A model generated the notes under the pieces. It searched no databases. It saw nothing but the letters and a program-made list of their open reading frames with translations, and was not told where the DNA came from. Of a stretch of 64,000 nucleotides of DNA, positions 1 to 64,000 are shown in pieces. This DNA comes from Hypomyces perniciosus (Eukaryota > Ascomycota > Sordariomycetes > Hypocreales > Hypocreaceae), in assembly GCA_008477525.1 (NCBI GenBank), contig SPDT01000004.1, forward strand, positions 248,001 through 312,000, read 5' to 3'. The translations under genes were made by a program, and so were the position numbers. Numbering within the stretch: position 1 is the stretch's first letter; every line of letters starts with the position of its first letter.

Positions 1-3000
1 TACAATACATAGCTTTAATAGGAATACTAGAAATAATTATTTATAATTTTATATGTTTCTATTAACCTTATACCTATTAATAGGCTTATTAAAGCTTTAC
101 TATAATAGCGCTTTAAATACTTTAAAGTATTATTAAACTTAGCAGATATATAGTTAGTGGAATAAAATATATAAAAATATAGGAAACTAGTTAATTTTAG
201 CCTATAGGCTATATACTATAAGGGGTATATTTTATTACTGCAATAACTATTCTCTAAAAACTTTCTAGCCTTTACGCGCCTATATGCAAAAGGCATTATT
301 ATTATTATTATTATTACTACTATTTAAAGCAGCAGCCTCTTTAAAGTAAACTAAGTTCTCCTTCTTTAATAAATTAAATTAAAGGTATAATGCCTTTTTA
401 TACTGAGTTGCTATTTAATTATATAAGCTTATAAATATATAAAGAAAAGAGAGTATATTTATTTAATTATCTTTTTTATTTATAGCTTAAAAAAGCCAGT
501 ATATAATTTATATAAGCATTAAATAACTATATAGTATATAATTAAATTAAATAATATAAATAAATTATAAAGGAGTTTATTAAAAGGTATATTAGTAATT
601 ACTATTAAAGTAAACAGTATACTGCTAAAAGTAGGCGATAGAAATATATTAAGAGAAGTCTTTTTTACTGGTAATTGCTAACTTTAAGTCACTTTTATAA
701 AAAAGGGATAATAGTATAGTAGTAGTAGGGGCAGGAGCAGTAGCGGTAGTAGAGGTAGAAGTGGGAGCAGTTATTAAAGTAGCAGCAGCAGCAGTAATAA
801 AGGCAGGGGCTAGAGCAGAAGCAATAGCTGCTTTAACAGTAAGGCGTGCTTTATAAGCAGCTGTAATGGCAGTAGTATAGCGCGCGTTAAGAGCGGCAAA
901 AGCTGCAATATCCTTTAACTAGGCCAGACTAGCTGGCGCAGGAGTAGGAGCTAGAGTAGGAGCTGGTGCAGGAGTAGGAGCAGTAATAGGTATAGCCGCT
1001 TAGCCAGCTAAGCGATTAATACCGCGATAAGCTACCTTTAGGGGGCGACTATAACTATACTTTATTAATAAAGTATTTTTCTCTTGCAATTTCGCTATTA
1101 GCTAATAAATATATAGTGTAAAAGGAATTAGTTAAAAGTGTAATATTTATAGCAGGAGCTATACTGCTATTGCTGTTAATATTAATATTGATATTGTTAT
1201 TAATATTAATAATAATAATGTTAATAATTAAAGAAAAAGAGCGAGAAATAAGGCTGGGGGGCAGTTAATATACTTATTCTAGCTATTTAGGACCTATTTA
1301 CCTACTTAAAAGCTTTATTATTTAATTTCCTATTATTATAGAATAATAATAGCTATAGCGCTTATATTCTTTTTACCTCTATAATAGAATATCGATATAT
1401 ATTTATAATAAAGAGCTTTTAATTAAATAAAGATACTCTAGAAGCGCGGCCAGTTAGTTATAATACTATAGATAAGTTAAAGTAGCAGTTAATAAAGTAT
1501 TAGGAATAGCTTTATTAACTGGGGGGTATATTAGGTTAAGTAGGCCGGGGCCTTACTGTTTATTAGCGCTAGGGAGCTCTTATCTGCTATATAAGTAAAT
1601 ATAAGCTGATATATATATTATATAAGCAATATATTAGACTATGTAGGCGCTTATAAAGCGCCTGTATACAGCTTCTTCTTTATGTTAGCTATATATATAT
1701 AGCGAGGCCACTACGGTATATTCTCTTTTATAGAATCAAGCTTCGTTTCCTATCTCTCTATACTCTATATAGCTGTGCCGCGCTCCGCCACAATAGTTTT
1801 TCCTGCAATTCTATAATTAATAGTAATAAAGTTTTGTTTTTAATAGTGGCTTTATTAAGCTGTTAATAGTCTATAATTAACTGCAGTTTGCCCCCTTTTT
1901 TAATATAAATATAAATAGATAGCCTGCTTCCAATAAAAAAGGTTGGATATACTTTTTAGCTAGTATATCGCTTAAATAGTTATATAGACTTTTAAGCTCT
2001 TTTTCGTTTAGATTATACATTTTATAAAAGGTAGTATTTATATTATTTTTAAGCTTAATTATATAGTCCTATTAACTATATTCTAGTAGTTTAGTATTAA
2101 GTGTTTCTTTAAATAATTTATTATACTTTTAGTATTTTTGAAAGATATTTTGCAGTTATTTTAATAATACTGCTATTTTAAGGCCTTTTCTTTTAAGCAT
2201 TTTATTAATATTATTAAATGCTTTCTGTAAAAAAGTAATTATTTTTTAGATTTATTTATCTTTTTTTTACTTTATTTAAGTTTTATTTTTAGATAGATTG
2301 TTTCTATAATTAAATTAAAGGTAATTTTTTTAATTCTGTTTTTTAATATATTTAGGGGTTCTATATAGGATTTCCGCCCTGCAGCTAAAGCCTTTTTAAT
2401 AGTTTTAATTACTAAAGAAACTTTACTATCACGCTAATAAAGCTAGCCTTTTTCCTAGTTAATATTAAAGTTATTGTATTTTAAATAAAGATAACTAAGA
2501 ATAATATTATATTTATTAATATTCGCTATATTATAAAGAACTACTCCTTTATATTTACCGATTTTAATTTTAAGATTATTAATCTTTCACTTAACTTATC
2601 TATTATTATATATAAAGGCTCCTTTTTCTATTTAATAAAGTTGGTATAGTTTAGTTTTCTTTTTTTAAAGTAACTGTAAGCGATTTATAGTTATAGGTAT
2701 AATAAAATTGCCTATTGCTTTACTGTCTCTTAATATATATAGCCGATATTCTTTAACTATTGTCTTTGATTTAAAATATAATGAATTTTTATTGTTATTT
2801 TTATTATTTAATATTTTAAGAGATATAATTTATTAGTTATTACTTTATAGCTGTTGTATAGGTAATATTAATTGATTTTTAATTCTTTTTTTTATATAGA
2901 TTTTGCAGTTAATTAAGGTTCTTTAAAGTAAATACTACCTTTTCTTATTATAGGCAGTTCTTTTATAGGTAATAAAGTTAAACTAGTTTCAGTGCAGCTC

Positions 3001-4044
3001 TTTTATAATTTAATTAATCTTTTTGTTTTTTAAAGTAGGTTTATATTTTATATACTTGTATATTTACTATTTTAAAGGTTTTCCTATAAGTGGGTAATAT
3101 ATTTATCTTTTTAATAGTATATATAGTTTAGTAATAAATATAAGGTATTATTAGCTTATTATAAATACTAATGCTGTAATTTATTTTACTTATATATAAT
3201 ATACTTTAGGCTATTGCACTTTAAATAGTATTATCGATTATATTTAAACCTTCTATTATAGCAGAAATACTATTTTATTAACTTCTTTTAGCACTAAATA
3301 TAGTATCCTTTAAACTTATATCCTTTAAGTTTTTATAGCTAATAATATTCCTTTAGGGTTTTAGTATTTGGTTTAATAATAATAATTTTAAGGTTTTAAT
3401 ACTATATAGTTATAATTTATTCTTTAAAAGCGTTATTATCTTATATTTATTTTATAGGGTAGAATAGGATTTTACTTAATAATATATTATATTTTACTTT
3501 CTCTTAAAAGTATATTATATACCTGTATATAATATAAGTAACTTAAGATATCGTATAGTATTTTTTATAAGTGGGGTTATTTGCAGTATAGTCTCTTTAT
3601 ATATAAAAGTATATAGGTTCCGCTTATATAGTTAAAGCAGCTAGGATAGCTTTAACAGCTATTTTATTATTAACTTTATCTTATATATAAAGCTATTTAT
3701 ATAGGTATAGGTTCAATTTATTTTATTATATACCTATAGTAACTTTTTTAATTAAGTTTAAGTAGTATTTATTTTACCTTTAAGGTTACTGTTTATAGGT
3801 AATATATTTTCTGGTTTTAAAGGTATAGTATTATATAGCAGTAATCTATATTATAAAGGGTTATTTTTATTTTTATTGTTAAAGTCGCTGCTGCTAGTTT
3901 ATTTTTTATTATATATAGTAATTTAGTTAAAATATTAATAGTTGATTATAGTAACTATTTATTTATTTAAGATATTATTATCTTTATTTAAGTTTATAAA
4001 ATTAAAGTTTAGGTTTTATTTTATTAAATTATCTAGGAGTAGTA
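1..4044 (-). mobile_element. RIP-decayed Ty3/gypsy retroelement (partial)
   Basis: Very AT-rich DNA with no usable reading frame. Read on the minus strand around 1960-1800 it gives a degraded gypsy reverse-transcriptase core: an I-Y-I-K-K-G-G-K-L-Q-L-I-I-D-Y string followed by an L-N-K-A-T-I-K-N block, which matches the family pattern FVKKKDG-LRLC-DYR-LN--TIKN-YPLP. Further downstream on the same strand (about 1770-1690) there is a relic of the following catalytic block. Stops in this frame are TAA/TAG, as expected from CAA/CAG hit by C-to-T. LTRs were not located. The plasmid at 4045 is inserted at the right edge of this DNA. The gypsy assignment rests on the RT string only. Confidence 0.6.
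720..1000 (-). repeat. low-complexity Ala/Pro-coding tract
   Basis: A run of GCAGTAG/GGAGCAG-type triplets. On the minus strand (about 1005-915) it reads as a P-T-P-A-P-A-P-T-L-A-P-T-P-A-P-A type tract. It is less AT-rich than its surroundings and probably is a relic coding low-complexity segment of a transposon protein. No function is assigned. Confidence 0.5.
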
Positions 4045-4502
4045 TATATATTACCCTATAGCCTAATTTATTTAGATACTACTAATACTTTTAATTATTT
4101 TCAAATTTAAAATACATAATTTCTGAAATCTTATTTTTACACTACACCTTTATAAAGAGTTATACATTATAATAATCTTTATTATAAAGGCTTTATATAG
4201 CTACTGTATAGTATTCATTTAAACTATAACAATAAAATTTATTTTACAACTTTTTATTTCTAAAACCGTTAATCTAAAACGTAATATATCCATTATATTT
4301 AATATAATTGAGATATTAATTAATTGTATTTTATATAATATTTTCTCTTTAACTATAGTAACTAAAGGTATAGGTCTACAGGGAGGTTTATTATTAAATA
4401 CAATTCTAAAATTTAATACTAAAACTATTAAATTTTTACTAAGAGTTGCAAACTCTATATATAATGCTTACTTTCCTACTTATTAAGTAAGAAAATTTTC
4501 AA
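4045..4502 (+). repeat. left terminal inverted repeat of the plasmid (458 bp)
   Basis: Matches the reverse complement of 10144-10601 over its full length without indels: position x pairs with 14646-x. The outermost shared bases are tatatattaccc. Differences from the other arm are mostly C/T and G/A transitions, for example TAA at 4484-4486 where the right arm has CAA. In linear plasmids the TIR carries the replication origin and the 5' end is bound by a terminal protein (family knowledge). The DNA polymerase frame is already open inside this repeat. Confidence 0.9.
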
Positions 4503-7500
4503 CGAGCTTACTTTCCTTTAAGAATAATCTTAATAATGTATTAATAGAAAAATATAAAGAAATGCAAGATAAATTTAAGGTTTATAAAATAAATAATAAA
4601 GGTTAATATTCTTTTTATTACTTAGATGATAATATGGTTATTGATTCTTTTGTTTTATAGAAAGCTTTAGAATTATTCTATCTATATTACAATTATAATT
4701 TTAATATTGAACATTTTAATATTATGTTTTATATTAAGTTCCCTAATAGTGATGTAAGATCTTGTTTTACTGTTCAAATTGCTAGTAATAAAGAGTTGGA
4801 TAAACTTTTTGACATTTTAGCTTATATTTTTACTTTTAAAGAGATCTCAGGAAAAGTATCTAAAGATCATAACATGGATACATGTTTTGTAAATAATTTA
4901 CCTAAAGGTAACATATTTTTTAACTTTAAACCTTTAAAAAATGTTGAATTTACAAAATATGAAAATATAATAGATCAAGAAGAAAATATTCAAAACCTTA
5001 AATATGTAGAAGGTAAAGACTACATAAAAGATTTTAAATATAGAAATGCATCAATACCGGCATATATAGATTTAACAGCATGACCAAATATAAATTTTTC
5101 ACCCAATAATACTAATACTCATTCTACTATTAATGTTAAGTTAAACGATAATAAAAGTTATATTATAGATTTAATCATTAATATAGGTGAAAATAGCTAT
5201 TACGTAACAGCAAGAAATAAGGATAAAATTCTATATACTTTTATTGATGAAACTACAAGTGATGAAAAAGATTATACTAAATTTAAAGGAATTATTAACG
5301 AAAATGGCATTAAAAAGTATATTATTTTAATTTAGGTAGAGTAGCTTTTTATACAATTGTTAGAAAGACTAGTTTTATTACAAAGACTAGTAAAGATATA
5401 ATTAACTTAAATAAACCCAGAATATTAACTTTGGATATTGAAACAAGAGTTAATAAAGATAATTATATGATACCTGTCTGTATATCTATTTATAATGGTG
5501 TAAAAGCTAATATTTATTTATTTAATAAGGATTCTTGAGAGGTAGATATAATTAAAGCACTTAAGAGTATATTAATAAGAAAATATGATTCTTATAGAGT
5601 ATATGTACATAATTTTTCATATTTTAATAGCATATTTATGCTTGATGCTTTATCAAAATTAAGTGAAATTAAAATTCTTATAAGAGATAATAAAATTCTG
5701 AAATTAGCTTTAAAATTTCAAACTGAAGGTGAAAGAGAATATAGAATATATTTCCAAGATTCATTACTTATATTACCTGATTCTTTAAATAAACTATCAA
5801 AAAGTTTTAATATCGAAAATAAAAACTTTCCTTTGTCCAGCGAAACGTAGCGAACAGGGTCTAGCCCCCTGGCTCCTACCGACCTGTTGCCCAGACGAGG
5901 CTGTTGTACCTAGATACAGAGTGGTCGTAAATAGTAATAAAAAAAAAAAATATCGAAAATAAAAAGTTAATATTTCCTTTAAAGTTTTTAAATAAAGAAT
6001 ATATATCTTGAGAATATGCAGGAACAGTGCCAGAATATAAATATTTTTATAATAACGATTTATCTATTAAAGATTATAATAACTATTATAAGCAATATAA
6101 AATTTGAAAATTAAAAGATGAATTAATCAAATATTGTGAACAAGATACTATAGCTTTATATTAAATCATTATTAAATTTCAAAAAGAGATTTATGAATTA
6201 TTTAATGTAGATATTACAAAACATCCAACTTTACCTTTATTAGCTTTTAATATTTATAGATCAAACTTTCTGAGTTTATCCAAATTGATACCAAATGTTC
6301 TTTCTAAGATGCATTTTTCTATTCAACAAAGTTATTTTGGAGGTATTACAGAAACATATAAAGCTTCAGGTAAAGATATTCATTCATATGACGTAAATTC
6401 TTTATACCCTTCATCTATGGCCAAATTTCCTATGCCTGTAGGTACACCAATATTTTTTAGCGGTAATGTTCATGAATATATTGAAAATCCTTTTGGTTTC
6501 TTTAAAGTTAAGGTTATTGCCCCAGATTCTATAAATAAACCTTTTTTACCTAAGAAACATAATACACCAAGTGGAAAAAGAATTATTTTCCCAGTTGGAG
6601 AATGAGAGGGTTGATATTTTAGCGAAGAAATTAAAAATGCTGAAAATTTAGGTTATAAATTTGAGGTTTTAGAAGGTTATTTATTTGAAAAGGCATTTAT
6701 ATTTAAAGAATTTATTGAAAAATTATATACTATAAAATCTAAATCTGATTCATCTGATCCAAAATATTACATTGCAAAACTTCTTATAAAACTCTTTATA
6801 TGGGAGATTTGGATTAAACCCTATTGTAGATGAAGTAAAAGTTTTATCCGCTGATGAAGGAGATAAAATAATTATGAATCAAACAAACGTTAAAGCTATA
6901 CCATTAAATAGTGGTAAAGTTGTAGTTTCATATACAAAAAGTGATACTGAAAGTAATATAAAAAATATTTCTGTACCTATTTCTTCAGCTATAGCAGCAT
7001 ATTCTAAAATAACAATGTCTGAATATATGACTAAATATAGTGATCATCTTCATGCTATAGATACTGATGGAATCAAGGTTGATTGTGAACTTTTACCAGA
7101 TGAAATAGATAGTAAAACTTTAGGTAAAATGAAGTATGAATTCACTTTCAAAGAAGCTGTTTTCCCAGCACCTAAAGTTTACTGAGGATTATTATCTAAA
7201 GCTTATAAAAATTATACTAATGAATTAGTAAAAATAAAAGGATTAAAAAATCCTTTACCTTATTTTATATTTAAATCAATTATTAATAAACATGTTGTAT
7301 TAAAAGTTAAACAAGAAAAATGAAAAAGAGATTTATCAAAGTCAACTATCATAGTTTCTAATGGACCATACTCACTTAGATTAACAGAAAATAAACGTGA
7401 ATTAATATTTGATAATTTTGGTAATTTTATTGATAGTTTACCTTTATATTTAAAAAATGGAAACATTGAAAATAGAAACCCTCAATTAGTGTATTATCTT

Positions 7501-7521
7501 TCTGAACCGAAGAAAATTTAA
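4232..7521 (+). pseudogene. plasmid family-B DNA polymerase, mitochondrial code, disrupted
   Basis: Protein-primed family-B DNA polymerase that would replicate the linear plasmid inside mitochondria. Motifs in order: exonuclease I T-L-D-I-E-T-R near 5428; exonuclease II V-H-N-F-S-Y-F-N near 5610; exonuclease III Y-C-E-Q-D-T-I-A-L near 6132; polymerase A S-Y-D-V-N-S-L-Y-P-S near 6381; motif B N-S-L-Y-G-R-F-G near 6792; motif C I-D-T-D-G near 7057. TGA occurs in frame where Trp fits (5081, 5536, 6603, 7183, 7321). The frame is open back into the TIR to about 4226-4232, where ATA may be a mutated ATG, so the true start is uncertain. Lesions: TAA 4484, TAA 4604, TAG 4658, TAA 6162 (all explainable as CAA/CAG with C-to-T), single-base frameshifts near 5325 and 6790 in homopolymers, and a retroposon at 5826. 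The native stop is TAA 7519-7521. It is non-functional, and unreadable by nuclear translation anyway. Confidence 0.88.
5826..5950 (+). mobile_element. short poly(A)-tailed retroposon (SINE-like or truncated LINE)
   Basis: About 125 bp of GC-rich sequence that breaks the otherwise AT-rich polymerase gene. It ends in a 12-13-base A run. The 15-mer tatcgaaaataaaaa lies on both sides (5811-5825 and 5951-5965), a target-site duplication typical of LINE-machinery retroposition. Removing the insert and one copy restores the polymerase frame. An internal ggtctagcccc resembles a Pol III B box only weakly, so tRNA ancestry is a guess. The sequence shows no RIP, which fits its short length. No other copy was noticed in the window. 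Confidence 0.75.
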
Positions 7522-7734
7522 CACTTAATTTTAATTTAATAATTATAATTTATTTATAACTTATTATACTGTTTTCTCTTAATATTTTATTAGGAGAAAG
7601 CAGGCGAGTTAACAAATATTTTTATATTGTATGGTCGCCTACTCCCTAATTAATAATTATTACCTCCCACCCTCCCTATATATTTATATTAAAATGTGTA
7701 TTTCACTACCTATTAAATGATTATGTATTAAATA
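7522..7734. other. spacer between converging plasmid genes
   Basis: A 213-bp spacer between the DNA polymerase stop (7521) and the RNA polymerase stop (7735). It contains a GC-richer stretch with a short inverted repeat (aggcga at 7602-7607 and tcgcct at 7635-7640) and a pyrimidine-rich cctcccaccctccc tract. It could be a two-way terminator or processing site; this is inference only. Confidence 0.35.
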
Positions 7735-10420
7735 TTATAATATCATATATCTACCATTGATTTTTTTAAGATCTAAAAATCCTTTTTCAGGAAGTACAGG
7801 TAAAGGTAAATAATTATATCTATTATTTTTATTTTTAATTTTTACATTATATAAGCCATCTTTTTAAATAATTGGAACTTTGTAATCATTTAGACTATTA
7901 ATTAATCTATCATTAATTTTAATTAAGAAATCCTCTATACTATATAAGTTAATAAATTTTTCTCTAACTATATTTGATAGTTCCAATATATCATTAGGAT
8001 GAGTTCCAAAGCAATCATGTACTGTAAGTATATACTCACCTTTATTTTTTCATGACAATATAACATCCATTAAATGTGAAGCATCCATTGAATTAATTAT
8101 ATTAGGTATTATAGCTCGTACTTCTGCTCTTGTATCTTTTTCATTTAATCACTTTCTTAAAACACCTGTTCTATTTTTACCTAATAAGTTTAGTGTAACT
8201 TTTTGTACTTTTGAAAGGTTATAGTGTTGTGTTAAAACTAATCCATTAGGTGTTGATCAAGTAATTGGCAAATTAAGTTTAACTAAAATTTTAGCCATAT
8301 TTGACAGATATTTATAAACAGTGTGTAAAGCTGGATATTGATTAAATATATTATTACTAACAATTTCTCCTAATTTTTCTACTTCAAAAGTATTTAATAT
8401 TACAAAACCATCAATATTTGAAGATGGAACACGATAATCGTAAACAATAATTTCCTTTCCTTTATGTATTATTTTCTTCTCGATATTTTCCAAAATAGAT
8501 TTTAATTGTTCAACAATACCATAAGTAGTAACACTGTAAGATTTAGTCATGATAACAGATTTAAGTTCTTTTCTAGTAAGCTTTATATCTTTAAATTTAT
8601 AATTATTAGAATCAAGTTTTCATGAATCATTCATAGCTTTATTAATCTGCGGTATAACTGAACTATAAAAATCATTAACAATCTCATGATTTTTAGTGTT
8701 TATAAGATTAACTTGTTCAGCTAAGTTTTGGTCAAGAAGCATAGCTGCAAAATGTTGAACACCACTACATGTAGCATCTAAGAAAATTGGTAATGAAACT
8801 TTATAGTTAGGATTATCTTTTATCTGTCTTATAACTAAACAAAAAGCCACAAATAATGATGGAGATTCAGCTTTTAAAATGAAAGTTTTATCCATTAAGT
8901 ATATTCTATCTAAATTATTTATAACTCATTCATAATGTTTTTCAAAAGTGTTTTTTGCCATATTATTTTCATTAAAACAATTAGCACCATAAATATATAA
9001 GTAATATTTACCTTGTTCAGTTAATATTTTACCTTTATTCAAATTAATAAGAGACAAAGAGAATTCATTACCTTGATAATCTAAATAAAAAGATCTCGTG
9101 TAAATTCTACCTCTTTAATCAATATTTAGATTTAAATAAAACGAGTTATTTCAAACAAGCGCGCTGTTTCTAATAAAATATAATTATCTATAAAACTATT
9201 ACCATTCTTTTCTTTATAATATTCTAATAAGAAGGCTCCCTCGTTATCCAAATAATTTAAAACATTATTATTAACTTTGAAATCTAAACTATTTAGATAG
9301 TTCACAACATTATATATGTTCTCATTAAGAGAAATATTGTAACTATGTTGACTAGATCCAGTAACCAACCCCTCTTGATAATCTTGCTCTCTATTTAATA
9401 AAAAACCACTGTATTCTCCTTCTCCTCATTTTAAAGGTTTAGTTAGCATAGGTAAAGACTGAGGTGTAATCATATAATTATTACGTAAATCATTTTCATA
9501 TTCTTTATTTAATATAATTCTATTCTGATTATCATTAAAAACTCTAATGAAAACTGGGTTAAGTTGAGTTGTAAATAATTCAATAACGATGTTACCCAAT
9601 TTTAAATAAAAAACTGTATCTAAACTAAAAGAATCTTCAAATTCTTTATAAGAGTTATAATCTTTTTTATAATTATCTTTATAAATTTGCATACATATAT
9701 TTTTCCTATAATAACAGCAATATTAGTTTCACCCGATTTATGATAATAGTGTAAAATGTAAGTAAAAGCAATTATAATATTTTTATCTTTAATTAAAAAT
9801 CCCTTAAAGCTTTTAAATGATCTAGATAAAATACCTTTTTTATTATATAATTCTAAAATTTCTAATACTTTAACAAATATCTTTCTTTCATTCTTAAATA
9901 AATGCAAATGTAATTTAAAAGCATCCCTAGCTATATTTATTCATTTCTCTTCAATTTTATATCAAGCCAATTAATTTTTATTTTTATTTTCAGTTAAAAC
10001 TTTGTCTAATTTATATAAAAATACATTGAATTTATTATTTTTAACTTTATTATTATTATTGTTTAAAGTAGAATACCTGTAAATATTGTTAATTTTACTG
10101 TGATTATTTAATCAGTTAAAGACGTTATCCCCTCGCCCACTTATTGAAAATTTTCTTACTTGATAAGTAGGAAAGTAAGCATTGTATATAGAGCTTGCAA
10201 CTCTTAGTAAAAATTTAATAGTTTTAGTATTAAATTTTAGAATTATATTTAACAATAAACCTTTATATAGACCTATACCTTTAGTTACTATAGTTAAAGA
10301 GAAAATATTATATAAAATACAATCAATTAATATCTTAATTATATTAGCTATAATAGATATATTGTGTTTTAGATTGATGGTTTTAGAAATAAAAAGTTTT
10401 AAAATAAATTTTATACTTAT
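7735..10420 (-). pseudogene. plasmid phage-type RNA polymerase, mitochondrial code, disrupted
   Basis: Single-subunit RNA polymerase of the T7/mitochondrial type, which transcribes the plasmid in mitochondria. Read from high to low coordinates it shows R-G-R-I-Y near 9113, [13 protein letters not shown] at 8778-8740 (catalytic Asp motif), [19 protein letters not shown] at about 8577-8518 (O-helix Lys/Tyr region), and H-D-C-F-G-T-H near 8019-7999 (second catalytic Asp). In-frame TGA codons sit at Trp positions. The frame is open through the right TIR to about 10420, so the first part is encoded by the same repeat sequence as the polymerase N-terminus. Lesions: TAA at 9971-9973, 9115-9117 and 7864-7866 (transition-type), and frameshifts near 9690 and 9125-9145. 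The native stop is TAA (complement of 7735-7737). Confidence 0.88.
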
Positions 10421-10601
10421 AGTTTAAATTAATACTATTAAGTGGCTATATAAAGCCTTTATGATAAAGATTATATTAATGTATAACTCTTTATAAGGGT
10501 GTAGTATAAAAATAAGATTTTAGAAATTATATATTTTAAATTTGAAAATAATTAAAAGTATTGGTAGTATCTAAACAAATTAGGCTATAGGGTAATATAT
10601 A
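10144..10601 (-). repeat. right terminal inverted repeat of the plasmid (458 bp)
   Basis: Partner of 4045-4502. It carries its own set of transitions: where the left arm has ctacagggagg the right arm reads ctatataaagg on the matching strand, while elsewhere (CAA versus TAA) the right arm keeps the older base. The two arms have therefore been mutated independently after they stopped being homogenised by plasmid replication. Confidence 0.9.
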
Positions 10602-13433
10602 CTATAATAATTGAAGTTAATTTTTAAAGGATAAACTAAAGCTTATAGGTTGATATTAATAGAGAGGTTAAAGATAAATACTAAATAGGGTAATATAGTT
10701 ATAATTCTATAAAATAGGCGGTTTTAGTAAATATAATTGTTAATAACTGTTTAGGTAACTATATTAAATAAGTAATAAGCTAGTTGGATATATATAAAGG
10801 AGATATATAGTAAATGTATTTAGATTTTTTAGATTATAGCAATCCTAGTAATCCTGGATTATAGTTCTATATAGTAATCTTTTTTATAGGATCGCGCTTA
10901 TAGTTGCGATCTGTTAGTGATTGGCTAGAGGCTTTAATGTTCTGCCGTGATCCCGTGACTAGGTCTTCGATATGGTTGGGTTGTAACAAAAGGCTACTCC
11001 TATATACTAAACTATATACCTGCGCCTATAAAAAAGTAAAAATAACATTATATTCTGCTATTTTTTCTTCTTTTACCTACCTAAATATAATCCTATTTTA
11101 CTATAATTAAAGCATTACCTTTACTTTAAATCCTGCTCTAGAATTATTTAATTATATTTATTTTCCTCTTTTATTATAATATCCTCTTTAAAGCAAAACC
11201 TTTACTCTTTTATTTTGTTTTTCTAGCCTATAAAAAATAACTTAAAACTTTACTCCTTTACTATATTAGCTAAATAGTTTTAAGCTGTATTAAATACTTT
11301 TTAAAGTTAAATAAATATAACTTTACTATTAGTTTTATTATAAATTAATATAGCTATTAACTACTAGAAATCTACTTTCAATTTAACTAGTATATTAATA
11401 GCTATTTATAACTATTTATTAATATAACAATTAAATTAAGCGATAATTACTATAATAATTTTATATATATATCTAATTACAAGGCAGGTAAATAGCGCTT
11501 TTATATTAAAGATATTTATAATTTATTATATAACCTTTGCTATAAAAATAGGCATTAAACTTGAACTTAAAGGCAATACTTTATATAATTATAAAAGGAT
11601 TAGTAATTATTAGAGCAGCTTAAGTTAAAATTATAGTACTTTAAGATATATTTAAAGGTGCCCCTGCCTTTAATTAAATATTACTTTAAGCTTTTAATAT
11701 CCTTAATAGATTATAAAACTTCTAATACTTTATTAAAGGAAAATAAATTTTTATAAAATTAATTTATTTTCTTAAACATTAATACATTTATATTTTTAAT
11801 TAATACAGGTACCTTTACTACTTTAACTTTTATAGGGATAACTGTAAGCACTATATACAATAATTTCTTAACTTACAGGCCTATATAGTTAAGAAAGCTA
11901 GATTCCTTTATTTATTTAGCTTTTATATAGTCCTATATATAGAAAAACTTAAAGCTAATAAATATAGCTATTTAAGCCTATTCTAGATCTAATAAACACT
12001 TTATAGACTTATTAATATTAAACTTAATTAACTAATAGCGGCTTTAAATAACATCCTTATCTCCTTTAACTTTAAGAAGTATAGAATAAGTAACTTAAAG
12101 GGATTTAAACTTTTATTTTAAGATTAATACCAATACCTTTACTTTAAAAGTTTAGTTAAAAGCTATATAAATATAATTTAGGTTTTATATTAATTTATAA
12201 CAGTAAATACATTTATTATTATAAATTTTAAAATAATAGTAAAAGATATTCTGCCTTTTCTAATTAAGTATTATTTAATTAAATTAAATTAAGGCCAATA
12301 AGCACCCTTAAAAATAACTTATAGAAGGAATATAATAAAGATTAGCGACTAATACTTAACTAACCTTAAAGTACCAGTAAATAACCCTATAAAAGAAAAT
12401 AAATTAATTGATTATAATGATAGTTTTTCCTAATAACTAGTTATCCTCTTACCTTTATATAACCGAAAAGGACTATAATACTAATAGTTAATACCTAAAA
12501 TAACTTCCTATATTAACAATACCTATACTCTTAACTATATAGCCTAATTAATTACGGTAAAGGAAAAGAAAAGTATTTTCCTTTATATTATAAATAATGC
12601 TAGTAGTAAAAAGATAAAATAGTATTATTAGCCTTATAATATAAGCGGCGTTTTTTATAAAAACAGTTATAAAATTAGCGATTAAAAGTAAATTAATACG
12701 CTTTTTAATAACACTATAACCTCTTTAACCCCCGCTAACGGCAATAGCTATTACCGATAATATAGAAACTTAAATAAAAAGTTAACTTCCTTTAAAGAAA
12801 GTAATAGCTTTTATAATGCATTAAAGGATAATTAAAACTTAAAAGATAAAAGAGTTTTTAAAGTTACTGTAAAACCTAATTAAAAGGCAATTAAAAAAAA
12901 TAAAAAGCTTTTATAAAATTAAATAAAAGAGGTTAAGCTATAATAATAGGCTTTATAGCAGTAATAAAGAAAACTATAGTTTAATATTCCTAAATCTAAT
13001 AAATTATAGCCTTAAATATATATTATAGTTTAACCCTGCTTAAATTGATAAATAAGTCGGCTGAAGATAATATCTGAAAATAAGTTTATATATTTATATA
13101 AATAATAAAGTAAGTAATATCAAATAAACAGATAACTGCTTAAAATGCCTAGTAATAAAAAGATTAAAAGGAAAGGACTATTTAATTATAATAATTTTAA
13201 TAAAAGGAGAATAGTTTAATATAAATTAAATAAAAAGGAATTAATAGTATAGGCAGCAGTGATTTTACTTTTAATTTTTTTCTTTTTTCTTTTTAATACA
13301 CTTTTTTTTATTAATTTCCTATATTATTTATATTTTCCTGAAATATTATTATACTAGTATTACAGGGATTAATAGGATAAGCGTTTTATTAAAATTTACT
13401 TCTTTTATTCGCAAATATTTATAAAGAGGGTTT
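10602..13433. other. RIP-decayed AT-rich DNA, no recognisable gene
   Basis: About 2.8 kb of AT-rich sequence with TAA/TAG stops in all frames. No domain could be recognised. It ends at an LTR-like repeat (13434), so it may be the decayed body of a retroelement, or the continuation of the element at 1-4044 on the other side of the plasmid. It contains one repeat described separately (10694-10988). Confidence 0.5.
10694..10988 (+). repeat. dispersed repeat, long copy
   Basis: Shares its first ~55 bp with 14580-14635 and its last ~40 bp (ending cgatatggttgggttgtaac) with 14668-14708. The copy near 14.6 kb lacks the middle. This copy shows more A/T at shared positions in the first block, consistent with stronger RIP. 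The element class is unknown. Confidence 0.55.
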
Positions 13434-13821
13434 TATTAAAGGTAATTAATATACTTAATACACTTATATTTTTTTATTAACTTACTTAAAAAAAAGTCGG
13501 CTATTTATTTAAATAGCGATTAAATTAAAAAGTATGAGAAATATAAAGATATATAAATAAACTTAATTTCATATAAACTAATATTTTTCCCCCTTTAATA
13601 TAAAACCTTACCTGTAACTTTATAGCCGCTAAGGCATATAAAGGTAACCGTTAATTGCTTTTAGCTGCTGGCATTATAATCAAATAATCTACAGTATCTT
13701 TTAATCTCTATATTACTCGATTACTGCTTTATGGTTCTGTCAGGAGCGCGGTTCCCGCGCTTAATACTAGTCCTTGTGTGTGGGTGTGTGTGTGTTTGGG
13801 AGTACCAAATCCCCCTCGACA
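13434..13821 (+). repeat. LTR-like repeat, copy 1 (388 bp)
   Basis: Aligns along its full length with 22359-22759 and 59832-60233. In the best preserved copy the family starts TGTTGGGGG and ends CCCCCTCGACA, i.e. TG...CA with inverted ends, as in retrotransposon LTRs. Conserved landmarks are tcaggagcgcggttcccgcg and a GT-rich tract before the end. The first third of this copy is heavily RIP-mutated. No second LTR could be paired with it, so it may be a solo LTR. Confidence 0.65.
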
Positions 13822-13939
13822 AAATATCTGAGAGAAAATTAAGATTAAGGCGAAGCTTAAAGAAGCGAAAGACTAGTTAAAGAGTCGAATAACAGGAAGA
13901 ATAATGCTAATTAAATAGACTATAAAGTTAGGATATACT

Positions 13940-14170
13940 GGTAGGAATACTATTAATACTAGTAAAAGAACTATTAATACTAGTAGAAAGAAAGCTATTA
14001 ATATTAGCGGAGAGGCTGCCGATACTGGTAGGTTGGCTATTGATGCTAGTGGAAAAAAGGCTATTGATACTGGTAGGTTAGCTACCAATGCTAGTAGAAA
14101 GAAGGCTATTAATGCCAGTAGGTCGGCTATTGATGTTAGTGGGGAAAAGGCCATTAATGCTGGCAGATAA
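13940..14170 (+). repeat. minisatellite with alternating 21- and 24-bp units
   Basis: Units starting gctattgat...ggtaggt (21 bp) alternate with gctattgat...ggaaaaaag (24 bp), making a 45-bp higher-order unit. Because 45 is divisible by three, the + frame gives a 15-residue repeat of the A-I-D-T-G-R-L-A-I-D-A-S-G-K-K type, interrupted by a stop at about 14167 and continuing in another frame to a TAG near 14285 (ending ...D-D-K-E-L-V-Y-S-Q). It may be the relic of a repeat-containing protein gene; no function is assigned. Confidence 0.65.
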
Positions 14171-14399
14171 GGCTGCCGATACTATAGCAAATAGTGCTAC
14201 TAAAGCTATTAAAGTCGGCTTAATAAAAGAAGACGCTGATGATAAAGAACTGGTATACTCGCAATCTATAGTGGAAAAGTTATAGCTAAGGCAGGAATAG
14301 CCTTAGCTAAAGGGGTATATTGGATAACATGGAATAGTCGAAAAAGTCTAATACAGATAACACGAATTGGAATACAAAGAGGGTCTAAAAGGGTAGAGA

Positions 14400-14422
14400 A
14401 GAAGAACGCGTCGCGTTCTTCT
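14400..14422. repeat. 23-bp near-perfect palindrome
   Basis: Eleven paired bases (agaagaacgcg / cgcgttcttct) around a single central T. It contains an ACGCGT MluI-type core. It could form a cruciform or be a dimeric protein site; no function can be assigned. Confidence 0.6.
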
Positions 14423-14579
14423 AGCACTATAAATTGGCTGGCCGGGAAACTATTAGTGAGGAGGAGGACAGTTCTATAGATATTAGAAGCAGGGACGAAC
14501 AGAGCTGGAATTCAGGTGCCTTTTAACCCGTATAGTGAAATAAATGTGCTGACTATACGATCCACTTTACGCGACAGTA

Positions 14580-14708
14580 ATACAGTTATAATCCTATAGA
14601 ACAGGCAGTTCTAGTAAATGCAATTAATTACTTCCTAATAATTAATCGGTATAACCAATATTCTCCTGTGTCCCTATAACCTAGTCTTCGATATGGTTGG
14701 GTTGTAAC
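14580..14708 (+). repeat. dispersed repeat, short copy
   Basis: Shorter partner of 10694-10988, missing the middle of that copy, and less AT-rich at shared positions. It ends with the same cgatatggttgggttgtaac string. Confidence 0.5.
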
Positions 14709-14786
14709 ATTATATTATGATCCTGTTTATATTAAACCCTTTTAATCTACCAAAACGCTAGCGATTGGATCACAAACGCCCTATAA

Positions 14787-15271
14787 ATTGAGACGGTCTT
14801 GCAGGGGCAGACCCCGGCTGGCACCGGTACTACCAAAGTACTTGGAATCCATTCTGCCGCTGGTCACAAAATCGGACCAGGCAGTTATAGTGTTGGTGTC
14901 ATCTACGGACAGACCCAACCTGGCGATGGTTCATTCCTTGTCCATCAGCATATCGGATACTTCCATCCCACCAAGACAGGAAACTATAGGACGATGGCGC
15001 GCTTATGTGACTGGGAGATAAGGCGAAGTCCGGGTTTACGAGCGATAATGCCGATATGTATGCACCGGGCCCCACGCCGCTCCATTACCCTGCTACCGCT
15101 GGGAGCTATATCCCTTTCAGGCTGGATTTCGTCCAGGCAGAGAGGTGTGGCTTTTTCAACTTCACTATTACTGATCCTGATAACAATTTGGTCGTGGGTC
15201 TTACACAGCCGGTGACCGACAATCAACTCGTCTTTGATTGTGGCTCAGAGCCGTCGGCCTTCGACTTTTAA
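14787..15271 (+). pseudogene. GLEYA-like adhesin domain, broken
   Basis: A GC-balanced coding relic in three pieces. The first piece (from about 14790) reads ...H-I-G-Y-F-H-P-T-K-T-G-N-Y. After a small frame change it continues L-G-D-K-A-K-S-G-F-T-S-D-N-A-D-M-Y and then A-G-S-Y-I-P-F-R-L-D-F-V-Q-A-E (near 15098), F-N-F-T-I-T-D-P-D, ending in TAA at 15269-15271. These strings follow the pattern of fungal GLEYA/PA14-type lectin adhesins (sugar-binding cell-wall proteins). TGA at 15008-15010 stands where the family has Trp, consistent with a G-to-A change. No signal peptide or upstream exon is visible, so it is a truncated pseudogene. Family membership is inferred from pattern only. Confidence 0.65.
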
Positions 15272-16738
15272 TCCATGACGGCAGAAACCCGTCAACTATA
15301 TACTACATTCTTAATGTAAGTGGCGCTTTTATCCATTTATCGAGTTTCATCAAGAGACTAATAAGCCTGTTTAGTATAAACTAAAAGTAGACTAAGTGCA
15401 ATATTTTATCGGCAGTGTAAGGGCAGCACTAAGGCTGGTAATAAATGGCTAACGAATATATAACACTACTTTAATAGTTTTTACAGCACTAATCTTTTTT
15501 AATTTACTATTTTTTACTACTCTTTTAACCGTATTCTATAGACCTATTTAAGGCTATTATTAACGTTGATTGACTTGTATACTATATTAGACTGTTGGTT
15601 TGTCGGTGGAAAACACTCACATATACACAAACACACAACTAGACTATATGAAGTTATAAATAAGACGTGCGGTAGCACGGCTAATAGGACCACGAACCGC
15701 AAGATACTGATACCCAAAGACACTGCGCATCATTCGATCATGGTACCGACAGCCAGAATTAACTTGCGCAGGCCTCCTCAATGCCTTTGTGGTCGTTAGA
15801 AGCAAGCCAGGGTCAGAAGGTGAACAGGGAAGAAGGTGAACAGGGAAGAAGGTTGATGTATTAAACTAAGACTATTTGTCTATGTTTTATAGCTAACTCC
15901 TAATATAGTTAGTACTGTATTAGGCAGTATTTATATATTAGCGAAGGTAGAAAGGAGAAAGAAATGTGCTTAGGACGAGCATGTACGTTAGTCCCGACAA
16001 CCTCTAAGTAGAAAATGAGAAATTGGGCGCGGAAACCGAGAGATTGCAAGCTGATAATAAAGCATTGCCAACTAGCAGTAAACAACTGCCCTTCTACCCA
16101 GTATGCAGACTGTTTCCATTCACCCCCCAAGGTTATTTTCAGAATGGTGGTGGTTATCCAGGAGAGGAGAGCTACTTAGTCGCCTACTAGCCACTAAGTC
16201 TTTCAAACAATATCGAGACTATATGTATCTTTAAAAACAATAGACCACTTCTATTCATACTGCCAGAGCCTGTAAATCGCTAAAATACCTGATCATTCAC
16301 CTTTTCCGGTCGTCCTTTCTGCCCCCGTGCCCCGATCTTTTCACATTCAGGTCGCTTATGTAAATTGATGGTGGTACTAGCATAGCTCTCATATCAATTT
16401 CTATAGACTGTAGTATCTCACTCATTTCGTTAGCTTTTAAATTAGGGACTACTCATGTCGTCAATCGTTTCCATCCTCTTCACACTATGCCGCAGGTCTC
16501 CAAGACATTATCATTATTATATGCTCTCTAATTGTGGTAACTTGTTCCCACACAGCCCTGCAAATCAATCTCAACTACAAAGACAATGCCTAAAATCCTG
16601 GATGTCAGGATGAGCAACATATAAGCAGCGCCTGAACTAGCATATATAAAGGCGGCGTTAGGATTAAGAAAAGGTAAATACATCAGTCGAAACCGAACAT
16701 GTAGGCTATAGGGACGAAAATAAAGATCTATATCTCTT
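15272..16738. other. intergenic DNA with minor repeats
   Basis: No supportable gene. From 15599 a stretch starting tgtcggtgg, with CA-rich text and an aaccgc segment, resembles the 3' end of the 390-400-bp LTR family in reverse orientation, apparently truncated. At 15815-15846 there are two exact copies of the 16-mer agaaggtgaacaggga. The rest is moderately AT-rich unique sequence downstream of the rhodanese gene. Confidence 0.4.
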
Positions 16739-16835
16739 GTGGAATCCGCGAACGGTTATTTGAACCGAATTCGCCCAAATACCCTGGCCAACCTGCAAGC
16801 AACAACTGGAAGCCCGTTTCAAAGCCAGTCATTCA

Positions 16836-17312
16836 TCAGGGTGTGCTTGCCTGGCTCTCCAAATACCGCTTCCAGCCCCAATAACCACCATCCAAATCCG
16901 TGGCCCTGGCCAGCCCCAACTTTTGCAACTCCCTCGCCGCCAGGGAACTCGTGTAACCCTCCGAACACGAGACAACGACCCGCGTATCGTAGCCAAATTC
17001 GTCCACAATCTCCTTGATACGGGACTCGCTTTGCGGATCCAGTCGCCACTCCAGCACGTTGCGCTCGATGATGCTGATGGTGTGTTTGGTGGTGGATGCG
17101 TCGAGGAGGGGCGCCTCGGGGAAGGCAAGGGCGCCTTCTCGCTCGCGCTGGGCAGCAGGCCGGATATCCACGATGTGGGTTGGGCCGCGAGATGAGGGGG
17201 ATTGCAGCTCCGTGAGGAGTTGGGAAGGGGTAATGCGGGTGAGGTGCGTGCGTGCTTCGTCAAGGATCTCGTTGATGCTTTTGGCACCAGTGGGAGGAGT
17301 GTGTTTTGACAT
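16836..17312 (-). CDS. single-domain rhodanese (sulfurtransferase-like protein)
   Basis: 158 residues from ATG 17312 (M-S-K-H-T-P-P). The frame is open to an upstream ATG at 17366, but that extension is unlike the family. The N-terminal S-I-N-E-I-L-D-E-A-R-T-H-L-T-R-I-T-P helix is followed by a rhodanese fold: V-D-I-R-P near 48-52, E-R-N-V-L-E-W-R near 83-90, and the active-site loop C-S-E-G-Y-T-S with Cys116, then D-G-G-Y-W-G-W. Rhodaneses carry sulfur as a Cys persulfide; the substrate cannot be told. The R-P-A-A-Q-R...R-N-V-L-E-W-R...V-V-V-S-C-S-E-G-Y-T-S-S-L-A-A pattern resembles actinobacterial stand-alone rhodaneses, so ancient transfer is possible. Intronless, probably cytosolic. It lies divergent to the TPR gene. 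A complete functional gene is likely. Confidence 0.88.
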   Translation of the reverse strand: MSKHTPPTGAKSINEILDEARTHLTRITPSQLLTELQSPSSRGPTHIVDIRPAAQREREGALAFPEAPLLDASTTKHTISIIERNVLEWRLDPQSESRIKEIVDEFGYDTRVVVSCSEGYTSSLAARELQKLGLARATDLDGGYWGWKRYLESQASTP

Positions 17313-17655
17313 TTCGAAATTTACCCAAGTCAAGTGACAGAGAGTTGCGAAGAGTGAAGAATACAAACTTCACGATAAGACGAGAGCTGAGTGGATGATG
17401 TACTCTGTAGAAAATGGTGTGATTTCTCACGTTAATTACGCCTTGTGGATCCTAGAGGTGCGCGGTTAATTGGTTTTTAGGCTTATCATTCAGTCATTTG
17501 CCATTTACCATCAGGTCCACTACTGATTGCGGCTGCTCAAGAGATGAAGGGAAAACGCTCATGGGGAGACGCTCTGAAGGATACCTAGGATCACATCAAT
17601 AGGTACAAGTAGACGGCTAACATATTGGAGAGAGAGTACACCCAATCAACCCCAG
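17313..17655. promoter_or_regulatory. shared divergent promoter region
   Basis: A 343-bp spacer between the start codons of the rhodanese (-) and TPR (+) genes, so it must hold both promoters. No clear TATA box or known operator could be recognised. Divergent sharing suggests possible co-regulation (inference). Confidence 0.5.
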
Positions 17656-19317
17656 ATGGAAGACTTTAACCTCGGCACGCATACTCGTGCCATTGCGACA
17701 ACATCTGCGGACGCGCAACGATGGTTCGACATGGGCCTCAACTGGTGCTTCGGCTTCAACCAAGAAGCTGGTTTGGCATGTTTCCTCAAAGCGCTCACGT
17801 TCGACCCGAACTGCCCCATGGCCCATTGGGGTGTGGCCTACGCTTACGGGCCTTTCTACAACTTGACATGGCACGAGTTCGGCGAGCAGGAGGCTGCAAC
17901 GACGATCCGGTTGGCGCGACAGCATTTAGCCCATGCGCGTGAGCATGCGACAGACCCGGCAGAGCGCGGCCTCGTCGACAGCCTCGCCGGCCGCTTCCTG
18001 GAGCCGCACCCAGTCGCCGCCGAAGCGTATGCCATGTGGGACAACGAGTACGCAGATCGTCTACGGGGCCTGCATCAACGATACCCTGATGACCACGACA
18101 TCATGGCTCTCTTCGTGGAAGCACTACTCACCCGCACAGTGCGCCGCCTGTTTGATGTGCGGACGGGTTTGCCCGCGCCTGGCTCCGCCGTGGTCGAAGC
18201 ATTAGCTGTCATCGAACGCTCCATCTCGCTGGCCAACGAGACAGGCCAGTCGCAACATGCCGCCATCCATCACCTGCACATTCACGCGCTGGAGATGTCC
18301 AACGAGCCAGAGAAGGCGCTGCCCTCGGCGGATATCCTCGCCACGCTCTGCCCGGATGCTGGACATTTGAACCATATGCCGGGGCACATCTACGCTTTGT
18401 GCGGCCGCTGGCAACAGGCGCACGAAGCAAGTAACCGGGCAATTCGAGCGGACGACCTCTATGCCAATGTTCCCGGAACGCCCAAGATAAGCTTCTACGT
18501 CCTCGCGCGATGCCACGATCTGCACCTGCAGATATTCGCCTGCATGTTTCTCGGCAAGTTCGCGCCTGCGCTGGCTGCGGCCGACAAAGTCCGGAGAATG
18601 CTGAGCGAGGACCTTTTACGGGTGCAGGGGCGGCCAAAGCTGGCCATGATGGCCGAGGCCTACTACAGCATGAGGTTGCATGTGCTCGTGCGCTTCGGCC
18701 GCTGGCTGGACATTGTCCAAGAACCCATGCCTAGCGATCCCGATCTGTATTTGGTGACGACGGCGATGCAACACTATGCGCGTGGCGTGGCCTTCGCCTC
18801 GCTGAAGCGCATCCCCGAGGCAGAAGAGGCGCGCATTGCCTTCGCCACAAGCCTAAAGAGCATCCCCGCCACTTGGCGTTACAACATGAACCCGGCGCAT
18901 ACAGTTCTAGCCGTGGGTGCCGCGATGCTGGATGGTGAACTGGCATACCACAAAGGCAACTATGCAGAGGCATTCGAGCATCTTCGTGAAGCTGTCCAAC
19001 GTGACGACGACTTGAATTACTGCGAGCCGTGGCCATGGATGCACCCGCCCCGGCATGCCCTGGGCGCGCTGCTGGCTGCACAGGGGCATTGGGCGGAAGC
19101 GGAGGAGGTCTACTACGACGACCTCGGTCTCAGCAATCGTGTCCAGCGCTGTGCGCAACATCCTGATAACGTATGGGCACTACAAGGGCTGGTGGAGTGC
19201 CTTGAACAACGTGACGAGCAACATCAATTGCCTGGGCTGCGGCAAAAGCTTGCGCTGGCTTTAGACCGGGCTGATGTGCCTATTGCCTCGTCTTGTATGT
19301 GTAGGAACGGACGATGA
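17656..19317 (+). CDS. TPR-repeat protein, bacterial-like
   Basis: 553 residues, a single uninterrupted exon, clearly GC-rich. The N-terminus M-E-D-F-N-L-G-T-H-T leads into A-Q-R-W-F-D-M-G-L-N-W-C-F-G-F-N (about 20-35) and F-L-K-A-L-T-F-D-P-N-C-P-M-A-H-W-G (about 43-59), a helical TPR pair. Conserved His-rich strings are H-H-L-H-I-H-A-L-E-M-S (205-215) and G-H-L-N-H-M-P-G-H-I-Y (236-246). Further TPR-like helices run to about 520, and the protein ends near S-C-M-C-R. The spacing of His and Cys suggests possible metal binding, but no enzyme activity is established for this family as far as I can tell. Closely similar long TPR proteins are common in bacteria, and the lack of introns fits transfer or great age. 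It sits between RIP-decayed regions yet shows no damage, implying a selected single-copy gene. Confidence 0.85.
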   Translation: MEDFNLGTHTRAIATTSADAQRWFDMGLNWCFGFNQEAGLACFLKALTFDPNCPMAHWGVAYAYGPFYNLTWHEFGEQEAATTIRLARQHLAHAREHATDPAERGLVDSLAGRFLEPHPVAAEAYAMWDNEYADRLRGLHQRYPDDHDIMALFVEALLTRTVRRLFDVRTGLPAPGSAVVEALAVIERSISLANETGQSQHAAIHHLHIHALEMSNEPEKALPSADILATLCPDAGHLNHMPGHIYALCGRWQQAHEASNRAIRADDLYANVPGTPKISFYVLARCHDLHLQIFACMFLGKFAPALAAADKVRRMLSEDLLRVQGRPKLAMMAEAYYSMRLHVLVRFGRWLDIVQEPMPSDPDLYLVTTAMQHYARGVAFASLKRIPEAEEARIAFATSLKSIPATWRYNMNPAHTVLAVGAAMLDGELAYHKGNYAEAFEHLREAVQRDDDLNYCEPWPWMHPPRHALGALLAAQGHWAEAEEVYYDDLGLSNRVQRCAQHPDNVWALQGLVECLEQRDEQHQLPGLRQKLALALDRADVPIASSCMCRNGR

Positions 19318-20430
19318 TTAAGATACTGTTTAAAAGGATAGAAGATAATAATGGCCCGTGGATAAAGACACCGAGGACCCCTGTATCTAATAAGTTGCTT
19401 GTGCTCTAGTCAGTCTGTATACTTAGTTATTCCTCGAAGTGCTTCCTATGTGAATCAATCGCTAAGTGATATATAACCTTGTGGCTTAGCGAGTCGAGAT
19501 TAAGAAGAGTCGAGAAAAGCTAGATAAAATGTTCGGGTAGAAGCAAGAGACTCCACTAGGCACAAGAACAGCTTTACTATTTCACATAGTATTTCACATG
19601 AGCTAATGTATCCACAGCGTATCCCCCTATCTTTATATAAAAGAGCGATTCCGGCCACTTTCCTCTCTTCTAGAATCGCTAATTGTTCCCTAAGAGCATG
19701 ACTGTTACGTCCTGCAGCTTAATCTAACACCAAGACCACCTAGAGCTATATACTAAGCTAACATACCAGACCAGACAGTCCATATCAACTTAATAGCTAA
19801 GCAGCGCTACACTTCGAGCAAATATTTAATTAAATAATTTAATTAAACATACCAAACGAAAGTAGATTATCTCAATCAGTCAGTTAAATATAGCAGCCTA
19901 AATATTTGATAGATTTGACAAATATTTAGTTAAATATAGGTGATTTTAACTTGGATTATAGTTATTCTGGCTTTTAAAGGGATTGAAAATATAGCCTAAA
20001 GTGGGATTTAAACCCGCTAAGTATTAACTAAGCCCGATTAGTATAGCTTTAATCGCGACTGCCTAGCCCTATACTGTAACTTTGATCGCAACTTCAATTA
20101 ATCGCGACTCTTTACCTATTTAAATAAGAATTGCTATTTGCGCAGCACCAAATATCTATTCGCACAGTAAATTTACTTTTTAGACCCACTTTCACCCTAC
20201 CACTACATTTGTACGCCCTTAAAATACTTGCTATTTATATATAAAGCGCATAGAAATACAATATACCTTGTATACAATATACTATTAAGTGAAGTGCATG
20301 TAATATATTAACTTTTACAACTTTATAAATCCATTTCAGTTAATTTCTATTAAATTTATTATAGAAAGTTAGTGATATAAATCTTAGGTATTAAAAAAAA
20401 GAATAGAAAGAATTGTATATAAGCAGTAAT
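19318..20430. other. intergenic DNA grading into RIP-decayed sequence
   Basis: The 3' flank of the TPR gene. Composition drops to AT-rich after about 19800. A short minus-strand stretch near 20030-19990 has a gcgggtttaaatccca string like a degraded tRNA T-arm, but no cloverleaf could be built. Nothing else is supportable. Confidence 0.45.
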
Positions 20431-20650
20431 AGTATTAATATAAAGTTCTATTTCTGCCTTTATAAAGATAATATTTTTTACTTTCTGCTATAGTTTCTTA
20501 AATATATATATTTTTAGGTTAAAGGACCTGCTATTTATAGGCTTTAAGGCTATCGCGAGTAAAGGTTTAATATATTATTAGTATATTAGTAGTATTATAT
20601 ATAAAAACGTTAACATAAGGTGCCAAGACCTAGTATTATAGGAGGGAAGT
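20431..20650 (+). repeat. 220-bp dispersed direct repeat, mutated copy
   Basis: Aligns with 33525-33743 almost without indels, ending acataaggtgccaagacct...taggagggaag. Nearly all differences here are T or A against C or G in the other copy, so this copy has been more heavily RIP-mutated. Element class unknown. Confidence 0.65.
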
Positions 20651-21194
20651 GTATAGTACACAGTGCAGTACTAATAATAATAATAATAATATATAATTAA
20701 CGTTCTATAGCAAAGGCTACCAATTCTAGTAAGGCAAAAGGATATCCTAGGCTAGTATTTGAGTATTATCTAGGATTTTATAGCTTTAAAGGCAAGGTTA
20801 TTAAGCTTAACTCCTATTAATAGGTTAAAGGGCGCAGTAAAAGCCGCAGTATAGGCTGCAGCCTATATTAAGTATCTTTATAGATATAAATATATACCTG
20901 GAAAAACTAGGATTTTTCCAGCCAGTAATTCCTTTTATAACCCTACCTTAAATCATATACTCTATAACCCTTTAAAATCCCTTTATAACCAGGATCTATA
21001 TAATAGCGGTTATAGCGAGTAGGAAAAACCTTAAAAAGGAGGGGTCAGCCTCTTTTAATAGGAGAAAAACCCTCGCGATTAGTGCTGTTTTTTAAACGTT
21101 AATGGGAGCAGTAAGGCCTCAACCTGCTATAGATCCTGTTAGTATCTGATATCCAAAGCGGCCTGGTCCCAAGACTATTTAGTTTTTAGATCCT

Positions 21195-21771
21195 GTTAAA
21201 AAGGAGGGCTAAAAAGTAAGGATTTTAGTGTAATTAGATAACCTTCCTATTCTGGCTAGACCCAGGAATAGGTCCGATGCTAGGACCAAGTTTTAGAGGA
21301 ACGTTAATGTAAGTTAGGAATTCTCCTTTATCCTTAACAATAACAATTGAGCTAGGATTAGCTACCCTGCCTACCCTAGCCTTAAAACAATACTTAAAAT
21401 AGGTATTGTGAGAAATCTAATTAAAATGGTTTCTTATTTATATAGCTATAAGTCGATTTGAGCGATTTTATATATAAATGAATTTTGCGGAAAATAGGAA
21501 TGCAGCTATAAACCTAATTCTGCCACCGCACGCCTATTATTAAGTTAGAGGATTATTGTAGAAGATAAAGTATTATTCTATAATCACCTCTATAATGCAG
21601 CTGTATATTACTAGATATCCTATAGCTTTTCAGCTATTAGATTAGTTATAATTTAATTGTTTAGTTTATTGTTTACCCAGTAAACTCTTAGTTGTTTCCT
21701 TATTACTGCGTTATATACAGCTTCCTAGAAGTTATATATAAATAAGGTTCAGTATAACCTTGTTATTTTAA
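21195..21771 (+). repeat. 577-bp repeat block, copy 1
   Basis: One of four full-length copies (also 24820-25397, 53020-53596, 57915-58491). The outer end reads gttaaaaaggagggc and the inner end reads accttgttattttaa. It faces copy 2 as an inverted pair. Both ends of each copy abut TTAA or a one-base variant. There is no long reading frame. Possibly a non-autonomous element or the long terminal repeat of a larger one. Confidence 0.75.
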
Positions 21772-24700
21772 TAGATCTAGCGGTTTAAAGCAGGCAATAT
21801 AGTGTAAGGCTAACTCTTTAAATATACCTTTACTGCATTTTTAAACTATTAGGCTAGCGATAGCCTAATAGCTATTGCGTTACTTTTTGTAGCGTATAAA
21901 CGCTCCTGCACTAACAAGCTACTAATAGCTGCTAGTATAGAAAAAATTTTATAGGAGAGAGTTATATGCAGTGCAGTGCTAATAATATCCTATTAATGTC
22001 CTATAGCAAAAGGCTATTAATCCTAGTAAGGTAAAAGGATATACTATATTAGGTTTAACTATAGTATTACTAGTAAATATATAAGCTCCCCTATATAGTA
22101 TTTTATTGCCTTAAAGGGTATAGTCTTCTAGCTTTACTTCTATTAGCGGGTTAAAGAGCTGCGAGAATTATCGCATAGTATATTAAGTAACTGAGGTTAA
22201 CCTTAGCCTAGGGAGCTAGCCCCTATTAACTTATAGGCAACTTAATCGCGAGCTGCAAGTAAATCCCTTAAAGGATAAAAGAGTAATAATATAAAAGAAA
22301 GAATTAAATAACCAGAATTTAAATATAATTAGGCTTCCTAGTAGTGCAAGTATATTTTGTTGGGGGTAACTAATATGCCTAATGCACCTGCATTTTTCTC
22401 GTTAAAGTTTACCCGAGAAAAAGTCGGCTGCTTATTTAAGCAGTTACTTGATTAGGAAAGCTTGGGAGTATAAAGATATATAGACAGACCTAGTTTAATA
22501 CAGAATAACCTTCTTCCCCCTTTAACATATAACCCTACCTGTGAGTTTACAGCCGCTGAGGCGTATAAAGGTAAGCGTTGGTTGCTTTTGGCTGCTGGCA
22601 TTATAATCAAATAATCCGCAGTATCTTTTAGTCCCTATATTACTTATTTGCCGCTTTGTAGTTCTGTCAGGAGCGCGGTTCCCGCGCTCGATACTAGTTG
22701 TTGTGTGTGGGTGTATATGTGTTGTGTGTGTATTTGGGAGTGCTAATTCCCCCTCGACAAAATATTTGATTAAAGAAGCTTAAAGCCCGCGCTGCTTAAA
22801 GGAAAAGGGTGTAGCTAGACTTTAATAAATAAAAGGTTGGTTCGCGGATTAAAGAAGTTAATTACTATTATTGTATATTGCTAATTTTCTTATAATAAAA
22901 GATATAGTTATATATTTTCTTTCTACTGTAGCTGTAGGTTATTAATATATATTTATACTAGAAGCGTTTATAATACTATACAAAATCCTTATACTAGGAC
23001 TTAGCAGCTAGTAAATAATAAAGCTCTCTTTATAAAATTATTAATTTTTTAAGGCATTTAAAGTCTACTATTAATTTAAATAGGCAATATATATTAAATA
23101 TATTCTTTTTTTGTTGGCTTTTAAAGCTAATCTTTAATTTTACTTTAGCTTTTTATTAAAAGAAAGTAAATGTAAATATTATATTTATTAACTTTAATTA
23201 CTTATAGCTTAATTTTATAAATTAATCTATAGCTTTATTCCTTTATATCCCTTAATAGCTAAAGTACTATTAAATATATCTTTCTTATCTATACTTTTTA
23301 ATTTTTAAAATTTAATAAAGACTTATTAAAATAAATTTAAAGGTCTACCCTTTAAATAGTATATTATAGCTATATTATTTAGGCAAATAATAATATCCTT
23401 TATATTATTATTATTAATTAAAGTAGTTTTAAGTCTTTTTAAAGCTTTAACTGCTTTACTATTAAATACTTTTACTAGGCTAAATTAACTATATTTTATT
23501 AAGACCTTTTTACTATTTTACTATATAAAAAACTATAGCTAATAGCTTTTATAGTAAAGTATAAACCGTTAATAAATACTATTATATTTTAAAAGGCTAT
23601 TATAGCTATTTAATTATTAAATTCTTTAATAGCTTTAACTTTACTGCTTAAGTAAAGGGTTTAAATTTTAGTTAACTTTAAGAAAAAACCTAGTTTTAAG
23701 CAGTTTTTAATAAGTTATATAGTTTATTATAGCTTTATCATAAGTATTACTATAGTTTATTTATATATATATATCTAGTTAGGTTTTATAGATAAAAGAG
23801 TATTAATTATTTAATAATAGTAATTTAAGTATAAATTAAAGCTTTTATATATTAAAGAGTTATATTATTAAAGGGATTTTACTTTTGCTATATAAAATTA
23901 ATATAAAAGTTATCTTTTATACTAAAAGGATAGCTTTACAGTTATTTTAAAAACCAGAATTATATAATTAAAAAGGTATTGTATTTTATATATATATAAG
24001 CTTTTATACTATACCTTTAACTTATAGTAGAGTATTAGTTTTATATATATATAGACTATTTATTATATAAAGTATTAAGCAGCCTTTTAAATAAAGTTTA
24101 AAATACTATATAGTATATTTATTACTATATAGGCCTTTATAGTTTATTTTTTAATATATATTTTAAAGCTAAGCTTTTAATTAAAGAAAACGCTTAGTTA
24201 TTTAATTGCCTTTTTTTTAAATATAGTTTTTAAAATATTATTATATATTACTAATAGGTTATTTTATAAGTGGTATTTTAAGAAATATATTACTTTTATT
24301 TTTTTAAAATTCAATAATATTATATTATCTCTGCTTTATTATTATAGCTTTTAAACTATAGCTATAGCTTAAACGATTATTTAGTTAAAGGAGTTACTAA
24401 TAAATAAAAACGCTATATTATTTATATAGTTAAACTTTTATAGTTTATTAAAAAAGGATTATTTAATAGCTACTATTTAAAGTTAAGTGAGGGCAGTAAA
24501 TAAATAGTATATTAAGGCTATATAAAACAAAACAAGAATTAAAGATACTAGTAATCTTTAAAAGAGACTATAACTTAAAGGGAGTAGTTAAGTTATTATT
24601 TTTTATAGTTTTATTTAAGCTTTATATTTTATTATAAAAGAAAAAGCCTATCTAGCTATATAATTAAGCTAACCTTATTTTTATAGTTAAAAAGTTAATT

Positions 24701-24819
24701 TAGTAATAAAGACTATATTTAAAGCCCTTTAAATATTGTCTGTAATAAAAGTAATTACCTTACTATTATAAAAAGCTAGTTTAACTTTATAAATTAAAGC
24801 TATAACTAGGTTAATGTTT
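21772..24819. other. RIP-decayed DNA between inverted 577-bp blocks
   Basis: Contains the LTR-like repeat at 22359-22759. From about 21930 to 22290 there is a second, diverged copy of sequence seen at 20620-20880 (shared agtgcagt..., ctatagcaaa.ggct and agtaagg.aaaaggata strings). The remainder (22760-24819) is AT-rich with stops in all frames and no recognised domain. Confidence 0.45.
22359..22759 (+). repeat. LTR-like repeat, copy 2 (401 bp)
   Basis: Best preserved copy of the family: starts tgttgggggtaac and ends ccccctcgaca (TG...CA). It contains the intact landmark tcaggagcgcggttcccgcg and a GT-rich tract. Sequence just after it (aaatat.tga...gaagcttaaag) is also found after copy 1 but not after copy 3. 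Confidence 0.7.
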
Positions 24820-25397
24820 GTTAAAATAACAAGGTTATACTGAACCTTATTTATATATGGCTTCTAGGAAGCTGTATACAACGTAGCAATAAGGAAACAA
24901 CTGAGAGTTTACTGGGTAAACAATAAACTAAACAATTGAATTATAACTAATCTAATAGCTAAAAAGCTATAGGATATCTAGTGATGTACGGCTGTATTGT
25001 AGAAGTGATTGTAGAACAATGCGTTGTCTTCTACAATAGTCCTCCAACTAAATAATAGGTATATAGCGGCAGAATTAGGTTCGTGGCCGCATTCCTATTT
25101 TCCGCAAAATTCAATTGTATAGGAAATCGGCCAAATCGACTCACGGCCCTATAAACAGGAAACCATTTTAGTCAGATTTTTCACAATAGCCATTGTGGCC
25201 ATTGTATTGAGTCTAAGGTAGGCGGGGTAGCTGGTCCTAGCTCAATTAGTATCGTTGAAGATAACAGAAATTTCCTGACTTACACCAAAGTTCCTCTGGG
25301 AACTCGGTCCTAGCGTCCGGCCTAATTCCGGGTCTAGCCAAAATAGGAAGGTTACCCAAATACACTGAAATCCTTACTTTTTAGCCCTCCCTTTAAC
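24820..25397 (-). repeat. 577-bp repeat block, copy 2 (inverted)
   Basis: Reverse-oriented partner of 21195-21771, running from gttaaaataacaaggtta to gccctccctttaac. It keeps many C/G bases lost in copy 1, so the two copies have diverged by transitions. Confidence 0.75.
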
Positions 25398-26088
25398 AAT
25401 ATTAAAATTTTTTTAAAAAAGCGCTAGCTTATTTAATATATAATACCTATTATATTATTATAGCCTATATAATTCTTTATATCATAAGGTATTTAAATCC
25501 TTTATTTAAGTAAAAAAGGAGAGAGATTAACTTTTAAGCTTTTAAGGATAATAAATCTCTTTTCTTTAATTTAAACATTATTACTACTGTAATTAATTTA
25601 AAGGCTAATAGGTAATGCTTGATTTTAAAATAAGTTTTATAAAAGGAGTAAATATATTTTTTAATTATTAACTAATAGAGCTATAAAAGGTTTACTGTAA
25701 TATTATTAATATTTAAAAATATATTCTCTATATATACTATAACTGCTGCTGCTTTATTTAATAAAACTATTAAAGGGAGTTTAATTTACTGTTATTAATT
25801 AATTACAGACTATAAGTTTTTAATATTATTAGCTATTATATATCTTGTAAGTATAGTATTATAGAGGGCAATAGCCTTTTCCTTTTAAAAAGCAAAGATT
25901 TAATTGCTAATTTATAACAGTAATAGTTAAAAGACTAGTAATAGCTTTACTTAGTAAACTATATAAAAGATATCTTTACTTTTTTAGCAGTATTAATAAG
26001 ATTTTACTAATATACCCTTGTAGTATTTTTTACTGTCTTTTTAAAGGACTTTTTAGTATTATAGAGATAGGTATTTAATAATATAACT
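25398..26088. other. RIP-decayed DNA, copia insertion target
   Basis: AT-rich sequence without a recognisable gene. The copia element inserted at its right edge; the same decayed DNA resumes after 31158. Confidence 0.5.
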
Positions 26089-26093
26089 GCAGT

Positions 26094-26221
26094 TGTTGAG
26101 CCTCTTGAGGGAAAAACAACATGTATATTAATGTCAAGACTAGGCTAGCAACAAGGGCCAAGGGCACGGTGTTGTGGGCGTTTGGCTGGAGCCACGTGAT
26201 CACGTAACCCACACCACAACA
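26094..26221 (-). repeat. copia 3' LTR (128 bp)
   Basis: On the minus strand begins TGTTGTGGTGTGGG and ends ...CTCAACA. It differs from the other LTR at five positions, all A/G. It contains the palindrome cacgtgatcacgt. Confidence 0.93.
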
Positions 26222-26315
26222 CCGCCCCTTAGCCAAATGCCTCAACAAGACAGCTATCTACCTATCTTTCCTATTCGGGAAGTCCATAATACTTCCTTAG
26301 TGTTTTCCATATTTT

Positions 26316-26663
26316 CTAAACCAATCCAAAGTTCAGCTGTCTAACAAAGCGCTCATAAGCCACCTTCAGCAGGGGCTTCGTTAAGCTGTCGGCGGCCATT
26401 TCCGTCATTCTGATTTGGATAAGGTCAAATTCCCCTCTACCAACTCGATCAATTATCCATTTATATCGAATGTCGATATGCCTTATCCTCGCCGCGTTAT
26501 ATCGGTCTAAGACTATATACTTCGCGTTCTGGCTATCAGTAAAGATCACTAATGCTTTGTCTTGGAAAAAACCCATTTCTTTTAGTAGTTTCTTTATCCA
26601 CAACATCGACAATCCTGCTAGGGTAAGGTTAATAAATTCAGCTTCGGTAGAGCTCACTGTCAC
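26316..26663 (-). pseudogene. copia RNase H domain
   Basis: A 115-codon open stretch: S-S-T-E-A-E-F near the start (catalytic Glu of copia RNase H), W-I-K-K-L-L, then H-I-D-I-R-Y-K-W-I near residues 63-71 and A-D-S-L-T-K-P-L near 91-98. These strings are diagnostic of the C-terminus of copia Pol, which removes RNA during reverse transcription. It ends with a natural stop just before the purine tract and 3' LTR. The preceding Pol region is broken by stops. Confidence 0.9.
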
Positions 26664-29600
26664 GATGGTTTACTTGCGTAATTTCCAGAATACGGGGCCA
26701 TCTCTAATAAATACAATATAACCTGCTGTACTGAACCTTATAAAGGGATTATTGGCGAATAAAGCGTCGGCATACATTCGCAGCTTTAAGTCAGAAACTA
26801 TATATTTTCCTCCAACCGTAATGCCTCGTCCTACAGTGCTTCCGATATATCTAATCAGAGTAGCTCCGACTTGGCAGTAGGCTTCTATTAGTCCTGTATT
26901 CGCCTCTAAAAGTTGTTAAGTCGTGAATGTGATTTCCGGCCTCATGCCTATCAATAGATAATTTGTGCTTCCTGTAATCTTTAGCCACTCCCTAGATTTT
27001 ATTACTTTTTCTTACTCTCGCTAATCCCTCGGGATCTCTTCTCTTAGTAGCTATAAAGTTTTAGATAGTCGGTTTACGGCTGCTGAAAGTTTTGGTCTAT
27101 ACTTGGCGACAACTTTGGTAGCGAATTAACTTTAGTAGATAATTATTATTCTTTCTTGCCTGTTCCTCTTAAATTGCAGACTGAGGAACTCTTTTACTTC
27201 TCCTAAATGCTTGATTTCAAACAGCTTTAAGATCGCTGCTGCTGTCTCGGCAATCTATTATTTTATAGCAGCTGCTACAATCATATCGTCGACATAAAGG
27301 ATAATTATAACTCTATCATTCCTTTTAAAGATACATATCTCTGTGCTCATTTATTCAAAGTTCAACAATACTAAATGCTTAAGTGCAGTCTCAAACCACT
27401 ACAAGGGAGATACTGGCAGCCTGTACAGGGCTTAATTAAAACAGCAGACCCGGCCAGTCTTATCGTTAAAACCTTGTAGTTATTCCACGTATACTATATC
27501 TTTAGCCTTCGCGTTAAGGAATGCCGTAACAGCGTCAAATTGTTCCCATTCAAGGTCTAGTATCGCCACAATTATACAGAAGAGTCTAACAGACGCCATA
27601 TAAGCTACTGCTGCATATAAATCTTATACGGCGTATCCCTTTCCTTTCATCTGATCACTACAGACTACCTAACGAGCTCAGGCAATTAGGTTAGAGTTAT
27701 ATAGGAATTTCTCGTCATACACCTATCTACCTTAGAGTCCCTGTAATTTATCTAGAGGATTGATAAGTTCCCAAGCGCTTTTCATTATCAGGCTCTCAAA
27801 TTGCTTCTGCATAGCTGGAAACCACTTCTTCACATAGTCTTCCCGCTTAACGGCCTAGAAGTAGTTTTTAGGAACAGATGTCAATCCATAGTTCATTAAC
27901 TTTTAAGCTTTAATTGCCGTAAACGCATACAATCGTAGTTCCGACGTATTAACAATATCTTGCTCCACGGGTTAGGGTTGCATACAGTTTCAGTCGTGTC
28001 ATAAACTTCATTCAGGGATAAAGATATCGAGGTCAGTCTCGCTTACAGATTCAGTTCAACAGGAACGTCCAGTTCTATTATTGCTTTTTCAAATTCCTCT
28101 TCGTCAGTAGTATCTTAAATCGGCAGGTTTTTTCGCAGTATATCTGCAGTATTTACTTAGGTAACCGGTTATTCTTCTAGCTCTAAAGTCGGCAGTTACA
28201 TGCATTGCTCTTCTTCTCGCATTGTCATAAATCTCACTTATTTTTCTTTCATCGTCTTCTCAGCATTAGTGACATAATCATTAACGGTCAGCACAAATAT
28301 CACTCATCCTTACTCTTAAATCTCCGGATCAATAAGCATAGCTTCATACTCGATCTCGTCATCTTCTATTAATATCATCTGTTTTGTTAACAAGTCCACC
28401 TTATAGAAGCGGACATCTCTTACTCTAATAACCTTCCCTTCTATTAAGATCCAGATTTTATAGATTCTGCCGCAAAGTCCTTCAATTCCAACAAGTCTGC
28501 CTTTCCAGGCACAAAGAGCCATCTTTTATAATCAAATCCTCTTCTATTCTGGGATACGAATATAGGCGATATATCCCTAAATTCGTAAATGTCGAATTGT
28601 CGGTTCTATCAGGATTTTCAGAAGTTTAAACATCTCGCATATCGGGCTTAAGTTATTCTCATTTACTCGTATTGGCAGCAGGTTGTTAATGTATACTGCG
28701 TATTCTATTTAGAGAGGCCACAGAGTTTCTGGCAACTCGGCGTCAATGCCTAATACTCGTCCAGAATCCATCAGTATTCTACCAGCTCTTTTAATTTATC
28801 CTTAGTAAGCAGAGACGTATAGAGCTCCAGTTCTAGCGTGAACGCCTTCCTTATTATAGATTTGACGGGCTCCATCGCTCAGAAATTCTAGTGCATTGTC
28901 GAAAATGAAGACTTAGACCTATCTTCCACCACTCATTAATTCCACTTTCTTCTTCCATGCTACCAGTTTCCCAGGGAACTCAGATTTCTTCAAGCAGCAG
29001 ATAGTCCACTAGAATCCCGTCTTTGCTTCAATTGCATGCAGTAAATACTTGAATCCTCTATATCCGATTAAAGTATATTTACTAAAATCCCAATAAATAT
29101 AAGATAAAAACTCGTTCAGTTTAATTAAGGGTTAGCGGTTAACTATCTAGTCTGCTTTCGCAAGATAACAAGCTTCACAGTGAAATTCCAAAGTAGCAGG
29201 GTTAATCTCAATTCCTGCTTCTCTATATACTTAGAGAACTCAATCTTTGCCTGCATATCCTAGTCGGCGATGCATTAGACTGTATTCGACTTGCTTTATT
29301 ATTATATTTTTCGGTAAAGCAGCGAAGTTGTAGAAGGGTATCTCTTAACGAAGTGGAATGACAGCGACCTTCTATTTCCAAACAACATCTAATACTTCCT
29401 TTCCCGTGGCTTTACTGATCATCACATCTTTCAGTCCATCAAAGACAATACTGTCATCTCTCAGCATACCTAGACTGACCATACTCGCCGCTGCCCCAGG
29501 ACAGTAGAATACATTCACGAGCTCTAGATTCCCTTTTATTATAGGGAGTCTTACATTGCCAATGCCCTGAATTTAGAGTGTTCCCCCATTACTTGCTTTC

Positions 29601-30394
29601 ATAATAAAATCGGGATCATTAATTTCCGTTAAAAAAGTAAACCAGTCCCTGTTGTTAAAGGTATAGTTGCTGCATCCTATATCCAGAATCACATTATTCT
29701 TCTAAATCAGGTTTATAGCAGAATACGCCACCTCAGTAGTAGTCTCCAATATCGATACACAGTCCCAGTGCTCTTCCACTTAGGTAATATTACCGTTATT
29801 AGGTATTGTTATACTATAGAAGTTGTTAAATTTCTGTATTTAACTGGAGGAGTGTTTATCAATCGTTATATATAACATTCCCAAGCCGACATTAATTATA
29901 TCAGCATTGCTTTAGTTATAGGAATCCTGTATAGATAGCTTCTTTTACCCTTTCTGTTTTATTAAAGCCAGTATCTTCTCTAGGTGTTTGACCCAGCAGT
30001 TATCTTGACTATACTCTGGTCTGCCAGGTTAGATACAGTATCCACACTCTAATGTCTTTAGCTTCCTAGTGTTATTGAACTTCCTCTTTAATGCTGAGTC
30101 TTTTTTGCTGGTCTCTTTTCTTAATGGCTTTATTATTGCTATTATAATCCCTGTTTATTTCTCATTGACTCCTTATCGTCCCAAGAACATAAGCAAGTTC
30201 TCTTTCGTGACTTTATTTCCTCTTTAGAGGTCATAACTCTAATTGCTGTATTATTCTAGGTTAGACTTTTTAATGCCGTTTAAGGCGATATTAACCCACA
30301 CTTCTTTAAGTATCTTAGGCAGTTGGTTTATAATCCTTGTCTAGTAGAAGTATATCTTCTGGAGGAATAAATTCATTAAGTCGAAGTCTTTCCG

Positions 30395-30754
30395 TTAAAT
30401 ATGGAAAAATGCCGTCAACATATCATAAATAGCATCTTCTGGCGTGTATATAACTGCTGTTCTTAAGTATTCAATCGTCTCAGCAGGTATTTTATCGACG
30501 TTCCATCCTGCTGTCTTAATCTTCTCGATTACATTATCGCTAACACAATTGACAATAAACGTCAAGGTCCCGTCTTTATACTCTTGGAATTTAGGGTCAT
30601 TTTCTTCGTTTACAGTGCCTTCGACATAGGCTTGCACTTTTATAAGTTTAGCGTTTAGTTTAAGCTTAATTAACCACTGGTTGAAGTTAGTGGTGTCCTT
30701 TAACAACAGTACACCAGGGCCTGTAAACTGGGGCTTCATTCCCCATCTATCCAT
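30395..30754 (-). pseudogene. copia gag, N-terminal part
   Basis: A 119-codon open stretch starting M-D-R-W-G-M-K-P and ending at a stop in the body of Gag. It contains F-N-Q-W-L-I-K-L-K, the F-x-x-W-x-x-x-L pattern of copia Gag N-termini. Gag forms the virus-like particle. It is the first coding segment after the 5' LTR and primer site. The downstream frame continues with stops to a zinc-knuckle relic near 30050. Confidence 0.8.
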
Positions 30755-31002
30755 GTTAGATAAGACATTATGGTCGTTCCGATTGGATTGGGGTATCCTG
30801 AGATCCTCTCAGGTCTTGTTATTGGTTGGAATTATGCATATATTCGATGCGTTTCTGTATGGGTTGGTGGGTTACCGGGGTGCCACAAATTTCGGGTTTT
30901 CCGAGATACTTTTCCGATTTTCCCCAGGATTGGTTCCTCAAAATTAAAAGAAAAGTAAAATAACGTCTTCCCTCAAGATCATAGAGAATTTTTCTTATGC
31001 GG

Positions 31003-31025
31003 AAGTCACAGAAGGCCTCATAACC
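31003..31025 (-). promoter_or_regulatory. primer-binding site, half-tRNA(iMet) type
   Basis: Directly after the 5' LTR the minus strand reads ggttatgaggcc. This pairs at 10 of 12 positions with the anticodon stem-loop region of eukaryotic initiator tRNA-Met (complement ggttatgggccc), the primer site used by Drosophila copia and many fungal copia elements. The match is short, so this is probable, not certain. Confidence 0.55.
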
Positions 31026-31153
31026 TGTTAAGCCTCTTGAGGGAAAAACAACATGTGTATTGATGTCAAGACTAGGCTAGCAACGAGGGCCAAGGGCACG
31101 GTGTTGTGGGCGTTTGGCTGGAGCCACGTGATCACGTGACCCACACCACAACA
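31026..31153 (-). repeat. copia 5' LTR (128 bp)
   Basis: Equal in length to the 3' LTR, with five A/G differences and no indels, compatible with recent insertion and mild RIP. It would carry the element's promoter. Confidence 0.93.
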
Positions 31154-31158
31154 GCAGT

Positions 31159-33524
31159 TTTTTTAGCAGTTAAAAAAGCTTAATAACTCTCTTTACATTT
31201 AGCCCCCTATTATAGTTAAAAAGGTAAATAACCTAATAGTTAACTTAGTATCTTAGTTAATTTATAAAGGAGTAAAAGTAAAGTATTAACTATTTAATTT
31301 ATAGCTATTATTATTAATTAAAAGGGGGGAAAAGTTAAGTCTTTTCTTTAATTAATATTAAAAAGCAGTTTTTATTATTATCTCTTTTAACCTTTAATCC
31401 TTTAAAAGGCATTAAGCAGTAAGTTAAGGCTAAGATAATAATATTTAATATAGTATAATTAAAGCTAATAAATAAGTATTCTGTTAATATAGCTTTTACT
31501 AATAGGATATTTAAAAATACTAGGTTAATTATATTATTAAATATATATATCAAAGCATTTAATAGGTTAAAGAGAGAGAGGCTAGCTTTAAAGGCCTAGT
31601 CAGCTATTAATACTTTTTAATTCTAGTTATTAATTGCCTACTATAAAGAGTATATTATATTAAAATCCTTTATTATTATATAGTTTTCAGTATTTTACAA
31701 TATAAATAAAGTTATAAAGGCTTTAAATATACTATATTCTTTTAAAGGTTAATAGTTATTATTTTATTAATATAAACCTATAAAAGGTCCTAAATAGTTT
31801 TAATAAATAATTATTTAATTAAAATCCCTGCTTTTTTTTATATATATAAAGACTTAAGGGTAAATACTATAGATAATTTAAGTTATTACTAGAAAAAAGG
31901 TTTAAAATTCTTTATATATTACTATATAGCAGTAGCCTTTTTAAGGAATATTTATATATAGTTTTTATATTATAATAATATTATAGCCCTCTTTAACTAT
32001 TAGGGTAAAGGCAGTATTATATATTAGCTTTACTTTATTAATATTAGCCTAAAATATCCTTTAAATTTTACTATTTTTAAAATTTAAGTTTAATCTTTTA
32101 AGATTTATTTAAATTATTAAAGGTTATTATCTTTAAATATTACCTTTTCTTTATTATTTAAAATTATAATAGCCTCTTTACTGCTATTATATATAATAAT
32201 AAAAAGATGTTAATAGTTATTATATTTTAAGCAGTATTTAAAAGCTTAAAGGCTAAAGGGTAAATGTATTAAAAAATCTTTACCCTTTACTATTATATTT
32301 TTTATAGTTTTATATTTAAAAGGTATATTAATTTTCTATAACTATAGAAAAGTTTAGGTAAGTATTATTAATATATAGTTTCATATAATTTTAAACAGTT
32401 AATATATTAAATATTTAATAGGTAAACTTATATTTTATACTTAAAACTACTATACAGGCAGTATTTAAATTTCCTTTTATATATTTATTAAAGGTAAAAG
32501 TTTTAATAGTTTTTATATTATATTAAAAAGTTAATTTTTTATATTAATTTTACTATTTTATTAACGCTGAAAAAAGTAAACCTTTTATTAAATAAATTAA
32601 AGAAACAATATAATATTATTCTCTTTTATCAATATTTATATAATTATTTTAAAATTTGTAAATTAATTAAATTTTAATTAATTTATATTTTTGCCTTTAA
32701 TTTAATAGCTTTAAAAAGTCTATTTTTATATTATTAAAAGAGTTTATAATTTTATTTAAATAGCTTAACACTATATATATAAACTATTATTAAACTGCTT
32801 TAACCTTTATAGCACTTAAATAAATATTAATTTTTTTTATTAAAAAGCTATTATTTAATCTTGTAATTAATTAAAGTTATTAACTATTTTATCTTTATTA
32901 ATAATATCTAAAAGATTATATTAAGTCTTTAGTTAATAATTCTTATAACTATTATATAAATATAATATACTTTATATTACTATACTATTAATTTTAAGTT
33001 TAATTTAATAAAGACTTATAAATTTTCTTTAGTATTAATTAAAAGGATTTTTATTTAATATGTTTTAAAAGCTATAACAGTATATATTTAAAGGTATATT
33101 TATTATAGTATATTAAATAAAAGGCTAGTATATAGTTTATTAATAAAAAAGTTTTAAATAGCTTTAAGTTATAGTTTAGCAGTACTATTATTATTTTTAT
33201 AATAATTAATGAAGCCTTAAATTATCTAAATAGTAATATTATATTTTCAGCTTATTAAAAATTAAGCTATAATATTATTAAATACTTTATAAACTATATA
33301 AAAATAGCTATATAGTCTTTAAATAAAGCCTGGCTATTAGCTTTAGTACTTTTTAAAGCTTTAAAAGTATTAATTTTAATATTTAATTATATAAAGGATA
33401 ATAGTAGAGAGCTTAAAGGACTAGGTATTATAGAGCTATAGTTATTATTAGTATTAAGCTTTAAGCTTAAATAAGTTTTAGTATATTGGCCTTCCCTTAG
33501 CTATATACTAGGCTTAATAGCAAT
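31159..33524. other. RIP-decayed AT-rich DNA
   Basis: About 2.4 kb with stops in all frames and no recognisable motif. Composition matches 25398-26088, from which it was separated by the copia insertion. Confidence 0.5.
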
Positions 33525-33743
33525 AGTATCAATATAGAGTTTTATTTCTGCCCCTATAAAGATAATATTCTTTACTTTCTACCATAATTTCCTAAGTGTA
33601 TGTATTCCTAGGTTAAAGGAACTGCTGCTTGCGGGCTTTAAGGCTATTGCAAGTAGTGGTTTAGTGTGTTATTAGTGTATTAGTGGTATTGCGTGCGAAA
33701 ACGTTAACATAAGGTGCCAAGACCTGGTGTTGTAGGAGGGAAG
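33525..33743 (+). repeat. 220-bp dispersed direct repeat, preserved copy
   Basis: Better preserved partner of 20431-20650. From about 33780 to 33870 the following sequence has a stretch (gaccaaaacggtttc, tgtgtggcca) that resembles part of the 577-bp blocks (gaccaaaatggtttc, gtatggcc), so a related fragment may start here. Confidence 0.6.
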
Positions 33744-33959
33744 TTGCGCAGTGCAGTGCGTCCATTGGTGTAGGATGGCTCTAGGGTAGGTTGTGTTGTG
33801 GTGGTTATAGCGAAAATTTGACCAAGTCCGAAAAACTGACCAAAACGGTTTCGCGTTTGTGTGGCCAGGTATATTATTTTCTTTTCCAAAGGTTTCCGCT
33901 GTTCCGGGTAGCTCTCCGCCCTTCTTGTACAGGACGGCTGCTCAGAGAACACCATTAAC

Positions 33960-34801
33960 TTTAATATAGTAAAGGTTATCTTATAGTACCCTGGCTCCTC
34001 AAGCTACCTTTTCTTCTAGTACTCTTTTAACTTCCATATATTTTGTTTTATCTCTACAGGCAATCTTAATGCGATATGGGTTCTTTAGGTTCTGGGTTAC
34101 CCCTAAATATCGCTATGAAACATTATTCCATTCAAAGCAGACTCTATCTTTAACCATAAAGCAGATCGCACCTACTGTTAATCTGTTATTCTCCTTATCT
34201 TATACTTATAATATATCGATTATACAGTATAGCGCCTAAAGCCTATTAAATTGTCTTTAATTGTTTGGTAGGGTATATTATTTTTAGTTAGTTGTAGTGG
34301 CAGCGACGCTTGCGCCGCGTCTGTATAGGTGAACAGTGGGGCCTTCGCCGCAGTGGTCGCGTTTATTGTAATAGCCTTAAGCTGTTCGCGGACCTGTTTC
34401 AGCTCCTTGGTCATCTGTTTCCTGTCCTCCTCTTCCATCTTTTAGCTTAATTCGCTTATTATGTCTTGCTGCGTGCGGGCCCTCTCGACCTGCGCCTTTA
34501 ACGCCGCCTTTAGCCATTGGATCTCCTCGTGGGAGTTTTCCAGTATCTCTAGGGCCTTTCGGAGCATCGCCAGCGCGTCGTCATCGTCAATTGTGTCACT
34601 ATTTTTATTTTTAGTTGCTAGACTCTTTTGCCCTCTATTTAGTTTCTCTTGGGTTGCTGGTCGGGTGCGTTTCTTTGTCTCTTCTGTTGGTTGAGTGAGG
34701 CTGTCCAAAGTCCTATTGGTCGGCTTCACCACGCGTCCTCGCAGCGTGGTAAAAGGGGCGCCATCCCCTACCACGATCTCGTCCCCTGCTGGTTCTTCCA
34801 T
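33960..34801 (-). pseudogene. LINE ORF1/gag-like protein, 5' part
   Basis: Read on the minus strand from ATG 34801 (M-E-E-P-A-G-D-E). An acidic/basic, coiled-coil-rich protein with R-T-R-P-A-T near residue 45, a D-D-D-D run near 72 and long amphipathic helices, a stop at 34439-34441, then M-E-E-E-D-R-K-Q-M-T-K-E-L-K and an alanine-rich stretch. After 34220 the same strand continues with stops to about 33960. The composition and helix-rich N-terminus resemble ORF1 of fungal Tad-type LINEs; the match is from general pattern, not a diagnostic motif. No downstream RT is attached, so the copy is truncated. Confidence 0.5.
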
Positions 34802-35334
34802 GATGGGACACTAAGTCGCCACACTAACCTTTCTACAACAAAGCGGCAGCAATCCTGTGATGGTACCCTTGGCCCGTTATATGTACAGTTCCCCTTTATG
34901 TACAGTCCTTAACAATCGGTTCCCCAGTACTAACCCTTATCTACTATACTATATAGGGATATAAAATGGGGTACTTAAGCTTTACTAGATTATGTGCTAG
35001 ATCACGAGTACCCTGAATTGCAGTGTCATATGATCCGGTCCACTTTCTATATATGGATTAGTAAGTGGAAATCATGCAATGTAGTGGGTCCTGCTACATT
35101 ACCGGTACTTCAATTCGCAGCAAAATATCACTGAAAGGGGGCCCTAATCCCTGTGTGGCCTTTGAAAATATATTTAATGGGGTAGGGATTAATCTTAATG
35201 GACCCTTGTTCAACGAAGCTCCCTACAGCTTAATAACACTTTGATCTATCAGAGACGTATGACATGACTATTGCGGAGAGTCACTTCGTTAATTAATCCC
35301 AACGCCGTGGTCGTCTCCTGAAACCATCAACATT
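34802..35334. other. intergenic, upstream of the Zn2Cys6 gene
   Basis: Starts with what may be the 5' UTR of the LINE fragment, then unique sequence. The last 200-300 bp should hold the promoter of the transcription-factor gene. No specific site is recognised. Confidence 0.4.
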
Positions 35335-37591
35335 ATGCCGGACCCTGGGATTGCGCTGTTAACTACTACTTTCCGGGCTACTGAGCCTCACCGAATGAAG
35401 CGATTTCGTCAGGCTGTGTCCTGCCATAGCTGTCGAAAGCGCAAGTCAAAGTGCGATAGGCAGCATCCATGCGGCACCTGCGAGATGCGCAACCAGGGGG
35501 ACCGCTGCCGGTATGACTCGCCGTCAGATAAGGCTACTGCCAGGAGTCGCCAGGAGATGCAACTCAAGCTGAGTAGACTAGAGCAGATAGTGAGAGGCCT
35601 GGCAGAGCAAGGCCCCTCCGCTCTGGAAAATCACGGCGAGCACAGAGGCAAGGATGCAGAGGCGGTTGTCGGGGAGCCTCAGTTGGGCAATAGAATGGAA
35701 CCCGGTTATCACGGAGCGACCTCGTGGACTGCGTTGATGGAAAGCATCCATGATATTCAGGATATTTTAGCAGTTGAGGAAGAACCGGAGATGGCGGACG
35801 AGCTCGATATGGTGACGGTGATGTCGGACGTTGTACTGGAACGAGCTCCTCCTATTACCATTGAGGACGTCATTGACAGCCTGCCTCCACGGCAAGACTC
35901 GGACAGACTCATCTCGGCCTATTTCAATGCCAAGTTCCTAGCAGTCCCGTTTATTCACACCCATCATTTTAAGAGACGGTACGATGCCTTCTGGGACGAC
36001 CCGCCTTCTACCAGCTTCCTGTGGATCAGCATTTTGTTCTCCATCCTTGGCGTCGGGGCTATGGTGGCGAAAACGAAAAGTTCACATCATTTATCACCAT
36101 CACTCTCCAGGGCCGACTCGAGAATATATATGGCCCAGTCGGCGCGATGTCTTGTTGCGGGACAATACCTAAGGCGCAAACCCTTCTCTATTGAGGCTCT
36201 GCTCATGCATGCGCATTCTCGCAACGTACAAAAGCAGGACTCCGACTCGACACTTCTGGCTCTTTTCGGACTTACCGTCCGGCTTGCGCAACAACAGGGA
36301 TACCACCGTGACTCAACTAAGATATCAGGCAAGATCACCGCCTTTGATGCAGAGATGAGGCGACGGGTCTGGTTCATGATTCAGTCGGCAGACCTTCTGT
36401 TCTCCTTCCAGAATGGTATGCCCTCAGTCATCACTGAAGATTCGTGCGACGTTGACCATCCAACGAACCTTACCGACGATGACTTTGATGAAGACTCCGT
36501 CTGCTTACCTTCTCCCCGGTCTGTAAACGACCCTATACCCATTCTTGTCTGCATCCTCAAGTCCAAGCTCTGTCGCATTATGCGCCGTATTCTGCACCAA
36601 GCCGTCTCCGTTACCCCGACGCCGTACTCCGAAATACTCTCTCGTAATCACGAGCTCGAGGAGTGGCACACAGCCGTACCGCCATGCTTGCGCATCCGCT
36701 CCATCCGCAACACCGGCTTCACAGATCCGAACTACACTATCATGCACCGCCTAATGCTCGAGCTCCTGTACCGCAAGTGTCTCTGCATACTACATCGGCC
36801 ATACCTCACGGTTGATAAAGATAACGCTACGTACAATGCGTCGAGGCAGATTTGCAGGGAGTCAGCGTTAAAGATATTGGAAATGCAGGCCGAGCTGGAT
36901 CAGGAGACGAATCCTGGAAAGAGGATGTACGAGGATAGGTTCATGGTTTCGAGTCTGACGTTGCACCACTTCTTGCTTGCGGCCATGATTGCTTGCTTGG
37001 ATTTGAAGGAGTCGACGGATATCAGGTAAAGTTGGGAGGGGAGAGAAATAAGAGCCTTGCATTGCCTTAGTTGAGTGCTGACAACTTTCCCAGCATGGAA
37101 GACAGAGCGAGGCGCATCAGCATGCTGCGTACTGCATGCCATATCTGGTCATCGAGAAGCGGTCACTCTTCCGACGCCTTGCACGCTTCCCAGGTCCTCC
37201 GTGCGGTCCTCATTAGAGTCGAAAGCGCCAGTGGTTCATCTGACACTTCAGCATCGGTCTTGGATACCCCCAGAACAGGCACCAACGCTCAAAGCAACGA
37301 TCGACCGATGGAAGGCTTTTTGGATATGCCTGGGTCGTCGAGCGCTGTCGACGTGCCCACTTCCAATTCCGGCAGTGCTGTTCCTGGCATCAAATGCTCG
37401 ATCGATTTCAATGAGGCACCAGCTTCAGAGAACCTATTCAGTAACACTGATGTGCTACATTGGGTTCGTCCTGGGTTCATCACTTATTGTCATTTGTTGT
37501 GGAGGGAATTCAGGTGGCTAACATTTTTATCTAGTACTCCATCGACCAATACCTGCATTGCGACCTCCCAATGGAGGGATCCTTGGAATAG
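35335..37591 (+). CDS. Zn2Cys6 fungal transcription factor (three exons)
   Basis: Nuclear regulator with an N-terminal binuclear zinc cluster C-X2-C-X6-C-X5-C-X2-C-X8-C (Cys 30, 33, 40, 46, 49, 58), a short coiled coil at about 73-92, and a fungal_trans middle region (F-N-A-K-F-L-A-V-P-F-I-H near 205; R-R-R-V-W-F-M-I-Q near 343). Proposed structure: exon 1 35335-37025, intron 37026-37093 (GT...GCTGAC...CAG), exon 2 37094-37463, intron 37464-37534 (GT...GCTAAC...TAG), exon 3 37535-37591, giving 705 residues. The last intron is inferred because splicing yields a W-Y-S-I-D-Q-Y-L type end typical of the family; without it exon 2 would read on to a stop at 37607. A second in-frame ATG at 35395, just before the zinc cluster, is a possible start. 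The target genes are unknown; the secreted hydrolase downstream is the nearest neighbour. Confidence 0.87.
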
Positions 37592-38381
37592 GTCTTCTCA
37601 GAGATAGACACATGATTTAGCCTTCCATTTTGAAAACTCAATATTGCAAGACGCTTTCCAACAAAGGATACTTTGGTGAAAAAGCAGTACTCTAATGGGG
37701 ACAATGAGGGAACGAGTCATGCCGAGAGAAGGAGAAGGGGTACGCAGCTTGCTGCAGACAAGGAGGCGCATCTCTTAGAATTCGGGAAGCATTCACAGTT
37801 ACAAGCGCAGAATTGACGTCTCTGAATCTCAGGACTTAGCTATCATTTGTCACGCGCCTGCTTCTGCTGCCGGCTTTCATAACGCGACTTGCTAGTACAC
37901 GTATCAATTTCTTTAACTAGTCTATCCTTATATAATTCTCATCAATTGATTGACGCCGCTATCGTGTTGAGCTTGTCTGACAACCACCTTCTGACCACTC
38001 TGAGGGGAATTGGAAGGTCACACATCGCCGCTGAATTTCAACTAAACGATATAGCCGCGAGAGCTTTGTCAGAGTTTTTCGGTTACTCTAGCTGCTACTC
38101 TGAACGTAGGTCTTGAAAGCAGCAAGGCGCCAACGAGGATAATATAGATTATTGGTATGGATTTATCGGCGGTATGTTAAGCGTTAGTACGCCGGGCTTG
38201 GACGTCTTCATTTCGTGGCCGGCCGTTCGCATAAAATGGCCGCTGGCTTCTAGAAGCCTGTGTAGCTTCCTAAAGGCATAGAAATCTGGACATCTCAGGG
38301 TTCGCCCTAACCCTCTTTCTTATTAGCGAGTTATAGATACTTCGCGTATATTTGCCTGCTGTCACGGGCTACGACCGGTGT
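37592..38381. other. intergenic, 3' side of the transcription factor
   Basis: Probable 3' UTR followed by unique sequence of ordinary composition. Short open frames here have no recognisable features. Confidence 0.4.
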
Positions 38382-38593
38382 TGTTGAGCCGGCTCTGCCG
38401 GGCCCGGAGCTTCAGCCCCGGACCACTATTGTGTAGCTAGTCAAGTTTCGTCCAAGTTGCAACCCGGCAACTACATGGCCACGAGATCGAGGTACTTTTC
38501 CTTTGCCAGGCGCGATTATGCCCTCTTCGTTATCTCCTTCCCCTGTACTCGAGATACTAATTCCAGAATATACCTCTGGTGTGTAGTCCAACA
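38382..38593 (+). repeat. possible solo LTR
   Basis: A 212-bp stretch starting tgttgagcc and ending gtccaaca (TG...CA). It has a GC-rich inverted motif near the start (ccgggcccgg), and text such as ctccttcccctgtactcgag near the end as in many fungal copia LTRs. No target duplication was found (ggtgt versus cttga) and there is no second copy in the window, so the call is weak. Confidence 0.3.
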
Positions 38594-39002
38594 CTTGAAA
38601 AACATAGCAGAGAAAACTCTCCCGGTTAGATATATATCTCCTGTGAGTAGGTACAATTTGAAAGACATGGGGCCGGAAGGTGTCCTTCGGGTACGTATTG
38701 AGCTAACAGCATAACCGATAGCATGTATAAGACGATGTAGCTTTAGCCCTTCCAAACATAAGGTCACTAGCACGCAACAGGACGCGTATCCTGGCCTCTT
38801 TGCAAGAACTCTGGAGCAACTGGTCATTCTGTATTCTCCAAGCACCGAACCATACACTAGAGCTACAGAAGACTACTAAGCCTGGTTGTTGCCCTGAACG
38901 CCTAGTCCCTTTTTGCCTCCTGGAGGGGAAGGGATGAGGGTCTGCCCTTTAGGGGAACGCGGTGGCCGAAAAGTGCAACCGTCCATCAAGGCAAGAGCCA
39001 CT
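38594..39002. other. intergenic between the LTR-like stretch and the hydrolase
   Basis: Unique sequence of ordinary composition. It includes the 3' flank of the hydrolase gene. No gene is supported. Confidence 0.4.
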
Positions 39003-40124
39003 TCAGAGGCTATCCATCCAATCAAGTGCCACTCGAAACGTTTTTGGTGCCTCGTAATTCAGTGTTAAGCAATGCCCCGAGTCTTGGATAACATGATAAT
39101 CGAACGATGTTGCGTTGGGGAATAGAGCATTAGTACTGCGAAGCGAGTCCTCGCAAGTCCCGAATTTCTTGCTACAAAAGTTGACGTCTTGAGCACCAGT
39201 GACAATGAGGACAGGGCCTTCGTAACCCGCCGGGATAAAGCCCCCTTGTTGAGTCAGGACCTCGCCGACCGTAACCGTGTCAGCGCTCGAGAAATCATAG
39301 TATGCGAGGGCTGGGTCGAATGTGCCGGGATTGCCGTAAAATGCTTCCGTTCGGCCTGTCTCGTTGGTGGCGCGTAGGTAGCCTGGCGGCAAGCTGCTGT
39401 ATAGGTTTGATGTTTGAGAAGCCGAGTTGAAGTCGTTGAGGATCACCGGAACGAATTGCGGGACGTTGGCACTGTAGCCCGTCAAGACTATGGCATCTGC
39501 ATCCTCAGGATATATCCTTGCAATGGCATTGCCAAGTAACGAGCCATAAGAGTGCCCAACGTAGACAATTTTATTGAACGAGCGGCCCAATTCACAAGCA
39601 CCGCTAGTGATGCGTAGTTTCGATAGAAGCTGATGAAGAATCTCAGTTTGTAGTCCAAATTGAACTAAAGATACCGGGTCGGGGCGATGAGAGTCTCCAT
39701 GTCCAAGCCTATCAATAGCCAGCGTTGGGTACCCCCGACGAGCTGCATGGCTGACCCACGAGTAGTGGTCCGAGACGCCCAATCCAGACCAAAGAGTCGC
39801 ATTGTACGTCATGCCATGCACCAAGAACTGCAAAGTATTCGCATTTTTGGTTCCGTTGAATGTCGGACTCGGTTCACAATAGATGGCGGAGATATCGAAT
39901 GAACCAGATACTGGCAAGTCGCTGTGCTGGGTGATGGTGGAGTTGCCAGAGAGGACTGAGTCAACCGCATCAATAAGCTGTTTGGAGTTTCCTTTGCAAG
40001 ACAAGTTGGAGAAAGCGCTATTGTTTGCAGCCGCCTGCACGCTAAAGGTGACCCGAGAGCAAGTAGGTTCAGCTAGGGCCAGAGTTGGCATAACCCCAAC
40101 GATCAGGATAGAAGGAAGACGCAT
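39003..40124 (-). CDS. secreted alpha/beta-hydrolase
   Basis: 373 residues, single exon. Residues 1-18 (M-R-L-P-S-I-L-I-V-G-V-M-P-T-L-A-L-A) form a signal peptide, and there are several N-glycosylation sequons (N-N-S, N-L-S, N-S-T, N-G-T, N-A-T), so the enzyme is probably secreted. Catalytic elements: oxyanion strand L-V-H-G-M (101-105), nucleophile elbow G-H-S-Y-G-S with Ser192, acid Asp313 in V-T-G-A-Q-D, and His351 in D-S-G-H-C. Cys residues in the mature chain suggest disulfides. It should hydrolyse an ester or similar bond; the substrate cannot be read from sequence. The start at 40124 is chosen because the signal peptide begins there. Complete and undamaged. Confidence 0.88.
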   Translation of the reverse strand: MRLPSILIVGVMPTLALAEPTCSRVTFSVQAAANNSAFSNLSCKGNSKQLIDAVDSVLSGNSTITQHSDLPVSGSFDISAIYCEPSPTFNGTKNANTLQFLVHGMTYNATLWSGLGVSDHYSWVSHAARRGYPTLAIDRLGHGDSHRPDPVSLVQFGLQTEILHQLLSKLRITSGACELGRSFNKIVYVGHSYGSLLGNAIARIYPEDADAIVLTGYSANVPQFVPVILNDFNSASQTSNLYSSLPPGYLRATNETGRTEAFYGNPGTFDPALAYYDFSSADTVTVGEVLTQQGGFIPAGYEGPVLIVTGAQDVNFCSKKFGTCEDSLRSTNALFPNATSFDYHVIQDSGHCLTLNYEAPKTFRVALDWMDSL

Positions 40125-41580
40125 TTTAGCAGGTTAGAAGATTAGAGTGAGGCTGGTGGTAGCAATAAAGAAAGCATCAGGTAAAAGAGTGTCAGGGGAA
40201 CCCTAGGGATAAATAGACGGAGGGTACTTACAAGTTACAACAATTAGGTGGTAGGCATTACAGGACGTTTGGGTTTCATGCTATCTCCGGCCTTCCCTTA
40301 TTCCTAGTATGCGGGAATCGTTTTGATTCATCCTAGCTCCGCTAACCTAAATCAGCTTAAATATCTGCATAAGAAAATTCCACAGCCAAGGTGGTGTGCG
40401 CATATGTGTATATTTACCGTTGTACCGGGGAGCCTCATCTTGCTTGGCTCGCAGTGACCACTTTATCGGCTGGCTTCGGGGGATTTTGATGCTTCCTAAA
40501 CAGGCAAGTCACGGCTCCGAGGAGTTACGCAAACTGAACTTGCATCTGGCGGAAACATGTACTTTGACTGGTGTCACAGATGGACATAACACACAATACA
40601 TAAGCCCGATAGTATTATGAAAACATCCACACCGAGCGTGACTGACCCATGCCAAATACGGTTAGTTTCATCTCGTATTCCCAGTTCCGTAAACAGATGG
40701 CCCAATATAGCCCAATATGGCTATTCCTATGTCCGACGTCCTTTTTAGTTCCTCCTAGCTCTTTCTCCTCTTCAACTCCCATCTTTCTAAGAGAATTAAT
40801 AGGACTACGGATCTATTTGTCTTATAGTTGTCAAAAAGTCGAAGCATTCAACTCTCTCCTATAAAAGATTTTCTGCACTAGCAGCTGTTAGCAGCCTGTT
40901 AGAATGCAGGGGTTTTCAGGCCACTTCTAGCCAGCCTTTGCCCCTCGTGGCCTTAGCATAGCACAAAGGATGATTTTAGAGAGTTCGTCTACCCTTTGCA
41001 AGCTGGCTATACAAGCAACACTAGGCTCTCGAGCCCGCCGCAGATCTTGATTGTCTTGATCTGCCCGAATCTTATGATTCTTCGCGAATAACACACCGGC
41101 CAGTCAAATGGCCTTAACTCTAGGTTTTTCCCCGATCCTGTGGGGTTTTTCGTTTTATATTGGGCTCGGCTAGTGTAAAAATTATCGCTTATATAATTTC
41201 CTTTATCTGGCGATACGCAGTAAACGGCAATAAGGCCAACACCTCCGGCTATTCTCTGGCAGCTTGCTGGCTAGTTAGGCCGGTCTTGAATTGACAGGAC
41301 TATATAGAGGGAATTAAGGCACTGCTGGCTCCTGCCGTCCAGATGCCTAGAAAGGGCTTGTATATTTTGCACCGATAGGAGGTTAATAGTAACACACACA
41401 CATACACACAAAGCCGAAGCGTGGTAAGAAACCAAAATACATAGGGATGGCCACCCATTTTCAATCAAGAACCTACAGCCGCCCATAGTCCAGAAATTTC
41501 TCCCTCTTATAACCTTGTTCCTAGCACTCACTACACAATCTATACAGATAGCGTTTTCCGACTTTAACTATTATACACGT
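40125..41580. other. intergenic, promoter side of the hydrolase
   Basis: Ordinary-composition unique sequence. The first few hundred bases upstream of 40124 should contain the hydrolase promoter. A CA-rich tract lies near 41390-41410. Open frames here are short and featureless. AT-rich RIP-type sequence resumes at about 41580. Confidence 0.4.
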
Positions 41581-41977
41581 CCTGCAGTAGCGTTTTAACT
41601 TATTCTTTTTTTGCTTTATTATATTTTTATTTTATTACTTTATTACTCGATTACTTTATTGCTTGGTTTATAGTATAGATAATGAATTGCCTATAATATT
41701 TTTTTGCCCTATCTTAAAGAAAAAGTATAGATTTACTATAAATAGACCTCTTTTATTAAAGGAAATAGCATCTTTTTTAGAGAATATAATACTGCTTTTA
41801 AAGGATATTTTAGTATATATTAATACTATATCCCTACTCCCTTATAGGGTGTAAAATACCTATTAGGTTAGCCTGTAGGCTATATATTTTCAGGTATATA
41901 AGTTATAAGTGGGTTAGCCTAATAGGCTCTAGGTAGGTTTAGGTAATAGATAAATAGCCTAATAGCCTAATAGGCTT

Positions 41978-42587
41978 AAGTAGTGCTATTTACATAGATA
42001 GAAATTGCTATTTATATAGATGGTCCGTGCGCTACCTGCGAAAATCTCCCTGCAGCTACTTACACTATACAACTTAATGCTTTATATAATAGTACTATAA
42101 TAGATAGCAGCAGCAATATATTATATTACTTCAATTAATAGGTCTTTAATATCACTTTTATCTGCTTTATACAGAATCTCCCTAGCCTAACTATTCTTCT
42201 GGCTATGTAGCTGGCACAATATCATTAAACTCTTTAATCCTAGCTAATACTGTAGCCGAGACACAGCTCTATCGTTGCGATATTTTATGGTCAGGTTCAG
42301 GCAAATCTAGCAGCTCTGAGGGTAACTGCAGCCACCTAGGATTTTCGCTATTAGGATCCGCGTAATCGACGAAGTTAAAGGCAGACGCATCTTCAGATTA
42401 GGTTAATAAAGGGTTAACGGGGATATCTATTACAGTAAAGGGCGCTAATAGTATTGGATTAGTAGTGTTATTATAGCTAAATATACTATTGAAAATGTTA
42501 GGAATTGAAAGCTAGGCAGATTGTCGCAGGCGGCGCACAGACTATCTATATAAATAACAATTTCTATCTGTATAAATAGTATTACTT
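41978..42587. mobile_element. hAT-like MITE, copy A (610 bp)
   Basis: Terminal inverted repeats of about 60 bp (left aagtagtgctattt..., right end its complement with transitions; inner landmark ccgtgcgc/gcgcacag). It is flanked by a perfect 8-bp duplication ataggctt (41970-41977 and 42588-42595). 8-bp duplications are typical of hAT transposons. No transposase frame, so it is non-autonomous. ataggctt is a common word in this RIP-decayed DNA, which weakens the duplication evidence slightly. Confidence 0.7.
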
Positions 42588-42695
42588 ATAGGCTTTAAGG
42601 TAGGTCTAGGTTATTTTAAGGTACCTATATATAATAGGTAACTTTAGGTTATAAAATTAAAATTTATTAATAAATTAATTAAATATAGTAAAATA

Positions 42696-43154
42696 GAGTA
42701 ATGCTATTGGAACAGATAAAAATTGCTACTAGAACAGATAGTCTGTATATATATATAGAAATTCTCCTAGCAACTTCCCCTAATATATAATTTACTCCTT
42801 TATATTATACTTAATTACAGTATATCTACAGCTAGCTATTCTAACGCTATTATATTGCTTTGAAAAATAGGTCTTTAGTATATATTCTAGTAATTATATA
42901 AGCGACTGTAGCTAGTCTTCAATTTCGCCATTAAAATGAAAAGGACCTAGTAGCTTAAAGTTATCTGCAGCATCGCTATACTAGGCGAATCACGGGTCTA
43001 ATAGGGAACCTATTATAATGTATAGAATTAGTGGTGTTATTATAATTGAAAGTATTATAGAAGATCGAGGAATTAAAGGCTAGGAAGATTTCTGTATATA
43101 TATACAGACTATTTGTTTTAGTAGCAATTTTTATCTATTCTCATAGTGTTACTT
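42696..43154. mobile_element. hAT-like MITE, copy B (459 bp)
   Basis: Terminal inverted repeats of about 70 bp (left gagtaatgctattgg..., inner gatagtctgtatatata) that match those of copy A in outline. Flanking 8-mers gtaaaata (42688-42695) and ttaaaata (43155-43162) agree at seven of eight positions. It lies 109 bp from copy A. Internal strings aataggtctttaata and tagtggtgttattata are shared with copy A. Confidence 0.65.
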
Positions 43155-43162
43155 TTAAAATA

Positions 43163-43358
43163 TATATGTTTATTATATATATATATATGTTTATTATATA
43201 TATATATATATGTTTATTATATATATATATATGTTTATTATATATATATATATATGTTTATTATATATATATATATATATGTGTTTATTATATATATATA
43301 TGTTTATTATATATATATATGTGTTTATTATATATATATATATGTTTATTATATATAT
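43163..43358 (+). repeat. AT microsatellite with TGTTTAT interruptions
   Basis: Tandem array of (ta)n runs separated by gtttat every 18-24 bases. It generates long but meaningless open frames rich in Tyr, Ile and Leu on both strands. It sits directly beside MITE copy B. Confidence 0.8.
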
Positions 43359-44310
43359 ATTTCTAGATGAAATCAAAATTATAAAATAATATAAAGAAAT
43401 ATAGAAATTTTTAAATTGCAAAATTATAATATATATATATATAGAAAGTATATATAAAAATACTATATATTAATTAAGGTAAATTAAATAGTTAAAGAAA
43501 GTTTAATAGTATCTTTATAGAATTATAAATAATTATTATAAATAACTTTTATAAAATATAATTCTTTAAAATATAGGCAAAAGGCTTTTTTACTTAGGAA
43601 AAAACCCTTTATTTTTAAATAGATCTTTAATTATTAAACCTTCTTAAAACCTATTTCTATAACAATAAACACTTTCTTAACCCTTAAATACTAATAAAGG
43701 GTATTAATAAAAGCTAGGATTATGAATCTATTAAATATAAAGTGAAAAAAAACCTAAAGAGTAAAGAAAATAGCTATTAAATTAATAAAATTGTAAATAG
43801 ATCCTTGTTTCTTTATTATTTAACCCTTAAATAAATTAGTAAAATTCCTCCTTTTTAATAAAGGGATTAATAGCTATAATAATAACCTCTTTAATTATAA
43901 AGGTAGCTATTCTTTTAAGTACTTCTATATAAACTTAATTATTAATTTTTATAAATAAATAGTATAATACTTAATAAAGCTTATATAAATATACTTAAAT
44001 AGATTCTTTATTAAAGGTATTATTAAAGTTATTTACCTTTAATAAATTACTATATCTTTAACTTTCTTACTATAAAGTAAAATAGATATTATACTATAAT
44101 TTAAAAGTTAAAACACTTAAGTAATAGTATTTATACTTATAGATATAATAATAAATATATTAAGTTTATTTAATATTAATATTAAAAGGTTAAATAGCAA
44201 GAATATCTTTAATTATATTTAATAAATATATATATTTCTTAATATTAAAAATATAAGCTTAAAATCATAAATAAATTTATTAAAACTATAGCTTAAAAAA
44301 GAGTTAATAA
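43359..44310. other. RIP-decayed AT-rich DNA
   Basis: No recognisable gene or motif; stops in all frames. Confidence 0.5.
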
Positions 44311-44315
44311 TATAA

Positions 44316-44742
44316 TGTCACATAGTATATAAGGTTACCTATCTATATAGATTGTATGGAGCTTTACTTTTGCTGGATTTGTGGTCTAACAGTTATAAGC
44401 CTAGTATCGTTTCGCGCGAAATTATCCGATATAGCTCCAGGTTGTAAGTTCGATTCTGTCCTAAAGGAATTAAAATACGCTAGGGTTCCTACTATTTATT
44501 CGGGGGAATGAAAATAAAGCCAAAGAAAGTCCTAGTTTAACCAGATCTAGGCACCGCAGCCATAGTAGTTAAGGTTAGCAGGAAAAAAGTCCTCTGCGCC
44601 TTGCCCTTTTATATAGGATTACAGGGAATACAGGCGCTTTATCTGGACTATCGCACCTGGGGGGTGTGTTACATAGCATATAAGGTCACTTATCCACGCA
44701 AATTGTATGGAGCTTCACTTTTGCTGGATTTATGGTCTGATA
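44316..44742 (+). mobile_element. TRIM: miniature LTR retrotransposon (427 bp)
   Basis: Two direct 76-bp repeats (44316-44391 and 44667-44742) starting TG and ending ACA/ATA. They differ only by transitions and have no indels. A perfect 5-bp duplication tataa flanks the unit (44311-44315, 44743-44747). Right after the left repeat gttataagcctag pairs with initiator tRNA-Met anticodon-arm sequence if three transitions are allowed. Just before the right repeat lies a purine tract ctggggggtg. The 275-bp interior codes for nothing. All parts of an LTR retrotransposon are thus present except genes, which defines a TRIM mobilised in trans. Confidence 0.8.
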
Positions 44743-44747
44743 TATAA

Positions 44748-45981
44748 TTTATATTAAAAGATATATAAATTAACTTATATTTATTAAGAAATATATAATA
44801 AACTCAAACTATATTAATATAATTATATATAACTTAAAATTTAAACTAATATAAATAAGTATTATAGATTTTATAAACTAAACCTTTTAAAAACTAAAAA
44901 GTTTAAGAAAAATATTATAATAAGTAGTATTAATAAACTTAACTAAATTTAGTATTTTATAGTAATACTTTCAATAGGATTTAATAAAATCAATTCTTAA
45001 TATAAATATAAAGCATTTCTTAATATAATTTTTTAATAAATAACTTATAGTAAACAATTAACTAAGCTAGCTTTTAATTCTTTTAAAAGGAAAGGAAATT
45101 AAAAGAAATAAAATAACTAGAAATAAGTTAAAGAGGACTATACTTTTACTAGTATATATAATCTAGCTATTAAAGGGTATAGCTTAAAACAGTTGTCTAA
45201 AAAGTCTATTACTAAATATATTATTAGTTTAAATAATAATTAAAACCTTTTATAAGCCTTAAATACTAAAAAGGGGAAAGGTTTTCTAAGCGTTTTAAGT
45301 TTTTTAAAACCCTTAAACCCCCTAGACTTTTTATTTAAAATAGTCTATTATATAATATTAAATGTATAGTTTATATAGTTAATTTTAGAAAATAGTTTAT
45401 AAACTATAAACCTAATAAAATAAAACTAGGTATTATTTATATTAGTAAAGGCTTTATTACCTTTAAAAAAATAGGTATAGTTAGTTTTAATATCTTTAAT
45501 TAAAGTAATAACTATAAAAAGATAATATTATCAAATACCCTTTTACTTATACCCAAATATAAACCTTATAAATGGTTTAAAGTATAATTAAATTAAAGGG
45601 TATATTTAATATAATAATATTTTTACTAAATTTATATAGCTAATAAAGCTATTAAATCCCTTAAAATATAGTTTTTTCCTATTAATTAAAGGATATACTA
45701 TACTCTATAGCTATACAAATAGCTATAAAGCTTATAGTTTTATAAGGGTTAAAATCCCTGGTATTAGTAAAGAAAAAGTTAAAGAATATATAGCTATTTT
45801 AAAAGCAATAGCTTTAAAGAAAAAATAATTAATTAAATTTAATTTTAAGTTTATAAAAATTTTTTTTAATAGAAAGGATCTTTTTAAACTCCCTAAAACT
45901 TTAAGTTAAATAAAGGAATAAAGGCTTTATAAGCCTTTAATATTTAAAGAAATAAAGGGGAATAAACTTAAAAAGGATACC
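44748..45981. other. RIP-decayed AT-rich DNA
   Basis: No recognisable gene. It is the target region of the TRIM and the left flank of the gypsy element. Confidence 0.5.
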
Positions 45982-46160
45982 TGTTAAGAGACTAGAAGCT
46001 CTAGAGCTCTTATAATATTATATAGGCCGGAATATATATATAAGAGCAACTATAGTCCTTAAAGATATAGAACTTCAGAGACCAATAAACTACTACTGCT
46101 ATACTTAACTATTAGTTTCTGGCTTATTACCTACTTATTAACACTTATTTCTCCTTTAAG
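45982..46160 (+). repeat. gypsy 5' LTR (179 bp)
   Basis: Starts tgttaagagactagaag and ends about ctcctttaag. It aligns with 52838-53016 without indels; differences are mostly transitions. The exact 3' end is uncertain because the partner is bordered by a 577-bp block three bases later. Confidence 0.75.
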
Positions 46161-49100
46161 TAATTACTCTTTAACTTCCTTTACTGTTCTTTAAAGTTAC
46201 AGCCCTCTACCTAATTTATCTACTTTAAAGAGGGTCTTTAATATATTAATCTTTTACTATTCCTAATAACAGAAAAGAAATTATTAAAGTTAAAAATACC
46301 TTTAGCAGTAAATAATTAATTTACTTTTAATCAAGAAGCTATATTTTAAATATAAAAACTTTTAAATAAAGTTACTCCTTGAAATTATTAAGTAGGCCTT
46401 TTAAATAATACTTTACTTATAAAAGAAGAATTTAATACTTGCATTTAGTAAATAAAAGATAAATAATAAATATATATAAAAAGGAAATATTTATATACTT
46501 TTCTTTAAAAGGAAAACTTTTTTTTAAACTTTTAAAGATTAAAGGTTTATTGCCTATAACTAATTTATAATATACTATTAATTTAAAATAACTTTATAAA
46601 AGCAATTAAAGTAAAGTATAAATTTAAACTTTTTATTATAAAGGAAAGTTTTAAATAAAACAATAAACTCTTTTTATTATAATTAAAGGGCAGTTTAAAT
46701 TATCCTTTAATACCTTTTTTTAAGCCCCTTATAAGATTACTTATACTATTTCCTGTTTAAATCGAGATATTTAATAGCAATAAGTTAGTTATTTTGAAGA
46801 AAAAGGTAAATTTATTAAATTAATTATTTAAGATAAATTTTATTAATAGCTTAAAAATAATAATTGCAATAGCTTAACTAAATACTATAAAATAACTTTA
46901 TAAATCTTTTGCTTATATTAAGCTACTGGATAGAGTTTTTAATTATTCCTCTTTTAATTTAAGATTATTAAAAGTAAATTCCTTAAAATAACTCTTTATA
47001 GTTTAAGATTTATATATTTTTATAGTATTTTTCCCTTACAATAAATAAATAAATACTTTACTATAAAATCCTTATAACTTAGCAAAAGTTAATTTATACT
47101 GGTATAATCGCTAAGACTTTTATATATAGCTATATTAGTAATATAAATTACTTTTAATAGGAATTTGAATTTTAAAGAAAATTTAAAAAAACTAAACCGA
47201 TTAATTAATAGGGATTATATTAAGATTACGCTATTAATAATTTAAAGAATATAATAATTAAAGTATTTAAAGGTTTAAAAAAACTAAAAAACCTCTTTAA
47301 TTTAATAATTTATTGGAAATATAGTAGTTTTTATTATAAAACCTCCTATTAAGCTTTTAATTACATAAAGTATAATAGTAAATATTACTTTATTAAAAAG
47401 TATAATAACCCTATTAAACTATACTTTACTAGCAGAAATACTAAACCTGTAATTTATTAAGCTTAAGAATATAATTACTATATAGATTTACCTATAAAAT
47501 AACTAAAAAAGGTGCAGCTAAATAGCTACTAGCAGTATATAAATGCCTTATTTAATCCTAGCAGTAATATTTATATTATCTTTTTATAATAAAAGAATTA
47601 ATTAAAAAGTCTATTACTGGCTTTTAACTTTACTGCTATTTTTTAAATATTTCTGCTATAATGTATAGCTATATAAATATATTTATAAAGATAGTTCATA
47701 ATTAAAGAGTAAAGAAAAAATAGCTATTTTATGGCATTATTGCTAATAGCTTAAAAGACTTTATTTTAAAAAGACTTTAATTTCAGGAAGCTAATTTTAC
47801 CTTTTCCTAAAAGTATAATTAATAGAATTATCCTTTAACTAGGGATTCTATTACTTTGATAGCCTTTAAAAAGCAGCTATAATAAACTATTAAAAAAGCC
47901 TAAATAGCTTGTATATTACTAACTAAAAAGAAGCTGGAAGTTAAGTTAAAAGCTTTAAAAGATTTACTATCTTTTAACTTAAATAAAACTATTTCCCTAA
48001 GAAACTATAAATTAGCCTTACATTTAAAAATGCTTTTTATATATTATAATCTTATTAATATTCTGTTTATAGAAAAAGCTGCTAATATATTAATAAATCG
48101 ACAGTATACTATTAAATTAAAAAATAGGAAAATGCCTTATAGAGTTTTATTTATAACCTAGTATTTAATAGCTAAAAGCTTTTTGCAAATATTTAGAAAA
48201 AGTATTATAGAATATATAGATTTAGCAGTCTATTAGTCCTGTAAATGCCCCTATAATTTTTATATTAAAGAAAGGCAGTAAACTGCAAATATATATCGAT
48301 TTCTATACTTTAAATAAAATAACTCGCAAAAACCGCGCTCCGTTACTATTAATCTTTAAAATTTTTAATAGACTTTTATATATTAAGATTTTTATTAAGT
48401 TTAATTTAAAAGACATATATTACTAGATACCTATCCGCGAAAAAGATAAGTAAAAGATAATATTTTACTGCTAATATAGATACTTTAAGTGCAATATTAT
48501 ACTATTTAACTTTATAAATTCCCCTATAACTTTTTAATAATATATTAATAATACACTATAAAGTCTAGTTAATTTTATTTATATTATATATTTTAATAAT
48601 ATATTAATTTATAGCTATACCCTTGAAAAGTATATATAGTATATTTGCTAGGTTTTTAAAAGTTATAAAATATAAAGCTATATATTAATATTAATAAATA
48701 TATCTTTTATATTATTTTAATACCTTTCTTTAAATATATTATTATATTTAATAGAATTAAAATAGAATAGTTATATATTTAAGCTATTATTAAATATCTA
48801 ATACTTAAAAGTATATATAATATCCTTATATTTCTAAGATTTACAGGATTTTACTGCCGCTTTATTAAAGATTATAATAAAATTATAGTACCTTTAATAA
48901 ATATTACTTATAAAAAGCAAAAGGGTTTTTACAACTAAAGCCTAGCGCTTTTAGAGCTTTTTAATAGCTTAAAAGAAAATTCTTAAAAAAAACCTATTTT
49001 AATATATTATAACCTAAAGGCACTAATTTATATAAAGACAGATATATTAAACTATATAATTAAGGCAGTATTAACTTAGTATTAGTGAAATGCTTAGTAC

Positions 49101-52100
49101 CTTATAGTATATATATTTAAAAAGTTGATAGTTTTAAATTATATTATTATACCTTTAATATTAAATTTCTTACTATTATAAAGGTTTTTTAAATATAAAA
49201 ATATTATCTGGTTTATATAAGTATAGAGATTTAAATTATAATAAACTATTTTAACTACTGTTACTTTATAGATAAATAAAAGCTTTTATATTAATATGTA
49301 AAGGCTTTTAATAAACTAGCTTTATTTAATTTTTACATTAAATATAGGCTAAAGAAGTTTAATCCTGCTAATACTTTATTTTAATACTTTAATTTTTATA
49401 ATCTTACTAAAATTAAAAAATTACAGCCAGGCTATATATTAATAATTTTATAGTATTTTTATAGTATAAAAGCTAATAGTGTATATAAATTAAAGGGATT
49501 TACAGCAGTATACTATAATAACGAAAAATATATAAAGTTGCTTATAGATAAAAGTATTACTTTAGTATCGCGGTAAGGTAAGGGATAGGGACTAAATGCT
49601 ATTTAGTAGATAGTTTACCTATAGAGTATAGTAGCTAGAGTTATAATTACTAGTTTATAGGTTATATAATAAACTATTACAGATTTACTGCTAGAATTAT
49701 AAAAGTCTTTATACTTAGCTATTTTATAAGTTTAATAAAGAGATTACTTTATTTAATAAAAGGTTTAAAGTTAAAAAGTAATTAATATATTTTATTATAA
49801 TAACTAAGTTATTAATAATAATCAACTAATTTATTATTAAAATAAAGTCTATATATTAATAGGTCTTTATACTAAAATTTTAATATTCCTTTATAATAAT
49901 TTAACTATTAAATATTAAAAAGTTAATTATCCTTTAAAATATATTATATTAACCTATTATTAATAAAGTATAAAGTAAGATATTAAGCGCTATATATCTA
50001 TATATTATATTTATTAGATAATCAAAGTAAAAACCTATTAACTTTAAAGTAAATTTACTTTATTATAAATACTAAAAAGACCTTTTAAAGAAATATCTGT
50101 AAACTTTATTATAAATTTACTAGAAATCTTAAACTATAAAAGCAAATACTTATATAATATAATTTTTATTATTATTAATTAATATATAAAATATACCCTA
50201 TATATACCTATAACAGTATATATTATAAGCAGTAAAGTTATTAAGTTTTTTATAAAATATATTTATTTAATTTTTAGAATACTATAAGGAATTATTTTTA
50301 ATAAAGGTTAATTGTTTAAGTTTAGATTTTAGTGAAGTTTTTATTATTTATTTACTTATAAACGGCAATTTAATATTACTTTTTACTTATAAATTAATAA
50401 TTAAACTAAATAGCAGAATTAAACTTTAAAGTATTATTTATATTCTTTTTACAGTAAATAATAAAATAACTAGCTATAAAAATTATCTTTTACTTAGTTT
50501 ATATATAATAGTATTAAATATTCTATAACTAGCTATTTATTAGCTTTTTTACTATTTAGCGATAAGCTTAACGCTTTAGGTTATAATAGATTAACCTATT
50601 ATAAATATTATACTAATACTATTATAAAGGTAAAAAAACTTTAAGCTATTTATAAAATAACTAAATAAATACTATAATAAAGCTAAAAAGAATATAAAAA
50701 ATAATATAATATTTATTGACTTAAAAGGAAATTTACTATAAGCGATTAGGTATTACTTTCTATAAAATATTTAAAACTCTAGTAATTTAATAAGAAATTT
50801 ACTGAAAAGTATATTAATCTTTACTAGATTAAATGCTAAATTACAATAAATAGATTAGTATATTAAATTTAAATTTTATTTTTTATTAAAATTTATAATA
50901 TTTTTAATATTATAAATGTTAAACTATATTATAGCTGTAAAGGATAACTTTTCAAGCTAATAGATTACCTTTTTAGCGCTAAAGAGATATTTAAAGTTAA
51001 GAAAATTATTGATTATAAGTATCAAGGGATATAATGTTTATATTTAATTAAGTGGAAAGATTACTTGAAGATTAATAATATTTAATAAAAGAAAAGTAAT
51101 TTTATTAATATTAAATTAATTTAAAAGTATAAATAGCAGTTTACTAGTAAATAACCAGCTATTATTATTAAATATTATAAAGTTAAAAGGAGTAAAGTAT
51201 TGCGCAGTTTTAACTAGTTAATTAAAAATAGAAAATAAACTTGCAATAGTATATATTTTACAGTAAATAAATAGCACTACTATTATTAAATAATAGTTAA
51301 TTTTCTTTACCTTTAAACAGTATTTTATTACTATTTTCTATAGTAATAGGATATACTTAAAGAAATATATGAATTTTAATATATTAATATACTATATAGT
51401 AATTAATAGGGAACTGCTATTATAAATAAAGAAATATATATTAAAATAACAGTATATATAATAGTAGTAATAGTAGTAAAAGAATTTACTTAATTAAAAG
51501 CAACTTAAAGGTTTAAACGCTTTAAGTTTTAGCGGCAATACTCTTTATTTACTATAAACCTTTTTTTTTTTTACTTTTTAGCTAGGCTTAACTTTTATTA
51601 TATTAATATAAAGTTTTTTTTATATTGGATTAATAGTAGTGCTATTATAAATTAATTATTTATTAACTATTACTATATAGTAAAGAAGTAATATTAAAGT
51701 ATTTACTTTGTTAATAAGGGACTTTTTACGAATATTAAACTAATATTTTAGTGGTCTTGATAAATTAATAAGCAATTAAATTATATAATTTATTATTTAA
51801 GAAATAATAAAAACATTTTTGAAAAGTAGTTAATATAATATAAGTTAATATAAAAAGTTTTACTTTTTAATTATGTAAGATTTATATTTATTATTACAGT
51901 ATTAAAAAGGTTTTTTTCCTAATTTTGCATTTTATTCGATTAAAAGGTTAAAATAATAATAGTATAAGGCAAGGCGTTTATACTAAATTAATAGTAGCTA
52001 ATAGTTTTATCTATACTAAAATATTTACTAGGTTAAGTTACTAGCAGCTTTACAGTATTTTACTAGTAAAGCTATAGTAATTTTAAAGGGAGGGTATTTT

Positions 52101-52837
52101 AATAGAGATATAATTAAAATAATATTAGCTGTAAGTGAAAATAGGCTTACTATATTAAGGTTTTTAAATACTGTAAGATTGCTATTAGTTTCTAAAACTA
52201 GGCTATAAATATATTAAATAGGAAGTTATAGTAAAAAGTTAATTATAGAAAACTTATAAAGCAGCAATATCTATTATAAAAGGAAAAAAAGAATTTATAG
52301 TAATAGGCTAAATTAAAAGAAAAAAACTGCTATTATATAATAGATTAGCTGGTAATAAAAAGTAAGAGGAAGGAATATTTATAGAGAAAGCAGCTATAGG
52401 GAGAGAAAGGGTAAAAGAGAGAGAGAGATAAAGAGGAAAAAAAAAAAGAAAAAAGAAAAGTAAATAGGAATTAAAGTTATAAATAAAAAGAAAAATAAGG
52501 TAAAAGTATATATAGTATATTTATATATAATAGTGAATTAAAAGAAGAAAAATCAAGTAAATTATTTATATATTTACAGTAAAGGGTTAGTTTATTATAT
52601 AGGATTTCTTTATTACCCTTTAAGTTTAATTGCATAAAAGTATACTTTTAAACTATAAAGTCAGAAACTTTTTAAGCTATTAAGTATATACTGAAGTATT
52701 TAAGGCTTAAAGAAGTGTCTATATAGGAAATAGTTGCTGCTTAGTATAGCAATAGGGTATTAAAAGCCGGAAAGGAGCTGGTTAAATATAGGGTCCTTAT
52801 TGGTATTAAGGTCGATGCTATAAAAGGGGGGGCAGCC

Positions 52838-53016
52838 TGTTAAGAGACTGGAAGTTTTAAAGCTTTTATAATATTATATAGGCCAGAATATATATATAAA
52901 AGTAACTATAGTCCTTAAAGATATAGAACTTTAAAGACTAGTAAATTACTGCTATTATATTTAACTATTAGTTTCCGGCTTATTACCTGCTTATGAGTAT
53001 TTATTTCTCCTTTAAG
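52838..53016 (+). repeat. gypsy 3' LTR (179 bp)
   Basis: Partner of 45982-46160, preceded by a purine tract. A 577-bp block begins at 53020, so the LTR end and any target duplication may have been cut off by that insertion. Confidence 0.75.
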
Positions 53017-53019
53017 TTG

Positions 53020-53596
53020 TTAAAAAGGAGGGCTAAAAAGTAAGGATTTCAGTGTATTTAGGTAACCTTCCTATTCCGGCTAGACCCGGAATTAGGCCCG
53101 ACGCTAGGACCGAGTTCTAGAGGAACTTTGGTATAAGTCAGGAAATTTCTGTTATTTTCAACGATAACAATTAAGCTAGGACCAGCTGCCCCGCCTACCC
53201 TAGACTCAATATAATGGCCATAATGGCTATTGTGAAAAATCTGACCAAAATGGTTTCCTGTTTGTATGGCCGTGAGTCGATTTAGCCAATTTCCTATACA
53301 AATGAATTTTGCGGAAAATAGGAATGCGGCCACGAACCTAATTCTGCCGCTATATGCCTATTATTTAGTCGGAGGACTATTGTAGAAGACAAAGCTATTG
53401 TTTATACAATCACTTCTATACCAGCCGCATATCACTAGATATTCTATAGCTTTCTAGCTATTAGTTCAGTTACAATTCAATTGTTTATCTATTATTAACC
53501 TAACTAGACTCTCAGTCATTTCCTTATTGTTGCGTTAGGTGCACCTTCCTAGAAGCTATATTTAAATAAGGTTCAGTATAACCTTGTTATTTTAAC
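53020..53596 (+). repeat. 577-bp repeat block, copy 3
   Basis: Same orientation as copy 1: gttaaaaaggagggc outside, cttgttattttaac inside. It lies between the gypsy 3' LTR and the end of a LINE. TTAA at both ends. It is one of the better preserved copies. Confidence 0.75.
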
Positions 53597-53639
53597 ACTT
53601 TATATTAAAGTTAATCTTTTAACTTATTATTAAAGTTAC

Positions 53640-56600
53640 TGTCTTCCTTACTGTTAGTATACTGGTTATTATCATTAGACTTACAGTCAGCGATCTAGAC
53701 TTAATATGCCTGGGCTCTGTAGCTTTTCTTGTAAAACCAGGCAATATATCCCTTTTTCCTGCAATAGTAATATATAGTCTCTTTAGCAGTATCTGCCTCG
53801 CTCGCTAAAGAGCTGCGTTAACGCTGGTTCTTTATACAGTTCACGCCCCCTATTTAGGTATCGCCCTCTTTATCGACTACTTATATATAGTCCTTTAAAG
53901 TGCAATATAGTTAAGGCTTATTATATTTTTTCTACTGGGAATAGCTTATTAAGGCGGCTCCTATATTCCGTTAGCCTAGATCTAATTGTTTAATACAGTT
54001 AGCGATATCCTAGACTTTAGTAAGCTATTTGCTATAGGTTTGTTTTGTTTGTTTTGTTTTATTATTTACGTCCATTAAGTAAGCTAGTTACACAAATCCC
54101 TTATAGGCAATAGGATATTAGGAGCTGGCGGCTTGCGCCGCTATTCACTAAGTTTCAATTTATAAAGGAAAAAGGGTTAATCTAGGTAATATTAATCTGT
54201 TTCCGCTAAGGGAGGTCTATAAAGGTCCGCTTCCTCTATTAGTTTCTAGAAGGCCTTACTTCCTATAAGTCTAAGTAAATAAAAGAAGGGGGTCTCTCTT
54301 AAGGGGATATTTAGAAGGAAAGGCCTAACTATTTTATATTCCGCAAAGTGGCCTTATCTCTTTAGTTCGCCGCACTTGCAGATAAACTCTCTGTTATATC
54401 CGAAGCGTTTATAGTATTCCTGGAAGTCCCTATATCCTAATATTTCCGCTAAAAGCCTATAAAGGATAAAGCGTAGGAGTTTAAGTTCTGGGGGGGAAGC
54501 TAGGGCCCCGAGTCCCTATTGTTTATAGCCCTCTAGGGTCTTACTAAGCTAATCTCGCTCCTTTACCTCTACAACTTCTTCTTTAATCTATTTTTTAATA
54601 TATATAATTATAGCTTAATTTTATAGTATAGTAGGGAAAGCTGCGCTTTATTTAGCTAAACAGTTAGTTTATTTATTACCTATAATATCCTTATATTTTA
54701 AAACTTATAAAATAAAGGTCCTGTAAAGCGAGATACTTTATACTAGTTTCTGGAAATATATATATACTCTTTATATAGAAGGGGGGGGCTTGCTAAGCAG
54801 CCTGTTAATAACTAATAAGTTATTTAGGAAAAGGTAAGCTGTTTAAATCATACAGTCTTCCCCTATATATTTAGCCACTAGCTCTATAGCCTTTAAGGCA
54901 CTTTATACCTCTGTATTATAGACCTCTATATTATTAAAGCGTCTAGTATCTGTGGTTGCTTTTGCTTTATAGTAAATGACTGCTCTTTAGCCTATATCCC
55001 CTTTAATTTAAGACTTATTAAAGTAAGCTAAAATTAAGTGGGGGGGGAGGGACTCAACTATCTCTAGGTATTTCCTTACTGTAGTTAATTTGCCTATGCC
55101 TTTTAAGTTAGGGCTAGGGAGAATAAATAAAGACTTTTTAGCGAAAAGTATAGGTTTAATAGTTCTGCTAGCTAGGGCGGCAGTGCGCTATAGTCTAGTT
55201 TATAGTAGCCGGGGAGGGAGTTTTTTATTAATGCATTAACTGATTAGGTAGTCTTAATCTAGTCCTGCAAATCTCGCTGTATACTTGAGTTAGGCCTAGG
55301 CTAGAGCGACACTGGCTAGGGGGACCCCTAATTCTTTATATAAGACAGGAACGCTTATAGTCTTCTAAACTAGGAGGACTGCCTTTACTGCAGCCTTAAA
55401 GGCTTTATCTATTTTATTTATTAAGCTAAACACTTTTATAATTACCTACTTAATAGGGTCAGCTTACAACTATTATTTATGCCCTAGCCATTATACCTTT
55501 ATTTTATATAAAGTAATAAAGAGGATATAGGCCTTTGCAGCTTATACTATAGCCTTAAAAGGTAAGCCCTTCTGAGTTTTATTAAGCGATCTAAAGAAGT
55601 TAAAGACTTTATATATTTTACCTGCAAGCATCTCTATATATTTCTTAAAGGAAAGCCTTAAATCAAGGTAAACCCTTAATTATCAGATATTCTTTTTAAG
55701 CTAAACTGGTTTTCCCTTTATTATAATACTTTTTTTATATATCTGGCCTTTTATATAATAAAAGTGCAGTAATTTAACTTTAATATAGTTAAAGGATACT
55801 ATATTCTCTATTCCCTACTTTAGCGTTTTATTAAATGCTTATTATATAAAGGTGGCTATTTTTTAGGTAGACCTGCCTATAATAAATATAGTAATATTAT
55901 TAATATATTTAAAGCAAGATTATTAATCTTTAAGCTAGAGGATTAGGCTAAAATATAGTATTAATATAATAAAGGAGATAAAAGACCTTTATAAAATACT
56001 GCATTTAAAGGCAAGGTCTAGTAAATTAATCCTATCTCCTTTATAAATAAAAGCAGTTTTATTACTTATAAAAGACTTTATTTATTTTATAAACTAGATA
56101 GGCTAGCCTTATTACTTAAGCTATAGGACTAGTTTATTCTTTATAATAATATTAAAGGCCTTAAAGATATTAAAGGTAAATAAAGTTGCGACCTCCCTTT
56201 TACTTAAAGCAATTTCAATATTATAAACTAAATAGGCAATTAAATTTATAGCTGTTTTTTTAAAAAGGGCTTTAAAGTACTGCTTTAAAAGGATTTTATA
56301 TTTAAGTACTAAAAGGGATACCTTTTTAATAAATAGCCTTTTAAAGCCTTTTCTTATATAGAATAATAGTAAAATAGGCTTAAAAGCTTTATAAGTTATA
56401 TAATTGGGTTTACTAGGTTTAGGTATAATAATAACTTTAGTGTTTTTAAAGGGGAAAAGGTAATATCTTAACCTAAAATAGCCTTTAAAGAGGTTTATAA
56501 TAAACTTTTTAATAATAGGCTATATCTAATATAAAAAGGTAACTAATATACTGTCTATGCTAGGTATAGTATTTCCTGCTTTAGTTATAGCTTTCTTTAC

Positions 56601-57900
56601 CTTTTCTTTAATAACTGTTTTATTTTATAGTATTTAAAGGTTTTCTGGTGCTTAAGGTTCTTAAAGGTTTTTAATATCTTTTTTAGCTCCTTTTTACTGC
56701 AGTAAACGTTCCTTAAAAAAAGCTATTTACTCTTTAAGGTTTAAAATACTTTTATTGCTATTTATTAAAGGGGGGGGTTAAAACTAGTCTATAACTTTAT
56801 ACTACTTAACTACCTACTAAATACCTTTACTTAAGCTAGCTTTAGCTATAATTTTATTTTAATAGTCGCGTTTTTTATATTTAACTATATTATATAGTAT
56901 CTTCTTTACTTTAGTCTATTTATTAGTTTTAAGGGGCGCTATAATATAAGCTAAATAGGCTGTCTGGCAGTCTTTATTCTATTAAAGGGCACTATATTTA
57001 TTTTAATATCTCTTTTTACCCGCTAACTATATATAGTCTGCAAAGAGTCTTTAAAATACTTATATAGCTGCATCTAGGTCTCTTTTAATTAAATTAGTTA
57101 TATCTACTTTTAAGAGGAGCTAAGTGTATATATATATTAACTGGCTAAACTCCTATAGGCTTTTAAAAGGGATATATTTCTTTCCTGTATTAGCCTTTAG
57201 CCTAGTAAGGCTTAAGAGTATAATAGTAACTATATAGTAGTCTAAGCCTATATCTAGGTTTTTTATAATAATTGTTAATATAAGGCAGTTAAAGAAAATA
57301 AAGTTAATATACTTTCCAGAATCCCTTATAGGGGCATCTATAAAGGCAGGGATTAGGTTATATTTATCTGCCTATTTAGCGAGTCTATTACCTGCAGTAT
57401 TTAAGACTTAGCTTAATTACTATATCTAGTATAATATATTAAAGTCTCTTATAATAATTAAATTTAAAGGGGGCTAACTTTACCTTTTAAAGGTTTCTAT
57501 TATAGTATTAAAGGAAGCCTTACAGTAAATATTAATAATAATATAACTATAGACTTTTACCTAATAGATACAGTTATTCTTTAATCTTAAGGGCGAAAGT
57601 TATTAGTATAGTAGATTTAATGATTTTCTAATATAAGTAAAGATAAAGGGTCTAGTCTCCCTTTAGTTATTAAGTAGATTAAATGCTTAAAAGCCAGGGT
57701 AAGATTTTATTTATTTCCTAGATATTATAGTATCCTAGTAAATCTATAGCTTTTAAATAACTATAATATTAAAGCTATCTTTTTAGGCCAGTAAAAGGGC
57801 TATATTATAATACTGTCCCTATTTTCCTATATTAGCCTAGAAGATTTTTAAGCTAAAGTTCTTTTAGCAGTTTCAATAGGGTCTATTGTTTATAGATTAG
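53640..57900 (-). pseudogene. Tad/I-type LINE ORF2 (endonuclease, RT, RNase H), RIP-decayed
   Basis: Read on the minus strand. The endonuclease region near 57790-57610 gives F-N-I-I-V-I-x-E/K-L-W-I-Y followed by R-P-F-I-F-T-Y-I-R-K, matching the I-L-x-I-Q-E-P-W and R-x-x-x-Y-V-R-K pattern of LINE apurinic-type endonucleases. Near 54940-54890 an RNase H relic reads E-V-Y-N-T-E-V-x-S-A-L-K-A-I-E. Near 53740 a C-R-K-K-G-Y-I-A-W-F-Y relic looks like a zinc knuckle. The RT between them is too decayed to point at residues. Stops are TAA/TAG of transition type. Bounded on both sides by inverted 577-bp blocks. Confidence 0.65.
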
Positions 57901-57914
57901 ACTTATAGGGTTTT

Positions 57915-58491
57915 GTTAAAATAATAAGGTTATACTAAACCTTATTTATATATGGCTTCTAGGAAACTGTATATAATGTAGTAATAAGGAAACGACTAAG
58001 AGTCTAGTTAGGTTAACAATGGATAAACAATTAAATTATAACTAAACTAATAGCTAGAAAGCTATAAAATATCTAATAATATATAGCTGGTATAAAAGTA
58101 ATTGTATAAACAATAGCTTTATCTTCTACAATAGTCCTCCGACTAAATAATAGGTATATAGCGGCAGAATTGGGTTTATGGCTGTATTCCTATTTTCCGC
58201 AAAATTTATTTATAAAGGAAATTAGCTAAATCGACTCACGGCTATATAAACAGGAAACCATTTTGGTTAGATTTTTTACAATAGCCATTATGGCCATTGT
58301 ATTGAGTCTAGGGTAGGCGGGGCAGCTGGTCCTAGCTTAATTGTTATCGTTAAAAATAACAGAAATTTCCTAACTTATACCAAAGTTCCTCTAAAACTCG
58401 GTCCTAGCATCGGGCCTAATTCCGGGTCTAGCCAGAATAAGAAGGTTACCCAATTACACAGAAATCCTTGCTTTTTAGCCCTCCTTTTTAA
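57915..58491 (-). repeat. 577-bp repeat block, copy 4 (inverted)
   Basis: Reverse-oriented partner of 53020-53596. It separates the LINE ORF1-like and ORF2-like relics, so it may be an insertion in the LINE. TTAA occurs at both ends (57916-57919, 58488-58491). Confidence 0.75.
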
Positions 58492-58499
58492 TAGGTTTA

Positions 58500-59760
58500 T
58501 CTCCTTTAAGGGATTCCCTTAAGGTATTATTTATAAAGTTATTAAAATCAGTAACCTTTACTGTAAAGCAGGCTAATAAACTTTCCTTTAATAAGCTGTT
58601 AAGGATATTTATTAGGTCGATTTTATTTTAAAGGGGCTTTATTGCAGGGGTAAGGGGTATTGTCCTATTTAAAGGGAGGGGTCTTTAGATCCAGGCCCTA
58701 GGAGTAGGAGCAGTAGGGGATCTAGCTAAGGCGGCTTAAAGAGCTCCTCCTTTAAGTGTACTGGATTTAGGCTTAAAGGTAAAGGGGGCAGGGTTCCTTT
58801 TCTAGAATTCTTAAATCCCAAGTTCTTTAATACTTTTAAGTTACTTTTTAATAATATACACTTTTATATTATCTTTAATAGTTAGGTATATATAGTAGTT
58901 TAAAGCATTAAACTAGTAAAGTTTAAGGCAGTTAATATATTAAGTAAGGTTATTGCAGTTTTTATTTTTATTAATATATTAAAAGGCAGGCTTACTATAC
59001 TTTTTATATTATATAGTTTTAATATATCTTTAAGGGTTATAAAAGCCAAGGCACCTATTATATTAAATTTCCTATACCTTTTAGGTCTAGAGCTTTATTA
59101 GGGCTAAGCAGTTAAAGAGTTTAAAGCCTATTTTAACTTCCTTTTTAAAAGAGATAAAGTAGTAGTAGGTATTAGTAGTCTTGCTAAAGGGGGCTTTCTA
59201 GCAGAAAACTAGGGGTTCCTTAAACCTAGCACTCCTTTAAGCCTTAATTAGGACTAGCGCATTAATAGGGAAAGTGTTTAATATATTAGTATAGTATTTA
59301 AGAATACCTTATATAAGAAAACTCCGTTATATATATACTTCCTTAATCCTTAAGCTGCTGGCTTTTGCAGTTGGGCTTAAAGTAAGGATTTTCTGTCTAG
59401 TTTTTTTATTATTAATTTTTAATATAAAGCTTAACTTTACCTCCTAAAAGTAAGTAATATCTTTATTTTTAAATTTTCTAATTTTAATAATTTCCTGCTT
59501 AGCCTTAATAGTAGTAATCTTCCTTTAACTGTAGTTTAAGGGGACCTAAAGGAAAATCCTATTATTAGGTTTTTTAAAAGTTATATTTTATTTAACTAAT
59601 TTATTTTTTATAACAGGGGCCGGCCCTCTATTATTCTGCAAAGTAAGTTTATTTTCTTTTTTTATTAAAAGATTTTTATTTACACCTTTAGCTGTAATTA
59701 TAGCCTATATAATTCGCTTTAAGCTATTAATCGCTAGCAAAGCGCCTAGGTTAATTTAAG
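58500..59760 (-). pseudogene. LINE ORF1-like relic with zinc knuckle
   Basis: Minus strand. Near 59065 a C-L-G-F-Y-N-P string, with neighbouring degraded Cys/His positions, matches the C-x-x-C-L-G-F-G-H zinc-knuckle style of LINE ORF1 proteins (nucleic-acid chaperones). It is followed toward lower coordinates by a Pro/Leu/Ser-rich stretch (about 58770-58640). It lies in the right place and orientation to be ORF1 of the LINE at 53640-57900. Heavily decayed; moderate confidence. Confidence 0.5.
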
Positions 59761-59831
59761 TTAAAGGATAAAGTTTAGTTTATTATTACTTATTGTTTTA
59801 GTGGGTCTTTCTACTAACTGGCTATATAGTT

Positions 59832-60233
59832 TATCAGGGGTAACTGATATACCCAATATACCAGCATTTTTTCTTATTAGCTTACCCGAGAAAGGTTGGC
59901 TGCTTATTTAAGCAGCTACTGGATTAAGAAAGCATAAAAGTATAAAGACATACAGATAGACCTAGTTTAATAAACAACAACCTTTTTCCCCCTTTAATAT
60001 ATAACCCCACCTATAAGAACACAGTCGCTAAGGCGTATAAAGGTAACTGTTAATTGCTTTTAGCTGCCGGCATCATAATCAAATAATCCATAGTATCTTT
60101 TTAGCCCCTATATTACTTAATCGCCGCTTTATAATTCTATCAGGAGCGCAGTTCCCGCGCTTAATACCAGTCATTATATATAGGTGTATATATATATTAT
60201 ATATATGTTTTAGAGTGCTAATTCCCCCTCAAT
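59832..60233 (+). repeat. LTR-like repeat, copy 3 (402 bp), 5' LTR of a gypsy element
   Basis: Aligns with copies at 13434 and 22359; ends mutated from TG...CA to TA...TA. It is followed by gag-like sequence, so it is probably the 5' LTR of an element whose 3' LTR lies beyond the window. Confidence 0.65.
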
Positions 60234-63200
60234 AAAACTAATGACCGAGACAGGGGGAAATCTCAAGGATTGCATCCTAGGAAGTAATTACTGAGGGCAC
60301 TTCTATACTGCCACTAAAACCTACCCTCACCTAACTATTAATAGAATCACAGGCTAGCCTTACCTAGTCTTTATATAAATATAAAACAATTAGCTAAAGG
60401 AAACAGCCTAAAACCCTTTCTGCAACCATTTAATATAGATTAATATAATACTTAACTCCGAAAATGCAGGTTATCTGGTTACAATTTCCGAAAAGATATT
60501 AGGATTAGTTAACCTAGGCGTAATGCGCTAAAATATAATAAAAGAGCAGAACCTTAAGAAACTACCAGTCGACAATACCTGCCAATCAAAAGCTAAAATC
60601 CCAAGGAAAATTACTAAAAGACTAGTCGCTACAGTAAAAGTAAATATATAGGTAAAACAATTAGCACTATATAACCTAAGCCCCCCTAAACTATTAATAC
60701 ACTATTATAACCTTTATTTCACTTACTAGCAGGTAAATCAGCAGTTAGAACAGCTATAGGGGGCTAATAAGGGATATACTGATTATTTAATCTCCCAGTA
60801 TAGAGACTTTATTTTAATTTTGCTAACATTCCTGGCCAGGTTTTTCTTAACTCCAGACAAATACACTATTCTTACCGCTTTTACAATCTCTAGTATATAG
60901 GCTGTCTTCACCTATATTAAAGACATTTAAAGAAGATACAAGAATAACAGCAACCTTATATCTCGCAACCAGTATTAATACAGGAAGCTATCCCTAAAAG
61001 ACTAGCTGATTTCTTTATCCCAGACAGATAAACGCAACCCTTTTTCTTTGCAAAAGAACTCCCTATATTAGTAGAATATATCGCCACAGCTCTATTACTA
61101 AAAGAATATATCCCTTTTTTAGCTGAGAGAAGAATACTCTTTTAAAGGCCAGTTATCCGAGTTGGATAACTTTAATCTGCAAGAGAAAAGGCATTCTTTT
61201 ATTAAGGAACCATTTAATTAAGACTCTAACAATTTACTTTAACTTAAAGTAAAAGAGTTTAAATTAAACCAATAACCTCCTTTTACTAGGATATTAAATG
61301 CAACTCTATCTTTAACCCTTTAACCTAAAGAATCATTTAATTATATACCTAACCTAATATTAACAATATCTATATCTATTATAATAGAATCTAAAAAAAG
61401 ATTAGGCTCTTTAGCAGAAAAGGGGAAGTCACTATTTTAAAAGTTTCTCTTTTTTATTTAAGCCTTTAAGAATATCCAGGGCGTAAAGCTATTAATAGGG
61501 ATTAACTTTATAAGTAAATTTAATAGTAAGAATATATCCTAGTTTTTAAGAAACTATAAGTAAGAAATAGAAGATTAGGGAATTTTGACTAGGGATTGGG
61601 GGAGGTATTTAAAACTGTTTATAAAAGTAAAGGAATAGAAAACAGTTTAGATTTTTATTAAAGAAAGTATTAGCTGGGATAAAATAAAGAAAAAACTTTT
61701 ACAACACTATAAGCAATAGGATAAAGATTAATCAGAATTATATATAGTATAACTTTAAAACCTTTATTGCTATAAACTTACAGGAATACAGTCTATAATA
61801 AATTAATTGCTTTAATATTAATATCTCTGTTAAAAGCTTAATAAGAAAAATTAAAGGATAGCAATACTATATTCCTATAATATCGCGAAAGCAATACTAC
61901 TAGAGCTGCTTTGGCTAATAATGGCTTTTAAAGGGATTAAGGAAATTAACGATTTCAAGGATTTAGTATATACTAAAGTCTAGACGCTTTTCTATAACAG
62001 AACACTAGCAAAGCTTAACATTTAAAGAGCCTATTCTCGAGAGTTTAATAAAGGACTATTTAAAACTAAAGACTTATTAAATTCATTTAAGTCAGAGTTA
62101 AGCCTAAAGATAAAAAAGCAAAAGAAAAAACAGCCTAAACCTGCAGAACTAACTACAACTTCGCAGCTTAAAGATTAAATAAACGCTTTATCCGAAAAAT
62201 TCAATAAACTAGCGATTCAGCTCCTTTAGCAGAAAAAAAACAGCAATTAACCCAAGAAAAAGAGAACATTATCGCGTTACTACTAGTGGCAATAAACCTA
62301 GACAAAGACCTTTTACTTTAACAATCGCCATTAACAACATTAATATAATAAACCCTTTATATAACAATATACCAAACACCTTCCTTATTAACTATTTAAA
62401 GGCAGTTACTAATATTAAATACTGCTAGTATTATAAAGATAAAGACTATTTTCCCTAAAACTGCACCGAGTTAGCCTATAATAAAGGCTATAGGTTTATA
62501 ATATATAACCTAGCAGTAAAAATAGCTTAGGTAAGCCCGCGGAAAACCCCAGTCCCACCTCGACTTATTATATCAGTTACAACCATTAAAACCTATATAC
62601 AAAAAATACTAGTGCTTTAAATAGAATCGTTTAGAGCTTAAAATAAGGTTTCTTTAAGCCTATTACTTGCGAAAAAGATAAAACCTAGCTTTTTCGACTA
62701 AGAACCGATTACCTATAAGGCTAAACTCCTTAGCATTATCTATAATAAAGTAGCGTATAGGGAGATATTTAAAATCCAGGCACTATAAAAGTTAAATATA
62801 ATTCCTGTAAAGGGACTAAGGATGAATATTATACGCTTTATAGGCAGAGATTAAATAATTACTAAAAAAAAGGATAATATATAAGTAAAAGGGGTTAAAA
62901 TTTTTTCTATAAACCTAGCTAAAACAGCCTCCCTAGAAAAACCCTTAGATAAATATAACTAGGCCAGCTTAACCGAGGAATCATTTAATCAGACTCTCCT
63001 CGCTAACCCTATAACTGGCAGGGGACGAAAGCGTATTCATATAATTAACAAGGCAGACAAGCAAGCTAAGGAGGAGCCATTGCCGCCCTAGGTGGAAAAA
63101 CCAATCAAGAAAGAGCAACCGCATTTAGACCCTATACCTATAACCTTAAAGGCTACGCCGTCTAAACCGCGACGCAATAAAGAAGGCGGAACTAAAGGCG

Positions 63201-64000
63201 CTGAGAATAGGGAGGAATTACTAGGAGCAGAGCAAGCTAAAATAATAATCCAAGCAGCAATTCTAGACAATACAATCAAGCTTAAGACTAGCACTCTTTT
63301 AAATATTATTCTAGAACTCGCGAATGCTTTAAAAGCAGACTTAATTGCAAAATTATAAAAGATTACTGAAATATAGTTTTATAGGAAAACTAATTTAACT
63401 ATCTTTAAATATACTTTATATTAAGTAATATCTATCTTTACATATAAATATCCTTTAAAGGAAGAACTGTTAAGAAGATTAGACGCAATAGCTGTACGCG
63501 CAGAACCGACTATATAAATCGTTCAGTTACTATAAGACCAACCTCTTAAAACCATAACCTCGCAACCCCTACTAGCAGAGGGATTACTAAATAAAGAGTT
63601 ATTTAATCTCAAGGACCTAAACCTATTACTACCCTTAGAAATATACTTTCATAAGCCAAAGTAACCAAGTATAGCCATTAACTATAAGGCAAATCGGTTA
63701 TAGAAGTCTATAACCCGGATTTATACAATTTAAATAGGAAAGATCCTCTGCCACTTATAGGACCTACTGCAAATACAGGTATATTTAAGAGAGCCCGATA
63801 GTATATTTATTGAAGCATTTATAGACTTAAGGTTAGAGGGAAATATTATCTTTTATTAGCTAGCTGTAAAATATAGTGTAACGATATACTCCTGTAAAGC
63901 GGTTAGTACTGCATTTAATAATAGGCAAGTAAATATATACAGTGAAACTGTTATTCAGGTATATATAGGCAATGCCTAGATAGCAGCCAGATTTTATATT
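60234..64000 (+). mobile_element. gypsy gag-protease region, RIP-decayed, continues past the window
   Basis: Follows the LTR at 59832-60233. The first ~2 kb is decayed gag. Near 62421-62465 a zinc knuckle reads C-x-Y-Y-K-D-K-D-Y-F-P-x-N-C, i.e. C-X2-C-X4-H-X4-C with transitions, typical of gypsy Gag. From 63092 to 63358 an 88-codon open stretch (M-E-K-P-I-K-K-E-Q-P...K-A-D-L-I-A-K-L) covers the Gag-Pol linker, with the A-I-L-D-N-T and N-I-I-L-E-L pattern. A protease-like A-F-I-D-L-R-L-E-G-N string lies near 63817, where the catalytic D-S-G would be expected. It is less decayed than the gypsy elements at 1 and 46 kb. Confidence 0.65.

Follow-up and report, generated by a model that had tools for sequence, protein, structure and literature searches.

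A probable nuclear copy of a linear mitochondrial plasmid with RIP-type terminal repeats in Hypomyces perniciosus

Positions 4045 to 10601 of the window (the whole 64-kb stretch of DNA analysed, C16:248001-312000, which lies in a 4.78-Mb contig of the 44.0-Mb, 23-contig assembly) most likely hold a nuclear copy of a linear mitochondrial plasmid. The free form would have been captured at a chromosomal break, after which its ends were subjected to RIP, a retroposon later landed in it and it became inert, a reading to which we assign a probability of roughly 0.9. The case for a nuclear location goes beyond the assembly itself, since a retroposon with its target-site duplication lies inside the element, the terminal inverted repeats (TIRs) are of RIP type with a spared core, the flanks carry the retrotransposon TE1 and nuclear-type genes, and a piece of the same TIR occurs on a second contig, C14. 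The initial annotation had placed the element in a nuclear context and proposed a transfer from mitochondrion to nucleus; this interpretation is supported, the nuclear location by the retroposon and its duplication, by RIP confined to the TIRs, by TE1 at both assembled junctions and by the nuclear-type genes on the contig. The locus would clearly document the transfer of an entire selfish mitochondrial replicon into a chromosome. Linear mitochondrial plasmids in nuclear genomes have been reported before (Wei et al. 2023, PMC10583447), and the present locus is a well-marked case of a known kind; the accessible part of that paper describes a survey by similarity and phylogeny, in which single-locus junctions, RIP and insertions, all present here, were not seen.

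The whole element, with both ends present, was delimited by its TIR pair and by Pfam matches. A repeat search of positions 3000-12000 recovered a 458-nt inverted repeat with arms at 4045-4502 (TIR-L, + strand) and 10144-10601 (TIR-R, - strand) that are 93% alike; at a minimum length of 30 nt and an exact seed of 14, that interval yielded no other inverted pair. The TIR is preceded by GTA both at the left end and in the C14 copy, so the plasmid may in fact reach 10602 on the right and 4042-4044 on the left. Between the TIRs lie two convergent genes, a family-B DNA polymerase gene (DPO) on the + strand and a phage-type RNA polymerase gene (RPO) on the - strand. Tryptophan is encoded 16 times by TGA and never by TGG in the seven polymerase segments counted, two of which overlap by 70 nt in different frames. 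Long TIRs at both ends, a family-B DNA polymerase, an opposed phage-type RNA polymerase and TGA read as tryptophan are together the traits of an invertron, and by these features 4045-10601 is identified as having originated as an invertron-type linear mitochondrial plasmid. The initial annotation had claimed both 458-bp TIRs, the two polymerases and the mitochondrial code, and each claim was borne out, the polymerases by the Pfam search that we ran; its description of a full invertron held for the ends and failed for the genes, which are broken by stops and frame changes and, in DPO, by an insert. The TIRs, the opposed DNA and RNA polymerases and the mitochondrial code recur in the known mitochondrial plasmids kalilo and pAL2-1 (PMC1864894) and maranhar (PMC9925561), as far as the accessible portions of these reports describe them; the copy in Hypomyces perniciosus differs from all three in being chromosomal, in its RIP-mutated ends and in having both genes broken. 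Among the matches listed for the plasmid query (best 40 of 153 candidates), the assembly held neither a free plasmid copy nor a second copy of the plasmid core.

Both polymerase genes are broken even when read in mitochondrial code. DPO (4226-7521, + strand) matched PF03175 in three blocks (E = 2.8e-68, 1.5e-17 and 3.8e-10), and all three matches of this profile in the genome fall within the element; two open reading frames of DPO matched it again in the Pfam scan. RPO (7834-10420, - strand) matched PF00940 with E values of 2.8e-64 in the genome profile search and 1.6e-67 in the Pfam scan of open reading frames; the only other PF00940 match in the genome was a 1438-aa open frame on C22, and the best sequence match of RPO among solved structures (PDB) was T7 RNA polymerase (E = 2.1e-30). 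The translations show DVNSLYP, NSLYGRFG and IDTDG in DPO and HDCFG in RPO, which we take to be catalytic motifs. Viral contigs gave no match for DPO and a single match in all, of 20 residues at 60% (L056), which was set aside. In DPO the retroposon insert (125 bp) is accompanied by in-frame stops and by changes of frame near 5.3-5.4 kb and near 6.78 kb, and the N-terminal frame of the gene contains three stops between 4226 and 4724, one within the TIR and two more ahead of the open reading frame at 4724. The frame of RPO breaks near 9.1 and 9.7 kb and is stopped within a D-x-RGR stretch, and a further stop at 7864-7866 precedes the end of the Pfam match, which reaches 7834. Since cytosolic ribosomes would terminate at TGA, and reading in mitochondrial code does not restore the frames, the nuclear copy is predicted to be inert.

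The kilobase to the left of the element (3045-4044, + strand) is an internal part of the LTR retrotransposon TE1 and has a RIP-type composition; it matches at least 39 other places at 83-87% (best 40 of 104 candidates). The copies inspected continue beyond the junction point, and two of them (L054 and L055) reach the right-flank sequence about 1.44 kb further on. That right-flank sequence, adjoining the plasmid end, is a TE1-family long terminal repeat at 10603-10840 (+ strand), recognised by LTR comparison; its start corresponds to base 41 of the C14 query, and 32 of the 41 other match rows (best 40 of 344 candidates) start at bases 37-42. Pairs of such LTRs that share an orientation are spaced 6.9-7.3 kb apart, for example at C3:5016788/5024136, C22:3737379/3744684 and C16:4443721/4451048, and we therefore regard TE1 as an LTR retrotransposon some 7.3 kb long. 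In the assembly, then, the plasmid sits between the internal part of TE1 and a TE1 LTR, both in one orientation, and the right junction coincides exactly with the LTR start. We propose that the plasmid left the mitochondrion as a free linear molecule and that, once in the nucleus, its two ends were joined to those of a chromosomal break within or next to TE1, an event after which some 1.44 kb of TE1 would be missing between the two junctions; no clear target duplication around the plasmid was seen at the junctions. A second repeat family, TE2, occupies 10999-11602 (+ strand, defined by its repeat copies), with its left end cut here. TE2 was considered as the 5' part of TE1 and rejected, a TE1 LTR being found within 1.5 kb at 0 of 11 other TE2 loci. 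The 150 bp that separate the TE1 LTR from TE2 (10841-10990) have a higher GC content (0.39) and a weak RIP index (0.26).

The exact LTR start at the right junction is a point against this reading, as a random break does not predict it. It may be that the right junction is secondary, a later TE1 or solo LTR having landed at the plasmid end, in which case the loss of 1.44 kb would be only apparent. We rate the chance of this as real, if somewhat short of even, and it is compatible with capture of the plasmid at a break. Retrotransposon insertion gives just such an exact join at the LTR start, C14 has a similar join within its TIR piece, and a search of the 9 kb of C16:243001-252044 did not turn up the 5' LTR that TE1 should have on the left; against these points, the insertion would have had to hit the plasmid exactly at its final base, and finding one family in one orientation on both sides would be a coincidence.

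Direct capture of the free plasmid in nuclear DNA was also weighed against a two-step route, in which the plasmid first integrated into mtDNA and was then carried to the nucleus within a NUMT. Such plasmids do integrate into mtDNA: relatives of pAL2-1 do so without need of homology, some of the sites lying between trna-met2 and nd2, according to the accessible part of PMC1864894, and NUMT-like stretches exist in the present genome. At this locus, however, both exact plasmid ends directly abut a nuclear retrotransposon. Flanks of mtDNA were rejected, given that ARAGORN found no tRNA and no Rfam family reached its gathering score in the 64-kb window, and that neither 1-kb flank had a match on the mtDNA contig among the matches listed (best 40 of 358 and best 40 of 104 candidates). 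Mitochondrial genes in the flanks, which the initial annotation had named as an observation that would speak against it, thus left no trace in these searches, and the two-step route is improbable. The Podospora insertions resemble the direct capture favoured here in that a whole plasmid was joined without homology, with mtDNA as the target there and the nucleus here, so far as the accessible text of PMC1864894 goes. NUMTs likewise are mitochondrial DNA in the nucleus, but here the source would be an independent replicon that brought its own ends, as opposed to a fragment of mtDNA. The window also encodes nuclear-type genes, namely a Zn2Cys6 transcription factor, a TPR protein, an alpha/beta hydrolase and a rhodanese. 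The Zn2Cys6 fungal transcription factor, at 35335-37029, forms a GC-normal island amid AT-rich blocks.

RIP is a nuclear, pre-meiotic process that requires duplications of some 400 bp. The composite RIP index was 0.86 for TIR-L, 0.72 for TIR-R and -0.03 for the core including the insert; it was 0.94-1.16 for the AT-rich repeats of the flanks, in agreement with the RIP-decayed repeat surroundings of the initial annotation, and -0.06 to 0.25 for seven pieces of mtDNA. In 400-bp windows the index drops near the inner edges of both TIRs (from 0.92 at 4001 to 0.05 at 4601 on the left, and from 0.81 at 10201 to -0.32 at 9601 on the right), and an index of 0.72 or more was reached by none of 5028 458-bp windows of the core (maximum 0.55) and by 1 of 548 in mtDNA. 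The index rises again in the 400-bp core windows at 5001 and 5201 (0.37 and 0.48), so that the core near 5.0-5.6 kb shows it to be noisy, and the value for the retroposon insert alone (2.72 over 129 bp) comes from a sequence too short and too A-rich to be given much weight. A 2.5-kb mtDNA block present in three copies that are 96-99.8% alike had an index of 0.21 in the one copy measured, and duplication inside mtDNA therefore does not yield the RIP signature.

The differences between the arms point the same way as the composition. Transitions account for 24 of the 34 differing sites, and 17 of the 24 lie in CpA/TpG context, whereas conserved G/C sites lie in that context in 8 of 69 cases (Fisher p = 1e-7). 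Of these 17 CpA/TpA or TpG/TpA transitions, 10 have the T/A state in the left arm and 7 have it in the right. When changes were polarised with nad2 of the mtDNA, a weak test that leans in this direction too, those of C-to-T type at CpA/TpG sites numbered 6 of 15 in the left arm, 8 of 15 in the right arm and 4 of 8 in the C14 piece, and other C/G sites had changed at 6 of 37, 9 of 37 and 7 of 19, respectively. It would appear that RIP recognised the two TIRs as a linked, inverted duplication and mutated them, leaving the single-copy core alone. If so, one insert amounts to a natural RIP experiment, in which a 458-bp inverted pair was marked and a 5.6-kb single-copy core was not, and this bears on the duplication length and the linkage that RIP senses. 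No report of RIP confined to the TIRs of a plasmid was found in the literature consulted, a body that lacked most subscription-journal papers.

The second nuclear mark is the poly(A)-tailed retroposon within DPO (5826-5950, + strand), which is bounded by two copies of a 15-bp target-site duplication at 5811-5825 and 5951-5965, each reading TATCGAAAATAAAAA. The insert is identical to genomic loci L008 and L009 over 115 of 115 bp. Both of these loci have extra 5' sequence, which is common to them and to L010, so that the copy in DPO is 5'-truncated; 5' truncation is frequent in reverse-transcribed elements. The genome contains at least 38 copies of the retroposon (38 of 43 rows for the plasmid query, best 40 of 153 candidates), and none was on the mtDNA contig C17 among these matches. 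The identity of the insert to other genomic copies suggests that the retroposon inserted recently, once the plasmid was nuclear; its arrival in DPO would then have followed the RIP of the ends. Elsewhere in the genome, within C8:3013114-3016291 (L050), a diverged copy of the retroposon (84%) lies about 0.5 kb from a NUMT that covers 428 bp of the nad2 region at 97.7%.

These internal marks also bear on whether the locus could be an assembly chimera, a free high-copy plasmid having been joined to a nuclear contig. Two stretches near the start of C8, each about 3.2 kb long, at 15551-18752 (L049) and 36577-39750 (L019), are 99.9% and 99.5% identical to mtDNA, respectively; they could be recent large NUMTs or a faulty assembly join, and if the latter, chimeras of organelle and nucleus elsewhere in the assembly become conceivable. 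A multicopy retroposon with its target-site duplication, RIP-type differences between the TIRs and broken polymerases would nevertheless be unexpected in a free replicating plasmid, and the core had no other copy among the matches listed (best 40 of 153 candidates), which together make a chimera highly improbable. That the element is instead a nuclear protein-primed transposon of the Polinton/Maverick type, with which it shares TIRs and a family-B polymerase (traits common to both according to the accessible part of PMC10583447), has a practically negligible probability, given that the seven open reading frames scanned with Pfam contained polymerase families only (four had no match) and no retroviral-type integrase, packaging ATPase or protease, that all 16 tryptophan codons counted are TGA, that the TIRs contain mitochondrial nad2 sequence and that no target duplication was seen.

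The nad2-like sequence of this mitochondrial plasmid lies at 4202-4403 in TIR-L (+ strand; place of the nad2 start codon 4226-4228) and at 10243-10443 in TIR-R (- strand; 10420-10418). Bases 158-359 of the TIR matched C17 at three places (79%, E about 1e-43) and C8 at two (79-80%). The C17 places are directly 3' of a tRNA-Met gene, at an open reading frame with nad2 similarity, residues 1-126 of which match NADH dehydrogenase subunit 2 (7zm7 chain 2, E = 7.8e-53). The start-codon place reads ATA in both arms, and the nad2-matching frame, counted from one codon ahead of it, is open for 87 codons on the left and 93 on the right, lengths equalled in any of the six frames by 3 of 500 and 0 of 500 dinucleotide shuffles, respectively. 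This frame is also the N-terminal frame of the polymerase on each side. On the right it is that of RPO and runs on without a stop to about 9974; on the left it is that of DPO and is interrupted by the three stops already described. Over 52 codons, identities with nad2 numbered 34 (left) and 31 (right), and dN/dS was 0.81 and 1.27; when the non-homologous tail was included (79 and 77 codons) the values were 1.1 and 1.13. Purifying selection on this piece was considered, but the values for the 52 codons do not support it, from which it follows that nad2 function itself was not retained.

Given the observed homology, place and frame, the plasmid would seem to have acquired the start region of nad2, which could have served both polymerases as a leader. 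The fuller proposal, that about 57 codons of the nad2 start were captured in the TIR before the plasmid was trapped in the nucleus and served as the common leader of both polymerases, is tentative, and we consider it rather unlikely. The capture itself has a precedent, since the Termitomyces plasmid pT123-4 reportedly contains the first 48 residues of nad2 (PMC9925561); to the extent that the source is accessible, the same part of the gene was captured there, with neither a position in the TIRs nor a frame shared with polymerases described for it. Should the proposal be true, the same segment in the Termitomyces plasmid would mean that plasmids recruit the nad2 start again and again, for use as an expression leader or membrane anchor, or that it lies at a hot spot of plasmid integration. 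The nad2-derived stretch thereby offers a testable idea, that plasmids borrow host expression signals. A TIR-borne nad2 leader was not encountered in the literature covered, from which most subscription-journal papers were missing. As for nad2 in the mtDNA itself, its 5' region with the adjacent tRNA-His and tRNA-Met is present in three copies on the 145-kb contig C17 (L046, L047 and L048), two direct and one inverted.

Plasmid-end sequence was found at one further place, C14:1177648-1177935 (L007 1501-1788), on a 2.0-Mb contig. It comprises the outer 288 nt of the plasmid TIR, 89-90% alike, starts with the same terminal bases and has a RIP index of 0.70. Its outer side borders DNA of ordinary GC content and its inner side exactly a TE1 LTR, and the 18 kb read around it held no other plasmid sequence beyond the TIR piece and the LTR. 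The arrangement suggests a second integration, or a fragment of one. About 350 nt beyond the C14 piece (L014 284-300) there is another TATATATTACCCTA, which resembles the plasmid terminus and may be there by chance.
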